DNA of 64,000 nt, taken from assembly GCF_012489685.1 (NCBI RefSeq), contig NC_080044.1, positions 51,584,964 to 51,648,963 on the forward strand. Reading direction: 5' to 3'. The position numbers and the translations under genes were made by a program. The DNA is from Lotus japonicus. Lineage: Eukaryota; Streptophyta; Magnoliopsida; Fabales; Fabaceae. Positions 1 to 64,000 of this stretch are shown in pieces (position 1 is the first letter of the stretch; each line of letters starts with the position of its first letter). The notes below the pieces were generated by a model, which saw only the letters and a list, made by a program, of their open reading frames with translations, was not told where the DNA came from and did no database searches.

Positions 1-472
1 TAGAGAATCAATTCTCCCCCTTAACCATTGCTCCCCCTCACATGATGCATCCATACCAACAACTTAGCATAGTTGAACCTCATACTTAGCAGCAAAAATG
101 CACACACAGAAGAACTATCAACCCTTAGCAGATGATGACTTCACAGTTTATCAGCTTGAACTTCAACAAACCAGAAAGCACTATCAGAAGTAACTTGCAC
201 AAACAACTAACCACATAGCAGAAGATGCAACTTGGAACAAACATAGCGAATGTCTTGAACACGTCTTCAAATTGAATAGACCAAAGATAAACATTAGCAA
301 GACACACATAGTCTTCACAGAAGCAACTTCACAGTAGTAACACAGAATCTTACAGACCACATAGCAGATAGAATCTTCAATCTCAAACTACTACCCCTTT
401 TTAGCACAAATTTGCAAAGGGTGCACAAATACTGCCAACAACAAAAGAGATTAACAAAAAATTCATAACAAT
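1..472 (-). other. 3' non-coding region of Copia element COP-M
   Basis: This stretch follows the stop of the extra ORF of the minus-strand Copia element and has no credible coding frame. Read on the minus strand it has two G-runs at about 15-22 and 31-39 that resemble the multiple polypurine tracts Sireviruses carry upstream of the 3' LTR. The 3' LTR itself is therefore expected just left of the window (inference). Confidence 0.6.
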
Positions 473-1270
473 CTAGGCTTCAGAACTAGACTCCTCTCCT
501 GATCCTTCTACACTCTTCTCTTCACTCTCATCAGATCCTTCCTCCTCTTCATTGCTCACATCCTGAGCAGCTGTAGAAGTAGCACTTTGCTCACCACCTT
601 GGCGTTCTTCTTCCTGTAGCTTGAGTAGCAAAGCATCAACCTTGAGCTTCCTGGCAGTGCTCACCCTAATTGTCTCCTGCAAAGCCTTGGAGACTTCCAG
701 TAATTCAGCAATTATGGCCTTAGTGCCAGATTCAGTCACAGGAGGAGCAGATGTTCTGCTGGTTGGTAAGGCAATGTCTAGGACATTTGGCTCCATAAAC
801 AAACGTTGATCCAAAGTGATTGGAACTCCACGAGACATAGCCACTTCATCAGCCCTAAGAATCTGAGGATGTTGCTTGAGAATGATCTCAGTAAGAAGTG
901 ATGGAAATGAAACAGGTAGCTTCACAGCACAAGTATCAGCATGCTTCAATGTCTGCTCAAACACAATAGTTCCAAAATCAAAAGCGATAGACTTGCCAAT
1001 CCTATAGATCAATTTGGCAAGCGTTGCAGAAACACCAGAGGTATGCTGAGTAGGAACCCAATTCACAGCACCAATCCTGTTAAGGATAGCATACTTCACA
1101 CTGAGATTTCCAGTAGACAGCAACTTCTTGTTGGGCCACTTCTTCACATAACCAGCAGTAAGTTCCTTGGCCACATCATCCATGGACACTTCCTCATCAA
1201 CAAACTCAATAGCACTTCTGCCAAGTGCTTGATTGATCACAGCAGGTGAGAACACAACACATTTAGCCCT
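473..1270 (-). pseudogene. COP-M extra (envelope-like) ORF, C-terminal part
   Basis: About 264 codons open to the stop at 473. The protein resembles the putative plant transposon protein domain often annotated as envelope-like in legume Copia elements, followed by an acidic Ser/Glu-rich tail. Its N-terminal half lies at 20798-21883. The two halves are separated by the ATH insertion, and if ATH and one copy of the 5-bp duplication are removed the reading frame continues without a break. Function in the element is unknown. The split makes the gene non-functional here. Confidence 0.75.
1266..1270. repeat. Target-site duplication of ATH, left copy
   Basis: GCCCT lies immediately left of the ATH 5' LTR and is repeated exactly at 20793-20797 right of the 3' LTR. 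Five bp is the usual duplication size for LTR retrotransposons. Confidence 0.95.
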
Positions 1271-2661
1271 TGATGACCCTAGTTTAGTAGTGTTTTTAGG
1301 GTCATTTCTTAGTTTGTTTTGAGTCTTTTTGTTGAGTCTCATGTAGTGTTTCATGCATTCTCATGCATTTTTATCTTTATTTGTGTTTCTACTTTGTTTT
1401 GGTAATTTCATAGTTTTATAGGGACCTTTCATGCATTTTAAGTAAGTTTAAGACTTGCATATCTTTTCTACTTGAATTGAGGGTCTTTTGTGCTAATAAA
1501 CTCTTGGAAATCCTAGATATTTTCCTTGCTTTGTTCCCAAGCAGCTAGGTCTGAAAACTGATGAAGAAAGAAGGTCAAAAGGCTTGGAAAATTGAAGGGA
1601 GGCTTAAAGGGAAGTTAAGAAGAAGGTCAAGAGGCTTCCTAGCATGTAGAGAGCGCTCAGGCGCTCGTGTTGAGCGCCTGAGCGCCAATTGGATCGATGT
1701 TTACAAGATGCTAGAAAGGAATTGGCGCCTGAGCGCTCCTGATTGAGCGCCTGAGCACCAATTACTTCCAGAGAGCATGTTTTCAGCTTGGAATTGGCGC
1801 TCAGGCGTGCTTAATTGGCGCCTGAGCGCCCAGACTCGGCCTGTTTGCCTATAAATAGGCTTTTTGCCATTTCTTTTGTAACTTTTGTCATTTCTATACA
1901 TCCCTAAATAAGTGAGAAGTAGGGTTAGGCTCTGGAGCTTGAGGAGAAGCATTCTCCAAGTTCATGTTCCAGGTTTTATCCTTCTTTTCTTGTATGGATT
2001 CTATAGCCATGCTTGGCTAAAACCCCTTTTGCTTTGGGTTCTTTGTAAGACTTTGAATGTTTTAGCTATCAATCCTTTTCTATTCATGATGTTCTGAGTA
2101 AACCCTTGAATCTCACTTCTATGCTTTATCTTTCAAGCTTGAATGCATGCTAGCTTCTTACTTTTCTATAATCATAACGATAGTTTGTTATAGAATTGGG
2201 ACTTGTTGTGAGATTACTCCTTCTATACTTGCTACTAGGAATAGAGGAAGGGTTGGGGTTTGTTGGCCTGATTTGTATGCTTAGTGCTTCTAGCAAATGT
2301 TTAGGTTATCAAGGAATTGAACCTATCTTTTGATTAGGAAGGGTTTTCTTTGCGAGGCATCGAAAGATAACTAACTAGGCTAGAACATCAAGGAGATACT
2401 CCGGATTAATTGAATAGGAAGGTTTGCTAAAACTGAATTAGTTGAACAAGAACCCAAGGCAATCTCATCTCTGTTTTTCAATTGCTTTATTACTTGGCTA
2501 CTTGTCTTTTTACAAACTCGAGAAACAACCAATTATTAAAACTGAATTTTACTCGCTTTACTACCGTGAACTCGAGGCTTAAACTGAATTGCCACACCAA
2601 TTCCCTGTGGTTCGATAATTTAAAACCGGGTGAATTCCGTACCCTTGCAGATTGACCAACA
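1271..2661 (+). repeat. ATH 5' LTR
   Basis: 1391 bp, begins TGATGACCC and ends ACCAACA. It is identical in length to the copy at 19402-20792, with about seven substitutions and no indel by direct reading. The U3 region has a cluster of CGCTCAGGCG-type palindromic modules and a TATA box at about 1850. Short open frames inside are present in both LTRs and are not genes. Confidence 0.95.
1655..1857 (+). promoter_or_regulatory. ATH LTR promoter: GC palindrome modules plus TATA box
   Basis: Between about 1660 and 1830 the motif GGCGCTCAGGCG and its reverse complement recur at least six times in both orientations, some as head-to-head pairs. They are followed about 20 bp later by TATAAATA at 1850-1857. 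The same layout is in the other LTR (TATA near 19981-19988). The position fits the U3 promoter; the regulatory role of the modules is inference. Confidence 0.6.
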
Positions 2662-2667
2662 AGTTTT

Positions 2668-2685
2668 TGGCGCCGTTTCCGGGGA
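2668..2685 (+). other. ATH primer-binding site (tRNA-Asp)
   Basis: TGGCGCCGTTTCCGGGGA starts 6 bp after the 5' LTR. It matches the complement of the plant tRNA-Asp 3' end except for one base (T for G in the middle). This PBS is characteristic of Athila/Tat Gypsy elements. Confidence 0.85.
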
Positions 2686-2881
2686 ATTGTTTGTGGTTTT
2701 TGGTTTAAGTTTTTAGTTTGTGGTTTTATTTTTTGTTTTTATCTTTGTCTAGAATTGGTGCTACTAATCTTTCTCTGTTTGAGTGTCACACTTTCAGGTT
2801 GCTCTCGAGAGAGACACCATCATGGGTGGCCATATGACGGAGGAGGAGATGCAAGCCCATATCGAGGCAAGAATCCAAGAG

Positions 2882-2886
2882 GGGAT
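2882..2886. repeat. Target-site duplication of the solo Sirevirus LTR, left copy
   Basis: GGGAT at 2882-2886 is repeated at 4094-4098 directly after the solo LTR. Confidence 0.9.
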
Positions 2887-4093
2887 TGTAAGATCAAGTT
2901 TTGATCTAGTAGTACAACTCTATGTTTTGATGATTACAAGTTAACCTTTTGATATGAACAATTGTGGTACTCTAACGTGTTTTTCTGAGTGTGCTATTTG
3001 TAGGTTCTGACCTCAACTCAATCTCACACAAATCAGAAGCACTGTGTATAAAGAGTAACCCAAGCAGCGCTTTCGCATTCACCATGTTCAGTATGAACAG
3101 TGGAAAAGCTTCAGAAGTTCTGAAGCTATACAAACTCTGATGTGGACTCAGTCGCTAGAAGCTTTGAAGATCCAGAAGTTCTGATAACCTAGAAACACTG
3201 AAGGTTCAGATGTTCTGATGGTGTAGAAGACTCTGAAGATCCAGAAGCTGAATAGTGGAAACTCTGATGTCCAGAAGCAAGAAACTCTGAAGGCCATGTT
3301 CTTCCCTCTGAGTTCAGAATCAGAAGATACAATGGTCAGAGGATCTGTGCTTTCCCTCTGACTCTGATCAACCGGCTTCACAAGTTCCAATATGAAGTAT
3401 TCCCCTGATCAGAAGTCTCCTAGGTTAAAATGTCAAGTCGCTATCCAAGTACAAAAGCAAGTGTACCTTCCTGACGACCTACCTAACGTTCTCAGCCACA
3501 GCAGAAGCTGGATTTTCCAGAACTGCCCTCCAACGGTAGCATTTTCCATGCATTGCTCAACCCTAATCCTTGGAGTATATATAGAGGCTGAAGATTGAAA
3601 GAAGCGGCTAGAAGCAAGATATATGCACAAGATATATTCAAAATATTCTAAGCTTTCTTTCATCTGAAATTCATTGAGTTTACTATTAGCTTTTTAGAAG
3701 CAAATCTCTTGTAAACAATCCTTTGATAAACAGTTTGTTTAGTTCCTTTAGGAGATCAAGGTTGATCGGATCCTAGAGAAGACTAAGAGAGTGAATCTTA
3801 GTGTGAGCTAAGTCAGTGTAATTGTTAGTCACTTGTAGGTTTCAAGTGCAGTTGTAACTCTTACCTGATTAGTGGATTGCCTTCATTCTAAGAAGGAAGA
3901 AATCACCTTAACGGGTGGACTGGAGTAGCTTGAGTGATTTATCAAGTGAACCAGGATAAAATCCTTGTGTGCTTCTCTATCTCTTATCTTTAGCACTTAA
4001 GTTCTCGAAAGATTTGTCAAAATCTTTAAGGTGGAAGTTTTGTACTGAAAACGTTATTCAAACCCCCCCTTTCTACCGTTTTTCATACCTTCA
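2887..4093 (+). mobile_element. Solo LTR of the SV Sirevirus family
   Basis: 1207 bp, begins TGTAAGATC and ends CCTTCA, flanked by perfect GGGAT duplications. It is clearly the same family as the SV1 LTRs but more different from them than they are from each other (for example around 3000-3020 and 3595-3640). It is therefore an independent, probably older, insertion reduced to one LTR by LTR-LTR recombination. A TATA box (TATATATA) sits at about 3576-3583. Confidence 0.93.
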
Positions 4094-4128
4094 GGGATCA
4101 CCCTTCGATTACGTGAACAAGAAGTTGA
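4094..4128 (+). pseudogene. ATH gag fragment between two Sirevirus insertions
   Basis: A 35-bp remnant of ATH gag: the right GGGAT copy (4094-4098), about ten codons, and the left duplication of SV1 (GTTGA, 4124-4128). It keeps the gag reading frame. Confidence 0.8.
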
Positions 4129-5341
4129 TGTAAGATCAAGTTTTGATCTAGTAGTACAACTCTATGTTTTGATGATTACAAGTTAACCTTTTGATATGAA
4201 CAATTGTGGTACTCTAACGTGTTTTTCTGAGTGTGCTATTTACAGGCTCTGACCTCAACTCAATCTCACACAAATCAGAAGCACTGTGTATAAAGGGTAA
4301 CCCAAGCAACGCTTTCGCATTCACCATGTTCAGTATGAACAGTGGAAAAGCTTCAGAAGTTCTGAAGCTATACAAACTCTGATGTGGACTCAGTCGCTAG
4401 AAGCTCTGAAGATCCAGAAGTTCTGATAACCAAGAAACACTGAAGGTTCAGATGTTCTGATGGTGTAGAAGACTCTGAAGATCCAGAAGCTGAATAGTGG
4501 AAACTCTGAAGTCCAGAAGCAAGAAACTCTGAAGGCCATGTTCTTCCCTCTGAGTTCAGAATCAGAAGATACAATGGTCAGAGGATCTGTGCTTTCCCTC
4601 TGACTCTGATCAACCGGCTTCACAAGTTCCAATATGAAGTATTCCCCTGATCAGAAGTCTCCTAGGTTAAAAGGTCAAGTCGCTATCCAAGTACAAAAGC
4701 AAGAGTACCTTCCTGACGACCTACCTAACGTTCTCAGCCACAGCAGAAGCTGGATTTTCCAGAACTGCCCTCCAACGGTAGCATTTCCCATGCAACGCTC
4801 AACCCTAATCCTTGGAGTATATATAGAGGCTGAAGATTGAAAGAAGTGGCTAGAAAAAAAAGAAATACACACGCGCAAGACATTTTCAAAATATTCTAAG
4901 CTTTCTTTCATCTGAAATTCATTGAGTTTACAATTAGCTTTTTAGAAGCAAATCTCTTGTAAACAATTCTTTGATAAACAGTTTGTTTAGTTCCTTTAGG
5001 AGATCAAGGTTGATCGGATCCTAGAGAAGACTAAGAGAGTGAATCTTAGTGTGAGCTAAGTCAGTGTAATTGTTAGTCACTTGTAGGTTTCAAGTGCAGT
5101 TGTAACTCTTACCTGATTAGTGGATTGCCTTCATTCTAAGAAGGAAGAAATCACCTTAACGGGTGGACTGGAGTAGCTTGAGTGATTTATCAAGTGAACC
5201 AGGATAAAATCCTTGTGTGCTTTTCTATCTCTTATCTTTAGCACTTAAGTTCTCGAAAGATTTGTCAAAATCTTTAAGGTGGAAGTTTTGTTCTGAAAAC
5301 GTTATTCAAACCCCCCCTTTCTACCGTTTTTCATACCTTCA
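4129..5341 (+). repeat. SV1 5' LTR
   Basis: 1213 bp, TGTAAGATC to CCTTCA. TATA box (TATATATA) at about 4818-4825. Near-identical to 14628-15842. Short open frames on both strands recur in every copy of this LTR and are not considered genes. Confidence 0.95.
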
Positions 5342-5343
5342 AT

Positions 5344-5355
5344 TGGTATCAGAGC
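5344..5355 (+). other. SV1 primer-binding site (initiator Met tRNA)
   Basis: TGGTATCAGAGC follows the LTR after two bases and is the standard Copia PBS complementary to the initiator tRNA-Met 3' end. Confidence 0.9.
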
Positions 5356-5413
5356 GCAAGTTCTGATTACCACACCTAACAGTGTTCAGTGATCCGGGCC
5401 GGTGTGAAAAACA

Positions 5414-7324
5414 ATGGCTGCCACCACCAGTGAAACTCAAAGAGATGGTTACAACGCAAAGCCTCCTATGTTCGATGGTCAAAGGTTCGAATATTGGAAA
5501 GATAGACTGGAAAGTTTCTTTCTGGGTTTCGATGCAGATCTCTGGGATATTATTGTGGATGGCTATGAGCGTCCAGTTGATGCAGATGGCAAGAAGATCC
5601 CAAGGTCAGAGATGACTGCAGATCAAAAGAAGCTGTACTCACAACATCACAAAGCAAGAGCAATTCTTCTAAGTGCTATTTCCTATGAGGAGTACCAGAA
5701 GATTACAGATCGTGAGTTTGCTAAAGGCATTTTTGAATCTCTGAAGATGTCTCATGAAGGAAACAAGAAAGTCAAAGAATCAAAGGCATTGTCTTTGATC
5801 CAAAAGTATGAATCCTTCATCATGGAGCCAAATGAGTCCATTGAAGAAATGTTCTCCAGATTTCAATTGCTTGTAGCTGGCATACGACCTCTCAACAAGA
5901 GCTACACAACAAAAGATCATGTCATAAGGGTCATCAGGTGTCTTCCTGAAAGTTGGATGCCTTTGGTGACTTCAATAGAGCTCACGAGAGACGTTGAGAA
6001 TATGAGTTTAGAAGAACTCATCAGCATTTTGAAATGCCATGAGCTGAAACGCTCAGAGATGCAAGATCTGAGGAAAAAGTCCATAGCCTTGAAATCCAAA
6101 TCTGAAAAGGCTAAGGTTGAGAAGTCAAAGGCTCTTCAAGCTGAAGAAGAAGAATCTGAAGAAGCATCAGAAGATTCTGATGAAGATGAGCTGACTCTGA
6201 TCTCCAAGAGACTCAACCGCATCTTGAAGCACAGGCAGAGCAAGTTCAAAGGCTCTGGAAAGGCAAAAGGAAAGTATGAGTCCTCAGGCCAGAAGAAGTC
6301 TTCAATCAAGGAAGTCACATGTTTTGAGTGCAAAGAATCTGGGCACTACAAAAGTGATTGTCCAAAGTTGAAGAAAGACAAGAAGCCAAAGAAGCACTTC
6401 AAGACGAAGAAGAGTCTGATGGTGACATTTGATGAATCAGAGTCAGAGGATGTTGACTCTGATGGTGAAGTCCAAGGACTCATGGCAATTGTCAAAGACA
6501 AGGAAGCAGAGTCAAAGGAAGCTGTTGACTCTGACTCAAAATCAGAAGGAGATCCTAACTCAGACGATGAAAATGAGGTATTTGCTTCTTTCTCTACCTC
6601 TGAACTGAAACATGCTTTGTCTGATATCATGGATAAGTATAACTCTTTATTGTCTAAGCATAAAAAGTTGAAAAAGAACTTATCTGCTGTCTCCAAGACT
6701 CCTTCTGAACATGAGAAAATTATTTCTGATTTGAAAAATGAAAATCATGCTTTGGTAAATTCTAACTCTGTGCTTAAGAACCAGATTGCTAAGTTAGAAG
6801 AAATTGTTGCCTGTGATGCCTCTGATTGTAGAAATGAATCTAAGTATGAAAAGTCTTTTCAAAGATTCCTAGCTAAAAGCGTGGATAGAAGCTTAATGGC
6901 TTCAATGATCTATGGCGTAAGCAGAAATGGAATGCATGGCATTGGCTATTCTAAACCAATTAGAAATGAGCCTTCTGTGTCTAAAGCTAAATCCTTGTAT
7001 GAATGCTTTGTTCCCTCTGGTACCATATTGCCTGATCCTGTACCTGCTAAAATTGCTAAAAACCCTCTTAAAAAGGGATCTTTCTCTATGACTAAATATC
7101 ATGCAAATATTCCTTTAAAATATTATGTTGAGACACCCAAGGTGATCAGAACCTCTGGGGTAACTAACAAAAGAGGACCCAGAAAGTGGGTACCTAAGGA
7201 CAAGATTATCTATGTTGCAGATATCCTTGATAGCTCCACTGAAACACCAATCATGGTATCTGGACAGTGGATGCTCGCGTCACATGACGGGAGAAAAGCG
7301 TATGTTCCGAGAGCTGAAACTTAA
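5414..7324 (+). CDS. gag: SV1 Gag polyprotein
   Basis: 636 residues, the capsid and nucleocapsid precursor that packages element RNA in cytoplasmic virus-like particles. A Copia-type gag core (UBN2/Retrotran_gag_2-like) spans about residues 15-220, then a Lys/Glu-rich acidic stretch, then a CCHC zinc knuckle ([14 protein letters not shown]) at about 303-316. An acidic Ser/Asp region and a probable coiled coil lie at about 400-470. The ATG is 58 bp after the PBS. The frame is intact. It ends 112 bp inside the protease region, in a different frame from pol, exactly as in SV2. About 96% identical to SV2 Gag. Confidence 0.92.
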   Translation: MAATTSETQRDGYNAKPPMFDGQRFEYWKDRLESFFLGFDADLWDIIVDGYERPVDADGKKIPRSEMTADQKKLYSQHHKARAILLSAISYEEYQKITDREFAKGIFESLKMSHEGNKKVKESKALSLIQKYESFIMEPNESIEEMFSRFQLLVAGIRPLNKSYTTKDHVIRVIRCLPESWMPLVTSIELTRDVENMSLEELISILKCHELKRSEMQDLRKKSIALKSKSEKAKVEKSKALQAEEEESEEASEDSDEDELTLISKRLNRILKHRQSKFKGSGKAKGKYESSGQKKSSIKEVTCFECKESGHYKSDCPKLKKDKKPKKHFKTKKSLMVTFDESESEDVDSDGEVQGLMAIVKDKEAESKEAVDSDSKSEGDPNSDDENEVFASFSTSELKHALSDIMDKYNSLLSKHKKLKKNLSAVSKTPSEHEKIISDLKNENHALVNSNSVLKNQIAKLEEIVACDASDCRNESKYEKSFQRFLAKSVDRSLMASMIYGVSRNGMHGIGYSKPIRNEPSVSKAKSLYECFVPSGTILPDPVPAKIAKNPLKKGSFSMTKYHANIPLKYYVETPKVIRTSGVTNKRGPRKWVPKDKIIYVADILDSSTETPIMVSGQWMLASHDGRKAYVPRAET

Positions 7325-10268
7325 GCCTGGAGGCGAAGTTGGCTTCGGAGGAAATGAAAAGGGTAAAATTGTTGGTACTGGTACTATTTGTGTAGATAGT
7401 AGTCCATGCATTGATAATGTTTTATTGGTAGACGGCTTAACACATAACTTATTGTCTATAAGTCAATTAGCTGACAAGGGTTATGATGTTATATTCAATC
7501 AAAAGTCCTGCCGGGCTGTAAGTCAGATCGATGGCTCTGTTCTGTTTAACAGCAAGAGGAAGAACAACATTTATAAGATCAGATTATCTGAGTTGGAGGC
7601 TCAGAATGTGAAGTGCCTTCTGTCTGTTGATGAAGAGCAGTGGGTATGGCATAGACGGTTAGGGCATGCCAGTATGAGAAAGATTTCTCAGCTGAGGAAG
7701 CTAAATCTTGTCAGGGGCTTACCCAATCTGAAGTTCGCTTCAGACGCTCTTTGTGAAGCATGTCAGAAAGGAAAATTCACAAAAGTCCCTTTCAAGGCAA
7801 AGAATGTTGTCTCAACCTCAAGGCCGTTAGAACTTCTGCATATCGACCTGTTTGGACCAGTGAAAACTGAGTCTATAGGTGGCAAGAGATATGGGATGGT
7901 TATCGTTGATGACTATAGCCGCTGGACATGGGTAAAGTTTCTAACCCGCAAGGATGAGTCTCATGCTGTGTTCTCTACCTTCATTGCTCAAGTGCAAAAC
8001 GAGAAGGCTTGTAGGATTGTGCGTGTCAGAAGTGACCATGGTGGAGAGTTTGAGAATGACAAGTTTGAGAGTCTGTTTGATTCCTATGGAATTGCACATG
8101 ATTTCTCTTGTCCCAGAACTCCTCAACAAAATGGTGTTGTTGAGAGGAAGAACAGAACTCTTCAGGAGATGGCTAGAACCATGCTCCAAGAAACTGGCAT
8201 GGCTAAGCACTTTTGGGCAGAGGCAGTAAATACAGCATGTTACATTCAGAACAGAATCTCTGTGAGACCAATTCTGAATAAGACTCCTTATGAATTGTGG
8301 AAGAACATAAAACCCAACATTTCTTATTTTCATCCTTTTGGCTGTGTTTGTTATGTTCTCAATACTAAGGATAGATTGCATAAATTTGATGCTAAGTCTT
8401 CTAAGTGTCTATTACTTGGTTATTCTGATAGATCTAAAGGTTTTAGATTTTATAATACTGATGCTAAGACTATTGAAGAATCTATTCATGTTAGATTTGA
8501 TGATAAGCTTGACTCTGACCAGTCAAAGCTAGTTGAAAAGTTTGCAGATTTAAGCATTAATGTTTCTGACAAAGGCAAAGCTCCAGAGGAAGTTGAGCCA
8601 GAGGAAGATGAACCAGAGGAAGAAGCTGGTCCCTCTAACTCACAAACTCTGAAGAAGAGCAGAATCACTGCAGCTCACCCTAAGGAATTGATTCTGGGCA
8701 ACAAAGATGAACCAGTCAGAACCAGATTTGCCTTCAGACCCTCTGAAGAGACCTTGCTGAGTCTGAAAGGATTGGTGTCCTTAATTGAACCCAAGTCCAT
8801 AGATGAAGCTCTTTAGGACAAGGATTGGATTCTGGCCATGGAAGAAGAATTGAATCAATTTTCCAAGAACGATGTTTGGAGCTTAGTGAAGAAGACTGAG
8901 AATGTTCATGTTATTGGAACGAAATGGGTATTCAGAAACAAGCTAAATGAGAAAGGAGAAGTAGTCAGAAACAAGGCAAGGCTAGTTGCTCAAGGCTACA
9001 GCCAGCAGGAAGGAATAGACTACACTGAAACATTTGCTCCGGTAGCAAGACTGGAGGCAATTAGACTGTTGATCTCCTTCTCAGTAAATCACAACATAGT
9101 TCTACATCAGATGGACGTAAAGAGTGCCTTCCTAAATGGTTATATCTCAGAGGAAGTCTATGTTCATCAACCCCCAGGTTTTGAAGATGAAAAGAAACCA
9201 GACCATGTGTTCAAATTGAAGAAATCACTCTACGGTCTGAAGCAAGCTCCCAGAGCATGGTATGAGAGACTTAGCTCATTCCTTCTGGAGAATGAGTTTG
9301 TAAGGGGTAAAGTAGATACAACTCTTTTTTGCAAGACTTATAAAGATGATATCTTAATTGTGCAAATTTATGTTGATGATATTATATTTGGTTCTGCTAA
9401 TCAATCTCTATGCAAAGAATTTTCTGAGATGATGCAGGCTGAATTTGAGATGAGTATGATGGGAGAATTAAAGTACTTTCTGGGAATACAAGTTGATCAA
9501 ACACCAGAAGGAACATATATCCATCAGAGCAAGTACACTAAAGAACTTCTGAAGAAGTTCAATATGCTGGAATCTACAGTGGCCAAGACTCCAATGCATC
9601 CTACATGCATTTTGGAGAAAGAAGATAAAAGTGGTAAAGTATGTCAGAAGCTCTATCGTGGAATGATAGGTTCACTTCTATACTTAACTGCATCTAGGCC
9701 AGACATATTATTTAGTGTTCACTTATGTGCTCGTTTCCAATCAGATCCAAGGGAAACCCACTTAACTGCTGTTAAGAGGATCCTAAGGTATCTGAAAGGC
9801 ACCACTAACCTTGGCTTGATGTATAAGAAAACATCAGAGTATAAGCTTTCAGGTTATTGTGATGCTGATTATGATGGAGATAGAACAGAGAGAAAAAGTA
9901 CTTCTGGAAATTGTCAATTTCTGGGAAGCAATCTAGTCTCATGGGCAAGCAAGAGGCAATCAACCATTGCACTATCAACTGCAGAGGCAGAATATATCTC
10001 AGCAGCAATATGCAGCACTCAGATGCTCTGGATGAAACATCAGCTGGAGGATTATCAGATCCTTGAGAGCAATATCCCAATCTATTGTGATAACACTGCT
10101 GCAATCTCATTGAGTAAGAATCCTATCTTGCATTCAAGGGCAAAGCACATTGAGGTAAAGTATCACTTTATTAGAGATTATGTACAGAAGGGCGTACTTC
10201 TTCTGAAGTTTGTTGATACTGACCATCAATGGGCAGATATCTTTACAAAGCCCTTAGCAGAGGATTGA
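7212..10268 (+). pseudogene. pol: SV1 Pol (protease, integrase, RT, RNase H) with internal stop
   Basis: The order is protease ([10 protein letters not shown] at about 7260), GAG-pre-integrase His/Cys region (about 7650), integrase core (Asp at about 7845, DHGGEF at about 8034, Glu in VVERK at about 8141), RT (YVDD at about 9369) and RNase H (CDADY at about 9858, STAEAEY at about 9976). This Copia order makes, imports and integrates cDNA. An in-frame TAG at 8814-8816 separates integrase from RT where SV2 has Gln. A TGA at 10266-10268 replaces an Arg codon and removes the last residues. Otherwise about 98% identical to the intact SV2 Pol. The frame is shifted relative to gag. Confidence 0.92.
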
Positions 10269-10759
10269 TTTAATTTTATTCTAAAAAATCTAAACATGGA
10301 CTTTTGTCCAGAGTGAAGATGGATCAGAACCTCTGACTATGATACTTCTTGATCAGAAGATGTCTAGTCCAGAAGGTAACTCAATCAGAGTGTGTGTGCC
10401 CACTGGTACTGACTCTGAAGCTGAGACAACAACACGTGTGTCAGAAATTCTGATGCATAATTCCTTGTGCCCGTGTGACAGTCTGTTATGATTGCGTGTA
10501 GATATGCTTATCTCCTGTGTGTGATTGTGTATTTTACTGTTACTATCTATCTTTAATTTTCAACCGTTGATCTTAAAGTGCTTTTTGAATCAACAACGGT
10601 TATTTGATAAAACCCACTATACACACACGTTCTCGTTCACTTCCGATTTTCACTCTCGCACTCTCTGCTTTTCAAAACCGCCTCTTTCTTGATTTCTCTC
10701 TCGATCTCTCTTCATCCTTCAAACTTCATCTTCTACCTCAAACCTTCAACCTCTTCAAA
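10269..10759 (+). other. SV1 spacer between pol and extra ORF
   Basis: About 490 bp without a domain I recognise. The frame of the following ORF is open upstream to 10604, but the first Met that is also usable in SV2 is at 10760, so 10604-10759 is treated as leader. Nothing else is seen. Confidence 0.5.
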
Positions 10760-13381
10760 ATGGTGAGACAAACCAGAAGATCTACTGCAGATGCACCTCA
10801 GTTCCCTCACATGGAAGTTGGTTTGGCAACGGGTCAAAGGGGCTCTGAGAACCCGGCACAAGAACAAGTTCAAGTTCAAGAGCAGATTGTTCCAATTGCA
10901 GAACGGGGCTGTGCCGTTCACTGCGTATTTGCTCCTGAGGAACTCCAAGTCCTGGCAGAATGGAGATTCGACCTCGACAACCTGGCTGCAAACGGGTTTG
11001 ATCTTCGTCCTGAAGTCCAAGCTCAAGGTTGGGGAAACTACTTCAACCGACTTCGAGGACCGGTGTATGAGAAGTTGGTCAAGGAATTCTGGAAGCACGC
11101 CGACTGCGATGATACTCAAGTGGTATCTCATATTCTTGGCAGGAAGATCATCATCACGGAGAAGTCATTCGTGAATCTGCTAGGTGCAGACACTGCTTAT
11201 GGGTTTCGATTCCCATTCACTGAGTCGAAGCTGAAACCCAGCACCAAAGACAAAACCAACCAGGCCCTGTACACCACTTTCAAACCGGGCAAGACAAGTT
11301 ACAAGGTGATGGACCTTCACCCCAACCTCAGGATCTGGCACAAGATCCTGCTCAACTGCATCAATGCTGGTTGCACAGAGGACTTGAGCACAATTGTCAG
11401 CGATGTCTTCACTGCCAACTCTCTGAAGAAGATGGGTTTGGTCCAGAAGAAGATTGCTCCTGCTCATGAAGACACATCTTTTGAGATCAGAGGAAGAAGG
11501 ATGCCTCTGAATGACTACCCACTGTGGACTCAAGCAGACAATCCTGAAGCCATCAGATGCTATGTTGAAGACCTCAGGGCTCAAGGATTCGAAATTGATC
11601 TTGATGATTTCTTCAGCAGACTGCCGCCAGCTCCAGAGTTTCCTTCTCCTCCCAAGAAGAAAGCTCAAAGGAAGATGGTTCTGGAAGAATCCTCTGAAGA
11701 CTCTGATGTCCCTCTGGTCAAGAAGACAAAGAGAAAGCCTGATGATGGTGATGATAGTGATAGTGAGGATGGTCCTCCAAAGAAGAAGCAGAAGAAGGTC
11801 AGAATCGTGGTGAAGCCTACTCGGGTGGAACCAGCTGCTGCAGTGGTCAGAAGGACTGAACCTCCTGCCAGAGTGACTCGATCATCAGCACATTCAAGTA
11901 AGCCTGCACTTGCTTCTGATGATGATTTGAATTTATTTGATGCACTACCTATTTCTGCCTTGCTTCAACACTCCTCAAATCCCCTCACTCCTATTCCTGA
12001 ATTCCAACCAGCCGCACAAACCACCTCTCCACCACATTCCCCACGATCCTCCTTCTTTCAACCTTCTCCTACCGAAGCACCTCTCTGGAATTTGCTTCAG
12101 AACCCAACCTCTAGGTCAGAAGATCCAACCTCTCTCCTTACCATTCCGTACGACCCATTATCTTCTGAACCCATCATCCATGACCAATCAGAGCCCAACC
12201 AAACAGAACCACAACCCAGAACGTCTGATCACTCTGCTCCCAGAGCATCAGCACGTCCTGCTGCCAGAACCACGGATACAGACTCTTCAACAGCCTTTAC
12301 ACCTGTATCCTTCCCAATCAATGTTGTTGATTCTTCTCCCTCCAATAACTCTGAATCAATTAGAAAATTCATGGAGGTTAGAAAAGAGAAGGTGTCTGCC
12401 TTGGAAGAGTATTACCTTACCTGTCCAAGCCCTAGGAGATATCCTGGCCCTAGACCTGAACGTCTAGTTGACCCAGATGAACCTACCTTGGCCAATCCTA
12501 TCCAAGAGGCAGACCCCTTAGTTCAACAAGCTCACCCTGTCCCTGACCAACAAGAGCCCATTCAACCAGACCCTGAACCCGAACAATCAATGTCTAACCA
12601 ATCCTCGGTTAGATCACCTCACCCTCTGGTTGAAACTTCAGACCCTCACCTTGGAACCTCTGAACCCAATGCTCCCATGATTAACATTGGTTCTCCACAA
12701 GGTGCCTCTGAAGCTCATAGCAGCAATCACCCAGCCTCTCCTGCACCCAACCTCTCCATAATTCCCTATACTCACCTTCAACCCACATCTCTCTCTGAGT
12801 GCATCAATATCTTCTATCATGAAGCCTCCTTGAGGCTCCGCAATGTGCACGGTCAGACTGATCTCAGTGAGAATGCTGAAAATGTGGCTGATGAGTGGAA
12901 CAATCTGAGCACTTGGCTAGTGGCTCAAGTTCCGATTATGATGCAGCTCCTGCATGCAGAGGGCAGTCAGAGCATTGAGGCTGCAAAGCAAAGGTTTGCT
13001 AGAAGGGTGGCTCTTCATGAACTAGAACAGAGAAATAAGCTTCTTGAAGCTATTGAAGAAGCCAAGAGAAAGAAAGAACAAGCAGAAGAAGCTGCACGTC
13101 AAGCAGCAGCTCAAGCTGCACAAGCAAGACTTGAGGCAGAGCGACTTGAAGCTGAGGCTGAAGCTCTTAGATGCCAAGCACTTGCACCAGTTGTGTTTAC
13201 TCCTGCTGCTTCTGCTTCCATTCCAGATCCTCAAGCTGCTCAGAATGTTCCTTCCAGTTCTACTCAGACAAGCTCATCCAGACTCGACATCATGGAACAA
13301 CGTCTTGACACTCATGAATCCATGCTGATTGAGATGAAGCACATGATGATGGAACTTCTGCGACGCACTGACAAACCTTAG
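10760..13381 (+). CDS. SV1 extra (envelope-like) ORF
   Basis: 873 residues from the Met at 10760, which is conserved in SV2. The N-terminal 250 residues resemble the putative plant transposon protein domain called envelope-like in legume Sireviruses. Then come Lys/Glu-rich nuclear-signal-like blocks, a long Pro/Ser/Thr-rich region (about 400-640), and a C-terminal Ala/Glu/Arg-rich coiled coil (about 730-800). I see no convincing signal peptide or membrane span, so a true envelope role is doubtful. Compared with SV2 it lacks about 79 residues in frame near residue 206, inside the N-terminal domain. Otherwise the frame is open. Confidence 0.75.
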   Translation: MVRQTRRSTADAPQFPHMEVGLATGQRGSENPAQEQVQVQEQIVPIAERGCAVHCVFAPEELQVLAEWRFDLDNLAANGFDLRPEVQAQGWGNYFNRLRGPVYEKLVKEFWKHADCDDTQVVSHILGRKIIITEKSFVNLLGADTAYGFRFPFTESKLKPSTKDKTNQALYTTFKPGKTSYKVMDLHPNLRIWHKILLNCINAGCTEDLSTIVSDVFTANSLKKMGLVQKKIAPAHEDTSFEIRGRRMPLNDYPLWTQADNPEAIRCYVEDLRAQGFEIDLDDFFSRLPPAPEFPSPPKKKAQRKMVLEESSEDSDVPLVKKTKRKPDDGDDSDSEDGPPKKKQKKVRIVVKPTRVEPAAAVVRRTEPPARVTRSSAHSSKPALASDDDLNLFDALPISALLQHSSNPLTPIPEFQPAAQTTSPPHSPRSSFFQPSPTEAPLWNLLQNPTSRSEDPTSLLTIPYDPLSSEPIIHDQSEPNQTEPQPRTSDHSAPRASARPAARTTDTDSSTAFTPVSFPINVVDSSPSNNSESIRKFMEVRKEKVSALEEYYLTCPSPRRYPGPRPERLVDPDEPTLANPIQEADPLVQQAHPVPDQQEPIQPDPEPEQSMSNQSSVRSPHPLVETSDPHLGTSEPNAPMINIGSPQGASEAHSSNHPASPAPNLSIIPYTHLQPTSLSECINIFYHEASLRLRNVHGQTDLSENAENVADEWNNLSTWLVAQVPIMMQLLHAEGSQSIEAAKQRFARRVALHELEQRNKLLEAIEEAKRKKEQAEEAARQAAAQAAQARLEAERLEAEAEALRCQALAPVVFTPAASASIPDPQAAQNVPSSSTQTSSSRLDIMEQRLDTHESMLIEMKHMMMELLRRTDKP

Positions 13382-13573
13382 TTTTAGGATCTCTTCTTTT
13401 TCTTCTTTTTCGTTACCTTTGTTTTCCTTTGTTAAACTCTGTTTCTTTTTATTCTCTTTTGTTCGTTTGTGATTATATATGCATAACTATATACTTATGT
13501 CACATATGTTTGCTAAACTCGTTTTATTCATAATTGTTTTGTGTTTACATCATATTTCTTTCCATCATATAAT

Positions 13574-13966
13574 CTAGAATGGAGGATCTCTCCTCATTCT
13601 TCTGCACTCCTGGCGCTGCTCTGACCTATCCTTCTCCAGACGCTCCAGTACATGCTGGATGTTGCTGAGCCTGATCTTTAGCTCATCCCTCTCCAGAATC
13701 TCTTCTGAAGTCTTGAGCTTCTCTTCCAAACTCTCTTTCTCTTCCAGCAGCTTGAGTTCAAGCCGGCTGAGTTCTTGCACCTCCTCCACGAAGGCAAGAA
13801 ATTCCTTCAGGTCTCTCTCCAACTCTGGACGCAGGTCCTCTTCCAGCAGTGTCCGTGTCAGCTCCGCGATGGTAGTTGCACCTTCTGGATGCCTGATGTT
13901 CAGGAACAAGTCCTCTTCAAAGGCCTTCTTCCTCAGCTCTTCTAGTGCTACGTTGTATGATGCCAT
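13574..13966 (-). CDS. SV1 antisense accessory ORF (130 aa, coiled-coil)
   Basis: 130 residues on the strand opposite gag-pol, tail-to-tail with the extra ORF. It is very rich in Glu, Leu, Arg and Lys with heptad-like spacing, predicting a coiled coil, and ends with the basic tail QECRRMRRDPPF. The same ORF with identical length, start and stop is in SV2 (46783-47175). By hand count about 20 codons differ silently and about 27 by replacement, fewer replacements than neutrality predicts. A TATA box lies 55 bp before the ATG. The frame is open upstream to a Met at 14017, but the Met at 13966 is the one shared with SV2. No known family recognised. Confidence 0.75.
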   Translation of the reverse strand: MASYNVALEELRKKAFEEDLFLNIRHPEGATTIAELTRTLLEEDLRPELERDLKEFLAFVEEVQELSRLELKLLEEKESLEEKLKTSEEILERDELKIRLSNIQHVLERLEKDRSEQRQECRRMRRDPPF

Positions 13967-14020
13967 TTTTTTCTTACTGAAAATTATTCGAGGTGTGAAG
14001 CTTACCTTTCTCTCCAACGC

Positions 14021-14092
14021 TTTTTATAGGCTTCACTTTCTCTCTGAAAGTTAATGCTCTTACAGTTTCTCGAGGTTAAGTTCTTGGTAACT
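14021..14092 (-). promoter_or_regulatory. Conserved promoter block of the SV1 antisense ORF
   Basis: On the minus strand a block of about 68 bp (14025-14092) matches SV2 46657-46724 with a single visible mismatch and runs into a TATA box (TATAAAAA, 14021-14028). It ends 55 bp before the antisense ATG. The flanking DNA, including the ORF itself, is much more diverged between the two copies. Promoter function is inference from position and conservation. Confidence 0.65.
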
Positions 14093-14134
14093 GAGCCTTC
14101 TATTTACTCACACCCCAAGCTTTTTGCTTATGAC

Positions 14135-14627
14135 AAAAAGGGGGAGTAAACCCAGTTTTTGATTTGTAAGATGTGTTAGTGTGACTTATTTTTCTTTTGG
14201 AGATTTTAAGAGTTCCACCTTCATGACCATAGATGTGTCACTGGGCAAATACAAGGAATACATTTCACTTCTTCTGAAGTGATTCTAAGTTGACTCTGAT
14301 ACCCAAGACTCTGATACCTTGTCCCTGACTCTGATCACTTATGCGCTATGATTATTCGTTTTTCATCTATGTCATAAGCTTTTCACTCTGAACTCTTATA
14401 TTTTTTAGCTCAGAATCTAGACTTTACTAACGTTTTCATCAAGTATTAGATTTAGGGGGAGCTAAGCTCAGAATCAAGCAGTGACTTGAATTCAGAATGA
14501 GCAAGATAAACTATTCACATCAGGATAAGTCTTATTCTATATCTCTAAACTCTGAGTGAATTCAGTTTAATGTTTAAGAATTGTTCATCAAAAATCTTAG
14601 TTTTGTCATCATCAAAAAGGGGGAGAT
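14135..14627 (+). other. SV1 multiple polypurine tracts
   Basis: AAAAAGGGGGA occurs at 14135-14145, AGGGGGA at 14454-14460 and AAAAAGGGGGAGAT at 14614-14627 next to the 3' LTR. The last is the plus-strand primer. Repeated polypurine tracts upstream of the 3' LTR are a described Sirevirus trait. The rest of this non-coding stretch shows no feature. Confidence 0.75.
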
Positions 14628-15842
14628 TGTAAGATCAAGTTTTGATCTAGTAGTACAACTCTATGTTTTGATGATTACAAGTTAACCTTTTGATATGAAC
14701 AATTGTGGTACTCTAACGTGTTTTTCTGAGTGTGCTATTTACAGGCTCTGACCTCAACTCAATCTCACACAAATCAGAAGCACTGTGTATAAAGGGTAAC
14801 CCAAGCAACGCTTTCGCATTCACCATGTTCAGTATGAACAGTGGAAAAGCTTCAGAAGTTCTGAAGCTATACAAACTCTGATGTGGACTCAGTCGCTAGA
14901 AGCTCTGAAGATCCAGAAGTTCTGATAACCAAGAAACACTGAAGGTTCAGATGTTCTGATGGTGTAGAAGACTCTGAAGATCCAGAAGCTGAATAGTGGA
15001 AACTCTGAAGTCCAGAAGCAAGAAACTCTGAAGGCCATGTTCTTCCCTCTGAGTTCAGAATCAGAAGATACAATGGTCAGAGGATCTGTGCTTTCCCTCT
15101 GACTCTGATCAACCGGCTTCACAAGTTCCAATATGAAGTATTCCCCTGATCAGAAGTCTCCTAGGTTAAAAGGTCAAGTCGCTATCCAAGTACAAAAGCA
15201 AGTGTACCTTCCTGACGACCTACCTAACGTTCTCAGCCACAGCAGAAGCTGGATTTTCCAGAACTGCCCTCCAACGGTAGCATTTCCCATGCAACGCTCA
15301 ACCCTAATCCTTGGAGTATATATAGAGGCTGAAGATTGAAAGAAGTGGCTAGAAAAAAAAGAAATACACACGCGCAAGACATATTCAAAATATTCTAAGC
15401 TTTCTTTCATCTGAAATTCATTGAGTTTACAATTAGCTTTTTAGAAGCAAATCTCTTGTAAACAATTCTTTGATAAACAGTTTGTTTAGTTCCTTTAGGA
15501 GATCAAGGTTGATCGGATCCTAGAGAAGACTAAGAGAGTGAATCTTAGTGTGAGCTAAGTCAGTGTAATTGTTAGTCACTTGTAGGTTTCAAGTGCAGTT
15601 GTAACTCTTACCTGATTAGTGGATTGCCTTCATTCTAAGAAGGAAGAAATCACCTTAACGGGTGGACTGGAGTAGCTTGAGTGATTTATCAAGTGAACCA
15701 GGATAAAATACTTGTGTGCTTTTCTATCTCTTATCTTTAGCACTTAAGTTCTCGAAAGATTTGTCAAAATCTTTAAGGTGGAAGTTTTGTTCTGAAAACG
15801 TTATTCAAACCCCCCCCCTTTCTACCGTTTTTCATACCTTCA
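14628..15842 (+). repeat. SV1 3' LTR
   Basis: 1215 bp, TGTAAGATC to CCTTCA, TATA box at about 15317-15324. About three substitutions from the 5' LTR, plus a longer C run near 15811-15818. Followed by GTAGA (15843-15847), the imperfect right target duplication. Confidence 0.95.
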
Positions 15843-18152
15843 GTAGAGGATGCCAACCGGTCTCTTCGGGAACTCACTTCGGCTACCATGAGTTATGACT
15901 ATCCCGGGAGCATTGTCTTTCCCGAGGGAGTGGGAAACTTTAAGTTGAGACCGGCATTCATCAACTTGGTGAGCCAAAACCAATATGGTGGAGGTACTTT
16001 GGAAGATCCACATGCTCACATGGTGAGGTTCATCCGGAATTGCAACACTTACCGTGTGAACAATGTTCCGACGGATGCAATTCGGTTGAGCTTGTTTCCA
16101 TTTTCTTTGAAGGATGCAACGGAGGAATGGCTGAATTCTCAACCTCAAGGGAGCTTCACTACTTGGGAAGACTTCGCAGAAAAATTCACAACAAGGTTCT
16201 TCCCAAGAGCCCTTTTGAGGAAATTGAAAAAAGACATCATGAATTTTGTGCAAACCGCTGAAGAGAATCTCTATGAAGCTTGGGAGCGCTTCAAGAAGCT
16301 CTTGAGGAAATGTCCTCAACACAATCTCACCCAAGCTGAATTGGTTGCAACATTTTATGATGGTCTACAATACTCTTGGAGGTTTGGCCTAGATGCGGCT
16401 TCAAATGGGGAGTTCGATGCTCTTCCCCCACAAGCGGGGTATGACTTAATAGAAAAGATGGCAGCGAGAGCCATGAACTCTGAAAATGATAGCCAAACCC
16501 GAAGGAGTAAGTTTGAAGTGGAAGCTTATGACAAGCTCTTGGCCTCCAACAAGCAACTCACGGAACAAGTGGCAGAGATTCGAATGCATATTAAGGAGAC
16601 CAAGGCTATTGGTGCAAGAATGACTTGTGTGGAGTGCAAGTCTTGTGGTGGACCTCATGTTAGTAACTTGTGTACTGTCAATGCTGAGAGCAATGAAGCC
16701 AAAGCTATAGCTCAAGGAAGCATAGTTCCATCCTCAAATCATGGACCTCTTGTCCAAACACAAGTTGTTGGAAAGGTGAATTGCAAGAGGAGTTTAGAGA
16801 AGCTATTGGAGAGTTGCATCAACCGCATGAACAACAACCATAAGAACCAAGAGGCGGCTATCAAGAACTTGGAGAACCAACTTGGCCAGCTAGCCAAGAA
16901 AATTGCCGAAAGGCCTCAAGGTAAATTTCCTTCCGATACTATCCCCAATCCCGAACAAGAAAATTCTGCTGTTGTTACCACTAGGAGTGGGAGAGTGTTA
17001 CATGAGTTAAAAAAGAAAGTAGAGGGAGAAAAAAGTGAGAGGATAGTTGAGGAGGAAAGGAGTGTTCCTATTAAAGCTAGAGTGATGAATGATCCTATTC
17101 CTGAGCTTAGCAAAGTTCCATTTCCTAAAGCATTGGCTAAAAAGAATTTGGATAAAAAGTTTTCAAAATTTATGGATGTTTTTAAGAAACTCCATATCGA
17201 TATCCCTTTTTCTGATGCTTTGGACCAAATGCCTATCTATGCTAAGTTCATGAAGGACATTTTAAGTAAGAAAAGGAAGTTGAGTGAGGTTGATGAAACT
17301 ATCATGATGACCGAGGAGTGTAGTGCCATTTTGCAAAGAAAAATGCCTAAGAAGAGAAGGGATCCTGGGAGTTTTACCATCCCAGTGGAGATTGAGGGGT
17401 TGATTGTTGTTGAAGCCTTGTGCGACTTAGAAGCGAGCATCAACTTGATGCCGCTTAGCATGTTTAGGAGGTTGAACTTAGGTGAGGTTACCCCAACTAT
17501 GATCTCTTTGCAAATGGCGGACCGATCCCTAAAAACACCATATGGGATTGTGGAAGATGTTATGGTGAAGGTGGACAAGTATGTGTTCCCCGTGGACTTT
17601 GTGGTGTTGGACATGGAGGAGGATGCAAAGATTCCTCTCATTCTAGGCCGACCCTTCTTAGCCACTGGCAGGGCGAAGATCGATGTTGATAAGGGTCAGC
17701 TCATTCTCAGAGTTGGTGAGGACAAGGTAAGATTTTCGGTTTTCAATCCTAATTTGCAAACTAACATTAATGATGGTTTTGTTTGTGATATGATCAAAAG
17801 CTTGTCCAGGTCTTCAAAGGAGACCCCCAATGTTAGTGAAAAAGATGTTGAGCTTAATAAAGCTCTCATCAAGCTTGTTAGTGAAAACAAGAATGGGGGG
17901 TCTAAGGATGAGAATTTCCAAGCCCACATGGCCCGATTCACTCAAGCTAGTCACCTTGTAAAGAAGGAAGGTGTGACTAGTGATGAGCTCAAGGTTAAGC
18001 TCTTCCCTCACTCCTTGAAGGGGGGAGCAAGGATTTGGTATGATGGTTTAGATGATACCCTCTCTTGGGAGGAGATGTTCCAAAGGTTTTGTGCAAGGTT
18101 CATACCTTGCACATGTGGAAGAAATATTGATGGTAAGGAATTTCCTTCCTAA
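15843..18152 (+). CDS. gag: ATH Gag-protease, main part, with a second gag-like core at the C-terminus
   Basis: About 768 codons open from the insertion border to 18152. The order is a Gypsy-type gag core (about 15960-16440), a coiled coil, a weak Cys/His cluster (about 16630-16670), a basic linker, and a retropepsin-like domain (about 17370-17730). The protease active site reads DLEAS where Athila relatives have DLGAS, so the essential Gly is replaced and activity is doubtful. After the protease comes a second partial gag core (about 17900-18100) instead of reverse transcriptase, a fusion after deletion of pol. The native start is at 2822; the SV insertions separate it. Confidence 0.85.
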   Translation, partial: VEDANRSLRELTSATMSYDYPGSIVFPEGVGNFKLRPAFINLVSQNQYGGGTLEDPHAHMVRFIRNCNTYRVNNVPTDAIRLSLFPFSLKDATEEWLNSQPQGSFTTWEDFAEKFTTRFFPRALLRKLKKDIMNFVQTAEENLYEAWERFKKLLRKCPQHNLTQAELVATFYDGLQYSWRFGLDAASNGEFDALPPQAGYDLIEKMAARAMNSENDSQTRRSKFEVEAYDKLLASNKQLTEQVAEIRMHIKETKAIGARMTCVECKSCGGPHVSNLCTVNAESNEAKAIAQGSIVPSSNHGPLVQTQVVGKVNCKRSLEKLLESCINRMNNNHKNQEAAIKNLENQLGQLAKKIAERPQGKFPSDTIPNPEQENSAVVTTRSGRVLHELKKKVEGEKSERIVEEERSVPIKARVMNDPIPELSKVPFPKALAKKNLDKKFSKFMDVFKKLHIDIPFSDALDQMPIYAKFMKDILSKKRKLSEVDETIMMTEECSAILQRKMPKKRRDPGSFTIPVEIEGLIVVEALCDLEASINLMPLSMFRRLNLGEVTPTMISLQMADRSLKTPYGIVEDVMVKVDKYVFPVDFVVLDMEEDAKIPLILGRPFLATGRAKIDVDKGQLILRVGEDKVRFSVFNPNLQTNINDGFVCDMIKSLSRSSKETPNVSEKDVELNKALIKLVSENKNGGSKDENFQAHMARFTQASHLVKKEGVTSDELKVKLFPHSLKGGARIWYDGLDDTLSWEEMFQRFCARFIPCTCGRNIDGKEFPS

Positions 18153-19401
18153 CACCAAAGGAAGGAGAGTCCACCTAGGACTATAACTTAGGGCTGCTTG
18201 GGAGACAACCCAAGTCTTGTTTTATTTCCCTTAGTTTAGCTCATGCATTTTTGCATATTTTTCTTTTGTAGCTTTTATTTTTCTTTTATTCATGCATTGT
18301 TTTGTTAGAGTCGTTTTTGGGTCTTTACTTCCCTATACTCACATGTTTTTGCCCGTAGTTATGCTCTCGTACTTGTGCTGGTTTTGAAAATGTTTTTGTG
18401 AATACTTGTGTTTCTTTTGGGGATAAGTGATTGCATGCTTTGGGGAAGAGAGGAGGAGACTTCGGTCTTCCGAGTGTTTCTTAAGGATAGAGTTGGTGTG
18501 AGTCCATAAGGGTCCATCTTTGACCCTTCACCATAAAATTTCCCTGGAGGATCCTGACTCACTCGTACTTCTTGGTTCTGTATTGATCTCACTCTTTGCA
18601 TGCTCTGTGATACTTGCACTATTCTTGAGACTTGTAGGTTTTTGAGCTTCAGAGTTGTTGGTTTGAACATTGTCTTTAGTTGTCCCATTTGAGCCTTATT
18701 GGAGAATTTGTTGTAGCCAGGTGATTGGGACGGATGTTTGGTTGGATTTTGGGGAGTGTTGGTCCTTGCATTGTTTTGGAGCTAAGTAAAGTTGAAAGTG
18801 TCTCTTGCCCCAAGTGAAAAATATTGAAAAAGAAGAAGAATAAAAAGAAAAGAACTCCTAATCAAAGTTGGAGTGCAAAAAAAAAAAAAAAAAAGAAAAG
18901 GAAGTTGAGAAAGGGGTCAAGAGACTGGTGTTTGTAAAGTTTGTTGATGAAAGCTCCGGGGTTATGTGATTGGACCACACTCAACAGTTTTGAAGCTTTA
19001 GACTTCCTTAGGGACCAACCACCTTGTACTTCACCAAGCCAACATTTCAACCCTTTGAAGTCTCATTGAATTTGTGCATGTTTGATCTCTGTTGCTCTTG
19101 AGTGAATGATATCCAGAACCTATGAACTACTTGTGTGCTTAGTGTACTTAATATATATCTCATCCTAGGAATTTTAGATCTATATGCTTCTCATGATGGA
19201 CTCTACACTCTCCTTTATCTAAAAGTTGCATAAAGTGGATTGTTGTGTCTTTCTTTTGGAACCAGCGGTAGTTGCTAAATCCCCCGGTTTTCTTATAACT
19301 ATTCCTTGTTGAGAGCACTTGTTTTGGGAGCATTTCTTGCGCTTGAGGGCAAGCGAGTGTTTTTTACGCTCGAGGGCGAGCTGTCGTTGAGTATAGTGGT
19401 G
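18153..19401 (+). other. ATH 3' non-coding region
   Basis: About 1.25 kb between the Gag-protease stop and the 3' LTR, with no coding frame and no pol remnant. It contains a purine-rich run with a long A tract near 18877-18905. A clear polypurine tract next to the LTR at 19402 is not evident. Confidence 0.6.
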
Positions 19402-20792
19402 TGATGACCCTAGTTTAGTAGTGTTTTTAGGGTCATTTCTTAGTTTGTTTTGAGTCTTTTTGTTGAGTCTCATGTAGTGTTTCATGCATTCTCATGCATT
19501 TTTATCTTTATTTGTGTTTCTACTTTATTTTGGTAATTTCATAGTTTTATAGGGACCTTTCATGCATTTTAAGTAAGTTTAAGACTTGCATATCTTTTCT
19601 ACTTGAATTGAGGGTCTTTTGTGCTAATAAACTCTTGGAAATCCTAGATATTTTCCTTGCTTTGTTCCCAAGCAGCTAGGTCTGAAAACTGATGAAGAAA
19701 GAAGGTCAAAAGGCTTGGAAAATTGAAGGGAGGCTTAAAGGGAAGTTAAGAAGAAGGTCAAGAGGCTTCCTAGCATGTAGAGAGCGCTCAGGCGCTCGTG
19801 TTGAGCGCCTGAGCGCCAATTGGATCGATGTTTACAAGATGCTAGAAAGGAATTGGCGCCTGAGCGCTCTTGATTGAGCGCCTGAGCGCCAATTACTTCC
19901 AGAGAGCATGTTTTCAGCTTGGAATTGGCGCTCAGGCGTGCTTAATTGGCGCCTGAGCGCCCAGACTCGACCTGTTTGCCTATAAATAGGCTTTTTGCCA
20001 TTTCTTTTGTAACTTTTGTCATTTCTATACATCCCTAAATAAGTGAGAAGTAGGGTTAGGCTCTGGAGCTTGAGGAGAAGCATTCTCCAAGTTCATGTTC
20101 CAGGTTTTATCCTTCTTTTCTTGTATGGATTCTATAGCCATGCTTGGCTAAAACCCCTTTTGCTTTGGGTTCTTTGTAAGACTTTGAATGTTTTAGCTAT
20201 CAATCCTTTTCTATTCATGATGTTCTGAGTAAACCCTTGAATCTCACTTCTATGCTTTATCTTTCAAGCTTGAATGCATGCTAGCTTCTTACTTTTCTAT
20301 AATCATAACGATAGTTTGTTATAGAATTGGGACTTGTTGTGAGATTACTCCTTCTATACTTGCTACTAGGAATAGAGGAAGGGTTGGGGTTTGTTGGCCT
20401 GATTTGTATGCTTAGTGCTTCTAGCAAATGTTTAGGTTATCAAGGAATTGAACCTATCTTTTGATTAGGAAGGGTTTTCTTTGCGAGGCATCGAAAGATA
20501 ACTAACTAGGCTAGAACATCAAGGAGATACTCCGGATTAATTGAATAGGAAGGTTTGCTAAAACTGAATTAGTTGAACAAGAACCCAAGGCAATATCATC
20601 TCTGTTTTTCAATTGCTTTATTACTTGGCTACTTGTCTTTTTACAAACTCGAGAAACAACCAATTATTAAAACTGAATTTTACTCGCTTTACTACCGTGA
20701 ACTCGAGGCTTAAACTGAATTGCCACACCAATTCCCTGTGGTTCGATAATTTAAAACCGGGTGAATTCCGTACACTTGCGGATTGACCAACA
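19402..20792 (+). repeat. ATH 3' LTR
   Basis: 1391 bp, same ends as 1271-2661. The seven differences seen include one in the GC palindrome cluster and two in the last 25 bp. Followed by GCCCT (20793-20797). Confidence 0.95.
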
Positions 20793-20797
20793 GCCCT
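20793..20797. repeat. Target-site duplication of ATH, right copy
   Basis: GCCCT, identical to 1266-1270. It falls within the COP-M extra ORF, which continues in frame on either side. Confidence 0.95.
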
Positions 20798-21883
20798 CAC
20801 ATAGACTTTCCTGAATTCTGCACTATCAGGAAGTCCAACATCACCAGAGAGATTCACCAAGAACTCTCTCACAAGCTTCTCATAGCACCTTCCAACATTC
20901 TGAAATGTCTTCATCAGACCAGCCTTCTCAATAAGAGCAATAACATCCTTACACTCAGGAACATCAGGGCCAACTTCCCTTTCCTTGGCCATTCTCCTTT
21001 TGCAAACAAACTTCCACTTCTGAACATTCTCTTCTAAGTAAAAGGACACTCTATCAATAGGAACAGCAGGAACATTTTGAGGGATACGCTTACCAGAAAA
21101 CTTCTTTTTCTCAGAGGATCGAATGTCCTGAACATCGACTTCAACATCTGACTCAGAGTCTGCAACTTCAACTGGAATTTTCCTCTTCTTCTTCTCATTG
21201 GGAGTCTTGTCTTCCTTTTGCTTTCCCTTACTCTTCACACTGGCCTGTCGTGACTTGTAGTTTATAGGTGAAGACTTGGATTTCTTTGATGGAGTAGAAG
21301 TGACTTCAGGAGAAGAAACCCTTCTTTTCTTTTTCATCCTCGCAGCAACATTATCAGCAAAGGACTCAGTCAGAGGAAAATCATCAGAATCATCATCAGA
21401 GATGTCCTGAACAGAGGCTGGAGCCTAGATTGGCTCTTCAGAATTGGTGCCCTCAGAGTTACCATTCTTTGGATCAGCATCCTTCGAAGAGGATGAAACA
21501 GAGATATCAGATTGGGTAGCATTGCCTGAATCTTCATGAGAAGTGGAATCCTTTCCAGGATTTTCTTGAGCAGAACTTTCCATAGACCCAGATGTCTCAA
21601 CATCAGGCACAACATCAGGGGGCGATTTTACAGGAGAATCTTCATCATTGATTTCCTCTTCGTCAGGAACATCCTCAAGGACAGGAACATTCGTAGGTTC
21701 TCTGTTCTGAACCTGTGACTTGTAGACCTTACAAGTTGGGTTTCTTGATCTCATCTTGGGAGCTTTCTTTGACACAGAAGATGGTTGAGAAGAATCACTC
21801 TTCAAAACCATACACTTGACTCCTTTAACAGTTCTTTCAATCTTGGCCTTGACAAATTCCTTCTTTCCTGAACTTTGAGACAT
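20798..21883 (-). pseudogene. COP-M extra (envelope-like) ORF, N-terminal part
   Basis: Starts at the Met at 21883. It has a low-complexity acidic and Ser-rich N-terminus, then Lys-rich nuclear-signal-like blocks, then the beginning of the putative plant transposon protein domain (about 20800-21060), which continues at 473-1270. A TAG at about 21425-21427 interrupts the frame, and the ATH insertion splits the domain. It has the same architecture as the SV extra ORF but little sequence identity outside the domain. Confidence 0.75.
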
Positions 21884-22087
21884 GATGACTCGAGAGCAAA
21901 TACAAACAGAGTACAGAACAATGAAACAGAATTGCAAATGAGAAATGATAAGTCTTGAAGAAGATAGATGCACAAGCGGTTGAGAGAACACAATTTGCCC
22001 GTTGGAGGTAGTTATAAGATAAGTGAACCATGAAGTAACAACGGGGCACGCTAATTGCTATGCATCAGAAAGACAAATCCCTAGACT

Positions 22088-25068
22088 TCATCTTAATTTT
22101 TCAAAAGTGATTGCATCAAGGGGTTTTGTGAAAATATCAGCCAATTGCTTGTCAGTTGTAATATGATCCAAATTGACAATTTTATCCTCCACCAAGTCTC
22201 TAATAAAATGATGTCTAATGTCAATATGCTTGGTCCTGCTATGCTGTATGGGATTCTTAGAAATATTAATTGCACTGAGATTGTCGCAATACAATGTCAT
22301 GATATCCTGTTCAACATCATACTCCTTCAGCATTTGCTTCATCCACATGAGTTGTGTACAACTACTTCCTGCTGCAATATATTCTGCTTCAGCTGTAGAC
22401 AATTCTGCTTCTTGCTAAACCATGAAATCAAATTATTCCCTAGGAAGAAACATCCACCAGATGTGCTCTTTCGATCATCTGCACTACCTGCCCAATCTGC
22501 ATCATAGAATCCAACTAAAGAGGAATTTGTATCATGAGTATAGAGAATACCATAGTCACTTGTGCCATTGATGTACTTGATAATTCTCTTGACTTGTAGC
22601 AGATGACTTGCTTTAGGAGCTGCTTGATATCTAGCACAAACTCCGACAGCAAAGGTGATGTCTGGTCTGCTAGCAGTGAGATACAACAAGCTCCCAATCA
22701 TGCTTCTATAGAGACTTTGATCAACATCTTCCCCTTGCTCATCCTTGGAAAGTTTGATGTGTGTAGCAGTAGGAGTTCTCTTGTGACCAGTCTTTTCAAG
22801 GCCAAACTTCTTGATTAACCCTTTAGCATACTTACTCTGTGATATGAACATAGAATCCTCCATTTGTTTGACTTGTAGTCCTAGAAAATAATTCAATTCA
22901 CCAACTAGGCTCATCTCAAATTCAGATTTCATTTGTCGGACGAAATGCTCCACCATTGAGTTCGACATTCCTCCAAAAACAATGTCATCCACATAAATCT
23001 GTGCTATCATGAGCTTACCTTTGTCATTCTTCACAAACAGAGTTTTATCAATTCCACCCTTACTGTAACCATTGCTTACAAGGAATTCAGTTAACCTTTC
23101 ATACCAAGCCCTAGGTGCTTGCTTCAAGCCATACAAGGCTTTCCTCAATTTGTACACATGATCTGGATGATGTGGATCTGTAAATCCTTTAGGTTGTTCA
23201 ACATAAACTTCTTCACTCAAATAGCCATTCAGAAAAGAACTCTTCACATCCATATGATAAAGTCTGAACTTCAAGAGACAAGCAACACCTAACAAAAGTC
23301 TTATAGATTCCAGTCTAGCTACTGGAGCAAAGGTCTCATCAAAATCAACTCCTTCTATCTTAGTATATCCTTGAGCAACTAGCCTTGCTTTATTCCTTGT
23401 GACTGTTCCAGTTTCATCTGATTTGTTCTTGAAGATCCACTTAGTGCCAATGATGTTTACTTCTTCAGGTCTAGGCACTAACTCCCACACTTCATTTCTC
23501 CTGAACTACTCTAGCTCCTCTTGCATAGCATTTATTCTGTATTCATCAGTGAGAGCTTCATTGACATTCTTGGGTTCTATCTTAGAGATGAAACAACTGT
23601 GAGCAATTATACTTCTGGATCTGGTAGTCACCCCTTCTTGAAGATTACCAATAATGTTTTCTTGAGGATGATTCTTCTGAACTCTGATTGATGGAGCTTT
23701 GTTTGATGGGATATCTTTGTCTTCCTTTTCATCAGCACTTGTTTCTGACTCATTGTCGAGGGCGGTTGCTGGAGCATCGGCTGGCACATCCGCACCATTA
23801 TCATCTTCATTCAAAACTGCTTCTTCCTTCTTGCTTGGTTCATCATCCACAGTCACATTCACAGATTCCATCATGGTCCTTGTGCGAGAGTTAAAAACTC
23901 TATAAGCTTTGCTGTTCATAGAATACCCCATGAAAATTCCTTCATCACTTCTAGGATCAAGCTTCCTCTTAGGATCACGATCTGCAAGGATATAACATTT
24001 ACTTCCAAATATGTGAAAGTATTTTACAGACGGCTTTCTACCTTTCCATAGCTCATACTGTGTAGAGGATGTCCCTGCCCTGATGGTGACTCTATTATGT
24101 ATGTAACAGGCAGTACTCATAGCTTCAGCCCAGAACTGGTGTGGAATCTTCTTAGCATGTAACATTACTCTAGCTGATTCCTGGAGAGTTCTATTTTTCC
24201 TTTCAACAATTCCATTATGCTGTGGAGTGATGGGGGCAGAAAATTCATGGCTAATACCTTCTGTTCCACAGAACTCCAAGAATTTTGAATTCTCAAACTC
24301 CCTTCCATGATCACTTCTGATTCTTACAAGCACACAGTCCTTCTCATTCTGAAGTCTCAAACATAGATTCTTGAATATTTCAAAAGTCTCTGATTTTTCT
24401 CTCAAAAATTCAACCCATGTATACCTTGAAAAATCATCTACACAGACAAACACATACCTTTTTCCTCCCAAGCTTTCAACCTGCATGGGACCCATGAGAT
24501 CCATGTGAAGCAATTCCAGAACCTTTGTCGTGGTCTGATGCTGGAGCATCTTGTGTGGCACCTTGGTTTGCTTACCAATCTGACATTCTCCACATAGCTT
24601 TCCTTCTCCCAAGCTCAAATTGGGCAATCCCCTTATTGCTTCATCAGCAATAATCTTTTGCATGCTCCTGTAGTTGAGATGTCCTAGTCTTTGATGCCAT
24701 ACATTCACCTCATCTTCTTTAGTTAACAAACATCTAGAAACATGAGCTTTTTCTTCTGATGTCCACATATAACAGTTGTCTTTTGATCTGACTCCTCTCA
24801 TCACAACTCTCTCATCATCAGTGGTCACAACACATTCTATCTTATTGAACTTCACATCATACCCTTGATCACACAGTTGACTTATGCTGATTAGGTTGGC
24901 AGTTAAACCATTTACAAGTAACACATTGTTCAAGTTAGGAGATTCTGTGCTAACAAGCTTTCCTACTCACTTGATCTTTCCTTTAGCTCCATCTCCAAAA
25001 GTAACATAGTTGGTGGAGTGACTTCTGATGTCTTGCAAGAAGCTCTTGTTTCCTGTCATGTGCTTTGA
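22088..25068 (-). pseudogene. pol: COP-M Pol, decayed
   Basis: Copia order on the minus strand: protease (the Cys of DSGCS is replaced by TGA at the gag-pol border, about 25069), pre-integrase region (about 24660-24730), integrase (about 23990-24520), RT with YVDD at about 22985-22996, RNase H to the stop at 22088. Disabling changes are the TGA at the protease, another TGA near 24970, a TAG at about 23506 between integrase and RT, and a frameshift near 22400 before STAEAEY. The remaining sequence is well preserved, so inactivation is not ancient. Confidence 0.88.
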
Positions 25069-26895
25069 TCAGCCACTATCAAAATACCAATCTTCCTTTG
25101 ATGATGCTCTGAAAGACGTGTAGGCTACCTGACATCTGACTTCACCCTTGGGCTTCCATTGCTTCCTCATCTGACCAGGCTTTTTATCGTACATCTGAGG
25201 ATAACCATAGAACCTGTAACAGTAGGGATTTATATGACCATTCTTACCACAGTAGTGACACTTCCAAGGTACAGTTTTGTCAAGCTTAAGCTGGGGTTTC
25301 ACATGTTGAGGTACATGTCGAGGCAGTGGATCTGGCAACTGATAATTTCTGGGCTTCTTGAATTCAGTTTGTTTTGCAGCAGACACAAATTTCTTTGAAC
25401 TTTTCTGATTTTCTTTGTTTGTTGTTCTATAGTCAAAGCCAATTCCCTTCAAACTCTCTCCTTGCTTGCTAGTTTCTTTCAGAATTTCATCAAGCATATC
25501 AGAACCACTGTTCAACATTCTAACAGATTTATGAGTGGCTTCAAGTTTTATTGTCAGAGTTGTCACTTCCTCTTGAAGTCCTGCATTAATCAGCATTAGG
25601 TTAGCCTTTTCCATAACATCAGCATTATTAAACTTACTTTGCCATTCCTCCAGATCTTCCTTCAGCTTAGTGCTGAGCTCTTTCAACCTTTCATTCTGAG
25701 AAACAAGTTGTTCTATCTCACTTTGCTTTTCTCTTACAAGTTTGCATGCTTCTTCCCACTTGTTGTGTAGCAGCTTGTAAGTTTCAGCCAATTCCTCATC
25801 AGAGATGTCCTCATCACTTGTCTCAGACTCACAGATAGTTCCAGAGAAAGCATTGACTTTGTTTACAGATATCTCCTCCTCATCTTCAGTGTCTTCATCT
25901 GACCAAGTTACCATCATACCTTTCTTTTGCTTCTTTAGATAGGTGGCACATTCAGACCTGATGTGACCATATCCTTCACATTCATGACATTGCACTCCTT
26001 TGTTCTGAACAGGTCTTTCTTCTTCCTTGGTCTTCCTCTGTGAATTTGAAAACTTGGGTTTGTTGTCGAACTTCATGTCCTGGACATTAGGTCTGGTTAT
26101 TTTGTCAATCTTCCTCAAAGCCCTGTTAAATTTTTTTGCTAGCATAGCCAGAGCCTCAGAAAGATTTTCACCCTCACAGTCTTCATCATCACCTTCATCA
26201 GTGTTAGACACAAAAGCAATACTCTTATTCTTCTTCTCAGATTTTCCACTCAGTTTCAACTCAAATGTTTGCAAAGAGCAAATAAGTTCATCAACCTTCA
26301 TGTTCTCAATGTCTTGAGCCTCCTCAATTGCAGTGACTTTCATAGCAAACTTCTGAGGAAGAGATCTCAAGATCTTCCTTACAAGCTTCTCATCTGACAT
26401 AGGTTCTCCCAAAGCAAATGAAGCATTAGACAAGTCACGGACACGCATGTGGAATTCTGAAATAGTCTCTTCTTCAGTCATCATCAAATTTTCAAATTGA
26501 GTAGTAAGCATCTGAAGCCTTGACATCCTCACTCGAGTAGTTCCTTCATGTGCAGTTTTCAGAATTTCCCAAGCATCTTTTGCCACAGTACACGTATTGA
26601 TCAGCCTAAACATATTCTTGTCAACTCCATTAAAGATAGCATTTAGAGCCTTTGAATTTCCAAGAGCAGCTTCATCTTCAACACTGGTCCATTCTTCTTC
26701 AGGTTTTTCCACAATAGTAGTAGAGGTGCCTTCAACCTCAGCCTTAGTGGGGTGCTTCCAACCCTTGACAATAGCTTTCCAAGTCTTGTTGTCAATTGAT
26801 TTGAGAAAGGCTGTCATGCGAACCTTCCAGTAGTAATAGTTAGTACCATCCAGAATGGGTGGCCTATTGACTGATCCTCCCTCCTTGTTATCCAT
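25069..26895 (-). CDS. gag: COP-M Gag
   Basis: 608 residues. Copia-type gag core at about 10-220, an acidic linker, a CCHC zinc knuckle (CHECEGYGHIRSEC) at about 303-317, a long coiled coil at about 360-450, and a second CCHC-like finger (CHYCGKNGHINPYC) at about 545-558. The end runs into the protease motif and stops at TGA where relatives continue in frame, so gag and pol were probably one frame here, unlike SV1 and SV2. The ATG lies about 50 bp after the primer site. The gag frame itself is intact. Confidence 0.9.
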   Translation of the reverse strand: MDNKEGGSVNRPPILDGTNYYYWKVRMTAFLKSIDNKTWKAIVKGWKHPTKAEVEGTSTTIVEKPEEEWTSVEDEAALGNSKALNAIFNGVDKNMFRLINTCTVAKDAWEILKTAHEGTTRVRMSRLQMLTTQFENLMMTEEETISEFHMRVRDLSNASFALGEPMSDEKLVRKILRSLPQKFAMKVTAIEEAQDIENMKVDELICSLQTFELKLSGKSEKKNKSIAFVSNTDEGDDEDCEGENLSEALAMLAKKFNRALRKIDKITRPNVQDMKFDNKPKFSNSQRKTKEEERPVQNKGVQCHECEGYGHIRSECATYLKKQKKGMMVTWSDEDTEDEEEISVNKVNAFSGTICESETSDEDISDEELAETYKLLHNKWEEACKLVREKQSEIEQLVSQNERLKELSTKLKEDLEEWQSKFNNADVMEKANLMLINAGLQEEVTTLTIKLEATHKSVRMLNSGSDMLDEILKETSKQGESLKGIGFDYRTTNKENQKSSKKFVSAAKQTEFKKPRNYQLPDPLPRHVPQHVKPQLKLDKTVPWKCHYCGKNGHINPYCYRFYGYPQMYDKKPGQMRKQWKPKGEVRCQVAYTSFRASSKEDWYFDSG

Positions 26896-26946
26896 GAGAA
26901 CTTGAATAAAACTCCCTTGAGCTCACCCAACCAGAACAGGGTGCCT

Positions 26947-26958
26947 GCTCTGATGCCA
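26947..26958 (-). other. COP-M primer-binding site (initiator Met tRNA)
   Basis: On the minus strand TGGCATCAGAGC, a one-base variant of the common Copia iMet PBS, two bases after the LTR end. Confidence 0.8.
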
Positions 26959-26960
26959 AT

Positions 26961-27839
26961 TGTAATTCAGGTTCCCTCTGATACGATGGTCCTGCACGAT
27001 GCCGGGACAGGAGGTTTGACAATCGCTTAACAGTAAAACAGAACTTAACAACTGAAACAATAACACACAGTAATTGTTAACCCAGTTCAGTGAAAAACTT
27101 TCACCTACGTCTGGAGGGTTTGCACCCAAAGAAAGGAAATCCACTATCTCAAGATTCAGGAATTACAGACACTCATGAACAACTCAGTTCATAGTTCACT
27201 TCCTAATCTACCCAGTGTATTTCTACTTAGAATCTCAACCTAAGTATGAGAGCCCCTCTCACTTTCTCTCAATCACTGCCACAGTGATTGGTGAACACAA
27301 TGAACAATCAGAGTTTGAATGTAATCAAACAACACAGAACCCTTTTTTGCTTTATAGAATCAGTGAGCAAAGAGGATTAACAACTAACAAAGGACAAAGC
27401 AAAATAACAAATCCTAAAACACTTGATCTCTCTCTATCAGCTTCGGTAGTCTTCATGTTTTAGGTCTTCATCCTTTTATAGACTTCAGCAGCGGTAGCAT
27501 GGGCTTTAGGGTTAGCATGGGCTGAAGAAACAGATTCCAGCAACAGCAATTCAAAACGCAATCTTGATAGATTTGGTTTCTTATTGCACAAGTAAAGATA
27601 GAAATCAATCTTTTAACAAAGATTATTTCAACAAATAACAACCCAACAATTTAAAACCCTTATGGAATAGCTACTTGCTCCTCAAGTAATTCAAAAACAT
27701 ATCATCAGTAAATCTTCAGAGGGCCCACAACAGAAACACAAGCTGAGGACTGATGCCCTAGCTTCACGGAATCAGATGCCACGACATCTGCTTCGACAAT
27801 CGGTTGTTTGGACAAAATGCATGACAACATGTTCCAACA
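26961..27839 (-). repeat. COP-M 5' LTR
   Basis: 879 bp. On the minus strand it begins TGTTGGAACATG and ends GAATTACA just before the PBS. A related LTR in the opposite orientation lies at 43796-44696. The matching 3' LTR would be left of the window. Confidence 0.85.
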
Positions 27840-29011
27840 TGATGAAATTGGAACATAGGTCTAGTGATGACTATGGACCATGAGAACGATGGTACCGTTA
27901 GAGACAAACGGTTGCTTGCACGAGAGGGTGTTTGTGGATTGTACTGTGTGTCCCCACGTGATGAGGTTGACTGCGGTCTCCTCGAGATTTATGGATTGTA
28001 CTGTGTGTCCCCATGTGACTTGGGATGTACTGAGTGTCCCCTTGTGATTGTTCATCTGCGGATGATCGTGATTTGGCCATGGTGTTGAGGTGGTTGTGTG
28101 AATGGTGAGGACGTTAGTCTAACTGGACTTAGGTGACTAACTGAGATGAGACTTAAAGATTTTCCATTTAAAACTTATTATTCATGTGATATATGATTTT
28201 GCTATATGTGAACATGAGATCTGGCCCTGTTATGTGTTATGTGTTATTCTGGGGGGGGGCCCAGATGGTGAAGATCAAGAGCTCAGTGACCTCTTGGACG
28301 ATCGATCTTCATGATCAGGAGAAGGACAACGCCTGGCAGACCGACTCTAGCCAGGTACGTCGCTTGTACGTCGGCAGTGCTACGATCACCGGACGAGACC
28401 GACATGGGAACATTATCGAGACTCAGAAGATGGAATGGGGCAAGGTCAAGATGCCCTTTGCACCATGCCGCTTTCTGCACCCAGGTGATAAGGGTTCCAG
28501 CTCAAACTATCCATAGTTGGCTGATGCAGAGGAGGATACTTCACGAGCGCCTGAGGCACCAGCCTGGTGGGGGCGTATTGGTGACTTTCCAGTCCCGCCT
28601 CTAGAGTCACTTCCAGATCCTGATGCCGGTGCTCCGTCAAAGAAGAGACAATGTGGGTGGCTCGAGGAGTGATTGATGTTTGTCTTGTTGGGGGTCCAGT
28701 GACACGTAGTTCTGAACTATCATTTATTTGTTTCATTTTCAGAGATTTTGGGTGTATTTTGGTTTAGGGCTTTAGCCCGAGGTTTCAACTTTTGTATTGT
28801 TGGATTATTTACTGCTTTTATTAAAGAGTTGCTTTATTCATAAATGTATGTTTTATTTATTCCGCAAGTTTAAGTCGTAAAGTTTCCAAGAGTTTCATAA
28901 TAATTGAACCTTTGTCATTAATGCAAGATTAATATGTGAATCGACGAAAACTCTTTACGAAAATACATGTGATTGGTTACTGTGTGACACTCGAGAAATC
29001 GGGGCGTTACA
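27840..29011 (+). repeat. CHR 5' LTR, 3' portion only
   Basis: Matches 33810-34983. It starts abruptly at the COP-M border (TGATG, 27840-27844, is the expected COP-M target duplication) and ends TTACA before the PBS. It contains a copy of the LTR-embedded ORF. Confidence 0.88.
28265..28672 (+). pseudogene. ORF embedded in CHR 5' LTR
   Basis: 136 codons from ATG to a shared stop, broken by one TAG at about 28514-28516. The copy in the 3' LTR (34237-34644) has the same length and stop but a different single stop. The parent LTR therefore probably held an open frame of about 135 residues. The central part is basic and aromatic (VRRLYVGSATITGRDRHG), the end Pro-rich. No family recognised; it may be only fortuitous. 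Confidence 0.4.
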
Positions 29012-29014
29012 TTG

Positions 29015-29026
29015 TGGTATCAGAGC
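29015..29026 (+). other. CHR primer-binding site (initiator Met tRNA)
   Basis: TGGTATCAGAGC three bases after the LTR end, the usual PBS of chromodomain Gypsy elements. Confidence 0.9.
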
Positions 29027-29315
29027 TCCGGTTGAGAAACCAGAGCACTAAGGGTTTTGGGCTTACGAGTTTCCGAACTAGTTGTGTTTTTTTTTATAAA
29101 GGTGTTTTCAAAGCTTCGCGGTGAGATTGGGTAGACTTGTTTGTTAAGATGTTTGCTTGGCTGTGAGATTGTCTGCAGTTAGTATCATTGTCGTGATACT
29201 TGAGACTAAGTGTTTGATTATGTTAAGATGTTTGAACTCTAAGATCGATTGATGGAATGTCAACCGAAGGAAGAGTGAGCTTTGGAAACCCTTTTGCGCC
29301 CCACAGCGTACGCCT

Positions 29316-29969
29316 GTGTGCGTTTGGGGAGCACCTGTGTTGTTGGTGAAGAAGAAGAATGGGAAGTCTGGAGTATGCGTGGATTACCGACAACTCAACA
29401 AAGTGACTGTGAAGAATCGTTATCCGATGCCTCGGATAGATGATTTGATGGATCAACTTCGAGGAGCTGTCGTTTTCTCGAAGATAGATTTGAAGTCGGG
29501 TTATCACCATATTCGAGTCAAGGAAGCTGACATTCAGAAGACCGTATTCAGAACTCGATACGGGCATTATGAGTACCTTGTGATGCCGTTCGGAGTCACT
29601 AATACACCTGTTGTATTCATGGATTACATGAACAAAGTGTTCAGGCCTTTCCTGGACAAGTTCGTAGTGGTATTCATCGACATCATCCTTATCTATTCGA
29701 AGAGTAACGAGGAACACGAGGAGCGTCTACGACAAGTCTTGGGAGTATTGCGGGAGAAAGAGTTGTATGCTAATGGTTCCAAATGCGAATTCTGGATGGA
29801 GGAGGTGAAGTTCCTGGGTCACGTCATATCAAGTCAGGGTGTGGCTGTTGACCCCAGCAAAATTGAATCGATTTTGTCGTGGGAACAACCTAAGCCAGCA
29901 AGTGACATCAGAAGTTTTGTTGGACTTGCTGGTTACCACAGACGCTCCGTGAAAGACTATGCAAGTTGA
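29316..29969 (+). pseudogene. CHR reverse transcriptase fragment
   Basis: About 217 codons of Gypsy RT, from the VLLVKKK region through [16 protein letters not shown] and the catalytic loop to the start of the connection domain. The catalytic motif FIDDI reads FIDII (about 29672-29686), so the second Asp is lost and the enzyme cannot be active. Everything upstream (gag, protease, RT N-terminus) is deleted. A frameshift at about 29966 separates it from RNase H. Confidence 0.85.
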
Positions 29970-30508
29970 CTTCGTCGTTGACTCAATTGACGAAGAAGAA
30001 TCAACCTTTTGCATGGACGGAGAAATGTGAAGAGAGTTTTCAGGAGATGAAGAAGCGACTGACTACTGCACCAATACTAGCCTTACCCAAGGAGGGTGAA
30101 CCATACGACGTTTACTGTGATGCTTCACATAATGGTTTGGGTTGTGTAATGATGCAAGAGAAGAAAGTGATTGCTTATGCCTCACGACAGCTGAAGATTC
30201 ATGAGAAAAACTATCCTACGCATGATTTGGAGTTGGCTGCTATAGTGTATGCTCTCAAGATTTGGAGGCATTACCTGTATGGCAGTACGTTCACGATCTA
30301 CAGTGATCACAAGAGTATGAAGTACTTGTTTGATCAGAAGGATCTAAACATGAGACAGCGAAGGTGGATGGAATTTCTGCAAGACTATGAGTTCGCTCTA
30401 CAGTATCATCCGGGGAAAACCAATGTTGTAGCTGACGCTCTTAGTCGAAAGGCTATACATGTATCCTCGTTGAAGGTCAAAGAGCTAGAACTGTTGGAGA
30501 CATTCTGA
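29966..30508 (+). pseudogene. CHR RNase H fragment
   Basis: About 180 codons with the Gypsy RNase H pattern: YCDAS at about 30112, [29 protein letters not shown], and [15 protein letters not shown] near the end. It is in a different frame from RT and stops at 30508, short of integrase. Confidence 0.85.
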
Positions 30509-30517
30509 GACCTGAGC

Positions 30518-32003
30518 TTGGATGTTAAGCTCGCACCAAGGGAGTTGAGATTCGGAATGGTGACGGTGTCGAGTGGACTCTTGGACGAGATAAAGTCGAA
30601 GCAAGAGACCGATGAAGGACTGATTGAGTGGCGCAAACTCGTTACTCAAGGAAAGGCACCGGGAATCACTATCGGAAACGATGGTCTTTTGCGTTGCAAG
30701 GGTTTTGTGTACCCAATGACGCAGCTATGAGGAGGTTGATCTTGGATGAAGGCCACAAGAGCAGGTTGAGTATTCATCCAAGAATGAACAAGATGTATCA
30801 AGACTTGAAACTTCATTTCTGGTGGCCTGGGATGAAGAAACAAGTAGCTGAGTACGTGTCGACATGTCTGACTTGTCAGAAGGCGAAGGTGGAACATCAG
30901 AAGCCGGCAGGGAAACTACAATCGTTGGATGTCCCTGAGTGGAAGTGGGACAGCATCTCTATGGACTTCGTGATGGCGTTGCCCCTAACACGAAGGAGAT
31001 TTGATGCAATATAGGTAGTGGTCGATCGATTGACGAAGACTGCTCACTTCTTGCCGATTAATCTGAACTACATGGTGGAGAAGCTAGCAGAGATCTACAT
31101 CGCTGAGATTGTAAGACTGCATGGTGTACCGTCTAGCATTGTTTCGGACAGAGACCCGAGGTTTACCTCACGTTTCTGGGGAGCTTTGCAACAAGCTTTG
31201 GGAACCAAGTTGAGATTGAGTCCGCTTATCATCCACAGACGGATGGGCAAACTGAGAGGGCTATTCAATCCTTGGAGGATTTGCTATGGGCTTGTGTGTT
31301 AGATCATCAGGGAAGCTGGGATGAGTTGTTGCCGCTGATTAAGTTCACCTACAACAATAGTTTTCATGCGAGCATAGGGATGGCACCTAACGAAGCTTTG
31401 TATGGTCGGAGGTGTCGTATGCCCTTGTGCTGGCATCAGGACGGTGAGAATCTGGTCATTGGACCGGAGTTGGTTCAGCAAACTACAGAAGAGGTGAAGC
31501 GAATCCAAGAAAAGATGAGGATCTCGTAGAGTCGTCAGAAGAGTTATGCTGACAACAGGAGGAAGGAGCTGGAATTTCAATTTGGGGATCATGTCTTCTT
31601 GCGGATTACCCTGATGACAGGACTCGCAAGGGCGATCAAGTCCAAGAAGCTTACTCCAAAGTTCATTGGACCGTACCAAATTACGGAGCGAGTTGGACCA
31701 ATGGCATACAGGATTGCATTACCGCCATTCTTACCCAACATCCATGATGTGCTTCATGTGTCACAACTGCGGAAGTACATGACTGATGACTCTCATGTGA
31801 TTGAACCTGATGACATTCAGCTTAAGGATGACCTTACGATGGTGATGCCACCCATCAAGATCGTCGACAAGAGCACGAAACGCTTGAGAAACAAGGAGGT
31901 GTCCTTGGTGAAGGTTGTGTGGAATCAAGCGACAGGCGACGCTACATGGGAATTAGAAGATAAGATGCGGGAGTCACATCCCAACTTGTTTGTAAACCCT
32001 TAA
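30518..32003 (+). pseudogene. CHR integrase with chromodomain, broken
   Basis: Contains the HHCC zinc finger (about 30745-30890), catalytic core segments (MDFVMALP at about 30961, SDRDPRF at about 31147) and a C-terminal chromodomain-like block (about 31880-31990, ending WELEDKMRESHPNLF) before the stop at 32003. A frameshift at about 30727, TAG at about 31012, a frameshift near 31235 and TAG at about 31527 break it. Chromodomains in this family steer integration to heterochromatin. Confidence 0.85.
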
Positions 32004-32025
32004 GTTTCGAGGGCGAAACTATTTT

Positions 32026-32039
32026 TAAGGGGGTGGTAT
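32026..32039 (+). other. CHR polypurine tract
   Basis: AAGGGGGTGGTA directly upstream of the 3' LTR start (TGTAAGACCC at 32040), the expected plus-strand primer. Confidence 0.75.
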
Positions 32040-34983
32040 TGTAAGACCCTACTTTGATGAATGAAATTATTTATTTCAGAATAAATGATAAAATGTGTCT
32101 TGCTTGTGAATTGTGAATTTTTCCTTGATGCATTGGAGTGTACAGTATTATTTATATTGAAGTGATAATACTCGGGGGGTAGGAAATAATAATTTATAAG
32201 GTCAAGGACTCCAAGGTAAGTGATTTTGGGTTGCTTGAGGGCCAAGGAGGAGGGCCATACTCGAGTATGTGAAGAGGAGAGGAGAGGAGACTTGTTTTGA
32301 CTAGGAATGCAAGAGTTAAGGGGAATATTGAGGGATTATTTCTCATAATCATGGCTGATCAGTTTTTATTCAAGGAAATAAAGGAGAATGAAGAGCCATA
32401 AATGCATTGTCTCCATTCAAATTAGTGAAACTTGTGGATGCCCTTGCATATCCTTGTCTTGACCGCGGGTATAGGGGTAAAAGGGGAAGATTTCTGCAGC
32501 TTTTGAGAGACCTAAAAGAGGCTGAGTAGAATCACAATCTCATACCCTCATTTTCCACACACATTCAGAAGAAAAAAAGAAAGAAAGAAACAGTAAGAGA
32601 GTGAGAGAGGGCGGCGGCTAGAGGAGAGAAAGAAGAAGAAGAATGAGTGAAAGCAAGAGAGATCAAGAGAGAAAGGAGAAGATCAAGTCAAGGCTGAAGG
32701 TGCAGCAAGGAGAAGACTTCTCCATTCATCTATTCCATCACCATTCTTTCATCCTTTCATTCCAAAAAACTAAGGTAAGGGTGGATCTAGTGGGTAGAGT
32801 CTAGGATCAAAATGATGAAGGTTTTATGATTTACATGGTTATGGTCTGAATTTCGTGATGATGATGATGTATGTGGGTTAGGGGGCTGATCTTTTACTTT
32901 AAGAACTTGATATGTGCTGCCTTAAACATGATCAAAAGTTGATGCCATGATCACTTGCTATTGATGCCAAACTTGACAATTTTACCATGATTTTGCCTAG
33001 AACAAATTCTGTGATGTATCATATACTTAAGGATGATTATGTCGATGATTAAAATGATGCGTTTGCTGCTGTATGTTGGCCTAGAGAATGGCCAAAACGT
33101 TTTCAAAAAAAAGAGAGAAGCCTAGAGCATATGGTGCTCTCGGCTACACCCAAAACAAGGGTTTTGGTGGATTTTTCTTTAGTTTTTTGGTGCTATTCAT
33201 TATTGCTGATTGCTACTGGAATCTTTACCAAATTTGTGATGCTTGTATAATGATATGATCAATATGTCAATGCTTATCAAATGATCCCATGTCATAGGTA
33301 TGAATTCCATGATTTTTCACTAGATTTTGACTACATTTTCACATGATTTAGCATGAAAGATGATGTATGTTCAGTTCTGAAATTTTTGTGAGAATATGCT
33401 TGATAATGTTGGCTGGACATTGGCTTGTGAAGTTGGAATGGAAGAAAGGAAGAGTTTTGAAAACCCTTGAGCCCTTTAGGGTTTGGCCGAGCCACTTTTG
33501 TTGTTGTCGGCGAGTTTTCTTTCTTTCGATTCATGCACAAGTTTATGTGATAGCTTGATTGATGAGTTTGCCATGATTTAAGTATTGGTATGCATGAGAA
33601 TACGGCTATGTGTTTTGGTATAGCTTATATGTTGCCTAACTTGGATATTGCCAAAGAGTCGCTCACCTAGCTGTAATTCCTTTTGGTGCTGTGATTATTT
33701 CTGTCGTTTATGTTTCACTATTCGATGATATAAGTGCTAAGACTCTAGGATGACTTAGTAGAGCCTTGAACAAAGAGAAATGAGAACTTAATCGCTTGCA
33801 AGTAAAATGTGATGAAATTGGAACATAGGTCTAGTGATGACTATGGACCATGAGAACGATGGTACCGTTAGAGACAAACGGTTGCTTGCACGCGAGGGTG
33901 TTTGTGGGTTGTACTGTGTGTCCCCACGTGATGAGGTTGACTGCGGTCTCGTCGAGATTTATGGGTTGTACTGTGTGTCCCCATGTGACTTGGGTTGTAC
34001 TGAGTGTCCCCTTGTGATTGTTCATCTGCGGATGATCGTGATTTGGCCATGGTATTGAGGTGGTTGTGTGAATGGTGATGACATTAGTCTAACTGGAATT
34101 AGGTGACTAACTGAGATGAGACTTAAAGATTTTCCATTTAAAACTTATTATTCATGTGATATATGATTTTGCTATATGTGAACATGAGATCTGACCCTGT
34201 TATGTGTTATGTGTTATTCTTGGGGGGGGGGGGCAGATGGTGAAGATCGAGAGCTCAGTGACCTCTTGGACGATCGATCTTCATGATTAGGAGAAGGACA
34301 ACGCCTGGCAGACCGACTCTAGCCAGGTACGTCGCTTGTACGTCGGCAGTGCTACGATCACCGGACGAGACCGACATGGGAACATCATCGAGACTGAGAA
34401 GATGGAATGGGGCAAGGTCAAGATGCCCTTTGCAACATGCCGCTTTCTGCACCCAGGTGATGAGGGTTCCAGCTCGAACTCTCCACAGTTGGCTGATGCA
34501 GAGGAGGATACTTCACAAGCGCCTGAGGCACCAGCCTGGTGGGGGCGTATTGGTGACTTTCCAGTCCCGCCTCTAGAGTCACTTCCAGATCCTGATGCCG
34601 GTGCTCCGTCAAAGAAGAGACAATGTGGGTGGCTCGAGGAGTGATTGATGTTTGTCTTGTTGGGGGTCCAGTGACACGTAGTTCTGAACTATCATTTATT
34701 TGTTTCATTTTCAGAGATTATGGGTGTATTTTGGTTTAGGGCTTTAGCCCGAGGTTTCAACTTTTGTATTGTTGGATTATTTATTGCTTTTATTAAAGAG
34801 TTGCTTTATTCAGAAATGTATGTTTTATTTATTTCGCTAGTTTAATTCGTAAAGTTTTCAAGAGTTTCACAATAATTGAACCTTTGTCATTAATGCAAGA
34901 TTAATATGTGAATCGACGAAAACTCTTTACGAAAATACATGTGATTGGTTATTGTGTGACATTCGAGAAATCGGGGCATTACA
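32040..34983 (+). repeat. CHR 3' LTR (complete)
   Basis: 2944 bp, TGTAAGACCC to CATTACA. The first 1770 bp have no partner in the window because COP-M cut the 5' LTR. It includes purine-rich and A-rich stretches, repeated GTACTGTGTGTCCCC modules around 33910-34010, a G run at about 34221-34233 and the LTR ORF. The following five bases, GAAGG (34984-34988), should be the target duplication. Confidence 0.88.
34237..34644 (+). pseudogene. ORF embedded in CHR 3' LTR
   Basis: Counterpart of 28265-28672, with one TAG at about 34288. Beyond it the frame is open to the same stop. Most differences between the two copies keep the frame. Confidence 0.4.
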
Positions 34984-35256
34984 GAAGGAGGAGAAGGAGG
35001 AGGCGCGGCGCTGAAATTAGGGTTCACTCATCACTGGTTCTCACTTCTCGGTTCAAGACTTTGGAATGTGGTTAACTGGTTATTGGTTGTGTGGAAACAG
35101 GATAAATGGATATATCAGTTCGGTTCGGTTACCGAACCGGTTTTGAGACTTTTGATCGGTTACCGAACCGGTTTTTAAATTTAGGTTCGAGTTTGGTTCG
35201 GTTCTTAACGGTTCGGTTTTTTGTTAGCTTCGGTTTTGAGAGAACCATAAACAGTC
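34984..35256. other. Non-coding stretch with GGTTCGGTT palindromes
   Basis: No coding frame. At 35115-35235 GGTTCGGTTACCGAACCGG-type palindromes and CGGTTCGGTTTTT motifs recur several times, as often seen in small transposon or retroposon ends. Its origin is not determined; it may be the residual 3' UTR of COP-H or host DNA. Confidence 0.4.
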
Positions 35257-36242
35257 CTAGACATAACCCACATCAGATGATTTTCTCCATGACACATGAA
35301 CTTGATCATCTGGAGCTCTTTCAATGCGTTTTGTCAGACGATTCTGAAGGTCTTTGAAACAAACTTTGGTGGTTTTGGTAGTTCGTCTACGTTTGATAGC
35401 TGATGACATAAGCGTCTGGAGACGCCTCTTTTGCACTTGGGAAAGGGAAAGGATGGTGCCAAACCTTGTCGCTTTTGAAGAGCTGGTTTCTGGAGTTGAT
35501 TGAGAGGGTTCTTTTTCAAGAATGGGTGCAGTTTGAAAAATCAGTGGTGAGTGTGGAATGGGGATATTAGTGATTGGAGATATTTGTGGTGAAGTGGTGT
35601 TGTCATTGTTTTTGTTGTTGATCAGATCCTCATTGGTTCTTTCCTCATCAGAGGAATCAATGGAGTGAATGGGCGTAAACTGAGGAGAGTTCTGAACAGT
35701 GGGTTCCACAACCTGTGGTTCAGCCATGTTGGTGTTTGGAGAGTTTGGTCTTGATGGTTCAGTGGTGTTTGGTGGGGAAAGATTATTGTGGTGTGATGGT
35801 GTTTCAGGAGCTTATTGTTCATAGGTTTCATTGAAAAGAGAAATGGCGAAGTCTTGATTAGAAAAATCAGATGGTACCTCTTGGTATGGTAGAGTGGTTC
35901 CCAAGGAAATTGCAAGCCTGGTGTGAAAAGCGATGTCTTCATCACCCAGAATCTCATCATGTTCATCTGCTATAATTTTTCTCTTTCTGTACCGAGGCTG
36001 GGTAGCCTTCTCAGCAGGTTCTTCTTCAAATTGCTTCCTTAAGTGTTTAAGCTTTTTGGGTTCTACTGGCTTGGTCGCTGGGGATCCTTTGCCATAACGG
36101 GTTCTTGAAGCAACTAGATGAGACGGAGGCGGCAATGGTACTCCACTCTTGATGATTCGAATGGACTGTTCCTTGGTAAGGACCTTGGGTAGCTCTCTAG
36201 ACTGTTCAACCTCATCTTCAGGAAACGGTGCAATCCTTAAAG
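35257..36242 (-). pseudogene. COP-H extra ORF, C-terminal part
   Basis: Continues in frame from 42152 once LRD and one CTCTT copy are removed. Low-complexity Pro/Ser/Thr-rich with basic patches, similar in composition to the C-terminal regions of the other extra ORFs. A TAA at about 35812 interrupts it, and the final stop is at 35257. Confidence 0.65.
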
Positions 36243-36247
36243 CTCTT
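36243..36247. repeat. Target-site duplication of LRD, left copy
   Basis: CTCTT, repeated at 42147-42151 after the other LTR. Confidence 0.92.
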
Positions 36248-37501
36248 TGACGAACGCACTGTCGCGGGTGCGTGTCAAAGTATTTTTGCTTTGAATGCAG
36301 TACAAGGTGATGAACACCAGGATCGATCTCACAAGGACTCGGTGAATTATTAATTGATAATGGAGTAAAATAAAATCAAACAAAAAGGGGGGTTTTGATT
36401 GATTTGATAGAAGGTAACAAAGAAATAATTAAATAGATCAAACAGAAGAGAGAAAACGTTAGTCATCAGATTATAACATTCAAGTGCAACAAACCTTCAT
36501 TGGTTACAAAAGATTAACTCTTCCTTATCAATTCCCTAATTCATGAGAACTAATTAACTAAGCGAAAATTAATTTACAGTTTCCTAAACTAAGCGATTAA
36601 GAAACAGTTACGAACTAACATGAACTAAGCGAACATGCATCAACTCTTATTTCTTAAACTACGGAATTAAGCAAACCCTAGATCAGAAATAGAGATGAAG
36701 AGAATTAATAAAGAAGAAATTTGCATTAAGAACAGAACCTCAAGTTTGCAAACACAAGAATATTAAAAATCCTAAGACTAACTATGGAGTTTAGCAACTC
36801 ATACTAGAAAAGATGGAGAGAGATATTAGGAGAAGGTGGAGGAGGTGATGGTGAGATGTGGTGAGGTGGTGAGGTGGTGAGGTGGTGAGGTCTAACAAAA
36901 GCCTAAACTCACTTATTTATACTAATAAATAAACTTGTTCATCAAGTAACAATCTTTGTTATCTAAATCTTCACAAAATCGGGCCAACATAAAGGAGTAA
37001 GCTGCTGAACAATCAGGCATTCGCGGGTCCCACAAGAAGTCTGAATCTTCAATTGAGGTAAACATGAGAGTTGTAGCTCTTTAAGTCAGCTTCGTGGGCC
37101 TTCAATCGGATCCTAATTTGGAGTTCTGTAGCCCAAGATATGATCATTTTAGTGCAGACTGTTCCAGACTCGCAGGATTAGCGACAGCAACTTTGCAAGG
37201 ACATTATGACCAAGTTCGAGGCTGATTCTCAAAATGTGCTCAACATAAACGTTGTAGGGCTTCGAGTTAGCTTTCCAACGACATATTATTCGCCCTATTT
37301 GGATATTTTTAGCTATGGACTCAACCTGTTCTAGCAAAACAGTCACAGAAACTAAAAGTGTAGAATTAAACTCTTTTCCATGAATAATCCAAATAAACAC
37401 TAACGGTCAAAACATGGCTAAATCATAACAATTAAGCACAAGAATGTATATAATGAAGCTTAGAAAGACACACGTAAAGTGTATCAATTATACACTTATC
37501 A
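36248..37501 (-). repeat. LRD 3' LTR
   Basis: 1254 bp, TGACGAACGC to CTTATCA on the plus strand. It has two more units of a GGTGGTGA minisatellite (36856-36890) than the other LTR and lacks an 11-bp segment found near 41605. Confidence 0.92.
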
Positions 37502-38960
37502 AATACCCCCACACTTAACCTTTTGCTCTCCTGGGCAAAACTTAACTTCAAAGAAGATTCAAAAAATCAATTATGATAACAAGTACTTCCTAAAACCTAA
37601 AAACTCAGCACACACTTATCTTTGAGAAGTAGAAATTCAGATTTATGAGCAAGAAAACAACCACTTTAATTTTCACATAGATTAACAAACAAGAATTTCA
37701 TCAGCTACATTTCAAGCCAACAAGAAATTGCAAATTGAACATCAAAGTTGGATGCAAGTGTTATACTCTCTACTCTCAAGTGTTTGGGCTTGTGTTTAAT
37801 CATGCTTAAGCAACTCTCATCATCTCATGAAAACATGCATCTATCATAGGCTTGACAAGATTCTAACACACCAATTAAATTGAACAAATGCATACAAAGA
37901 TCAAAGGACTTTTGAAGGTTGTAATGAGGCTAAGGTCAAGGAATGATTTATGAAAGATATTCAGAGTTAAAACCTTAGGAAAAATAAGAGCAATGAGGAA
38001 TAATTCAAATTAAACCTACTCACAACCCCAAGAATTAACACATTCTTCCTTTTACAACTTCATTTTTGTCAACTTCCACTTCCTTTTCTTTCTTTAGTAC
38101 CTTCCTTCACTTAGTAACTTCTCTTTTTTTCTTTCTTTTTCTTTTTTTGACATTTGCATATTTTTCTTTTTTTTTTCTTTCAACTTCTTTTCAGCTTGCT
38201 TACAATTTATCCTCAAGGAAGGCACCTCTTTTGAGCAACTTAGACCATGCATTCAAATACTCATTCCCAAGTCAATTCCAAAGCTCTTACATTTCCTAAG
38301 GTAAGGTATCATCATTGTTTTTCACTTAGGCTTGTAATGAGCTACAAAAGAATAGAGATATTAGGCTCAAAGGGGTTAAAACAAAGGTTAAAACATGCAA
38401 GGTAAGCTTTTTAGGCCAATAGCTTATTGAAAAAGAATGCCTTATCACATCAAAGTATGAAAATGAACAACAATTTGAGTCAGAATCAAGTCAAGTTCTG
38501 CAGTGCATATAAACATGAGGAAATCACACAAGAAAGAAGAGAATCATGACAAAGATATTACCATTCAAGTGTTTGGTCCAAAATCTCACAAGGTAGTCTC
38601 ACATGGCAAGCATATAACACAATGAATCCAACAAATCAGTTCTCAATGCAAATCATGATGAACTCAAAATGCAAGCAACTTCATCCAAAAGAGACATGAA
38701 ACTTAACAGAAAAGTGGTTACATTGCTCACAAACTCAGCATCTCTAAAACTCATTGAAAAAGTGTGAACTCTTTTATTGAAAACAATAAAAATAAAGCAA
38801 ATAAATTGAAATTGCAAACTATCCTAACTGAGGTTCTACTACTCCTAAATAAGATTCTCATTCCAATACTTAAATCACATATTGTCCTCAATGTGAGGCA
38901 CAAATCATCAAATAAATTAGACAAGTGTAATAAAAGAGAAAGGTTAGGAAAAACCAGGGA
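37502..38960 (-). other. LRD 3' non-coding region with polypurine tract
   Basis: On the minus strand TGTGGGGGTATT sits next to the LTR (37502-37513), a good polypurine tract. The rest is AT-rich with poly-T runs (38065-38200) and no convincing gene. Small hydrophobic frames here are composition artefacts. Confidence 0.7.
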
Positions 38961-40226
38961 TCAAGGGAGTTGGCGAGACATGAAACCTGGTAATGCTCTG
39001 AATCTGCTATCACCTGGGTCCGGTGGAGGCCTTGCATTAAGGGGAAGCTCATAGTCTTGAGGCACAACAACAACAATCCACAAGTCAGGTGGCTTTGGAG
39101 GGATCTCATCTGCAACAATCTTAACAGACTCAAACTGTTTTCTAGCACCTTTAGCATGACTCATGACAATGTTCAGTTTGAGTGAAAACTTTTTTCGAGC
39201 ATCTGCCCAACCTGAAACAAGAGTAAATGAAAAATCAGTACTTTCAACAATCAACTCTTTGTCTAGAGGCTTCGGTAGAGGTTTCAAAAAGTATTCTTCT
39301 ATGGAAATTGATTCCTTGCAATCAACAGAGTCTCCAATAAGCACGACTTTTTCAAAAATGTCTAGATTAATTAAAAGCGGCTTGTGTGAAAAAATTGCTA
39401 ATTTAGATCTACGTTCTACATTCATATTCTTAACTGCATCCCCTGCAAAACACTTCTTGAGATCATCCAACAATTTATTTTCTTCTTCACCAGGATACAT
39501 CTTCTCACTCTCATAAGTTCTATGTGGAAGAGGGAGATGTATTTCTTGTTGGTTGGCTTCATCATTAGAATCTGCAAAATCAAAACATGATGGACTATCA
39601 ACACTAGTATCAAAAGCAGCATCGAATTCAAGCTTACTAACATCACAAGAACAATCAGTGTTAGCATCAAGATGAGTATCATCACAAGGATTAACTTCAT
39701 CATCAATCTCTGCATCAGCTTCATGTTGCAATGTGGGAGCGCGTGCAACTAGCTCGTTAACTGGAGCTTGTAAATTTGCAGTATCTTGCAGGTGTTGATC
39801 AGCATTTGCATTGAGATTTGCAGACATTTGGTTCAACATGTCTTGAATTTCTTGCAATATGGAAGGTTCCTCGTGTCGAGGTTGTTGAAACTGGGCTTGG
39901 TTTGCTTCATATTGCTTTGAAATGTCTTCCAGAAATTCGGGTGGATCATTCCAAGGTTGATGAAATTCCTCTTGTGAATGATGTGGATCATGAAATGAAT
40001 ATTGAAATTCCTCTTGCGGATAATAGCATAGTGGTGAATAAATAGGCGGCTGGAATTGCCCTTGTGGATGATAGCAAGGTGGGTCACACCAAATATTTTC
40101 AAAATTCTCTTGTGGATAACATTGAGGTGACTCAAACGGTTGTTGATAGCTCTTGAGCAACATTTGTGTAACAGAAAATTGTATCTCGTCGAGTTTGGCT
40201 TCTAGCTTATCAAGTTTAGCTTCCAT
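38961..40226 (-). CDS. LRD single ORF, unknown protein (421 aa)
   Basis: 421 residues from the Met at 40226. It has a short coiled-coil N-terminus (MEAKLDKLEAKLDEIQ), a Gln/Pro/Tyr-rich segment with repeated CYxPQEEF-like units (about 30-110), an acidic Asp/Cys region (about 170-250), and a more globular C-terminal part (about 260-421) ending in a Pro/Arg-rich tail. No zinc knuckle, protease, RT or integrase motif. It is completely open despite about 2% LTR divergence. It may be a Gag-like RNA-binding protein or a relic of captured sequence; I do not recognise it. Confidence 0.65.
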   Translation of the reverse strand: MEAKLDKLEAKLDEIQFSVTQMLLKSYQQPFESPQCYPQENFENIWCDPPCYHPQGQFQPPIYSPLCYYPQEEFQYSFHDPHHSQEEFHQPWNDPPEFLEDISKQYEANQAQFQQPRHEEPSILQEIQDMLNQMSANLNANADQHLQDTANLQAPVNELVARAPTLQHEADAEIDDEVNPCDDTHLDANTDCSCDVSKLEFDAAFDTSVDSPSCFDFADSNDEANQQEIHLPLPHRTYESEKMYPGEEENKLLDDLKKCFAGDAVKNMNVERRSKLAIFSHKPLLINLDIFEKVVLIGDSVDCKESISIEEYFLKPLPKPLDKELIVESTDFSFTLVSGWADARKKFSLKLNIVMSHAKGARKQFESVKIVADEIPPKPPDLWIVVVVPQDYELPLNARPPPDPGDSRFRALPGFMSRQLP

Positions 40227-40876
40227 CACTGCAAAAACTCTACAGACTAACACAGTAACACTCGTGTTCTGTTTATTTTTTTCACCACAAAGAAAATAGT
40301 AAACAAAAACAAAAAAAATCTAACGAAGAAAACAAAAACGTAAAAGAAAAGAATCTAATAGGAGTAATACCAATGGAAGAAGAAAAAAAAACTGAAAGTA
40401 ACGAAAAAAAAGAAGAAAATATGTTAGTGAAAAAAAAATTAAATGGGACCTGAAAGACAAAAAAAAAAGAATCTGGTAAGAAAAAAAAATTGAACGAAAC
40501 CAGCAAAAATAAAAGAAAAAAAAAGTTAGTAAAAAGAAAATCTAGTAATAATAATAATAAGAATAATAATGAAGGGAAAGAAGATAGAAAAGATAGCAAA
40601 ATAAAATAAAAGAGAGAAAAGATAGAGAAATAAGAATAGAAGATAGTGATATAAAAATAGAAGATGGGAAAGAGAATTAGAAGATTGAAGATAGAGATAA
40701 AAGATATGGGATAGATATATAAGATATAAAAGAAAAAACAACTTACAATCTAATTAATAATTATAAAACCAAATCAAATTTATGTATAACCGTGTTCCTC
40801 TTTTCTTTTTTCTTTTTTTTATTAAAAACGTAAAAAACAAAAAAAATACTCTAAGAATAATTAATAATCACCGAAG
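40227..40876 (-). other. LRD leader, very AT-rich
   Basis: A/T-rich leader between PBS and ORF. Long open frames here on the minus strand are poly-Phe/Leu composition artefacts. Confidence 0.6.
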
Positions 40877-40894
40877 TCCCCGGCAACGGCGTCA
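40877..40894 (-). other. LRD primer-binding site (tRNA-Asp type)
   Basis: On the minus strand TGACGCCGTTGCCGGGGA, matching the tRNA-Asp complement except for A in place of the third-position G, three bases after the LTR. The same tRNA as ATH, with a different mismatch. Confidence 0.8.
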
Positions 40895-40897
40895 ATT

Positions 40898-42146
40898 TGA
40901 TGAACGCACTGTCGCGGGTGCGTGTCAAAGTATTTTTACTTTGAATGCAGTACAAGGTGATGAACACCAGGATCGATCTCACAAGGACTCGGTGAATTAT
41001 TAATTGATAATAGAGTAAAATAAAATCAAATAAAAAGGGGGGTTTTGATTGATTTGATAGAAGGTAACAAAGAAATAATTAAATAGATCAAACAGAAGAG
41101 AGAAAACGTTAGTCATCAGATTATAACATTCAAGTGCAACAAACCTTCATTGGTTACAAAAGATTAACTCTTCCTTATCAATTCCCTAATTCGTGAGAAC
41201 TAATTAACTAAGCGAAAATTAATTCACAGTTTCCTAAACTAAGCGATTAAGAAACAGTTACGAACTAACATGAACTAAGCGAACCTGCATCAACTCTTAT
41301 TTCTAAAACTACGGAATTCAGCAAACCCTAGATCAGAAATAGAGATGAAGAGAATTAATAAAGAAGAAATTTGCATTAAGAACAGAACCTCAAGTTTGCA
41401 AACACAAGAATATTAAAAATTCTAAGACTAACTATGGAGTTTAGCAACTCATACTAGAAAAGATGGAGAGAGATATTAGGAGAAGGTGGAGGAGGTGATG
41501 GTGAGATGTGGTGAGGTGGTGAGGTCTAACAAAATCCTAAACTCACTTATTTATACTAATAAATAAACTTGTTCATCAAGTAACAATCTTTGTTATCTAA
41601 ATCTTTTCTAAATCTTCACAAAATCGGGCCAACATAAAGGAGTAAGCTGCTGAACAATCAGGCATTCGCGGGTCCCACAAGAAGTCTGAATCTTCAATTG
41701 AGGTAAACATGAGAGTTGTAGCTCTTTAAGTCAGCTTCGCGGGCCTTCAATCGGATCCTAATTTGGAGTTCTGTAGCCCAAGATATGATCATTTTAGTGC
41801 AGACTGTTCCAGACTCGCAGGATTAGCGACAGCAACTTTGCAAGGACATTATGACCAAGTTAGAGGCTGATTCTCAAAATGTTCTGAACATGAAAGTTGT
41901 AGGGCTTCGAGTTAGCTTTCTAAAGACATATTATTCGCCCTATTTGGATATTTTTAGCTCTGGATTCAACCTGTTCTAGAAAAACAGTCACAGAAACTAA
42001 AAGTGTAGAATTAAACTCTTTTCCATGAATAATCCAAATAAACACTAATGGTCAAAACATGGCTAAATCATAACAATGAAGCACAAGAATGTATATAATG
42101 AAGCTTAGAAAGACACACGTAAAGTGTATCAATTATGCGCTTATCA
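40898..42146 (-). repeat. LRD 5' LTR
   Basis: 1249 bp, TGATGAACGC to CTTATCA on the plus strand, followed by CTCTT (42147-42151). Confidence 0.92.
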
Positions 42147-42151
42147 CTCTT

Positions 42152-42745
42152 GGAACAATCCTCTTGGACGATTCCTTCACCGCTTGATCAGACAGTTCTC
42201 TCAGTTTCTTCTTCTTGCCTTCTCCCAACGGTTCAGAGGTAGTAGCCTTTCCCTTGCCCTTGGCGGATCTTTTCTTCTTGGCTAAAAACTCATCAGGAAC
42301 TTCAGAGTCATCACAGAGAATGTTCATCCTGCTCACATCTCTCAGTTTGATTGGTGTTGGAAAGATGACATCTTCATCCAACCTTTCATCTGATTCCAGG
42401 AACTCAGCAGTAATCCCATTCTTTTCAAAGATTACAGTGAGCAAAGAACCAAAAGAGAGAAACCCTTGGCTCTTTTCTAGTAACTTTATCAAGTAGTTCC
42501 ATATCAGATGGGCGGGGTTGATCTTCACCCGCTTGAAAATATTATACAATGCATACCTTGCATGTGCATTCACATGATTTCTGGCTCCGTCCTTTGGTAG
42601 AATCACCTTGCTGATCTCAACATTGTTGAACTTGACTTCATCTTTGAGGTTGCTCACCTCCACATATAATGGGTCTTCAGGGTTCTTCCAAATGCACTTC
42701 CAGTCGTGTGTATTCTCTTCGAAAATCTTGGAGATGTACTTTGAT
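42152..42745 (-). pseudogene. COP-H extra ORF, N-terminal part
   Basis: About 198 codons with the putative plant transposon protein domain, then a basic Lys-rich block that runs into the LRD insertion. An in-frame TAA sits just upstream (about 42744), so the N-terminal region seen in COP-M is missing or shifted. Confidence 0.65.
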
Positions 42746-43139
42746 TAAGAATTTGAAGTGACGGTTTTAGAAAGTCGTGCATTGGCATTTTCTTTGTGGA
42801 GAGAGAAATTGATAAACAATTAATCGCGGTTACACGCGCGGTAAAAGCTGTTTGAATAACTGTTCCGCATTGAATGTGATATGACCTTTCAGAAAATAAC
42901 TGTTGAAGCACGTGTCATAGATATGATGACGTTGAACTTGACAATATTTCTGCGAGCTGTGAATGAACGATATGAAGTTCCATAATGCTCCCTCATAGAA
43001 CAGTGAGTCATTAGACGGTTCATGATTGTTGCCAGATGGTAGAGACACTGAACGATTCATGATCTTTGCTGAACGGTGGATTTATAGAACGGTACTTGCA
43101 AGCAAAAGGAAACATGCTTTCGTACCTTTAATATGCAGA
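42746..43139 (-). other. COP-H pol/extra-ORF spacer
   Basis: No open frame of note. Comparable in place to the pol-extra ORF spacer of SV1. Confidence 0.5.
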
Positions 43140-43790
43140 TTGCATATTAATTCTTGCTCTCAGATCCACGAATCTGCTTTCTAGCAATGGCTTGGTGAGA
43201 ATATCAGCTAGTTGATCTTCAGTGTGTACATGAGATATATCAATATGTCCTTTAGCCACAAGATCTCTAATGACATGATGCTTGATTTCAATGTGCTTTG
43301 TTCTTTAGTGCTGAACATGATTTTTAGCTATGTTGCTGGCGCTGGTGTTGTCACATAATAGAGGTATACTGCCTTCATGGATGTTGTAGTCTTCAAGTTG
43401 ATGCTTTATCCATAAGAGTTGTGTGCAACAAGAGTTAGCTGCAACGTGTTCAGCTTCAGCGGTGGATAGTGATATAGTGCTTTGTCTTCTACTTGTCCAA
43501 GAAACTAGACAGTTTCCTAGGAAGTGACATCCTCCACTGGTGCTCTTTCGTTCAATTCTGTCTCCAACATAATCAGCATCGCAAAATCCTTTTAACCTGA
43601 AATCACTAACTTTCTCATACAAAAGACCAAGATTAGCAATACCTATTAAATATCTAAAAAATCATTTAACAACACTGAGGTGTGATTGTTGAGGGTTTAC
43701 CTGAAACCTTGCACACAAGCAGACGATATACATGATGTCTGGTCTGCTAGACGTTAGGTACAGGAGAGATCCTATCATTTAATTTTGTTG
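43140..43790 (-). pseudogene. COP-H RNase H (Pol C-terminus), broken
   Basis: Copia RT thumb and RNase H: SSRPDIM (about 43735), CDADY (about 43575), ERKSTSGGCHFLG, STAEAE (about 43455), CDNTSA, and a degraded LADILTKPL near 43190. Stops at about 43663 and 43305 break the frame. Upstream it is interrupted by the solo LTR at 43796. Confidence 0.8.
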
Positions 43791-43795
43791 TTCCT

Positions 43796-44696
43796 TTGTT
43801 ATGTTGTCTGCATTTTAGCTAAGTTAAGTTTTTGGCCAACATGTCGGACCCAATGTCACAACATCTTGCCTGTGACATCTGTCCCTGCGAAACCTGCAAT
43901 AAGTTGGCTAGGTTTTCTGTGAAGCTTCGTTTTGATTACTTGGTGATCAAGCTAGGGTATTTCTGGAAGCTTCTATGCGCCATGCAAGGATTATATTCTA
44001 TGTGATCAAATCGGTTTCTTGATCTGAGATTGTGTGGGAGTTTTATTTTTGAAATAGGAAACTTATTATTGAAGACTTTTCTGCAGATTTGTTTCCTAGT
44101 AACTCCCTGAGTGTTGTGTGGACCTTTGCTCGTCCAAGCTCATCGAAGATAAGGCCTGGATGACTGCTATATATGAAGACCGAAACCTAGTGTTTAGGTA
44201 GAGAGCTTCTGTTGAGTAAAACTAGGGTTTACTCTTGTCTGTGTTCACACTTGTTGTTCTCTCAGCTTATTCATGTATTGATTCTTTTGCTGAGAGTTGA
44301 GTTTTTTGTTGTTTGATCATGAGATCTGTCTTTGCTCTTGTTGTGAGCTATTGAATCACTGTGGCAGTGATTGAGAGAAAGTGAGAGGGGCTCTCATACT
44401 TAGGGGGAGGACTAAGTAATAAACACTTGTAGAGATGGGTAGAAAAGGCTGTGAACTGGGGAAGTTCAATTAAGACCTTTTGTGTACAATTTCTCTGAAT
44501 AATGGATTATCTTTCTCTTGGGTGAAAACCCTCCAGACGTAGGTGATTTTGCACCGAGCTGGGTTAACAATCCCGTGTGTCTTGTCTCTGTTTATGTTCT
44601 TTATATTGCACATTCAATTAACTGTTTCGTATCATGTTGTACAAGATGTCTTAGACATCTGGTAGAACATCTGTCCGCGTGTGCCAGAATTTCACA
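43796..44696 (+). mobile_element. Solo Copia LTR related to the COP-M LTR
   Basis: About 900 bp resembling the COP-M LTR in the opposite orientation, especially 44355-44580 (AGTGATTGAGAGAAAGTGAG, CCCTCCAGACGTAGGTGA). It ends GAATTTCACA, like the COP-M LTR end. TTCCT flanks it at 43791-43795 and 44697-44701. No internal region is attached, so it is solo. The left border is uncertain by a few bases. Confidence 0.65.
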
Positions 44697-44767
44697 TTCC
44701 TCTGTACGATGTTGGATCAACAGGTGAACCTTGATCATTCTTGTCCAGAACGGTGTTTGGATACATA
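44697..44767 (-). pseudogene. COP-H Pol fragment between solo LTR and SV2
   Basis: Translates on the minus strand to the Copia RT-thumb stretch that precedes MIGSLLYLT (the latter is at about 43755-43780). It bridges the RT remnant at 58016 and the RNase H part at 43790, showing that SV2 and the solo LTR hit the same pol. Confidence 0.7.
44763..44767. repeat. Target-site duplication of SV2, left copy
   Basis: ACATA, repeated exactly at 58011-58015. Confidence 0.93.
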
Positions 44768-45975
44768 TGAAGGTATGAAAAACGGTAGAAAGGGGGGTTT
44801 GAATAACGTTTTCAAGATAAAACTTCCACCTCAAAGATTTTGACAAATCTTTCGAGAACTTAAGTGCTAAGAATAAGAGATAGAAAAGCACACAAGGATT
44901 TTTATCCTGGTTCACTTGATAAATCACTCAAGCTACTCCAGTCCACCCGTTAAGGTGATTTCTTCCTTCTTAGAATGAAGGCAATCCACTAATCAGGTAA
45001 GAGTTACAACTGCACTTGAAACCTACAAGTGACTAACAATTACACTGACTAAGCTCACACTAAGATTCACTCTCTTAGTCTTCTCTAGGATCCGATCAAC
45101 CTTGATCTCCTAAAGGAACTAAACAAACTGTTTATCAAAGAATTGTTTACAAGAGATTTGCTTTTGAAAAGCTAATAGTAAACACAATGAATTTCAGATG
45201 AAAGAAAGCTTAGAAGAATTTGAATTTGTCTTGCGCGTATGTGAATGCTTCTAACCGCTTCTTTCAGTCTTCAGCCTCTTTTTATACTCCAAGGATTAGG
45301 GTTGAACGTTGCATGGGAAATGCTACCGTTGGAGGGCAGTTCTGGAAAATCCAGCTTCTGCTGTGTCTGAGACTGTTAGGTAGGTCGTCAGGAAGGTACA
45401 GTTGCTTTTGTACTTGGATAGTGACTTGACCTTTAAACCTAGGAGACTTCTGATCAGGAGAAAGCTTCATGTTGGAACTTGTGAAGCCGGTTGATCAGAG
45501 TCAGAGGGAAAGCCCAGATCCTCTGACCATTGTATCTTCTGATTCTGAACTCAGAGGGAAGTACATGGTCTTCAGAGTATCTTGCTTCTGGACATCAGAG
45601 TTTCCACTATTCAGCTTCTGGATCTTCGGAGTCTTCTACACCATCAGAACATCTGAACCTTCAGTGTTTCTTGGTTATCAGACTTTCTGGATCTTCAGAA
45701 CTTCTAGTGACTGAGTCCACATCAGAGTTTGTATAACTTCAAAACTTCTGAAGCTTTTCCACTGTTCATACTGAACATGGTGAATGCGAAAGCGTTGCTT
45801 GGGACACTCTTTAAGCACAGTGCTTCTGATTTGTGTGAGATTGAATAGAGGTCAGAGCCTGTAAATAGCACACTCAGAAAAACACGTTAGAGTACCACAA
45901 TTGTTCATATCAAAAGGTTAACTTGTAATCATCAAAACATAGAGTTGTACTACTAGATCAAAACTTGATCTTACA
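44768..45975 (-). repeat. SV2 3' LTR
   Basis: 1208 bp. Its TATA box differs from SV1 (TATAAAAAG on the minus strand near 45279-45287). Visibly more different from the SV1 LTRs than the gag-pol regions are from each other. Confidence 0.94.
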
Positions 45976-46530
45976 ATCTCCCCCTTTTTGATGATGACAA
46001 AACTAAGATTTTTGATGAACAATTCTTAAACAATAAACTGAATTCACTCAGAGTTTAGGGATAGAGAATCAGACTTATCCTGATGTGAATAGTTTATCTT
46101 GCTCAATCTGAATCCAAGTCACAGCTTGATTCTGAGCATAGCTCCCCCTGAATCTAATACTTGATGAAAACGTTAGAAAAGTCTAGATTCTGAGCTAAAT
46201 AATATAAGAGTTCAGAATGAAAAACTTATGACATAGATGAAAAAGGAGTAATCAGAGCGCATAAGTAATCAGAGTCAACGGACAAGGTATCAGAGTCTTG
46301 GGTAACAGAGTCAAACTAAAATCACTTCAGAAGAAGTGAAATGTATTCCTTGTATTTGCCCAGTGACACATCTATGGTCATAAAAGGTGGAACTCTTAAA
46401 TTCTCCAAAAGAAAAATAAATCACACTAACACATCTTACACATCAAAAACTGGGTTTACTCCCCCTTTTTGTCATAAGCAAAAAGCTTGGGGTGTGAAAA
46501 ACTTAGCTTGAAGTACAAGGTACTCCCCCT
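45976..46530 (-). other. SV2 multiple polypurine tracts
   Basis: On the minus strand AAAAAGGGGGAGAT lies next to the LTR (45976-45989), with further AGGGGGA-type tracts at about 46143-46149, 46459-46470 and 46523-46530. This matches the arrangement in SV1 with one extra tract. No gene in the stretch to 46656. Confidence 0.75.
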
Positions 46531-46656
46531 TAGAGAAGGTCTAAGTTGTAAGAAAATAAAAACGATGCAAGAATCAGAGTTAGGCGAATTAAAGAGAAGA
46601 GTTAATGCAGAAAAGAGGAGCGTTTACCACCGGCCAAAGGAGTAAAGATAAGGGTC

Positions 46657-46728
46657 AGTTACCAAGAACTTAACCTCGAGAAACTGTAGGAGCATTAACT
46701 TTCAGAGAGAAAGTGAAGCCTATATAAG
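46657..46728 (+). promoter_or_regulatory. Conserved promoter block of the SV2 antisense ORF
   Basis: Counterpart of 14021-14092, with one mismatch visible over about 68 bp. It ends in TATATAAG at 46721-46728, 55 bp before the ATG at 46783, the same spacing as SV1. Confidence 0.65.
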
Positions 46729-46782
46729 GCAATGGAGAATGGGTTAAGCTTCACAACTCGAGCAATATCATAACAGAGAAAA

Positions 46783-47175
46783 ATGGCATCATACATGATC
46801 ACATTAGAAGAGCTGAGAAAGAGAGCCTTTGAGGAGGACTTGTTCCTCAACATTAGGCATCCAGAGGGTACAACAACCATCTCAGAGCTAACACGGACAC
46901 TGCTGGAGGAGGACCTGCGTCCAGAGTTGAAGAGAGACTTAAGGGAATTCCTTGCCTTCGTGGAGGAAGTGCAAGAACTCAGCCAGCTTGAACTAAAGCT
47001 GCTGGAAGAAAGAGAAATTATAGAGACGAAGCTCAAGACTGCAGAAGAAATTCTGGAGAACGATGAGCAGATTGTCAATCTCAACAACACCCAGTATGCA
47101 CTGGATCGCTTGGAGAAGGAGAGGTCAGAGCAGCGCCAGGAGTGCAGAAGAATGAGGAGGGATCCTCCATTCTAG
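46783..47175 (+). CDS. SV2 antisense accessory ORF (130 aa, coiled-coil)
   Basis: 130 residues, same length, start and stop as SV1 13574-13966, about 79% identical. The first 75 residues (around HPEGTTTISELTRTLLEEDL) and the last 17 (EQRQECRRMRRDPPF) are the best conserved; the central helix varies. It lies opposite in orientation to gag-pol, tail-to-tail with the ruined extra ORF. That this ORF stayed open while the neighbouring extra ORF decayed, in the same element, argues it is not a by-product of the sense coding sequence. Function unknown. Confidence 0.75.
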   Translation: MASYMITLEELRKRAFEEDLFLNIRHPEGTTTISELTRTLLEEDLRPELKRDLREFLAFVEEVQELSQLELKLLEEREIIETKLKTAEEILENDEQIVNLNNTQYALDRLEKERSEQRQECRRMRRDPPF

Positions 47176-47368
47176 GATTTTAGGAAAAAAAAAATATGAT
47201 GTAAACGCAGTTTATTATGAATAAAAAAAAATTTGCAAACATAATGTCAGATATATATATATATGCATAGATAATCACAAACGAGCAAAGTAAAGATTAA
47301 CAAGAAGGAACCAGAGGTTAACGAAATAAAACAAGGGAAAGAAAAATAAAAACGTAGAGATCCTAAAG

Positions 47369-50250
47369 CTAGGGTTTATCAGATCGACGCAGAAGTTCCA
47401 TCATCATTTGCTTCATTTCAATCAGCATAGACTCATGAGTGTCAAGACATTGTTCCACGGTGTCGAGTCTGGACGAGCTGGACTGAGTAGAGCTAGAAGA
47501 TACAGTCTGAGCAGCTTGAGGAGCCGGAATGGAAGCAGAAGCAACAGGAGTAAAAACCACTGGTGCAAGTGCTTGGCATCTAAGTGCTTCAGCTTCAGCT
47601 TCAAGTCTTTCTGCCTATAACCGAGCGTGTTCAGCCTGAGCTGCGGCTTGACGTGCAGCTTCTTCTGCTAGTTCTTTCTTTTGTCGGGCCTCTTCAATAG
47701 CTTCGAGAAGCTTGTGTCTCTATTGTTGTTCATGAAGAGCCACTCTTCTGGCAAACCTCTGCTTAGCAGCAGCTATCCTTTGATCCCTTTCAGCAATGAG
47801 ATGACTCATCATAGCAGGAACCTGAGCAACTAACCAAGTACTCAGATTATCCCATTCCTCAGCAACAGAGTCAGGATTCTCACTCAGGTCAGTGTGACCT
47901 TGCACGTTGCGTAGCATCAAGGAAGCTTCGTGATTAAACACATTGATGCACTCAGAGAGAGAGGTGGGTCTGAGGTGAGTGTAGGGAACTATGGAGAGGT
48001 ATTGGTCTGGAGAGGTTGGGTGATTGCTGCTGTGAGCTTCAGAGACACCTTGGGGAGAGCCAATGTCACAGGTTTGGTCATGAGGTTCAGAGGCTCCAAG
48101 GTGTGGTTCAGAAGTTTCAACCAGAGGATTGGGTGATCTAACCGAAGAGTGGTTAGACACAGATTGTTCTGGGTCTGGTTGAACTGGCTCTTGTTGTATA
48201 GGGTCAGGTTGAGCCTGTTGAGCCAAGGGGTCTGCCTCATGTAAGGGATTGGCCAAGATAGGTTCATCTGGGTCAACTAGACGTTCAGGTCTAGGGCCAG
48301 GGTATCTCCTAGGGCTTGGACAAGTGAGGTAATACTCTTCTAGGGTAGACACCTTTTCTTTTCTGACCTCCATAAATTTTCTAATGGATTCAGGGTTATT
48401 GGAGGGAGAAGAGTCAGCAACATTAGTTGGGAAGGATACAGGTGTATAGGCTGTGGAAGAGTCTATATCAGTAGTTCTGGGAGCCAGACGTTCTGATTCT
48501 CTTGGGACAGAGTGATCAGAGGTTCTGGGTCTGGTTGGTCATGGATGATGGGTTCAGAAGTTAATGGGTTATACTGGATGGTGATAGGTGAGGTTGGATC
48601 AGAGGGTCCTGTAGGTTGGTTCGGAAGCATATTCCAGAGAGGTGCTTCATTTGGAGAAGGTTGGAAAAATGAAGACCTTGGGGAATTGGGTGGGGAGGTA
48701 GTTTGTGTGGCTGGTTGAGATTCTGGGATAGGAGTGAGTGGGTTGGAGGAATGTTTCAGCATAGCAGAGATAGGGAGTGCATCAAATGTATCTAAATCAT
48801 CATCAGAAGCAATAGCAGACTTACTTGATGATCGTGCTGAAGAGCGAGTCACTCTGACAGGAGTCTCAATCCTTCTGATAACTTGAGCAGCAGGTTCCAC
48901 ACTTGTAGGCCTCACCACAAGTCTTACTTGTTTCTTCTTCTTCTTGGGAGGAGAAGGACCAGCTTTATTGGGACCAACAATACCATCACCATCAGCATCA
49001 GGCTTGATGGTTTCATCATGTTTCCTCTTTGGCTGGTCAGCCTTCTTCTTCTTCTTCTGAGAACCATCAGATTCCTCAGAGGATTCTTCTAAGACCATCT
49101 TCCTCTGAACTTTCTTCTTGGTAGGAGAGGGAAACTCTAGAGCTGGCGGCAGCCTTCTGAAGAATTCATCGAGATCAATTTCAAAGCCTTGAGCCCTTAG
49201 GTCTTCAACATAGCACCTAATAGCCTCAAGATTGTCTGCCTGTGTCCACAGAGGGTAGTCATTCAGAGGCACCCTTCTCCGTCTGATTTCAGAAGATGTG
49301 TCTTCATGAGCAGGGGCGATTTTCTTCTAGACCAAGCCCATCTTCTTTAGAGAATTTGCAGTGAAAACATCACTGACAATGGTGGTCAGATCCTCTACAC
49401 ATCCAGCGTGGACCAGATCCTGCACCAGGTTGCTCTCAATGAAGAGATCTGAGAGCAGTCTCCCAAAGGGGATATACTTGATTGCTGACTTGATGGAGGC
49501 AGTAGTTCTGGACTTTCTGATACACTCCTTCAAGTAAGAGAACAGGAAGTAGGGAAGGCAGATCTTCTTCTTGTCTTGGATGAAAAACAACATCGCCTTC
49601 TGGTTGAAGTTGATGTAGTCTGGGGAACTGCCCTTTGGTCTCTGGTTGAAGCAGTTGAGCAGAATCTTGTGCCAGATTCTGAGCTTAGGATGAAGGTCCA
49701 GCACCTTGTAATCAGTTTTGCCCGGTTTGTATGTGGTGTACAGGGCCTTGTTGATTGTATCCTTGGTGTTGGGCTTCAGCTTCGATTCTGTCAGTTGAAA
49801 TCGATACCCATTTGCAGTTTCTGCACCCAGCGGATTCACGAAGGACTTCTCAGTAATGATGATCTTCCTTCCAAGAATGTGAGATACCACCTGAGTATCA
49901 TCGCAGTCGGCATGCTTCCAGAATTCCTTGATCAGTTTGTCATACACCGGTCCTCGAAGCCTGTTGAAGTAATTTTCCCAACCTTGAGCTTGGACTTCAG
50001 GACGAAGATCATACCCATTTGTAGCAAGATTGTCGAGGTCGAATCTCCATTCTGCCAGTACTTGAAGTTCCTCAGGAGCATATACGCAGTGAACGGCACA
50101 GCCACGTTCTGCAATCGGAATAATCTGCTCTTGAGCTTGACCTTGATCTTGATTCGGATTCTCAGGACCCCTTTGACCTGTAGCTTGACCAACTACCATA
50201 TGAGGGAACTGGGTTGCATCTGCAGTAGCTCTTCTGGTTTGACTCACCAT
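47369..50250 (-). pseudogene. SV2 extra (envelope-like) ORF, degraded
   Basis: Homologous to SV1 10760-13381 from the Met at 50250. It contains the N-terminal segment of about 79 residues missing in SV1 (about 49395-49640). It is broken by TAG at about 49327-49329, a frameshift near 48465-48520, a stop at about 47720 and another near 47617. Over the first 200 residues identity to SV1 is about 83%, much below gag-pol. Confidence 0.85.
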
Positions 50251-50690
50251 TGTTGGAGCGGTTGAAGGTTTTAGGTAGAAGATGAAGGTTGAAAGATGAA
50301 GATAGAGCGAGAGAGAAATCGAGGGTAAGTGGTTTTGAAAATACAAGAGAGAGAGTAAAAACCGAAAGTGAGGGAGATCGTGTGTGTATAGTGGGTTTTG
50401 ACAAATAACCGTTGTTGATTCAAAAAGCAATTTAAAATCAACGGTTGAAAATTAAAGATAGATAGTAACAGTAAATACACATATCACACACTGGAGAGAA
50501 GCACATCTACACGCATCATGACAGACTGTCACACGGGCACAAGGAACTATGTATCAGAGATACTGACACACGTGTTACTGTCTCAGCTTCAGAGTCAGTA
50601 CCAATGGGTACACACACTCTGATTGAGTTACCTTCTGGACTAGACATCTTCTGATCAAGAAGTATCATAGTCAGAAGTTCTGATCCATCT
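50251..50690 (-). other. SV2 spacer between pol and extra ORF
   Basis: About 440 bp, homologous to SV1 10320-10759, no gene. Confidence 0.55.
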
Positions 50691-53600
50691 TCACTCTGGA
50701 CAAAAGTCCATATTCAGATTTTTCAGAATAAAATTAAATCTATCCTCTGCTAAGGGCTTTGTAAAGATATCTGCCCATTGATGGTCAGTATCAACAAACT
50801 TCAGAAGAAGTACGCCCTTTTGTACATAATCTCTAATAAAGTGATACTTTACCTCAATATGTTTTGCCCTTGAATGTAAGATAGGATTCTTACTTAATGA
50901 GATTGCAGCAGTGTTATCACAATAGATTGGGATATTGCTCTCAAGGATCTGATAATCCTCCAGCTGATGTTTCATCCAGAGCATCTGAGTGCTGCATATT
51001 GCTGCTGAGATATATTCTGCCTCTGCGGTGGATAGTGCAATGGTTGATTGTCTCTTGCTTGCCCATGAGACTAGATTGCTCCCTAGAAATTGACAATTTC
51101 CAGAAGTACTTTTTCTCTCTGTTCTATCTCCAGCATAATCAGCATCACAGTAACCTGAAAGCTTATACTCTGATGTTTTCTTATACATCAAGCCAAGGTT
51201 AGTGGTGCCTTTCAGATACCTTAGGATCCTCTTAACAGCAGTTAAGTGGGTTTCCCTTGGATCTGATTGGAAACGAGCACATAAATGAACACTAAATAAT
51301 ATGTCTGGCCTAGATGCAGTTAAGTATAGAAGTGAACCTATCATGCCACGATAGAGCTTCTGACATACTTTACCACTTTTATCTTCTTTCTCCAGAATGC
51401 ATGTTGGATGCATTGGAGTCTTGGCCACTGTAGATTCCAGCATATTGAACTTCTTCAGAAGTTCTTTAGTGTACTTGCTCTGATGGATATATGTTCCTTC
51501 TGGTGTTTGATCAACTTGTATTCCTAGAAAGTACTTTAGTTCTCCCATCATACTCATCTCAAATTCAGCCTGCATCATCTTAGAAAATTCTTTGCATAGA
51601 GATTGATTAGCAGAACCAAATATAATATCATCAACATAGATTTGCACAATTAAGATATCATCTTTATAAGTTTTGCAAAAGAGAGTTGTATCTACTTTAC
51701 CCCTTACAAACTCATTTTCCAGAAGGAATGAGCTGAGTCTCTCATACCATGCTCTGGGAGCTTGCTTCAGACCATAGAGTGACTTCTTCAATTTGAACAC
51801 ATGGTCTGGCTTCTTCTCATCTTCAAAACCTGGGGGTTGATGAACGTAGACTTCCTCTGATATATAACCGTTTAGGAAGGCACTCTTTACATCCATCTGA
51901 TGAAGAACTATGTTGTGATTCACTGAGAAAGAGATCAACAATCTGATTGCTTCTAGTCTTGCTACTGGAGCAAATGTTTCTGTGTAGTCTATTCCTTCCT
52001 GCTGACTGTAACCTTGAGCAACTAGCCTTGCCTTGTTTCTGACTACATCTCCTTTCTCATTCAGCTTGTTTCTGAACACCCATTTTGTCCCAATTACATG
52101 GACACTCTCAGGCTTCTTCACTAAGCTCCAAACATCGTTCTTGGAGAATTGATTCAATTCTTCTTCCATGGCCAGAATCCAATCCTTGTCCTGAAGAGCT
52201 TCATCTATGGACTTGGGTTCAATTAAGGACACCAATCCTTTCAGACTAAGCAGGGTCTCTTCAGAGGGTCTGAAGGCTGATCTGGTTCTGACTGGTTCGT
52301 CCTTGTTGCCCAGAATCAATTCCTTAGGATGAGCTGCAGTGATTCTGCTCTTCTTCAGAGTTTGTGAATCAGAGGGACCAGCTTCTTCTTCTGGTTCATC
52401 TTCCTCTGGCTCAGCTTCCTCTGGAGCTTTGCCTTTGTCAGAAACATTTATGCTCATATCTGCAAACTTCTCAACTAGCTTTGACTGGTCAGAGTCAAGC
52501 TTATCGTCAAATCTAACATGAATAGATTCTTCAATAGTCTTAGCATCAGTATTATAAAATCTAAAACCTTTAGATCTCTCAGAATAACCAAGTAATAGAC
52601 ATTTAGAAGATTTAGCATCAAATTTATGCAATCTATCCTTAGTATTAAGAACATAACAAACACAACCAAAAGGATGAAAGTAGGAAATGTTGGGTTTTAT
52701 GTTCTTCCACAATTCATAGGGAGTCTTATTCAGAATTGGTCTCACAGAGATTCTGTTCTGAATGTAACATGCTGTATTTACTGCCTCTGCCCAAAAGTGC
52801 TTAGCCATGCCAGTTTCTTGGAGCATGGTTCTAGCCATCTCCTGAAGAGTTCTGTTCTTCCTCTCAACAACGCCATTTTGTTGAGGAGTTCTGGGACAAG
52901 AGAAATCATGTGCAATTCCATAGGAATCAAACAGACTCTCAAACTTGTCATTCTCAAACTCTCCACCATGGTCACTTCTGACACGCACAATCCTACAAGC
53001 CTTCTCGTTTTGCACTTGGGCTATGAAGGTAGAGAACACATCATGAGACTCATCCTTGCGGGTTAGAAACTTTACCCATGTCCAGCGGCTATAGTCATCA
53101 ACGATAACCATCCCATATCTCTTGCCACCTATAGACTCAGTTTTCACTGGCCCAAAAAGGTCGATATGCAGAAGTTCCAACGGCCTTGAGGTTGAGACAA
53201 CATTCTTTGCCTTGAAAGGGACTTTAGTGAATTTGCCTTTCTGACATGCTTCACAAAGAGCGTCTGAAGCGAACTTCAGATTGGGTAAGCCCCTGACGAG
53301 GTTTAGCTTGCTCAGCTGAGAAATCTTTCTCATACTGGCATGCCCTAACCGTCTATGCCATACCCACTGCTCTTCATTAACAGAAAGAAGGCACTTCACA
53401 TTCTGAGCCTCTAACTCAGATAATCTGATCTTATAAATGTTGTTCTTCCTCTTGCTGTTAAACAGAACAGAGCCATCGATCTGACTTACAGCCCGGCAGG
53501 ACTTTTGATTGAATATAACATCATAACCCTTGTCAGCTAATTGACTTATAGACAATAAGTTATGTGTTAAGCCGTCTACCAATAACACATTATCAATGCA

Positions 53601-53795
53601 TGGACTACTATCTGCACAAATAGTACCAGTACCAACAATTTTACCCTTTTCATTTCCTCCAAAGCCAACTTCGCCTCCAGGCTTAAGTTTTAGCTCTTGG
53701 AACATACGCCTTTCTCCCGTCATGTGACGCGAGCATCCACTGTCCAGATACCATGATTGGTGTTTCAGTGGAGCTATCAAGGATATCTGCAACAT
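50691..53795 (-). CDS. pol: SV2 Pol, intact
   Basis: 1034 residues without interruption. Protease [10 protein letters not shown] at about residues 18-27; GAG-pre-integrase at about 145-200; integrase DD35E with Asp at about 211, Asp of DHGGEF at about 274 and Glu of VVERK at about 310; RT with YVDD at about 719-722; RNase H CDADY at about 882 and STAEAEY at about 922; ends 16 residues beyond [11 protein letters not shown]. All expected catalytic residues are present. It overlaps gag by 113 bp in another frame, so expression would need frameshifting or a separate start; the ATG at 53795 is simply the first in frame. This copy could in principle serve defective relatives. Confidence 0.93.
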
Positions 53796-55593
53796 AGATA
53801 ATCTTGTCCTTAGGTACCCACTTTCTGGGTCCTCTCTTGTTAGTTACCCCAGAGGTTCTGATCACCTTGGGTTTCTCAACATGATAATGTAAAGGAATTT
53901 TTGCATGATATTTAGACATAGAGAAAGATCCCTTTTTAAGAGGAGGTTTAGCAACTTTAGCAGGTAAAGGATCAGGCAATATGGTACCAGAGGGAACAAA
54001 GCATTCATACAAAGATTTAGCTTTAGACACAGAGGGCTCATTTCTAATTGGTTTAGAATAGCCAATGCCATGCATTCCATTTCTGCTTACGCCATAGATC
54101 ATTGAAGCCATTAAGCTTCTATCTACGCTCTTAGCCAGGAATCTTTGAAACGACTTTTCATACTTAGACTCATTTCTACAATCAGAGGCATCACAGGCAA
54201 CTATTTCTTCTAGCTTAACAATCTGGTTCTTAAGCACAGAGTTAGAATTGATCAAAGCACGATTATCATTTTTCAAATCAGAGATAATTTTCTCATGTTC
54301 AGAAGGAGTCTTGGAGACAGCAGATAAGTCCTTTTTCAGCTTCTTATGTTTAGACAATAAAGAGTTATACTTATCCATGATATCAGACAAGGCATGTTTT
54401 AGTTCAGAGGTAGAGAAAGAAGCGAATACCTCATTTTCATCGTCTGAGTTAGGATCTCCTTCTGATTCTGAGTCAGAGTCAACAGCTTCCTTTGACTCTG
54501 CTCCTTTGTCTTTGACAATAGCCATGAGTCCTTGGACTTCACCATCAGAGTCAACATCCTCTGACTCTGATTCATCAAATGTCACCATCAGACTCTTCTT
54601 TGTCTTGAAGTGCTTCTTTGGCTTCTTGTCCTTCTTCAACTTTGGACAGTCACTTTTGTAGTGCCCTGATTCTTTGCACTCGAAGCATGTGACTTCCTTA
54701 ATTGAGGACTTCTTCTGGCCTGAGGATTCAGACTTTCCTTTTGCCTTTCCAGAGCCTTTGTACTTGCTCTGCCTGTGCTTCCAGATTCGGTTGAGTCTCT
54801 TGGAGATCAGAGTCAGCTCATCTTCATCAGAATCTTCTGATGCTTCTTCAGATTCTTCTTCTTCAGCTTGAAGAGCTTTTGACTTCTCAGCCTTAGCCTT
54901 TTCAGATTTGGATTTCAAGGCTATAGACTTTTTCCTCAGATCTTGCATCTCAGAGCGCTTCAGCTCATGGCATTTCAAAATGCTGATGAGTTCTTCTAAA
55001 CTCATATTCTCAACATCTCTCGTGAGCTCTATTGAAGTCACTAAAGGCATCCAGCTTTCAGGAAGACTCCTGAGAACCCTTATGACATGATCTTTTGTTG
55101 TATAGCTCTTGTTGAGAGGTCTTATGCCAGCCACAAGCAACTGAAATCTGGAGAACATTTCTTCAATGGACTCATTTGGCTCCATGATGAAGGATTCATA
55201 TTTTTGGATCAAAGATAATGCCTTTGATTCTTTGACTTTCTTGTTTCCTTCATGAGACATCTTCAGAGATTCAAAAATGCCTTTTGCAAACTCACGATCT
55301 GTAATCTTCTGGTACTCTTCATAAGAAATAGCACTTAGAAGAATTGCTCTTGCTTTGTGATGTTGTGAGTACAGCTTCTTTTGATCTGCAGTCATCTCTG
55401 ACCTTGGGATCTTCTTGCCATCTGCATCAACTGGACGCTCGTAGCCATCCACAACAATATCCCAGAGATCTGCATCGAAACCCAGAAAGAAACTTTCCAG
55501 TCTATCTTTCCAATATTCGAACCTTTGACCGTCGAACATAGGAGGCTTTGCATTGTAACCATCTCTTTGAGTTTCACTGGTGGTGGCAGCCAT
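53683..55593 (-). CDS. gag: SV2 Gag polyprotein
   Basis: 636 residues, same length as SV1 Gag and about 96% identical. Copia gag core at about 15-220, CCHC knuckle at about 303-316, acidic Ser/Asp segments and a coiled coil near 400-470. The ATG is about 58 bp after the PBS. The end overlaps pol as in SV1. Confidence 0.93.
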
Positions 55594-55651
55594 TGTTTTT
55601 CACACCGGCCCGGATCACTGAACACTGTTAGGTGTGGTAATCAGAACTTGC

Positions 55652-55663
55652 GCTCTGATACCA
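55652..55663 (-). other. SV2 primer-binding site (initiator Met tRNA)
   Basis: TGGTATCAGAGC on the minus strand, two bases from the LTR. Confidence 0.9.
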
Positions 55664-55962
55664 ATTGAAGGTGTGAAAAACGGTAGAAAGGGGGGGTTTG
55701 AATAACGTTTTCAAGATAAAACTTCCACCTCAAAGATTTTGACAAATCTTTCGAGAACTTAAGTGCTAAGAATAAGAGATAGAAAAGCACACAAGGATTT
55801 TTATCCTGGTTCACTTGATAAATCACTCAAGCTACTCCAATCCACCCGTTAAGGTGATTTCTTCCTTCTTAGAATGAAGGCAATCCACTAATCAGGTAAG
55901 AGTTACAACTGCACTTGAAACCTACAAGTGACTAACAATTACACTGACTTAGCTCACACTAA

Positions 55963-57095
55963 GGGCTCGTTTGGCACGCCGTATTAGGCATGATAGTATA
56001 AGCTTATACAATACATTATGAGTTTATCCATTGTTTGGTGATGACATTGTATTGTATAAGCTTATCCATCAAAGTCCCCTTATACGTTAAAATGACGTAT
56101 TATTTAATCCATCATGTGAGTGATGGATAAGACATGATAAGGTTGCGACGTATAAGTCACCATCACCACCACCCTCTATTGCTGCCAACTTACACCACCA
56201 TTGGCACCACCACCACCACCACCACCATCCGATCACCGCCGCCGCCGCCACCACCGTCCTACCGTCACCACTGGTGTTGCCACCACCACCACCACCGCCG
56301 CCCTACCGCCACCACCACCATAATCGCCGCCACCACAACCCTATCGCCACCACCACCATAATCGCCGCCACCACCGACACCACAACCACCACCCTATCGC
56401 CACCACCACCACCACCACCATTGCCTCCACCCTCCACCGTCACCACCACCCTACTAAGCCGCCACCGCCTTACTACCACCACCACACTCTATCGTCGCCA
56501 ACACCACAACCACCATCGCTGCCACCACCGCCACCACCGATGTTGCCGCCACCGCCACCGCCCTACCGCCACCACAACCACCACCCTATCGCCACCACCA
56601 CCATAATTGTCGCCACCACTCTATTGCCACCACCGACACCACAACCACCACCCTATCGCCGCCACCACCACCACCATTGCCTCCACCCTCCACTGTAGCC
56701 GCCACCGCCTTACCACCACCACCACCACCCTATCATCACCACCACCACAACCACCATCGCTGCCACCACCACCACCAACCTATCTCCACTGTCACCACCA
56801 CCGCCACCAACACCAACCTACCACCATTGCCACCACCACCACCAACCTACCACTACTTCCATCACCACCGCCACCACCGTTATAATCACCTCCATATTTG
56901 ATTTTTATTTTATATCATTATTCAATACTTCATTAAACATAAAATTGCATTAATTTAAACGATATGGTAAATTATACAGTGTATGTCCAAACGCTGTATA
57001 GTATAAGAAAATTATCAGGGCTTATACTATCAGGCCTAATACTATCAGGCCTTATACTATCAGGCCTTATACTATACGTCACACCAAACGGGCCC
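55963..57095. mobile_element. PIF/Harbinger-like non-autonomous TIR element
   Basis: 1133 bp with imperfect terminal inverted repeats (GGGCTCGTTTGGCACGCCGT and the complement of ACGTCACACCAAACGGGCCC) and a TAA duplication (55960-55962 and 57096-57098). The TSD suits PIF/Harbinger. Subterminal regions have repeated CTTATACTATCAGGCC units (57017-57075). No transposase; the interior is mostly microsatellite. Confidence 0.8.
56157..56895. repeat. CCACCA/CACCGC microsatellite inside the TIR element
   Basis: About 740 bp of CCACCA, CCACCG and related triplets with scattered CCCTATCGCCACC units in higher-order tandem. His/Pro/Thr open frames on the plus strand are products of the repeat, not genes. 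Confidence 0.85.
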
Positions 57096-58010
57096 TAAGA
57101 TTCACTCTCTTAGTCTTCTCTAGGATCCGATCAACCTTGATCTCCTAAAGGAACTAAACAAACTGTTTATCAAAGAATTGTTTACAAGAGATTTGCTTCT
57201 AAAAAGCTAATAGTAAACACAATGAATTTCAGATGAAAGAAAGCTTAGAAGAATTTGAATTTGTCTTGCGCGTATGTGAATGCTTCTAACCGCTTCTTTC
57301 AGTCTTCAGCCTCTTTTTATACTCCAAGGATTAGGGTTGAACGTTGCATGGGAAATGCTACCGTTGGAGGGCAGTTCTGGAAAATCCAGCTTCTGCTGTG
57401 TCTGAGACTGTTAGGTAGGTCGTCAGGAAGGTACAGTTGCTTTTGTACTTGGATAGTGACTTGACCTTTAAACCTAGGAGACTTCTGATCAGGAGAAAGC
57501 TTCATGTTGGAACTTGTGAAGCCGGTTGATCAGAGTCAGAGGGAAAGCCCAGATCCTCTGACCATTGTATCTTCTGATTCTGAACTCAGAGGGAAGTACA
57601 TGGTCTTTAGAGTATCTTGCTTCTGGACATCAGAGTTTCCACTATTCAGCTTCTGGATCTTCAGAGTCTTCTACACCATCAGAACATCTGAACCTTCAGT
57701 GTTTCTTGGTTATCAGACTTTCTGGATCTTCAGAACTTCTAGTGACTGAGTCCACATCAGAGTTTGTATAACTTCAGAACTTCTGAAGCTTTTCCACTGT
57801 TCATACTGAACATGGTGAATGCGAAAGCGTTGCTTGGGACAATCTTTAAGCACAGTGCTTCTGATTTGTGTGAGATTGAATAGAGGTCAGAGCCTGTAAA
57901 TAGCACACTCAGAAAAACACGTTAGAGTACCACAATTGTTCATATCAAAAGGTTAACTTGTAATCATCAAAACATAGAGTTGTACTACTAGATCAAAACT
58001 TGATCTTACA

Positions 58011-58251
58011 ACATAGGGGCGTTCATTTCATTTGATATGTGCAAGTTGTATTTCTTGAGCATATCCTTGATGTACTTCGTCTGATGACTATATATCTTGT
58101 CTTTCTCTTGTTTGATTTGTAGACCCAGTGAATAGTTTGAGGACTCAATGAATAGTTGCATATGAGTTCTCCAATAAGGATATTCAGTTCCATCAAAGAA
58201 GGGAGGTTTGTTGGTGGATGAGCCCGTAGCGATAACGAGATCTTCTGCCAT
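58011..58251 (-). pseudogene. COP-H gag N-terminus fused to RT fragment
   Basis: From the Met at 58251, about 38 residues of Copia gag N-terminus (NKPPFFDGTEYPYWRTHMQ) run directly into an RT segment (LGLQIKQEKDKIYSHQTKYI) up to the SV2 insertion. All of the intervening gag, protease, integrase and most of RT is deleted, keeping the frame. The right ACATA duplication of SV2 is at 58011-58015. Confidence 0.75.
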
Positions 58252-58307
58252 GGATCTTTACTCTACACGTGTTTAAGATGTTAGTTCTAGATACTAAGCT
58301 CTGATGC

Positions 58308-58319
58308 CAATTGAGATGC
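58308..58319 (-). other. COP-H primer-binding site (initiator Met tRNA)
   Basis: TGGCATCAGAGC on the minus strand, two bases from the LTR end, the same variant as COP-M. Confidence 0.75.
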
Positions 58320-58320
58320 A

Positions 58321-59640
58321 AGTAAATAACACAAGAAAGGGGGGTTTGAATTGTGAACTTGAAAATTACTTTTTAAAACTAAGGTTTTTAAAAAGAATAT
58401 TAGTTCTCGAAAACGTTTAGTGAAACTTTTCGTAAACCTTTTAGTGCAGCGGAAATATAAGCAAAGTAAAGCAGACGATCAACACACAAAGACTTATACT
58501 GGTTCACCCTAAACGATTGAGCTACGTCCAGTACTTGGCCACCACTAAGATTTTCACTAGCAAGTTTCAAGGACTTCTCCGATACAAGTATTCTCAATGA
58601 CTTCTCCAACAAGTATTATCACTAACTTCTCCAACAAGTATTATCACTGACTCCTCCAAGTATTCTACAGGATTCCTCCTACAAGTATTGTTTATGACTT
58701 CTCCCACAATCTATTCAAGATTATTTCCCTCTAAACGGTTTCTCTTCGTACAAGAGTATAGGTAGAGAATTTATAGCACTGGAACTGTAAGTGTTTGGGT
58801 TCATATTTGACTTTGGTTCACTCAAGAGTTCTGGATCTAAGAGAGAAAGGAATAAAGAGATTTGACTCTTTTAAGGTACGAGGTTCTCTCTTTCACTTTG
58901 CAGAAGTAGTGACTTGGATTTGACAATTAGGGAATTTTCTGGTTTGAGCTTTGAATGCTTTGAAGAATGTTGAAATGAATGCTTTGAGTTCTTATGCTTT
59001 CAGTGTTGATTCTCTTAGTCTTCATTCTTAATGAATGCCTTAAATACTCGCTTGCTAGTGTTGTAGCCGTTGTGAGTCATGATCTAATCGTTGTTCTAGT
59101 CGTTAAGAGATGAGATCAATCCGTTGATTCAAATGGCTTCGGCTGGTAGCTTCATTGAATGCATGCTCAGAATCAAGTCTATCCTTTAGCCAAAAAGGTG
59201 ATGTTTGTCAACTAGTAGGTGACAATAGACTTGGGCTACTTTTCAGACATGAGACAATTGAGAAATTTGATGTTAACAAGTTGTCATTTTCCCTTGTTGG
59301 TCAGCGTGCCTTTAGCAAAAGCAACATAGTCTTCACGTGATTTGATTTGAATGTAAGTCAGTTGGTTGCAATCTTACTTTGTCTTTGGCGTTCAAAATTT
59401 GTCTTCAATTTTTCTTACTGATGAGTTGGCATTGGACGGTCATAAAAAATGTGTCTTGACTTGAGTTAGTTTGTTTGCCAAACAATCTTGTGAGTTTTGA
59501 AACTCTTTCCTTTTGTGATGATTGAACGTCCTGAAATTCAAATGGTTTAAGAAGCTTAGTTGACAAAAGAAGTGCTTCTATAAAAATAGTTATGATCAAA
59601 ATAAGATTTTAGAAACGTTATGATGCGTTTGAACTTAACA
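58321..59640 (-). repeat. COP-H 5' LTR (probable)
   Basis: About 1320 bp. On the minus strand it would begin TGTTAAGTTCAAACGC and end GCATCTCA before the PBS. The right part contains tandem CTTCTCCAACAAGTATTATCACT-like units (58574-58690). No partner LTR in the window, so the outer border rests on TG/CA ends only. Confidence 0.6.
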
Positions 59641-61189
59641 CAAGGGATTGAAAATGACAGGTAGGAAATGAAAAAGTGTGAAGAACCAATGTATGAATAA
59701 ATCAATGTGGTGGGGAAGGACTCAATCCACTATGTGTTACATGTAATGATTTCAGGTCGAGTGTCCCAAATCCAAAACATTTCAACATGAGACCCAACCC
59801 GAAGCATTTGGATTCACGGATTCTCAAACTGATTTCACATGATAATCCGATCCCACCCACCATTTCAACCTTCGTTTGGAATTGAGTAGGGCAATTTGAC
59901 CTGATTCAGGTGAACCCTTAGAATCAAACATATACTACTTAAATCAACCATATACTAGTTATTAGTTTTTAGTACTATCATTTGCATAATGATTTGATGA
60001 TATTTAATGAGGTTCCTTTTTATTTCAGCTTTATGTGGGATCAACATAGACTTCGTTTGACCTCTTGGGTTACAGCTTCACAATGTGATTGTGCTTACAC
60101 GTATGGTGGAGCAATTACTGATGAAGTTGGAAACTTTTTAAAATCCTACTGCCCCCATAAAAAAGATATCAGCGTAGTGGATTCCCCCTGAACAAGGTCT
60201 TGTTAATGGCAAGGCAATATAGGCAATAGCCTTTTGCCCCAAAAAACAATTACTAACTATATAGTATATACTATTGAAATTTACATTCCTCTTGTAACAA
60301 AAAAAAATATATTATTGAAATTTGAGGGAGGTAATGGAGCAATGAAAAGTCAAGTCATATTAACTGCAACGTGCACAATGCAAAGTGAGATCTGGACAGT
60401 GCGACTGTGATAATTATTAGTAGTAGTGTTTCATATTAGCAAACTTACATTTTTCCAAAAATCTAATAAATAAAATATCTTTGTTTTTACATTCTCGAAA
60501 TTGAAAACTTAATTTGTGTTAACTCATAACCGTTAGCTTTTTATGACTTATATATCTATAGTACTGTTCTTTTTTTTCGATAAGCCAAAATATATTAGAA
60601 TAGAAGTACTAGGGGTACTTCAACCCAAATAAGTATGCAAATAGAAAAGGAAAAGAGAAAATAGGAAGAAAAAAAGAATACATATATACAAAGGGAAATA
60701 GGTGGAGAAACCAATCCGAGAGAGAATCTATAGTAGGAGATACTTAATATCGTTGTACTATATTGTACAAGTTTACTCTTCACTCATTGTTTCTTCTTTA
60801 AGAAAAAATTGTTGTTTCTACCCTGAAGTAAATTATCGAAGGAGATACTTAATATCAAAGTGTAGTAAAATATTTCATTGTTTCATTTCTTGCGTTGCAG
60901 GTTTTATGTTTCATTATTTTTTATATATATTTCTTTAATATTTTATTTATTTTTATTCCTTACTAGAGAAAGTGTCAAATAGAAAGTATTAATTTGGTTT
61001 AGAAAAATTGAAGGAATAAAAAAAATATGGAAAACTAATTGAATCTCGATATGACGCTAAATTTGTTACTATTCATAAAAATGATATAGAAGCAAATTTA
61101 AAAGGTGAAAACATGATAGAACAACCGCTTACATGCACTTTAACATTTCCGCCTTATACCCCAAAATATATATACACTAATTTATCCTG
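59641..61189. other. Low-density sequence, no clear gene
   Basis: AT-rich with no gene I can support apart from the exon-like stretch listed separately. At about 60567-60630 a T run followed by a segment ending GTACTTCAACCC looks like the 3' end of a minus-strand LINE (weak). Confidence 0.4.
60028..60191 (+). other. Exon-like open stretch of unknown identity
   Basis: A polypyrimidine-AG acceptor-like site (TTTTTATTTCAG, 60017-60028) precedes about 53 open codons to a stop at 60191, with a motif SWVTASQCDCAYTYGG that looks like real protein. No start codon at a sensible place and no partner exons found. Possibly a relic of a host gene. Confidence 0.3.
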
Positions 61190-61604
61190 AATTAGAGCAA
61201 CTGAAGTTTAATGTGGACGATTCCTCTGATGGTAACGCATACAAAAGTGGGATGGGAGGAGTCTTAACTCTTGAGAAATCATGAGACGGAAATTGTCGAT
61301 GTGTTCTCTAAATTCATTGGTCACTCATGGGCATAAAGTTGAAATTTCAGCAATAAATCATGCACTCTCATTTTCAAACAATTTCAGAAAAATAAAAAAA
61401 AAATAAAAAAAAACTCATGGGCATATGAAGTTGAAATTTCAGCAATGTATCATGCACTCTCATTTTCAAACAATTTCAATTCCAGAATGTGGTGATAGAG
61501 AGCAACTCGATCATTACTTGCGGCACAATGAACAAATTAAACAAGAGATCAAATAGACTGATTGACCTGATAAATATATTCAAAATAATTGATATCTTGA
61601 AATC
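61190..61604 (+). pseudogene. RNase H-like (RVT_3 type) relic, 5' part
   Basis: Fragments translate to the plant RNase H-like fold seen in LINE-associated and stand-alone relics: LKFNVDDSSDGNAYKSGMGG at about 61202, then after a frameshift IVDVFSKFIGHSWA, SAMYHALSFSNNF and VVIESNSIITCG. A segment of about 67 bp is duplicated (61322-61386 and 61414-61480) around an A-rich tract. Non-functional. Confidence 0.65.
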
Positions 61605-62332
61605 CACTACAAGGTAAAAGGATTTTCACAGCGACTTTTATCATTGGAAAAATTAGAAAGTCGTTGGTAAGTATACTTTTTCCAACGACAAAAATGTCGT
61701 TGCAAATAGTCTCGTTGTGAAAAACTACCTACCCTGCAAGTGTGCAAGAAAGTCGGACCATTACCCCAATTGATGATAACCGCATTAGTGCGGCATATGA
61801 AAGTATGTAACTGTTTTGAATTAATTTTTCTGCTTCAGTTATTTTTTTTGAAACATCTGTCAAATTTTACTACTCTTAAAATTGTTGTTGCTAAACACAT
61901 ATATCTACCCCAACAAAAATATATAGTTGCTGAGATGTATGTTAAGTAAATCCTAAATTGGCGACGATAGCTCAACTTGTTGACGTTTATGTACCTTTTT
62001 CGCAACAACACCAATTATTGTTGAGAAACATATATACTTATCCCGACAACAAATGAAGTCAATGGGATAAGCATTTAGTTTGGCTATGGTTAACGTGTTG
62101 TTGGTATATGTATATTTTGTGTCTACCCTTTAATATTGTTAGCATATAATAGGTATTTCCCAATAAGGTTGCTGGGATAAGTACATTATATTTTTCCAAT
62201 TTATATCAGTGTTGTTGGGAAAAAAGCTTCATATCACAACAACTTAGAAATATTGTTGGCATATGTACATTTTTACTAACAACTTACTTGTGGTTGGGAA
62301 AAATTCGCTGCGAAATAACCTATTTCTTGTAG
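61605..62332. mobile_element. CACTA-like non-autonomous element
   Basis: About 728 bp starting CACTACAAG with an inverted match ending TTCTTGTAG. The terminal 34 bp pair at about 75% including a shared CAGCGA. Internal GTTGTTGGGAAAA and GTTGGCATATGTACA motifs repeat, as in CACTA subterminal regions. RNase H relic sequence resumes on the other side, confirming an insertion. The right end lacks the last two bases of a canonical CACTA end and no clear 3-bp duplication is seen. Confidence 0.6.
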
Positions 62333-62430
62333 CTAATTAAGGTAAATGGGAAGCTAATGCATTTCCAGATAGCTTAGCAAAACAATGCTGCAATAGAAAC
62401 AACATTTTGTGGGCTGTAATTGTCTAATTG
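62333..62430 (+). pseudogene. RNase H-like relic, 3' part
   Basis: Translates to GKWEANAFPDSLAKQC and a short tail to a stop, matching the (R)EANAxADxLAK motif at the C-terminus of RVT_3 RNase H domains. It continues the relic interrupted at 61604. Confidence 0.6.
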
Positions 62431-63000
62431 ATATATAATCTACTATATTCTTTTACTCTACGTGAAAAGTTCTCAAATACTTCATTAAATACTTGAAAAA
62501 CTAACATTTGCAAATTTGAAAATGCTTAAAATGTTTTAAAAGTGAAACATTAATGAGGGAATAAATAGGGAAAGAGAAAGCCATGAGATTGCTGTCGGAA
62601 CTTGCAAGTCAACTATAGAACTAGAGAGGAGATCACAAGCATGCATGTGAGCACGTGTCTAAGCCCGTGCAGCGATATATTGTTTGATACTTGAGAGGGG
62701 TCAATAACAGGTCCATTGGCAGTCCTAACCTGGAGAGTATCGTAATAGTTTACTCTCATAGCTGGATACAGTACCCAACAAGGTTCAAATAGAGCCAATA
62801 ATCAATAATGGTGCTTGCTACCATACCACAAGAAAAATTGTGGGTATGATACATGAGCTGATGTGGACCAGTAGAATTTAAGTGGGTTAGTTTAATTTAT
62901 CATTTTTCGTTTTATTGTATTTTAATATTAAAAAGTTGGAAAATAATTTTTCTTAACCCATGGTTAACCAACCCTAGTTAGATTTCAGTAACTTATTGTA
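62431..63000. other. No gene seen
   Basis: AT-rich. A short hairpin (CATACCACAA to TTGTGGGTATG) lies at about 62823-62848. No supported feature. Confidence 0.4.
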
Positions 63001-63530
63001 TTCCCAATACTTTAAACAGGGTTTAATATTTTCTCCTTCATCCCCTTCCTCTTACTAAACTTCACCTTGCTTCCAAACCATCTTCAAATCAAACCTCATC
63101 CTCTCCCTGAAACCTCCTTGCCACCCAGCCACCATCAATCCCACGGCAACCACCAGCCAAAACCCCACGAACCCACCACCCACGACAACCACCGTCCCCT
63201 CCTTACTCCCCATTATCTTCTTCCCTCTCACCACCACCACCACCACCACCACCACCACCACTAGATCTGCCATAGCCGAACCAACACCAAACAAATTCCT
63301 TCTTCCTCGTACCAGATCTTCATCTTCTCCATCTCTGGGTACTGAGTAACCCATCTTCAATCGCCGCATTAACCTCGCGGCCGTCGGCGAAGGCTGCGCT
63401 CCAGCGGCGGTCGCACCGCGTTGACTGCGGCGGCGACGAGCTCAAGATCCTCTACCTCTCGCAGATCTCGCCCCTCCTACGCCACCAACCACGAATGGTT
63501 CAATGAAGCTCAGATCTGGTTATTGAAGCT
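63001..63530. other. C-rich region with CAC microsatellite and a GC-rich island
   Basis: Pro/Thr/His-type C-rich DNA with a (CAC)n run of about 33 bp at 63229-63261, then a GC-rich stretch (about 63362-63490). The latter is open in one frame for about 45 codons without an ATG, so it could be a captured gene fragment or promoter-proximal DNA. Long Val or His frames here come from the repeat. Confidence 0.35.
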
Positions 63531-64000
63531 TAGGGTTTGAGATTCTGGAGACTGGATTATTTTAGTTAATTTAAATCTGGGTTTTTTTGTTGTTAGATGA
63601 TAAAGATGGATGAGGGAGATGAAGATGAGTTTTGTTTCTGTTGTGTATGGTTATAGTTTTTTTCTATTCTCTAAGGCCCTTTGATATCTTGATAAGCCCC
63701 TAATTCTCATTCTCATTGTACTAAAACGTGAAACTTCAATTTCCAGAACTAATTTCTTCACATTGTAAATCTGTTGTAATATTTGTTCAATAACCGCACA
63801 ATAAAGCTTCCACTCTCAATCATGAACTTACAATTATAAAGCTGATTTTGGGATGATGAACATGAAGCTTTTGGGATTTTGGGGAGTATTGGGGAAGGTT
63901 AACCTTAATCTGGTACATCAATGGTGAATATGATGAATCTGGAAAAAGAGTGGGAGAGAATAAAGGAAGAAGAATGGAGATGAACTCAGAAGAAACTAAC
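63531..64000. other. No gene seen
   Basis: AT-rich sequence with no supported feature to the window end. Confidence 0.4.

Follow-up and report, generated by a model that had tools for sequence, protein, structure and literature searches.

The window (the whole stretch of 64,000 nucleotides analysed here) contains two LTR retrotransposons, SV1 and SV2 (Table 1). Both match Retrotran_gag_2 and the integrase core (rve), in the Ty1/copia arrangement with integrase before reverse transcriptase (RT): in SV2, rve is followed by RVT_2 within one ORF, and the RT part of SV1 lies outside the domain scan. PMC2829016 describes as a hallmark of Sireviruses multiple AGGGGGAG polypurine octamers, the last of them lying 10 bp before the 3' LTR, and this pattern is found in both SV1 and SV2. 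Judged by octamers and domain order, SV1 and SV2 are members of the Sirevirus (SIRE) lineage of Ty1/copia. SV1 is young, since its two LTRs are nearly identical. Its extra, env-like ORF has a weak match to Transposase_32, under Pfam's cut-off. The surroundings of both elements are complex: a further LTR (97.4% identical) at 2877-4094 directly precedes the SV1 5' LTR, direct repeats at 1271-2661 and 19402-20792 (99.5% identical) flank SV1 as if it were nested in another element, and the SV2 5' LTR is in two pieces (55666-55963 and 57095-58011), seemingly split by an insertion.

Table 1. Features of the two Sirevirus copies and their antisense units (window coordinates; roles of signals are putative)
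Feature	Position	Strand	Remarks
SV1 5' LTR	4129..5341	+	identity of 99.6% with the SV1 3' LTR
SV1 gag and pol ORFs	5414..10268	+	Retrotran_gag_2 at 5414-7324; integrase core at 7212-8816; domain scan left out 8838-10268
SV1 extra (env-like) ORF	10604..13381	+	925 codons; convergent with the antisense gene
SV1 AATAAA	13523..13528	-	resembles a poly(A) signal; 45 nt past the stop codon
SV1 3' island TATGATGTAAA	13544..13554	-	far-upstream-element-like
SV1 antisense ORF	13574..13966	-	130 codons plus stop; start ATG at 13966
SV1 leader island GTAAGCTTCAC	13995..14005	-	conserved; a start site ~30 bp after the TATA box would fall here
SV1 promoter-like block ending in TATA box	14020..14093	-	conserved; CCTATAAAAAG 14020-14030; CTTAACCTCGAG 14069-14080; CAGTTACCAAG 14083-14093
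SV1 terminal polypurine octamer AGGGGGAG	14618..14625	+	further copies at 14139 and 14454
SV1 3' LTR	14628..15842	+	
SV2 polypurine octamers AGGGGGAG	45978, 46142, 46459, 46523	-	LTR ends at 45976
SV2 promoter-like block with TATA box	46656..46729	+	CCTATATAAGG 46719-46729
SV2 antisense ORF	46783..47175	+	130 codons plus stop
SV2 3' islands	47195..47225	+	TATGATGTAAA 47195-47205; AATAAA 47220-47225
SV2 gag and pol ORFs	50691..55593	-	gag, integrase and RVT_2 matches

In both elements, an ORF lies on the strand opposite gag-pol, in the stretch from the env-like ORF to the polypurine tracts that precede the 3' LTR; in SV1, this ORF, its leader and a promoter-like block make up the range 13574-14092. 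A sequence-only reading of the window had described the two ORFs as equal in length, and they do align without a gap. They differ at 56 of 393 bases, a divergence of 14.2% where that reading had put about 20%, and the differences fall 13/14/29 on the three codon positions. Its count of about 20 silent codon differences agrees with ours (20), and its figure of about 27 replacements is corrected to 25. An ATG-initiated ORF of at least 130 codons arose in 2 of 4000 dinucleotide shuffles of the 1247-bp region from the extra ORF to the 3' LTR.

SV1 and SV2 are mosaics relative to one another, being 95% identical over 5045-11364 and 94.7% identical over 14108-15842, with 82.6% identity over 11773-14109. 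In finer windows the divergent stretch runs from ~10.5 kb to 14.04 kb and comprises the env-like ORF and the antisense ORF, which suggests that the two form a module exchanged between Sirevirus lineages. The extra ORF of SV2, earlier described as decayed, is broken, with two stops within its last 360 codons. Upstream of the promoter-like block (14093-14139), SV1 is without 144 bp present in SV2; SV1 probably carries a deletion there, since SV2 and 57 of 57 other loci compared differ from it.

We searched the whole genome (553.7 Mb in 65 contigs, six of them large) for further copies. With the SV1 or SV2 protein as query there were more than 4000 candidates, and the best 150 were scored for each query. 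The best 150 matches to SV1 were 98-100% identical, one of them with a stop; those to SV2 were, besides SV2 itself, 85-96% identical, and 14 of 150 had stops. Profile searches extended the family to three proteins of 129 aa each, P0005, P0006 and P0007, with 62, 55 and 45% identity to SV1. Among the best 150 genomic matches to P0007, identity reached 98% in the Lotus japonicus genome and then fell into groups near 75% and 67%; 136 of the 150 span residues 1-129 and 117 are stop-free. Over the best 150 for each of the three queries, 402 of 450 matches were stop-free. Two distant loci, L116 (a locus that matches P0007 at 98%) and L117, carry 129-codon ORFs that end in NPPF followed by TAA. Two proteins, P0001 and P0004, encoded on contigs of 561 and 483 bases labelled Bradyrhizobium sp. 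TM233, share 93-94% identity with the antisense protein; these contigs are probably plant DNA inside the assembly of a root bacterium.

The ATG, the length and the stop are in place in 100 of 103 loci, most of which were picked by protein similarity and are biased to that extent; two of the others have a stop and one (L091) has lost the ATG. We also used a second list, of 40 copies defined by flanking DNA near the polypurine tracts, 31 of which were examined. No defect was visible in 24 of the 31, six had stops and one was frameshifted; frequent frameshifts, which would have spoken against a gene, are thus not a feature of these copies, and in position and retention the locus belongs with antisense ORFs that lie between pol and the 3' LTR and are kept in most copies (class aORF-3R). 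Nineteen of the 31 had come from protein searches (16 without defect; eight of the 19 judged by the presence of stops only), and the remaining 21 flank-defined copies supplied 12 that were fetched (eight without defect) and nine that were left out. Because of these nine, and because the subset leans to good copies, the true intact share may be somewhat below 24/31.

An open sense frame of 158 codons, Ser-rich, overlaps the antisense ORF in both SV1 and SV2, and the third positions of the two frames coincide. For this reason the pairwise dN/dS between SV1 and SV2 (0.28 antisense, 0.29 sense) cannot separate the strands; on the same measure the antisense ORF is less conserved than gag (0.11) or integrase (0.09). 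Our main codon-likelihood set comprised 21 taxa (20 flank-defined copies and SV1). Duplicates were merged, stop codons were treated as missing, the frameshifted L109 was kept out of the likelihood and regression sets, and L001 and L059, the window's own copies, were excluded. With trees built from the ORF itself and no recombination model, in elements known to recombine, omega was 0.34 for the antisense frame (2dlnL 70.8 against omega 1) and 0.42 for the mirror sense frame (2dlnL 51.5), with values of 1.3-2.2 for the four other frames. Hence dN/dS is not near 1 across copies, the outcome that would have undermined the earlier proposal. Omega was similarly low on internal (0.31) and terminal (0.36) branches; dead copies should drift to 1, and the low terminal value may be explained by young insertions. 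A larger, protein-ranked set gave 0.32. We did not use protein-ranked SV1 copies alone as evidence for low omega, because the ranking itself favours it.

Regression on both frames together favours the antisense strand. In the 21 taxa, dropping the antisense frame cost 6.9-15.2 and dropping the sense frame 1.6-5.7; in 86 sequences, the costs were 14.5-25.2 and 3.2-4.9. We also compared the antisense ORF with the tail of the env-like ORF in a common set of 23 taxa, drawn up without loci that lacked one long env match. Omega was 0.355 for the antisense ORF and 0.305 for the env-like tail, placing the former close to another protein of the same element, and the mirror frame of env gave 0.55; a mirror signal therefore arises without coding. 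In L116 and L117 the antisense frame is open and the sense frame has two stops each; pairs with these loci gave an antisense omega of 0.18-0.28 at dS 1.3-2.5 and a mirror omega of 0.30-0.53, two pairs being saturated. From the regression, the omega values and the sense stops of distant copies, we conclude that the antisense strand is the one that codes. A weak additional constraint may act on the sense frame (2dlnL up to 5.7 in the 21 taxa).

Upstream of the ORF, as the sequence-only reading stated, a block of ~68 bp that ends in a TATA box has a single mismatch between SV1 and SV2. The contrast with the diverged ORF, which that reading took as evidence, fares less well in this pair, since identity rises from 0.77 over 13980-14039 to 0.97 over 14040-14099, a step that coincides with the TATA box, where the elements switch; we dropped the single-pair comparison. 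A block with one mismatch could be the mere edge of a shared recent segment, and for that reason we examined the whole family. In 54 copies, the majority selected for protein similarity, the block (-128 to -61) has the lowest diversity of 705 windows of 68 bp, so that its conservation stands. The block's diversity of 0.036 compares with 0.109 upstream, 0.149 at third codon positions and 0.301 in the part of the leader adjoining the ATG. The ratio of block diversity to that of codon position 3 was 0.24 (0.18-0.32), to that of the upstream flank 0.32 (0.22-0.48) and to that of codon position 2 0.61 (interval 0.45-0.87). Low block diversity persists in 530 pairs with divergence in both flanks. 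The TATA motif is TATAAA in 52 of the 103 loci and TATATA in 45, with three single variants; no TATA variant was found in the other three. Relative to the ATG, the distant copies L116 and L117 have a TATA box at -62 and -63, and CCTCGAGAAAC at -109 and -99, respectively. A 7-bp inverted repeat surrounds the SV1 TATA box (13995-14036), with GTGAAGC before it and GCTTCAC in the leader; both arms are in largely conserved columns in an alignment judged by eye.

Past the stop codon, conservation is again confined to islands, with diversities of 0.020 (TATGATGTAAA), 0.065 (TTATGAATAAA) and 0.075 (TTTGCAAACAT) against a 3' mean of 0.209. An AATAAA lies within 110 nt of the stop in 98 of 103 loci (the five without it include L094), and at 32 nt in both L116 and L117. 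Since shuffled 3' stretches of this A-rich composition contain the motif in 55% of cases, it is the position and conservation of AATAAA, rather than its presence, that count as evidence. Plant poly(A) signals are laid out as a far-upstream element, AAUAAA and a cleavage region, and the sequence of the post-stop islands fits such a signal on the antisense strand.

The predicted SV1 protein is of 15.7 kDa and acidic (pI 4.9; family range 4.7-4.9). It is rich in Glu (21.5%), Leu (17.7%) and Arg (11.5%), the composition noted before. With 30 family members as input, the best of five structure models (pLDDT 79.6-91.7) reached pLDDT 91.7 and pTM 0.81. It is confidently helical, with helices predicted at residues 2-17, 20-25, 27-41, 47-86 and 90-126, and we read the predicted fold as an N-terminal helical bundle followed by a long helical hairpin. 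The C-terminus is nearly invariant. Sequence and fold comparisons gave no significant match, and protein searches returned only relatives that fit the Sirevirus element family. PF04195 was absent among the 25 Pfam-A families listed, all weak matches, for 30 members scanned at E up to 1, and on this measure the protein does not belong with the Retand-type Transposase_28 proteins.

Taken at the level of sequence, the unit is composed of an upstream TATA block, a leader of ~55 bp, an ORF of 129-130 codons subject to purifying selection and poly(A)-like islands ~20-65 nt past the stop. The family-wide data (omega 0.34) support the earlier view that the antisense unit is under selection and carries a conserved promoter-like block, a view that holds in a stronger form than first stated. 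The sequence data leave very little doubt that this is a genuine gene, that it lies on the antisense strand and that selection acts on its protein; its assignment as a protein-coding antisense accessory gene of the Sirevirus (SIRE-lineage Ty1/copia) superfamily we regard as highly probable. Transcription by RNA polymerase II would start from an internal promoter of the integrated copy and would not depend on the LTR promoter; the resulting mRNA of ~0.5 kb would end before the convergent env-like ORF. The product would be a trans-acting adaptor or regulator of benefit to the element, and its candidate partners are Gag, the env-like protein (through its helical tail) or a host factor. Helical hairpins often bind partners, and the long history of selection on the protein suggests that it serves the element; a trans-acting adaptor role, suggested by the type of predicted fold and by selection, is nevertheless a tentative proposal to which we give somewhat less than an even chance.

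Among other readings, the one with most to recommend it is that the unit matters as antisense RNA, as a source of dsRNA or siRNA or by interference with the sense transcript, the ORF being secondary. The block is indeed more conserved than protein-changing positions (0.61 relative to codon position 2), and dsRNA roles for such units are discussed in PMC7264820. However, an omega of 0.34 and a near-exact ORF length across subfamilies whose silent sites are near-saturated require selection on the protein, which makes an RNA role by itself unlikely; RNA and protein roles can coexist. We hold it very improbable that the overlapping sense frame is the true gene, such as a tail spliced onto the env-like protein, with antisense openness as its mirror effect. 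Over the ORF, 98 of 103 loci keep that frame open, it runs to 158 codons in both SV1 and SV2, its omega is low (0.42) and its third positions coincide with those of the ORF, but the ATG that starts it in SV1 is GTG in SV2, the regression points to the antisense strand, L116 and L117 interrupt it twice each while their antisense omega is the lower, and the TATA box, the leader and the AATAAA islands all fit the antisense strand.

The idea that the conserved block is a mere recombination boundary, with SV1 and SV2 sharing a 3' segment of recent origin that reaches as far as the TATA box, derives from the identity step of that pair (0.77 to 0.97). It is similarly improbable, given that the block is the least variable window in 54 copies, remains low in 530 pairs with diverged flanks, and has a core that recurs in L116 and L117. 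The least probable reading, to which we attach almost no weight, is that a Sirevirus captured all or part of a host gene, which it has carried along and which is now neutral. Capture is a possible origin of the gene, and is compatible with protein searches that gave only relatives fitting the element family, but neutrality accords neither with an omega far below 1 (0.34) nor with stop-free copies in a subfamily of 45% protein identity. The protein-coding antisense gene thus remains our preferred reading. Our broadest interpretation, which we hold at even odds, is that an ancient Ty1/copia lineage evolved a complete antisense mini-gene, with TATA promoter, 130-codon ORF and poly(A) signal, independently of the Ty3/gypsy antisense genes, one that could escape LTR silencing and produce, from integrated copies, an adaptor or regulator of a new family. 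A protein this small, with natural variants in the hundreds within a single genome, makes the role of retrotransposon antisense genes directly testable.

No antisense gene of a Sirevirus was found in our literature search, whose coverage excluded subscription papers and supplements, and the word 'antisense' is absent from the passages of PMC2829016 covered. Sense eORFs are reported for 74% of SIRE elements in PMC6317226, a survey that took eORFs of at least 250 codons, a limit above the 130 codons of the present ORF; the passages covered are silent on reverse eORFs in these elements. On our broadest interpretation, the mini-gene would have been overlooked at least partly because this main survey counted only ORFs of that size; short conserved genes can escape notice when ORFs are filtered by length.

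Antisense accessory ORFs of plant elements have been reviewed, with Ty3/gypsy examples (PMC7264820, PMC11963269, PMC4093653). Apparently, and as far as Pfam links go, the Sirevirus gene is a second and unrelated case, in Ty1/copia. By description a close parallel is gene23 of Grande, a maize Ty3/gypsy element, which is likewise antisense, between pol and the 3' LTR and present in most copies (PMC7264820). Transcription from its own internal promoter and a nuclear location are reported for gene23 in the same source; the Sirevirus unit shares an internal, though putative, promoter. The antisense ORFs of Retand elements, also Ty3/gypsy, encode Transposase_28 (PF04195, TRP28) and many exceed 600 bp; the Sirevirus protein has no PF04195 among its listed matches. 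Closer in host is ORF2 of 15 Ty3/gypsy families of common bean (pvRetro13 and others), another legume, which lies in opposite orientation between the retrotransposase and the 3' LTR; as described, it is set apart by its length (211-939 aa, against 129-130 aa here) and by its gypsy rather than Ty1/copia context, and some members have an SMC-like domain (PMC4093653). Within Sireviruses themselves, the env-like ORF (eORF-3'F, SIRE clade) shares the same linker region and a similar omega (0.305 against 0.355), but it is on the sense strand, in convergent orientation to the antisense gene. The HBZ gene of HTLV-1 starts in the 3' LTR. As an antisense regulator protein of a retroelement, HBZ offers an analogy to the Sirevirus gene, with no claim of homology (PMC11963269).
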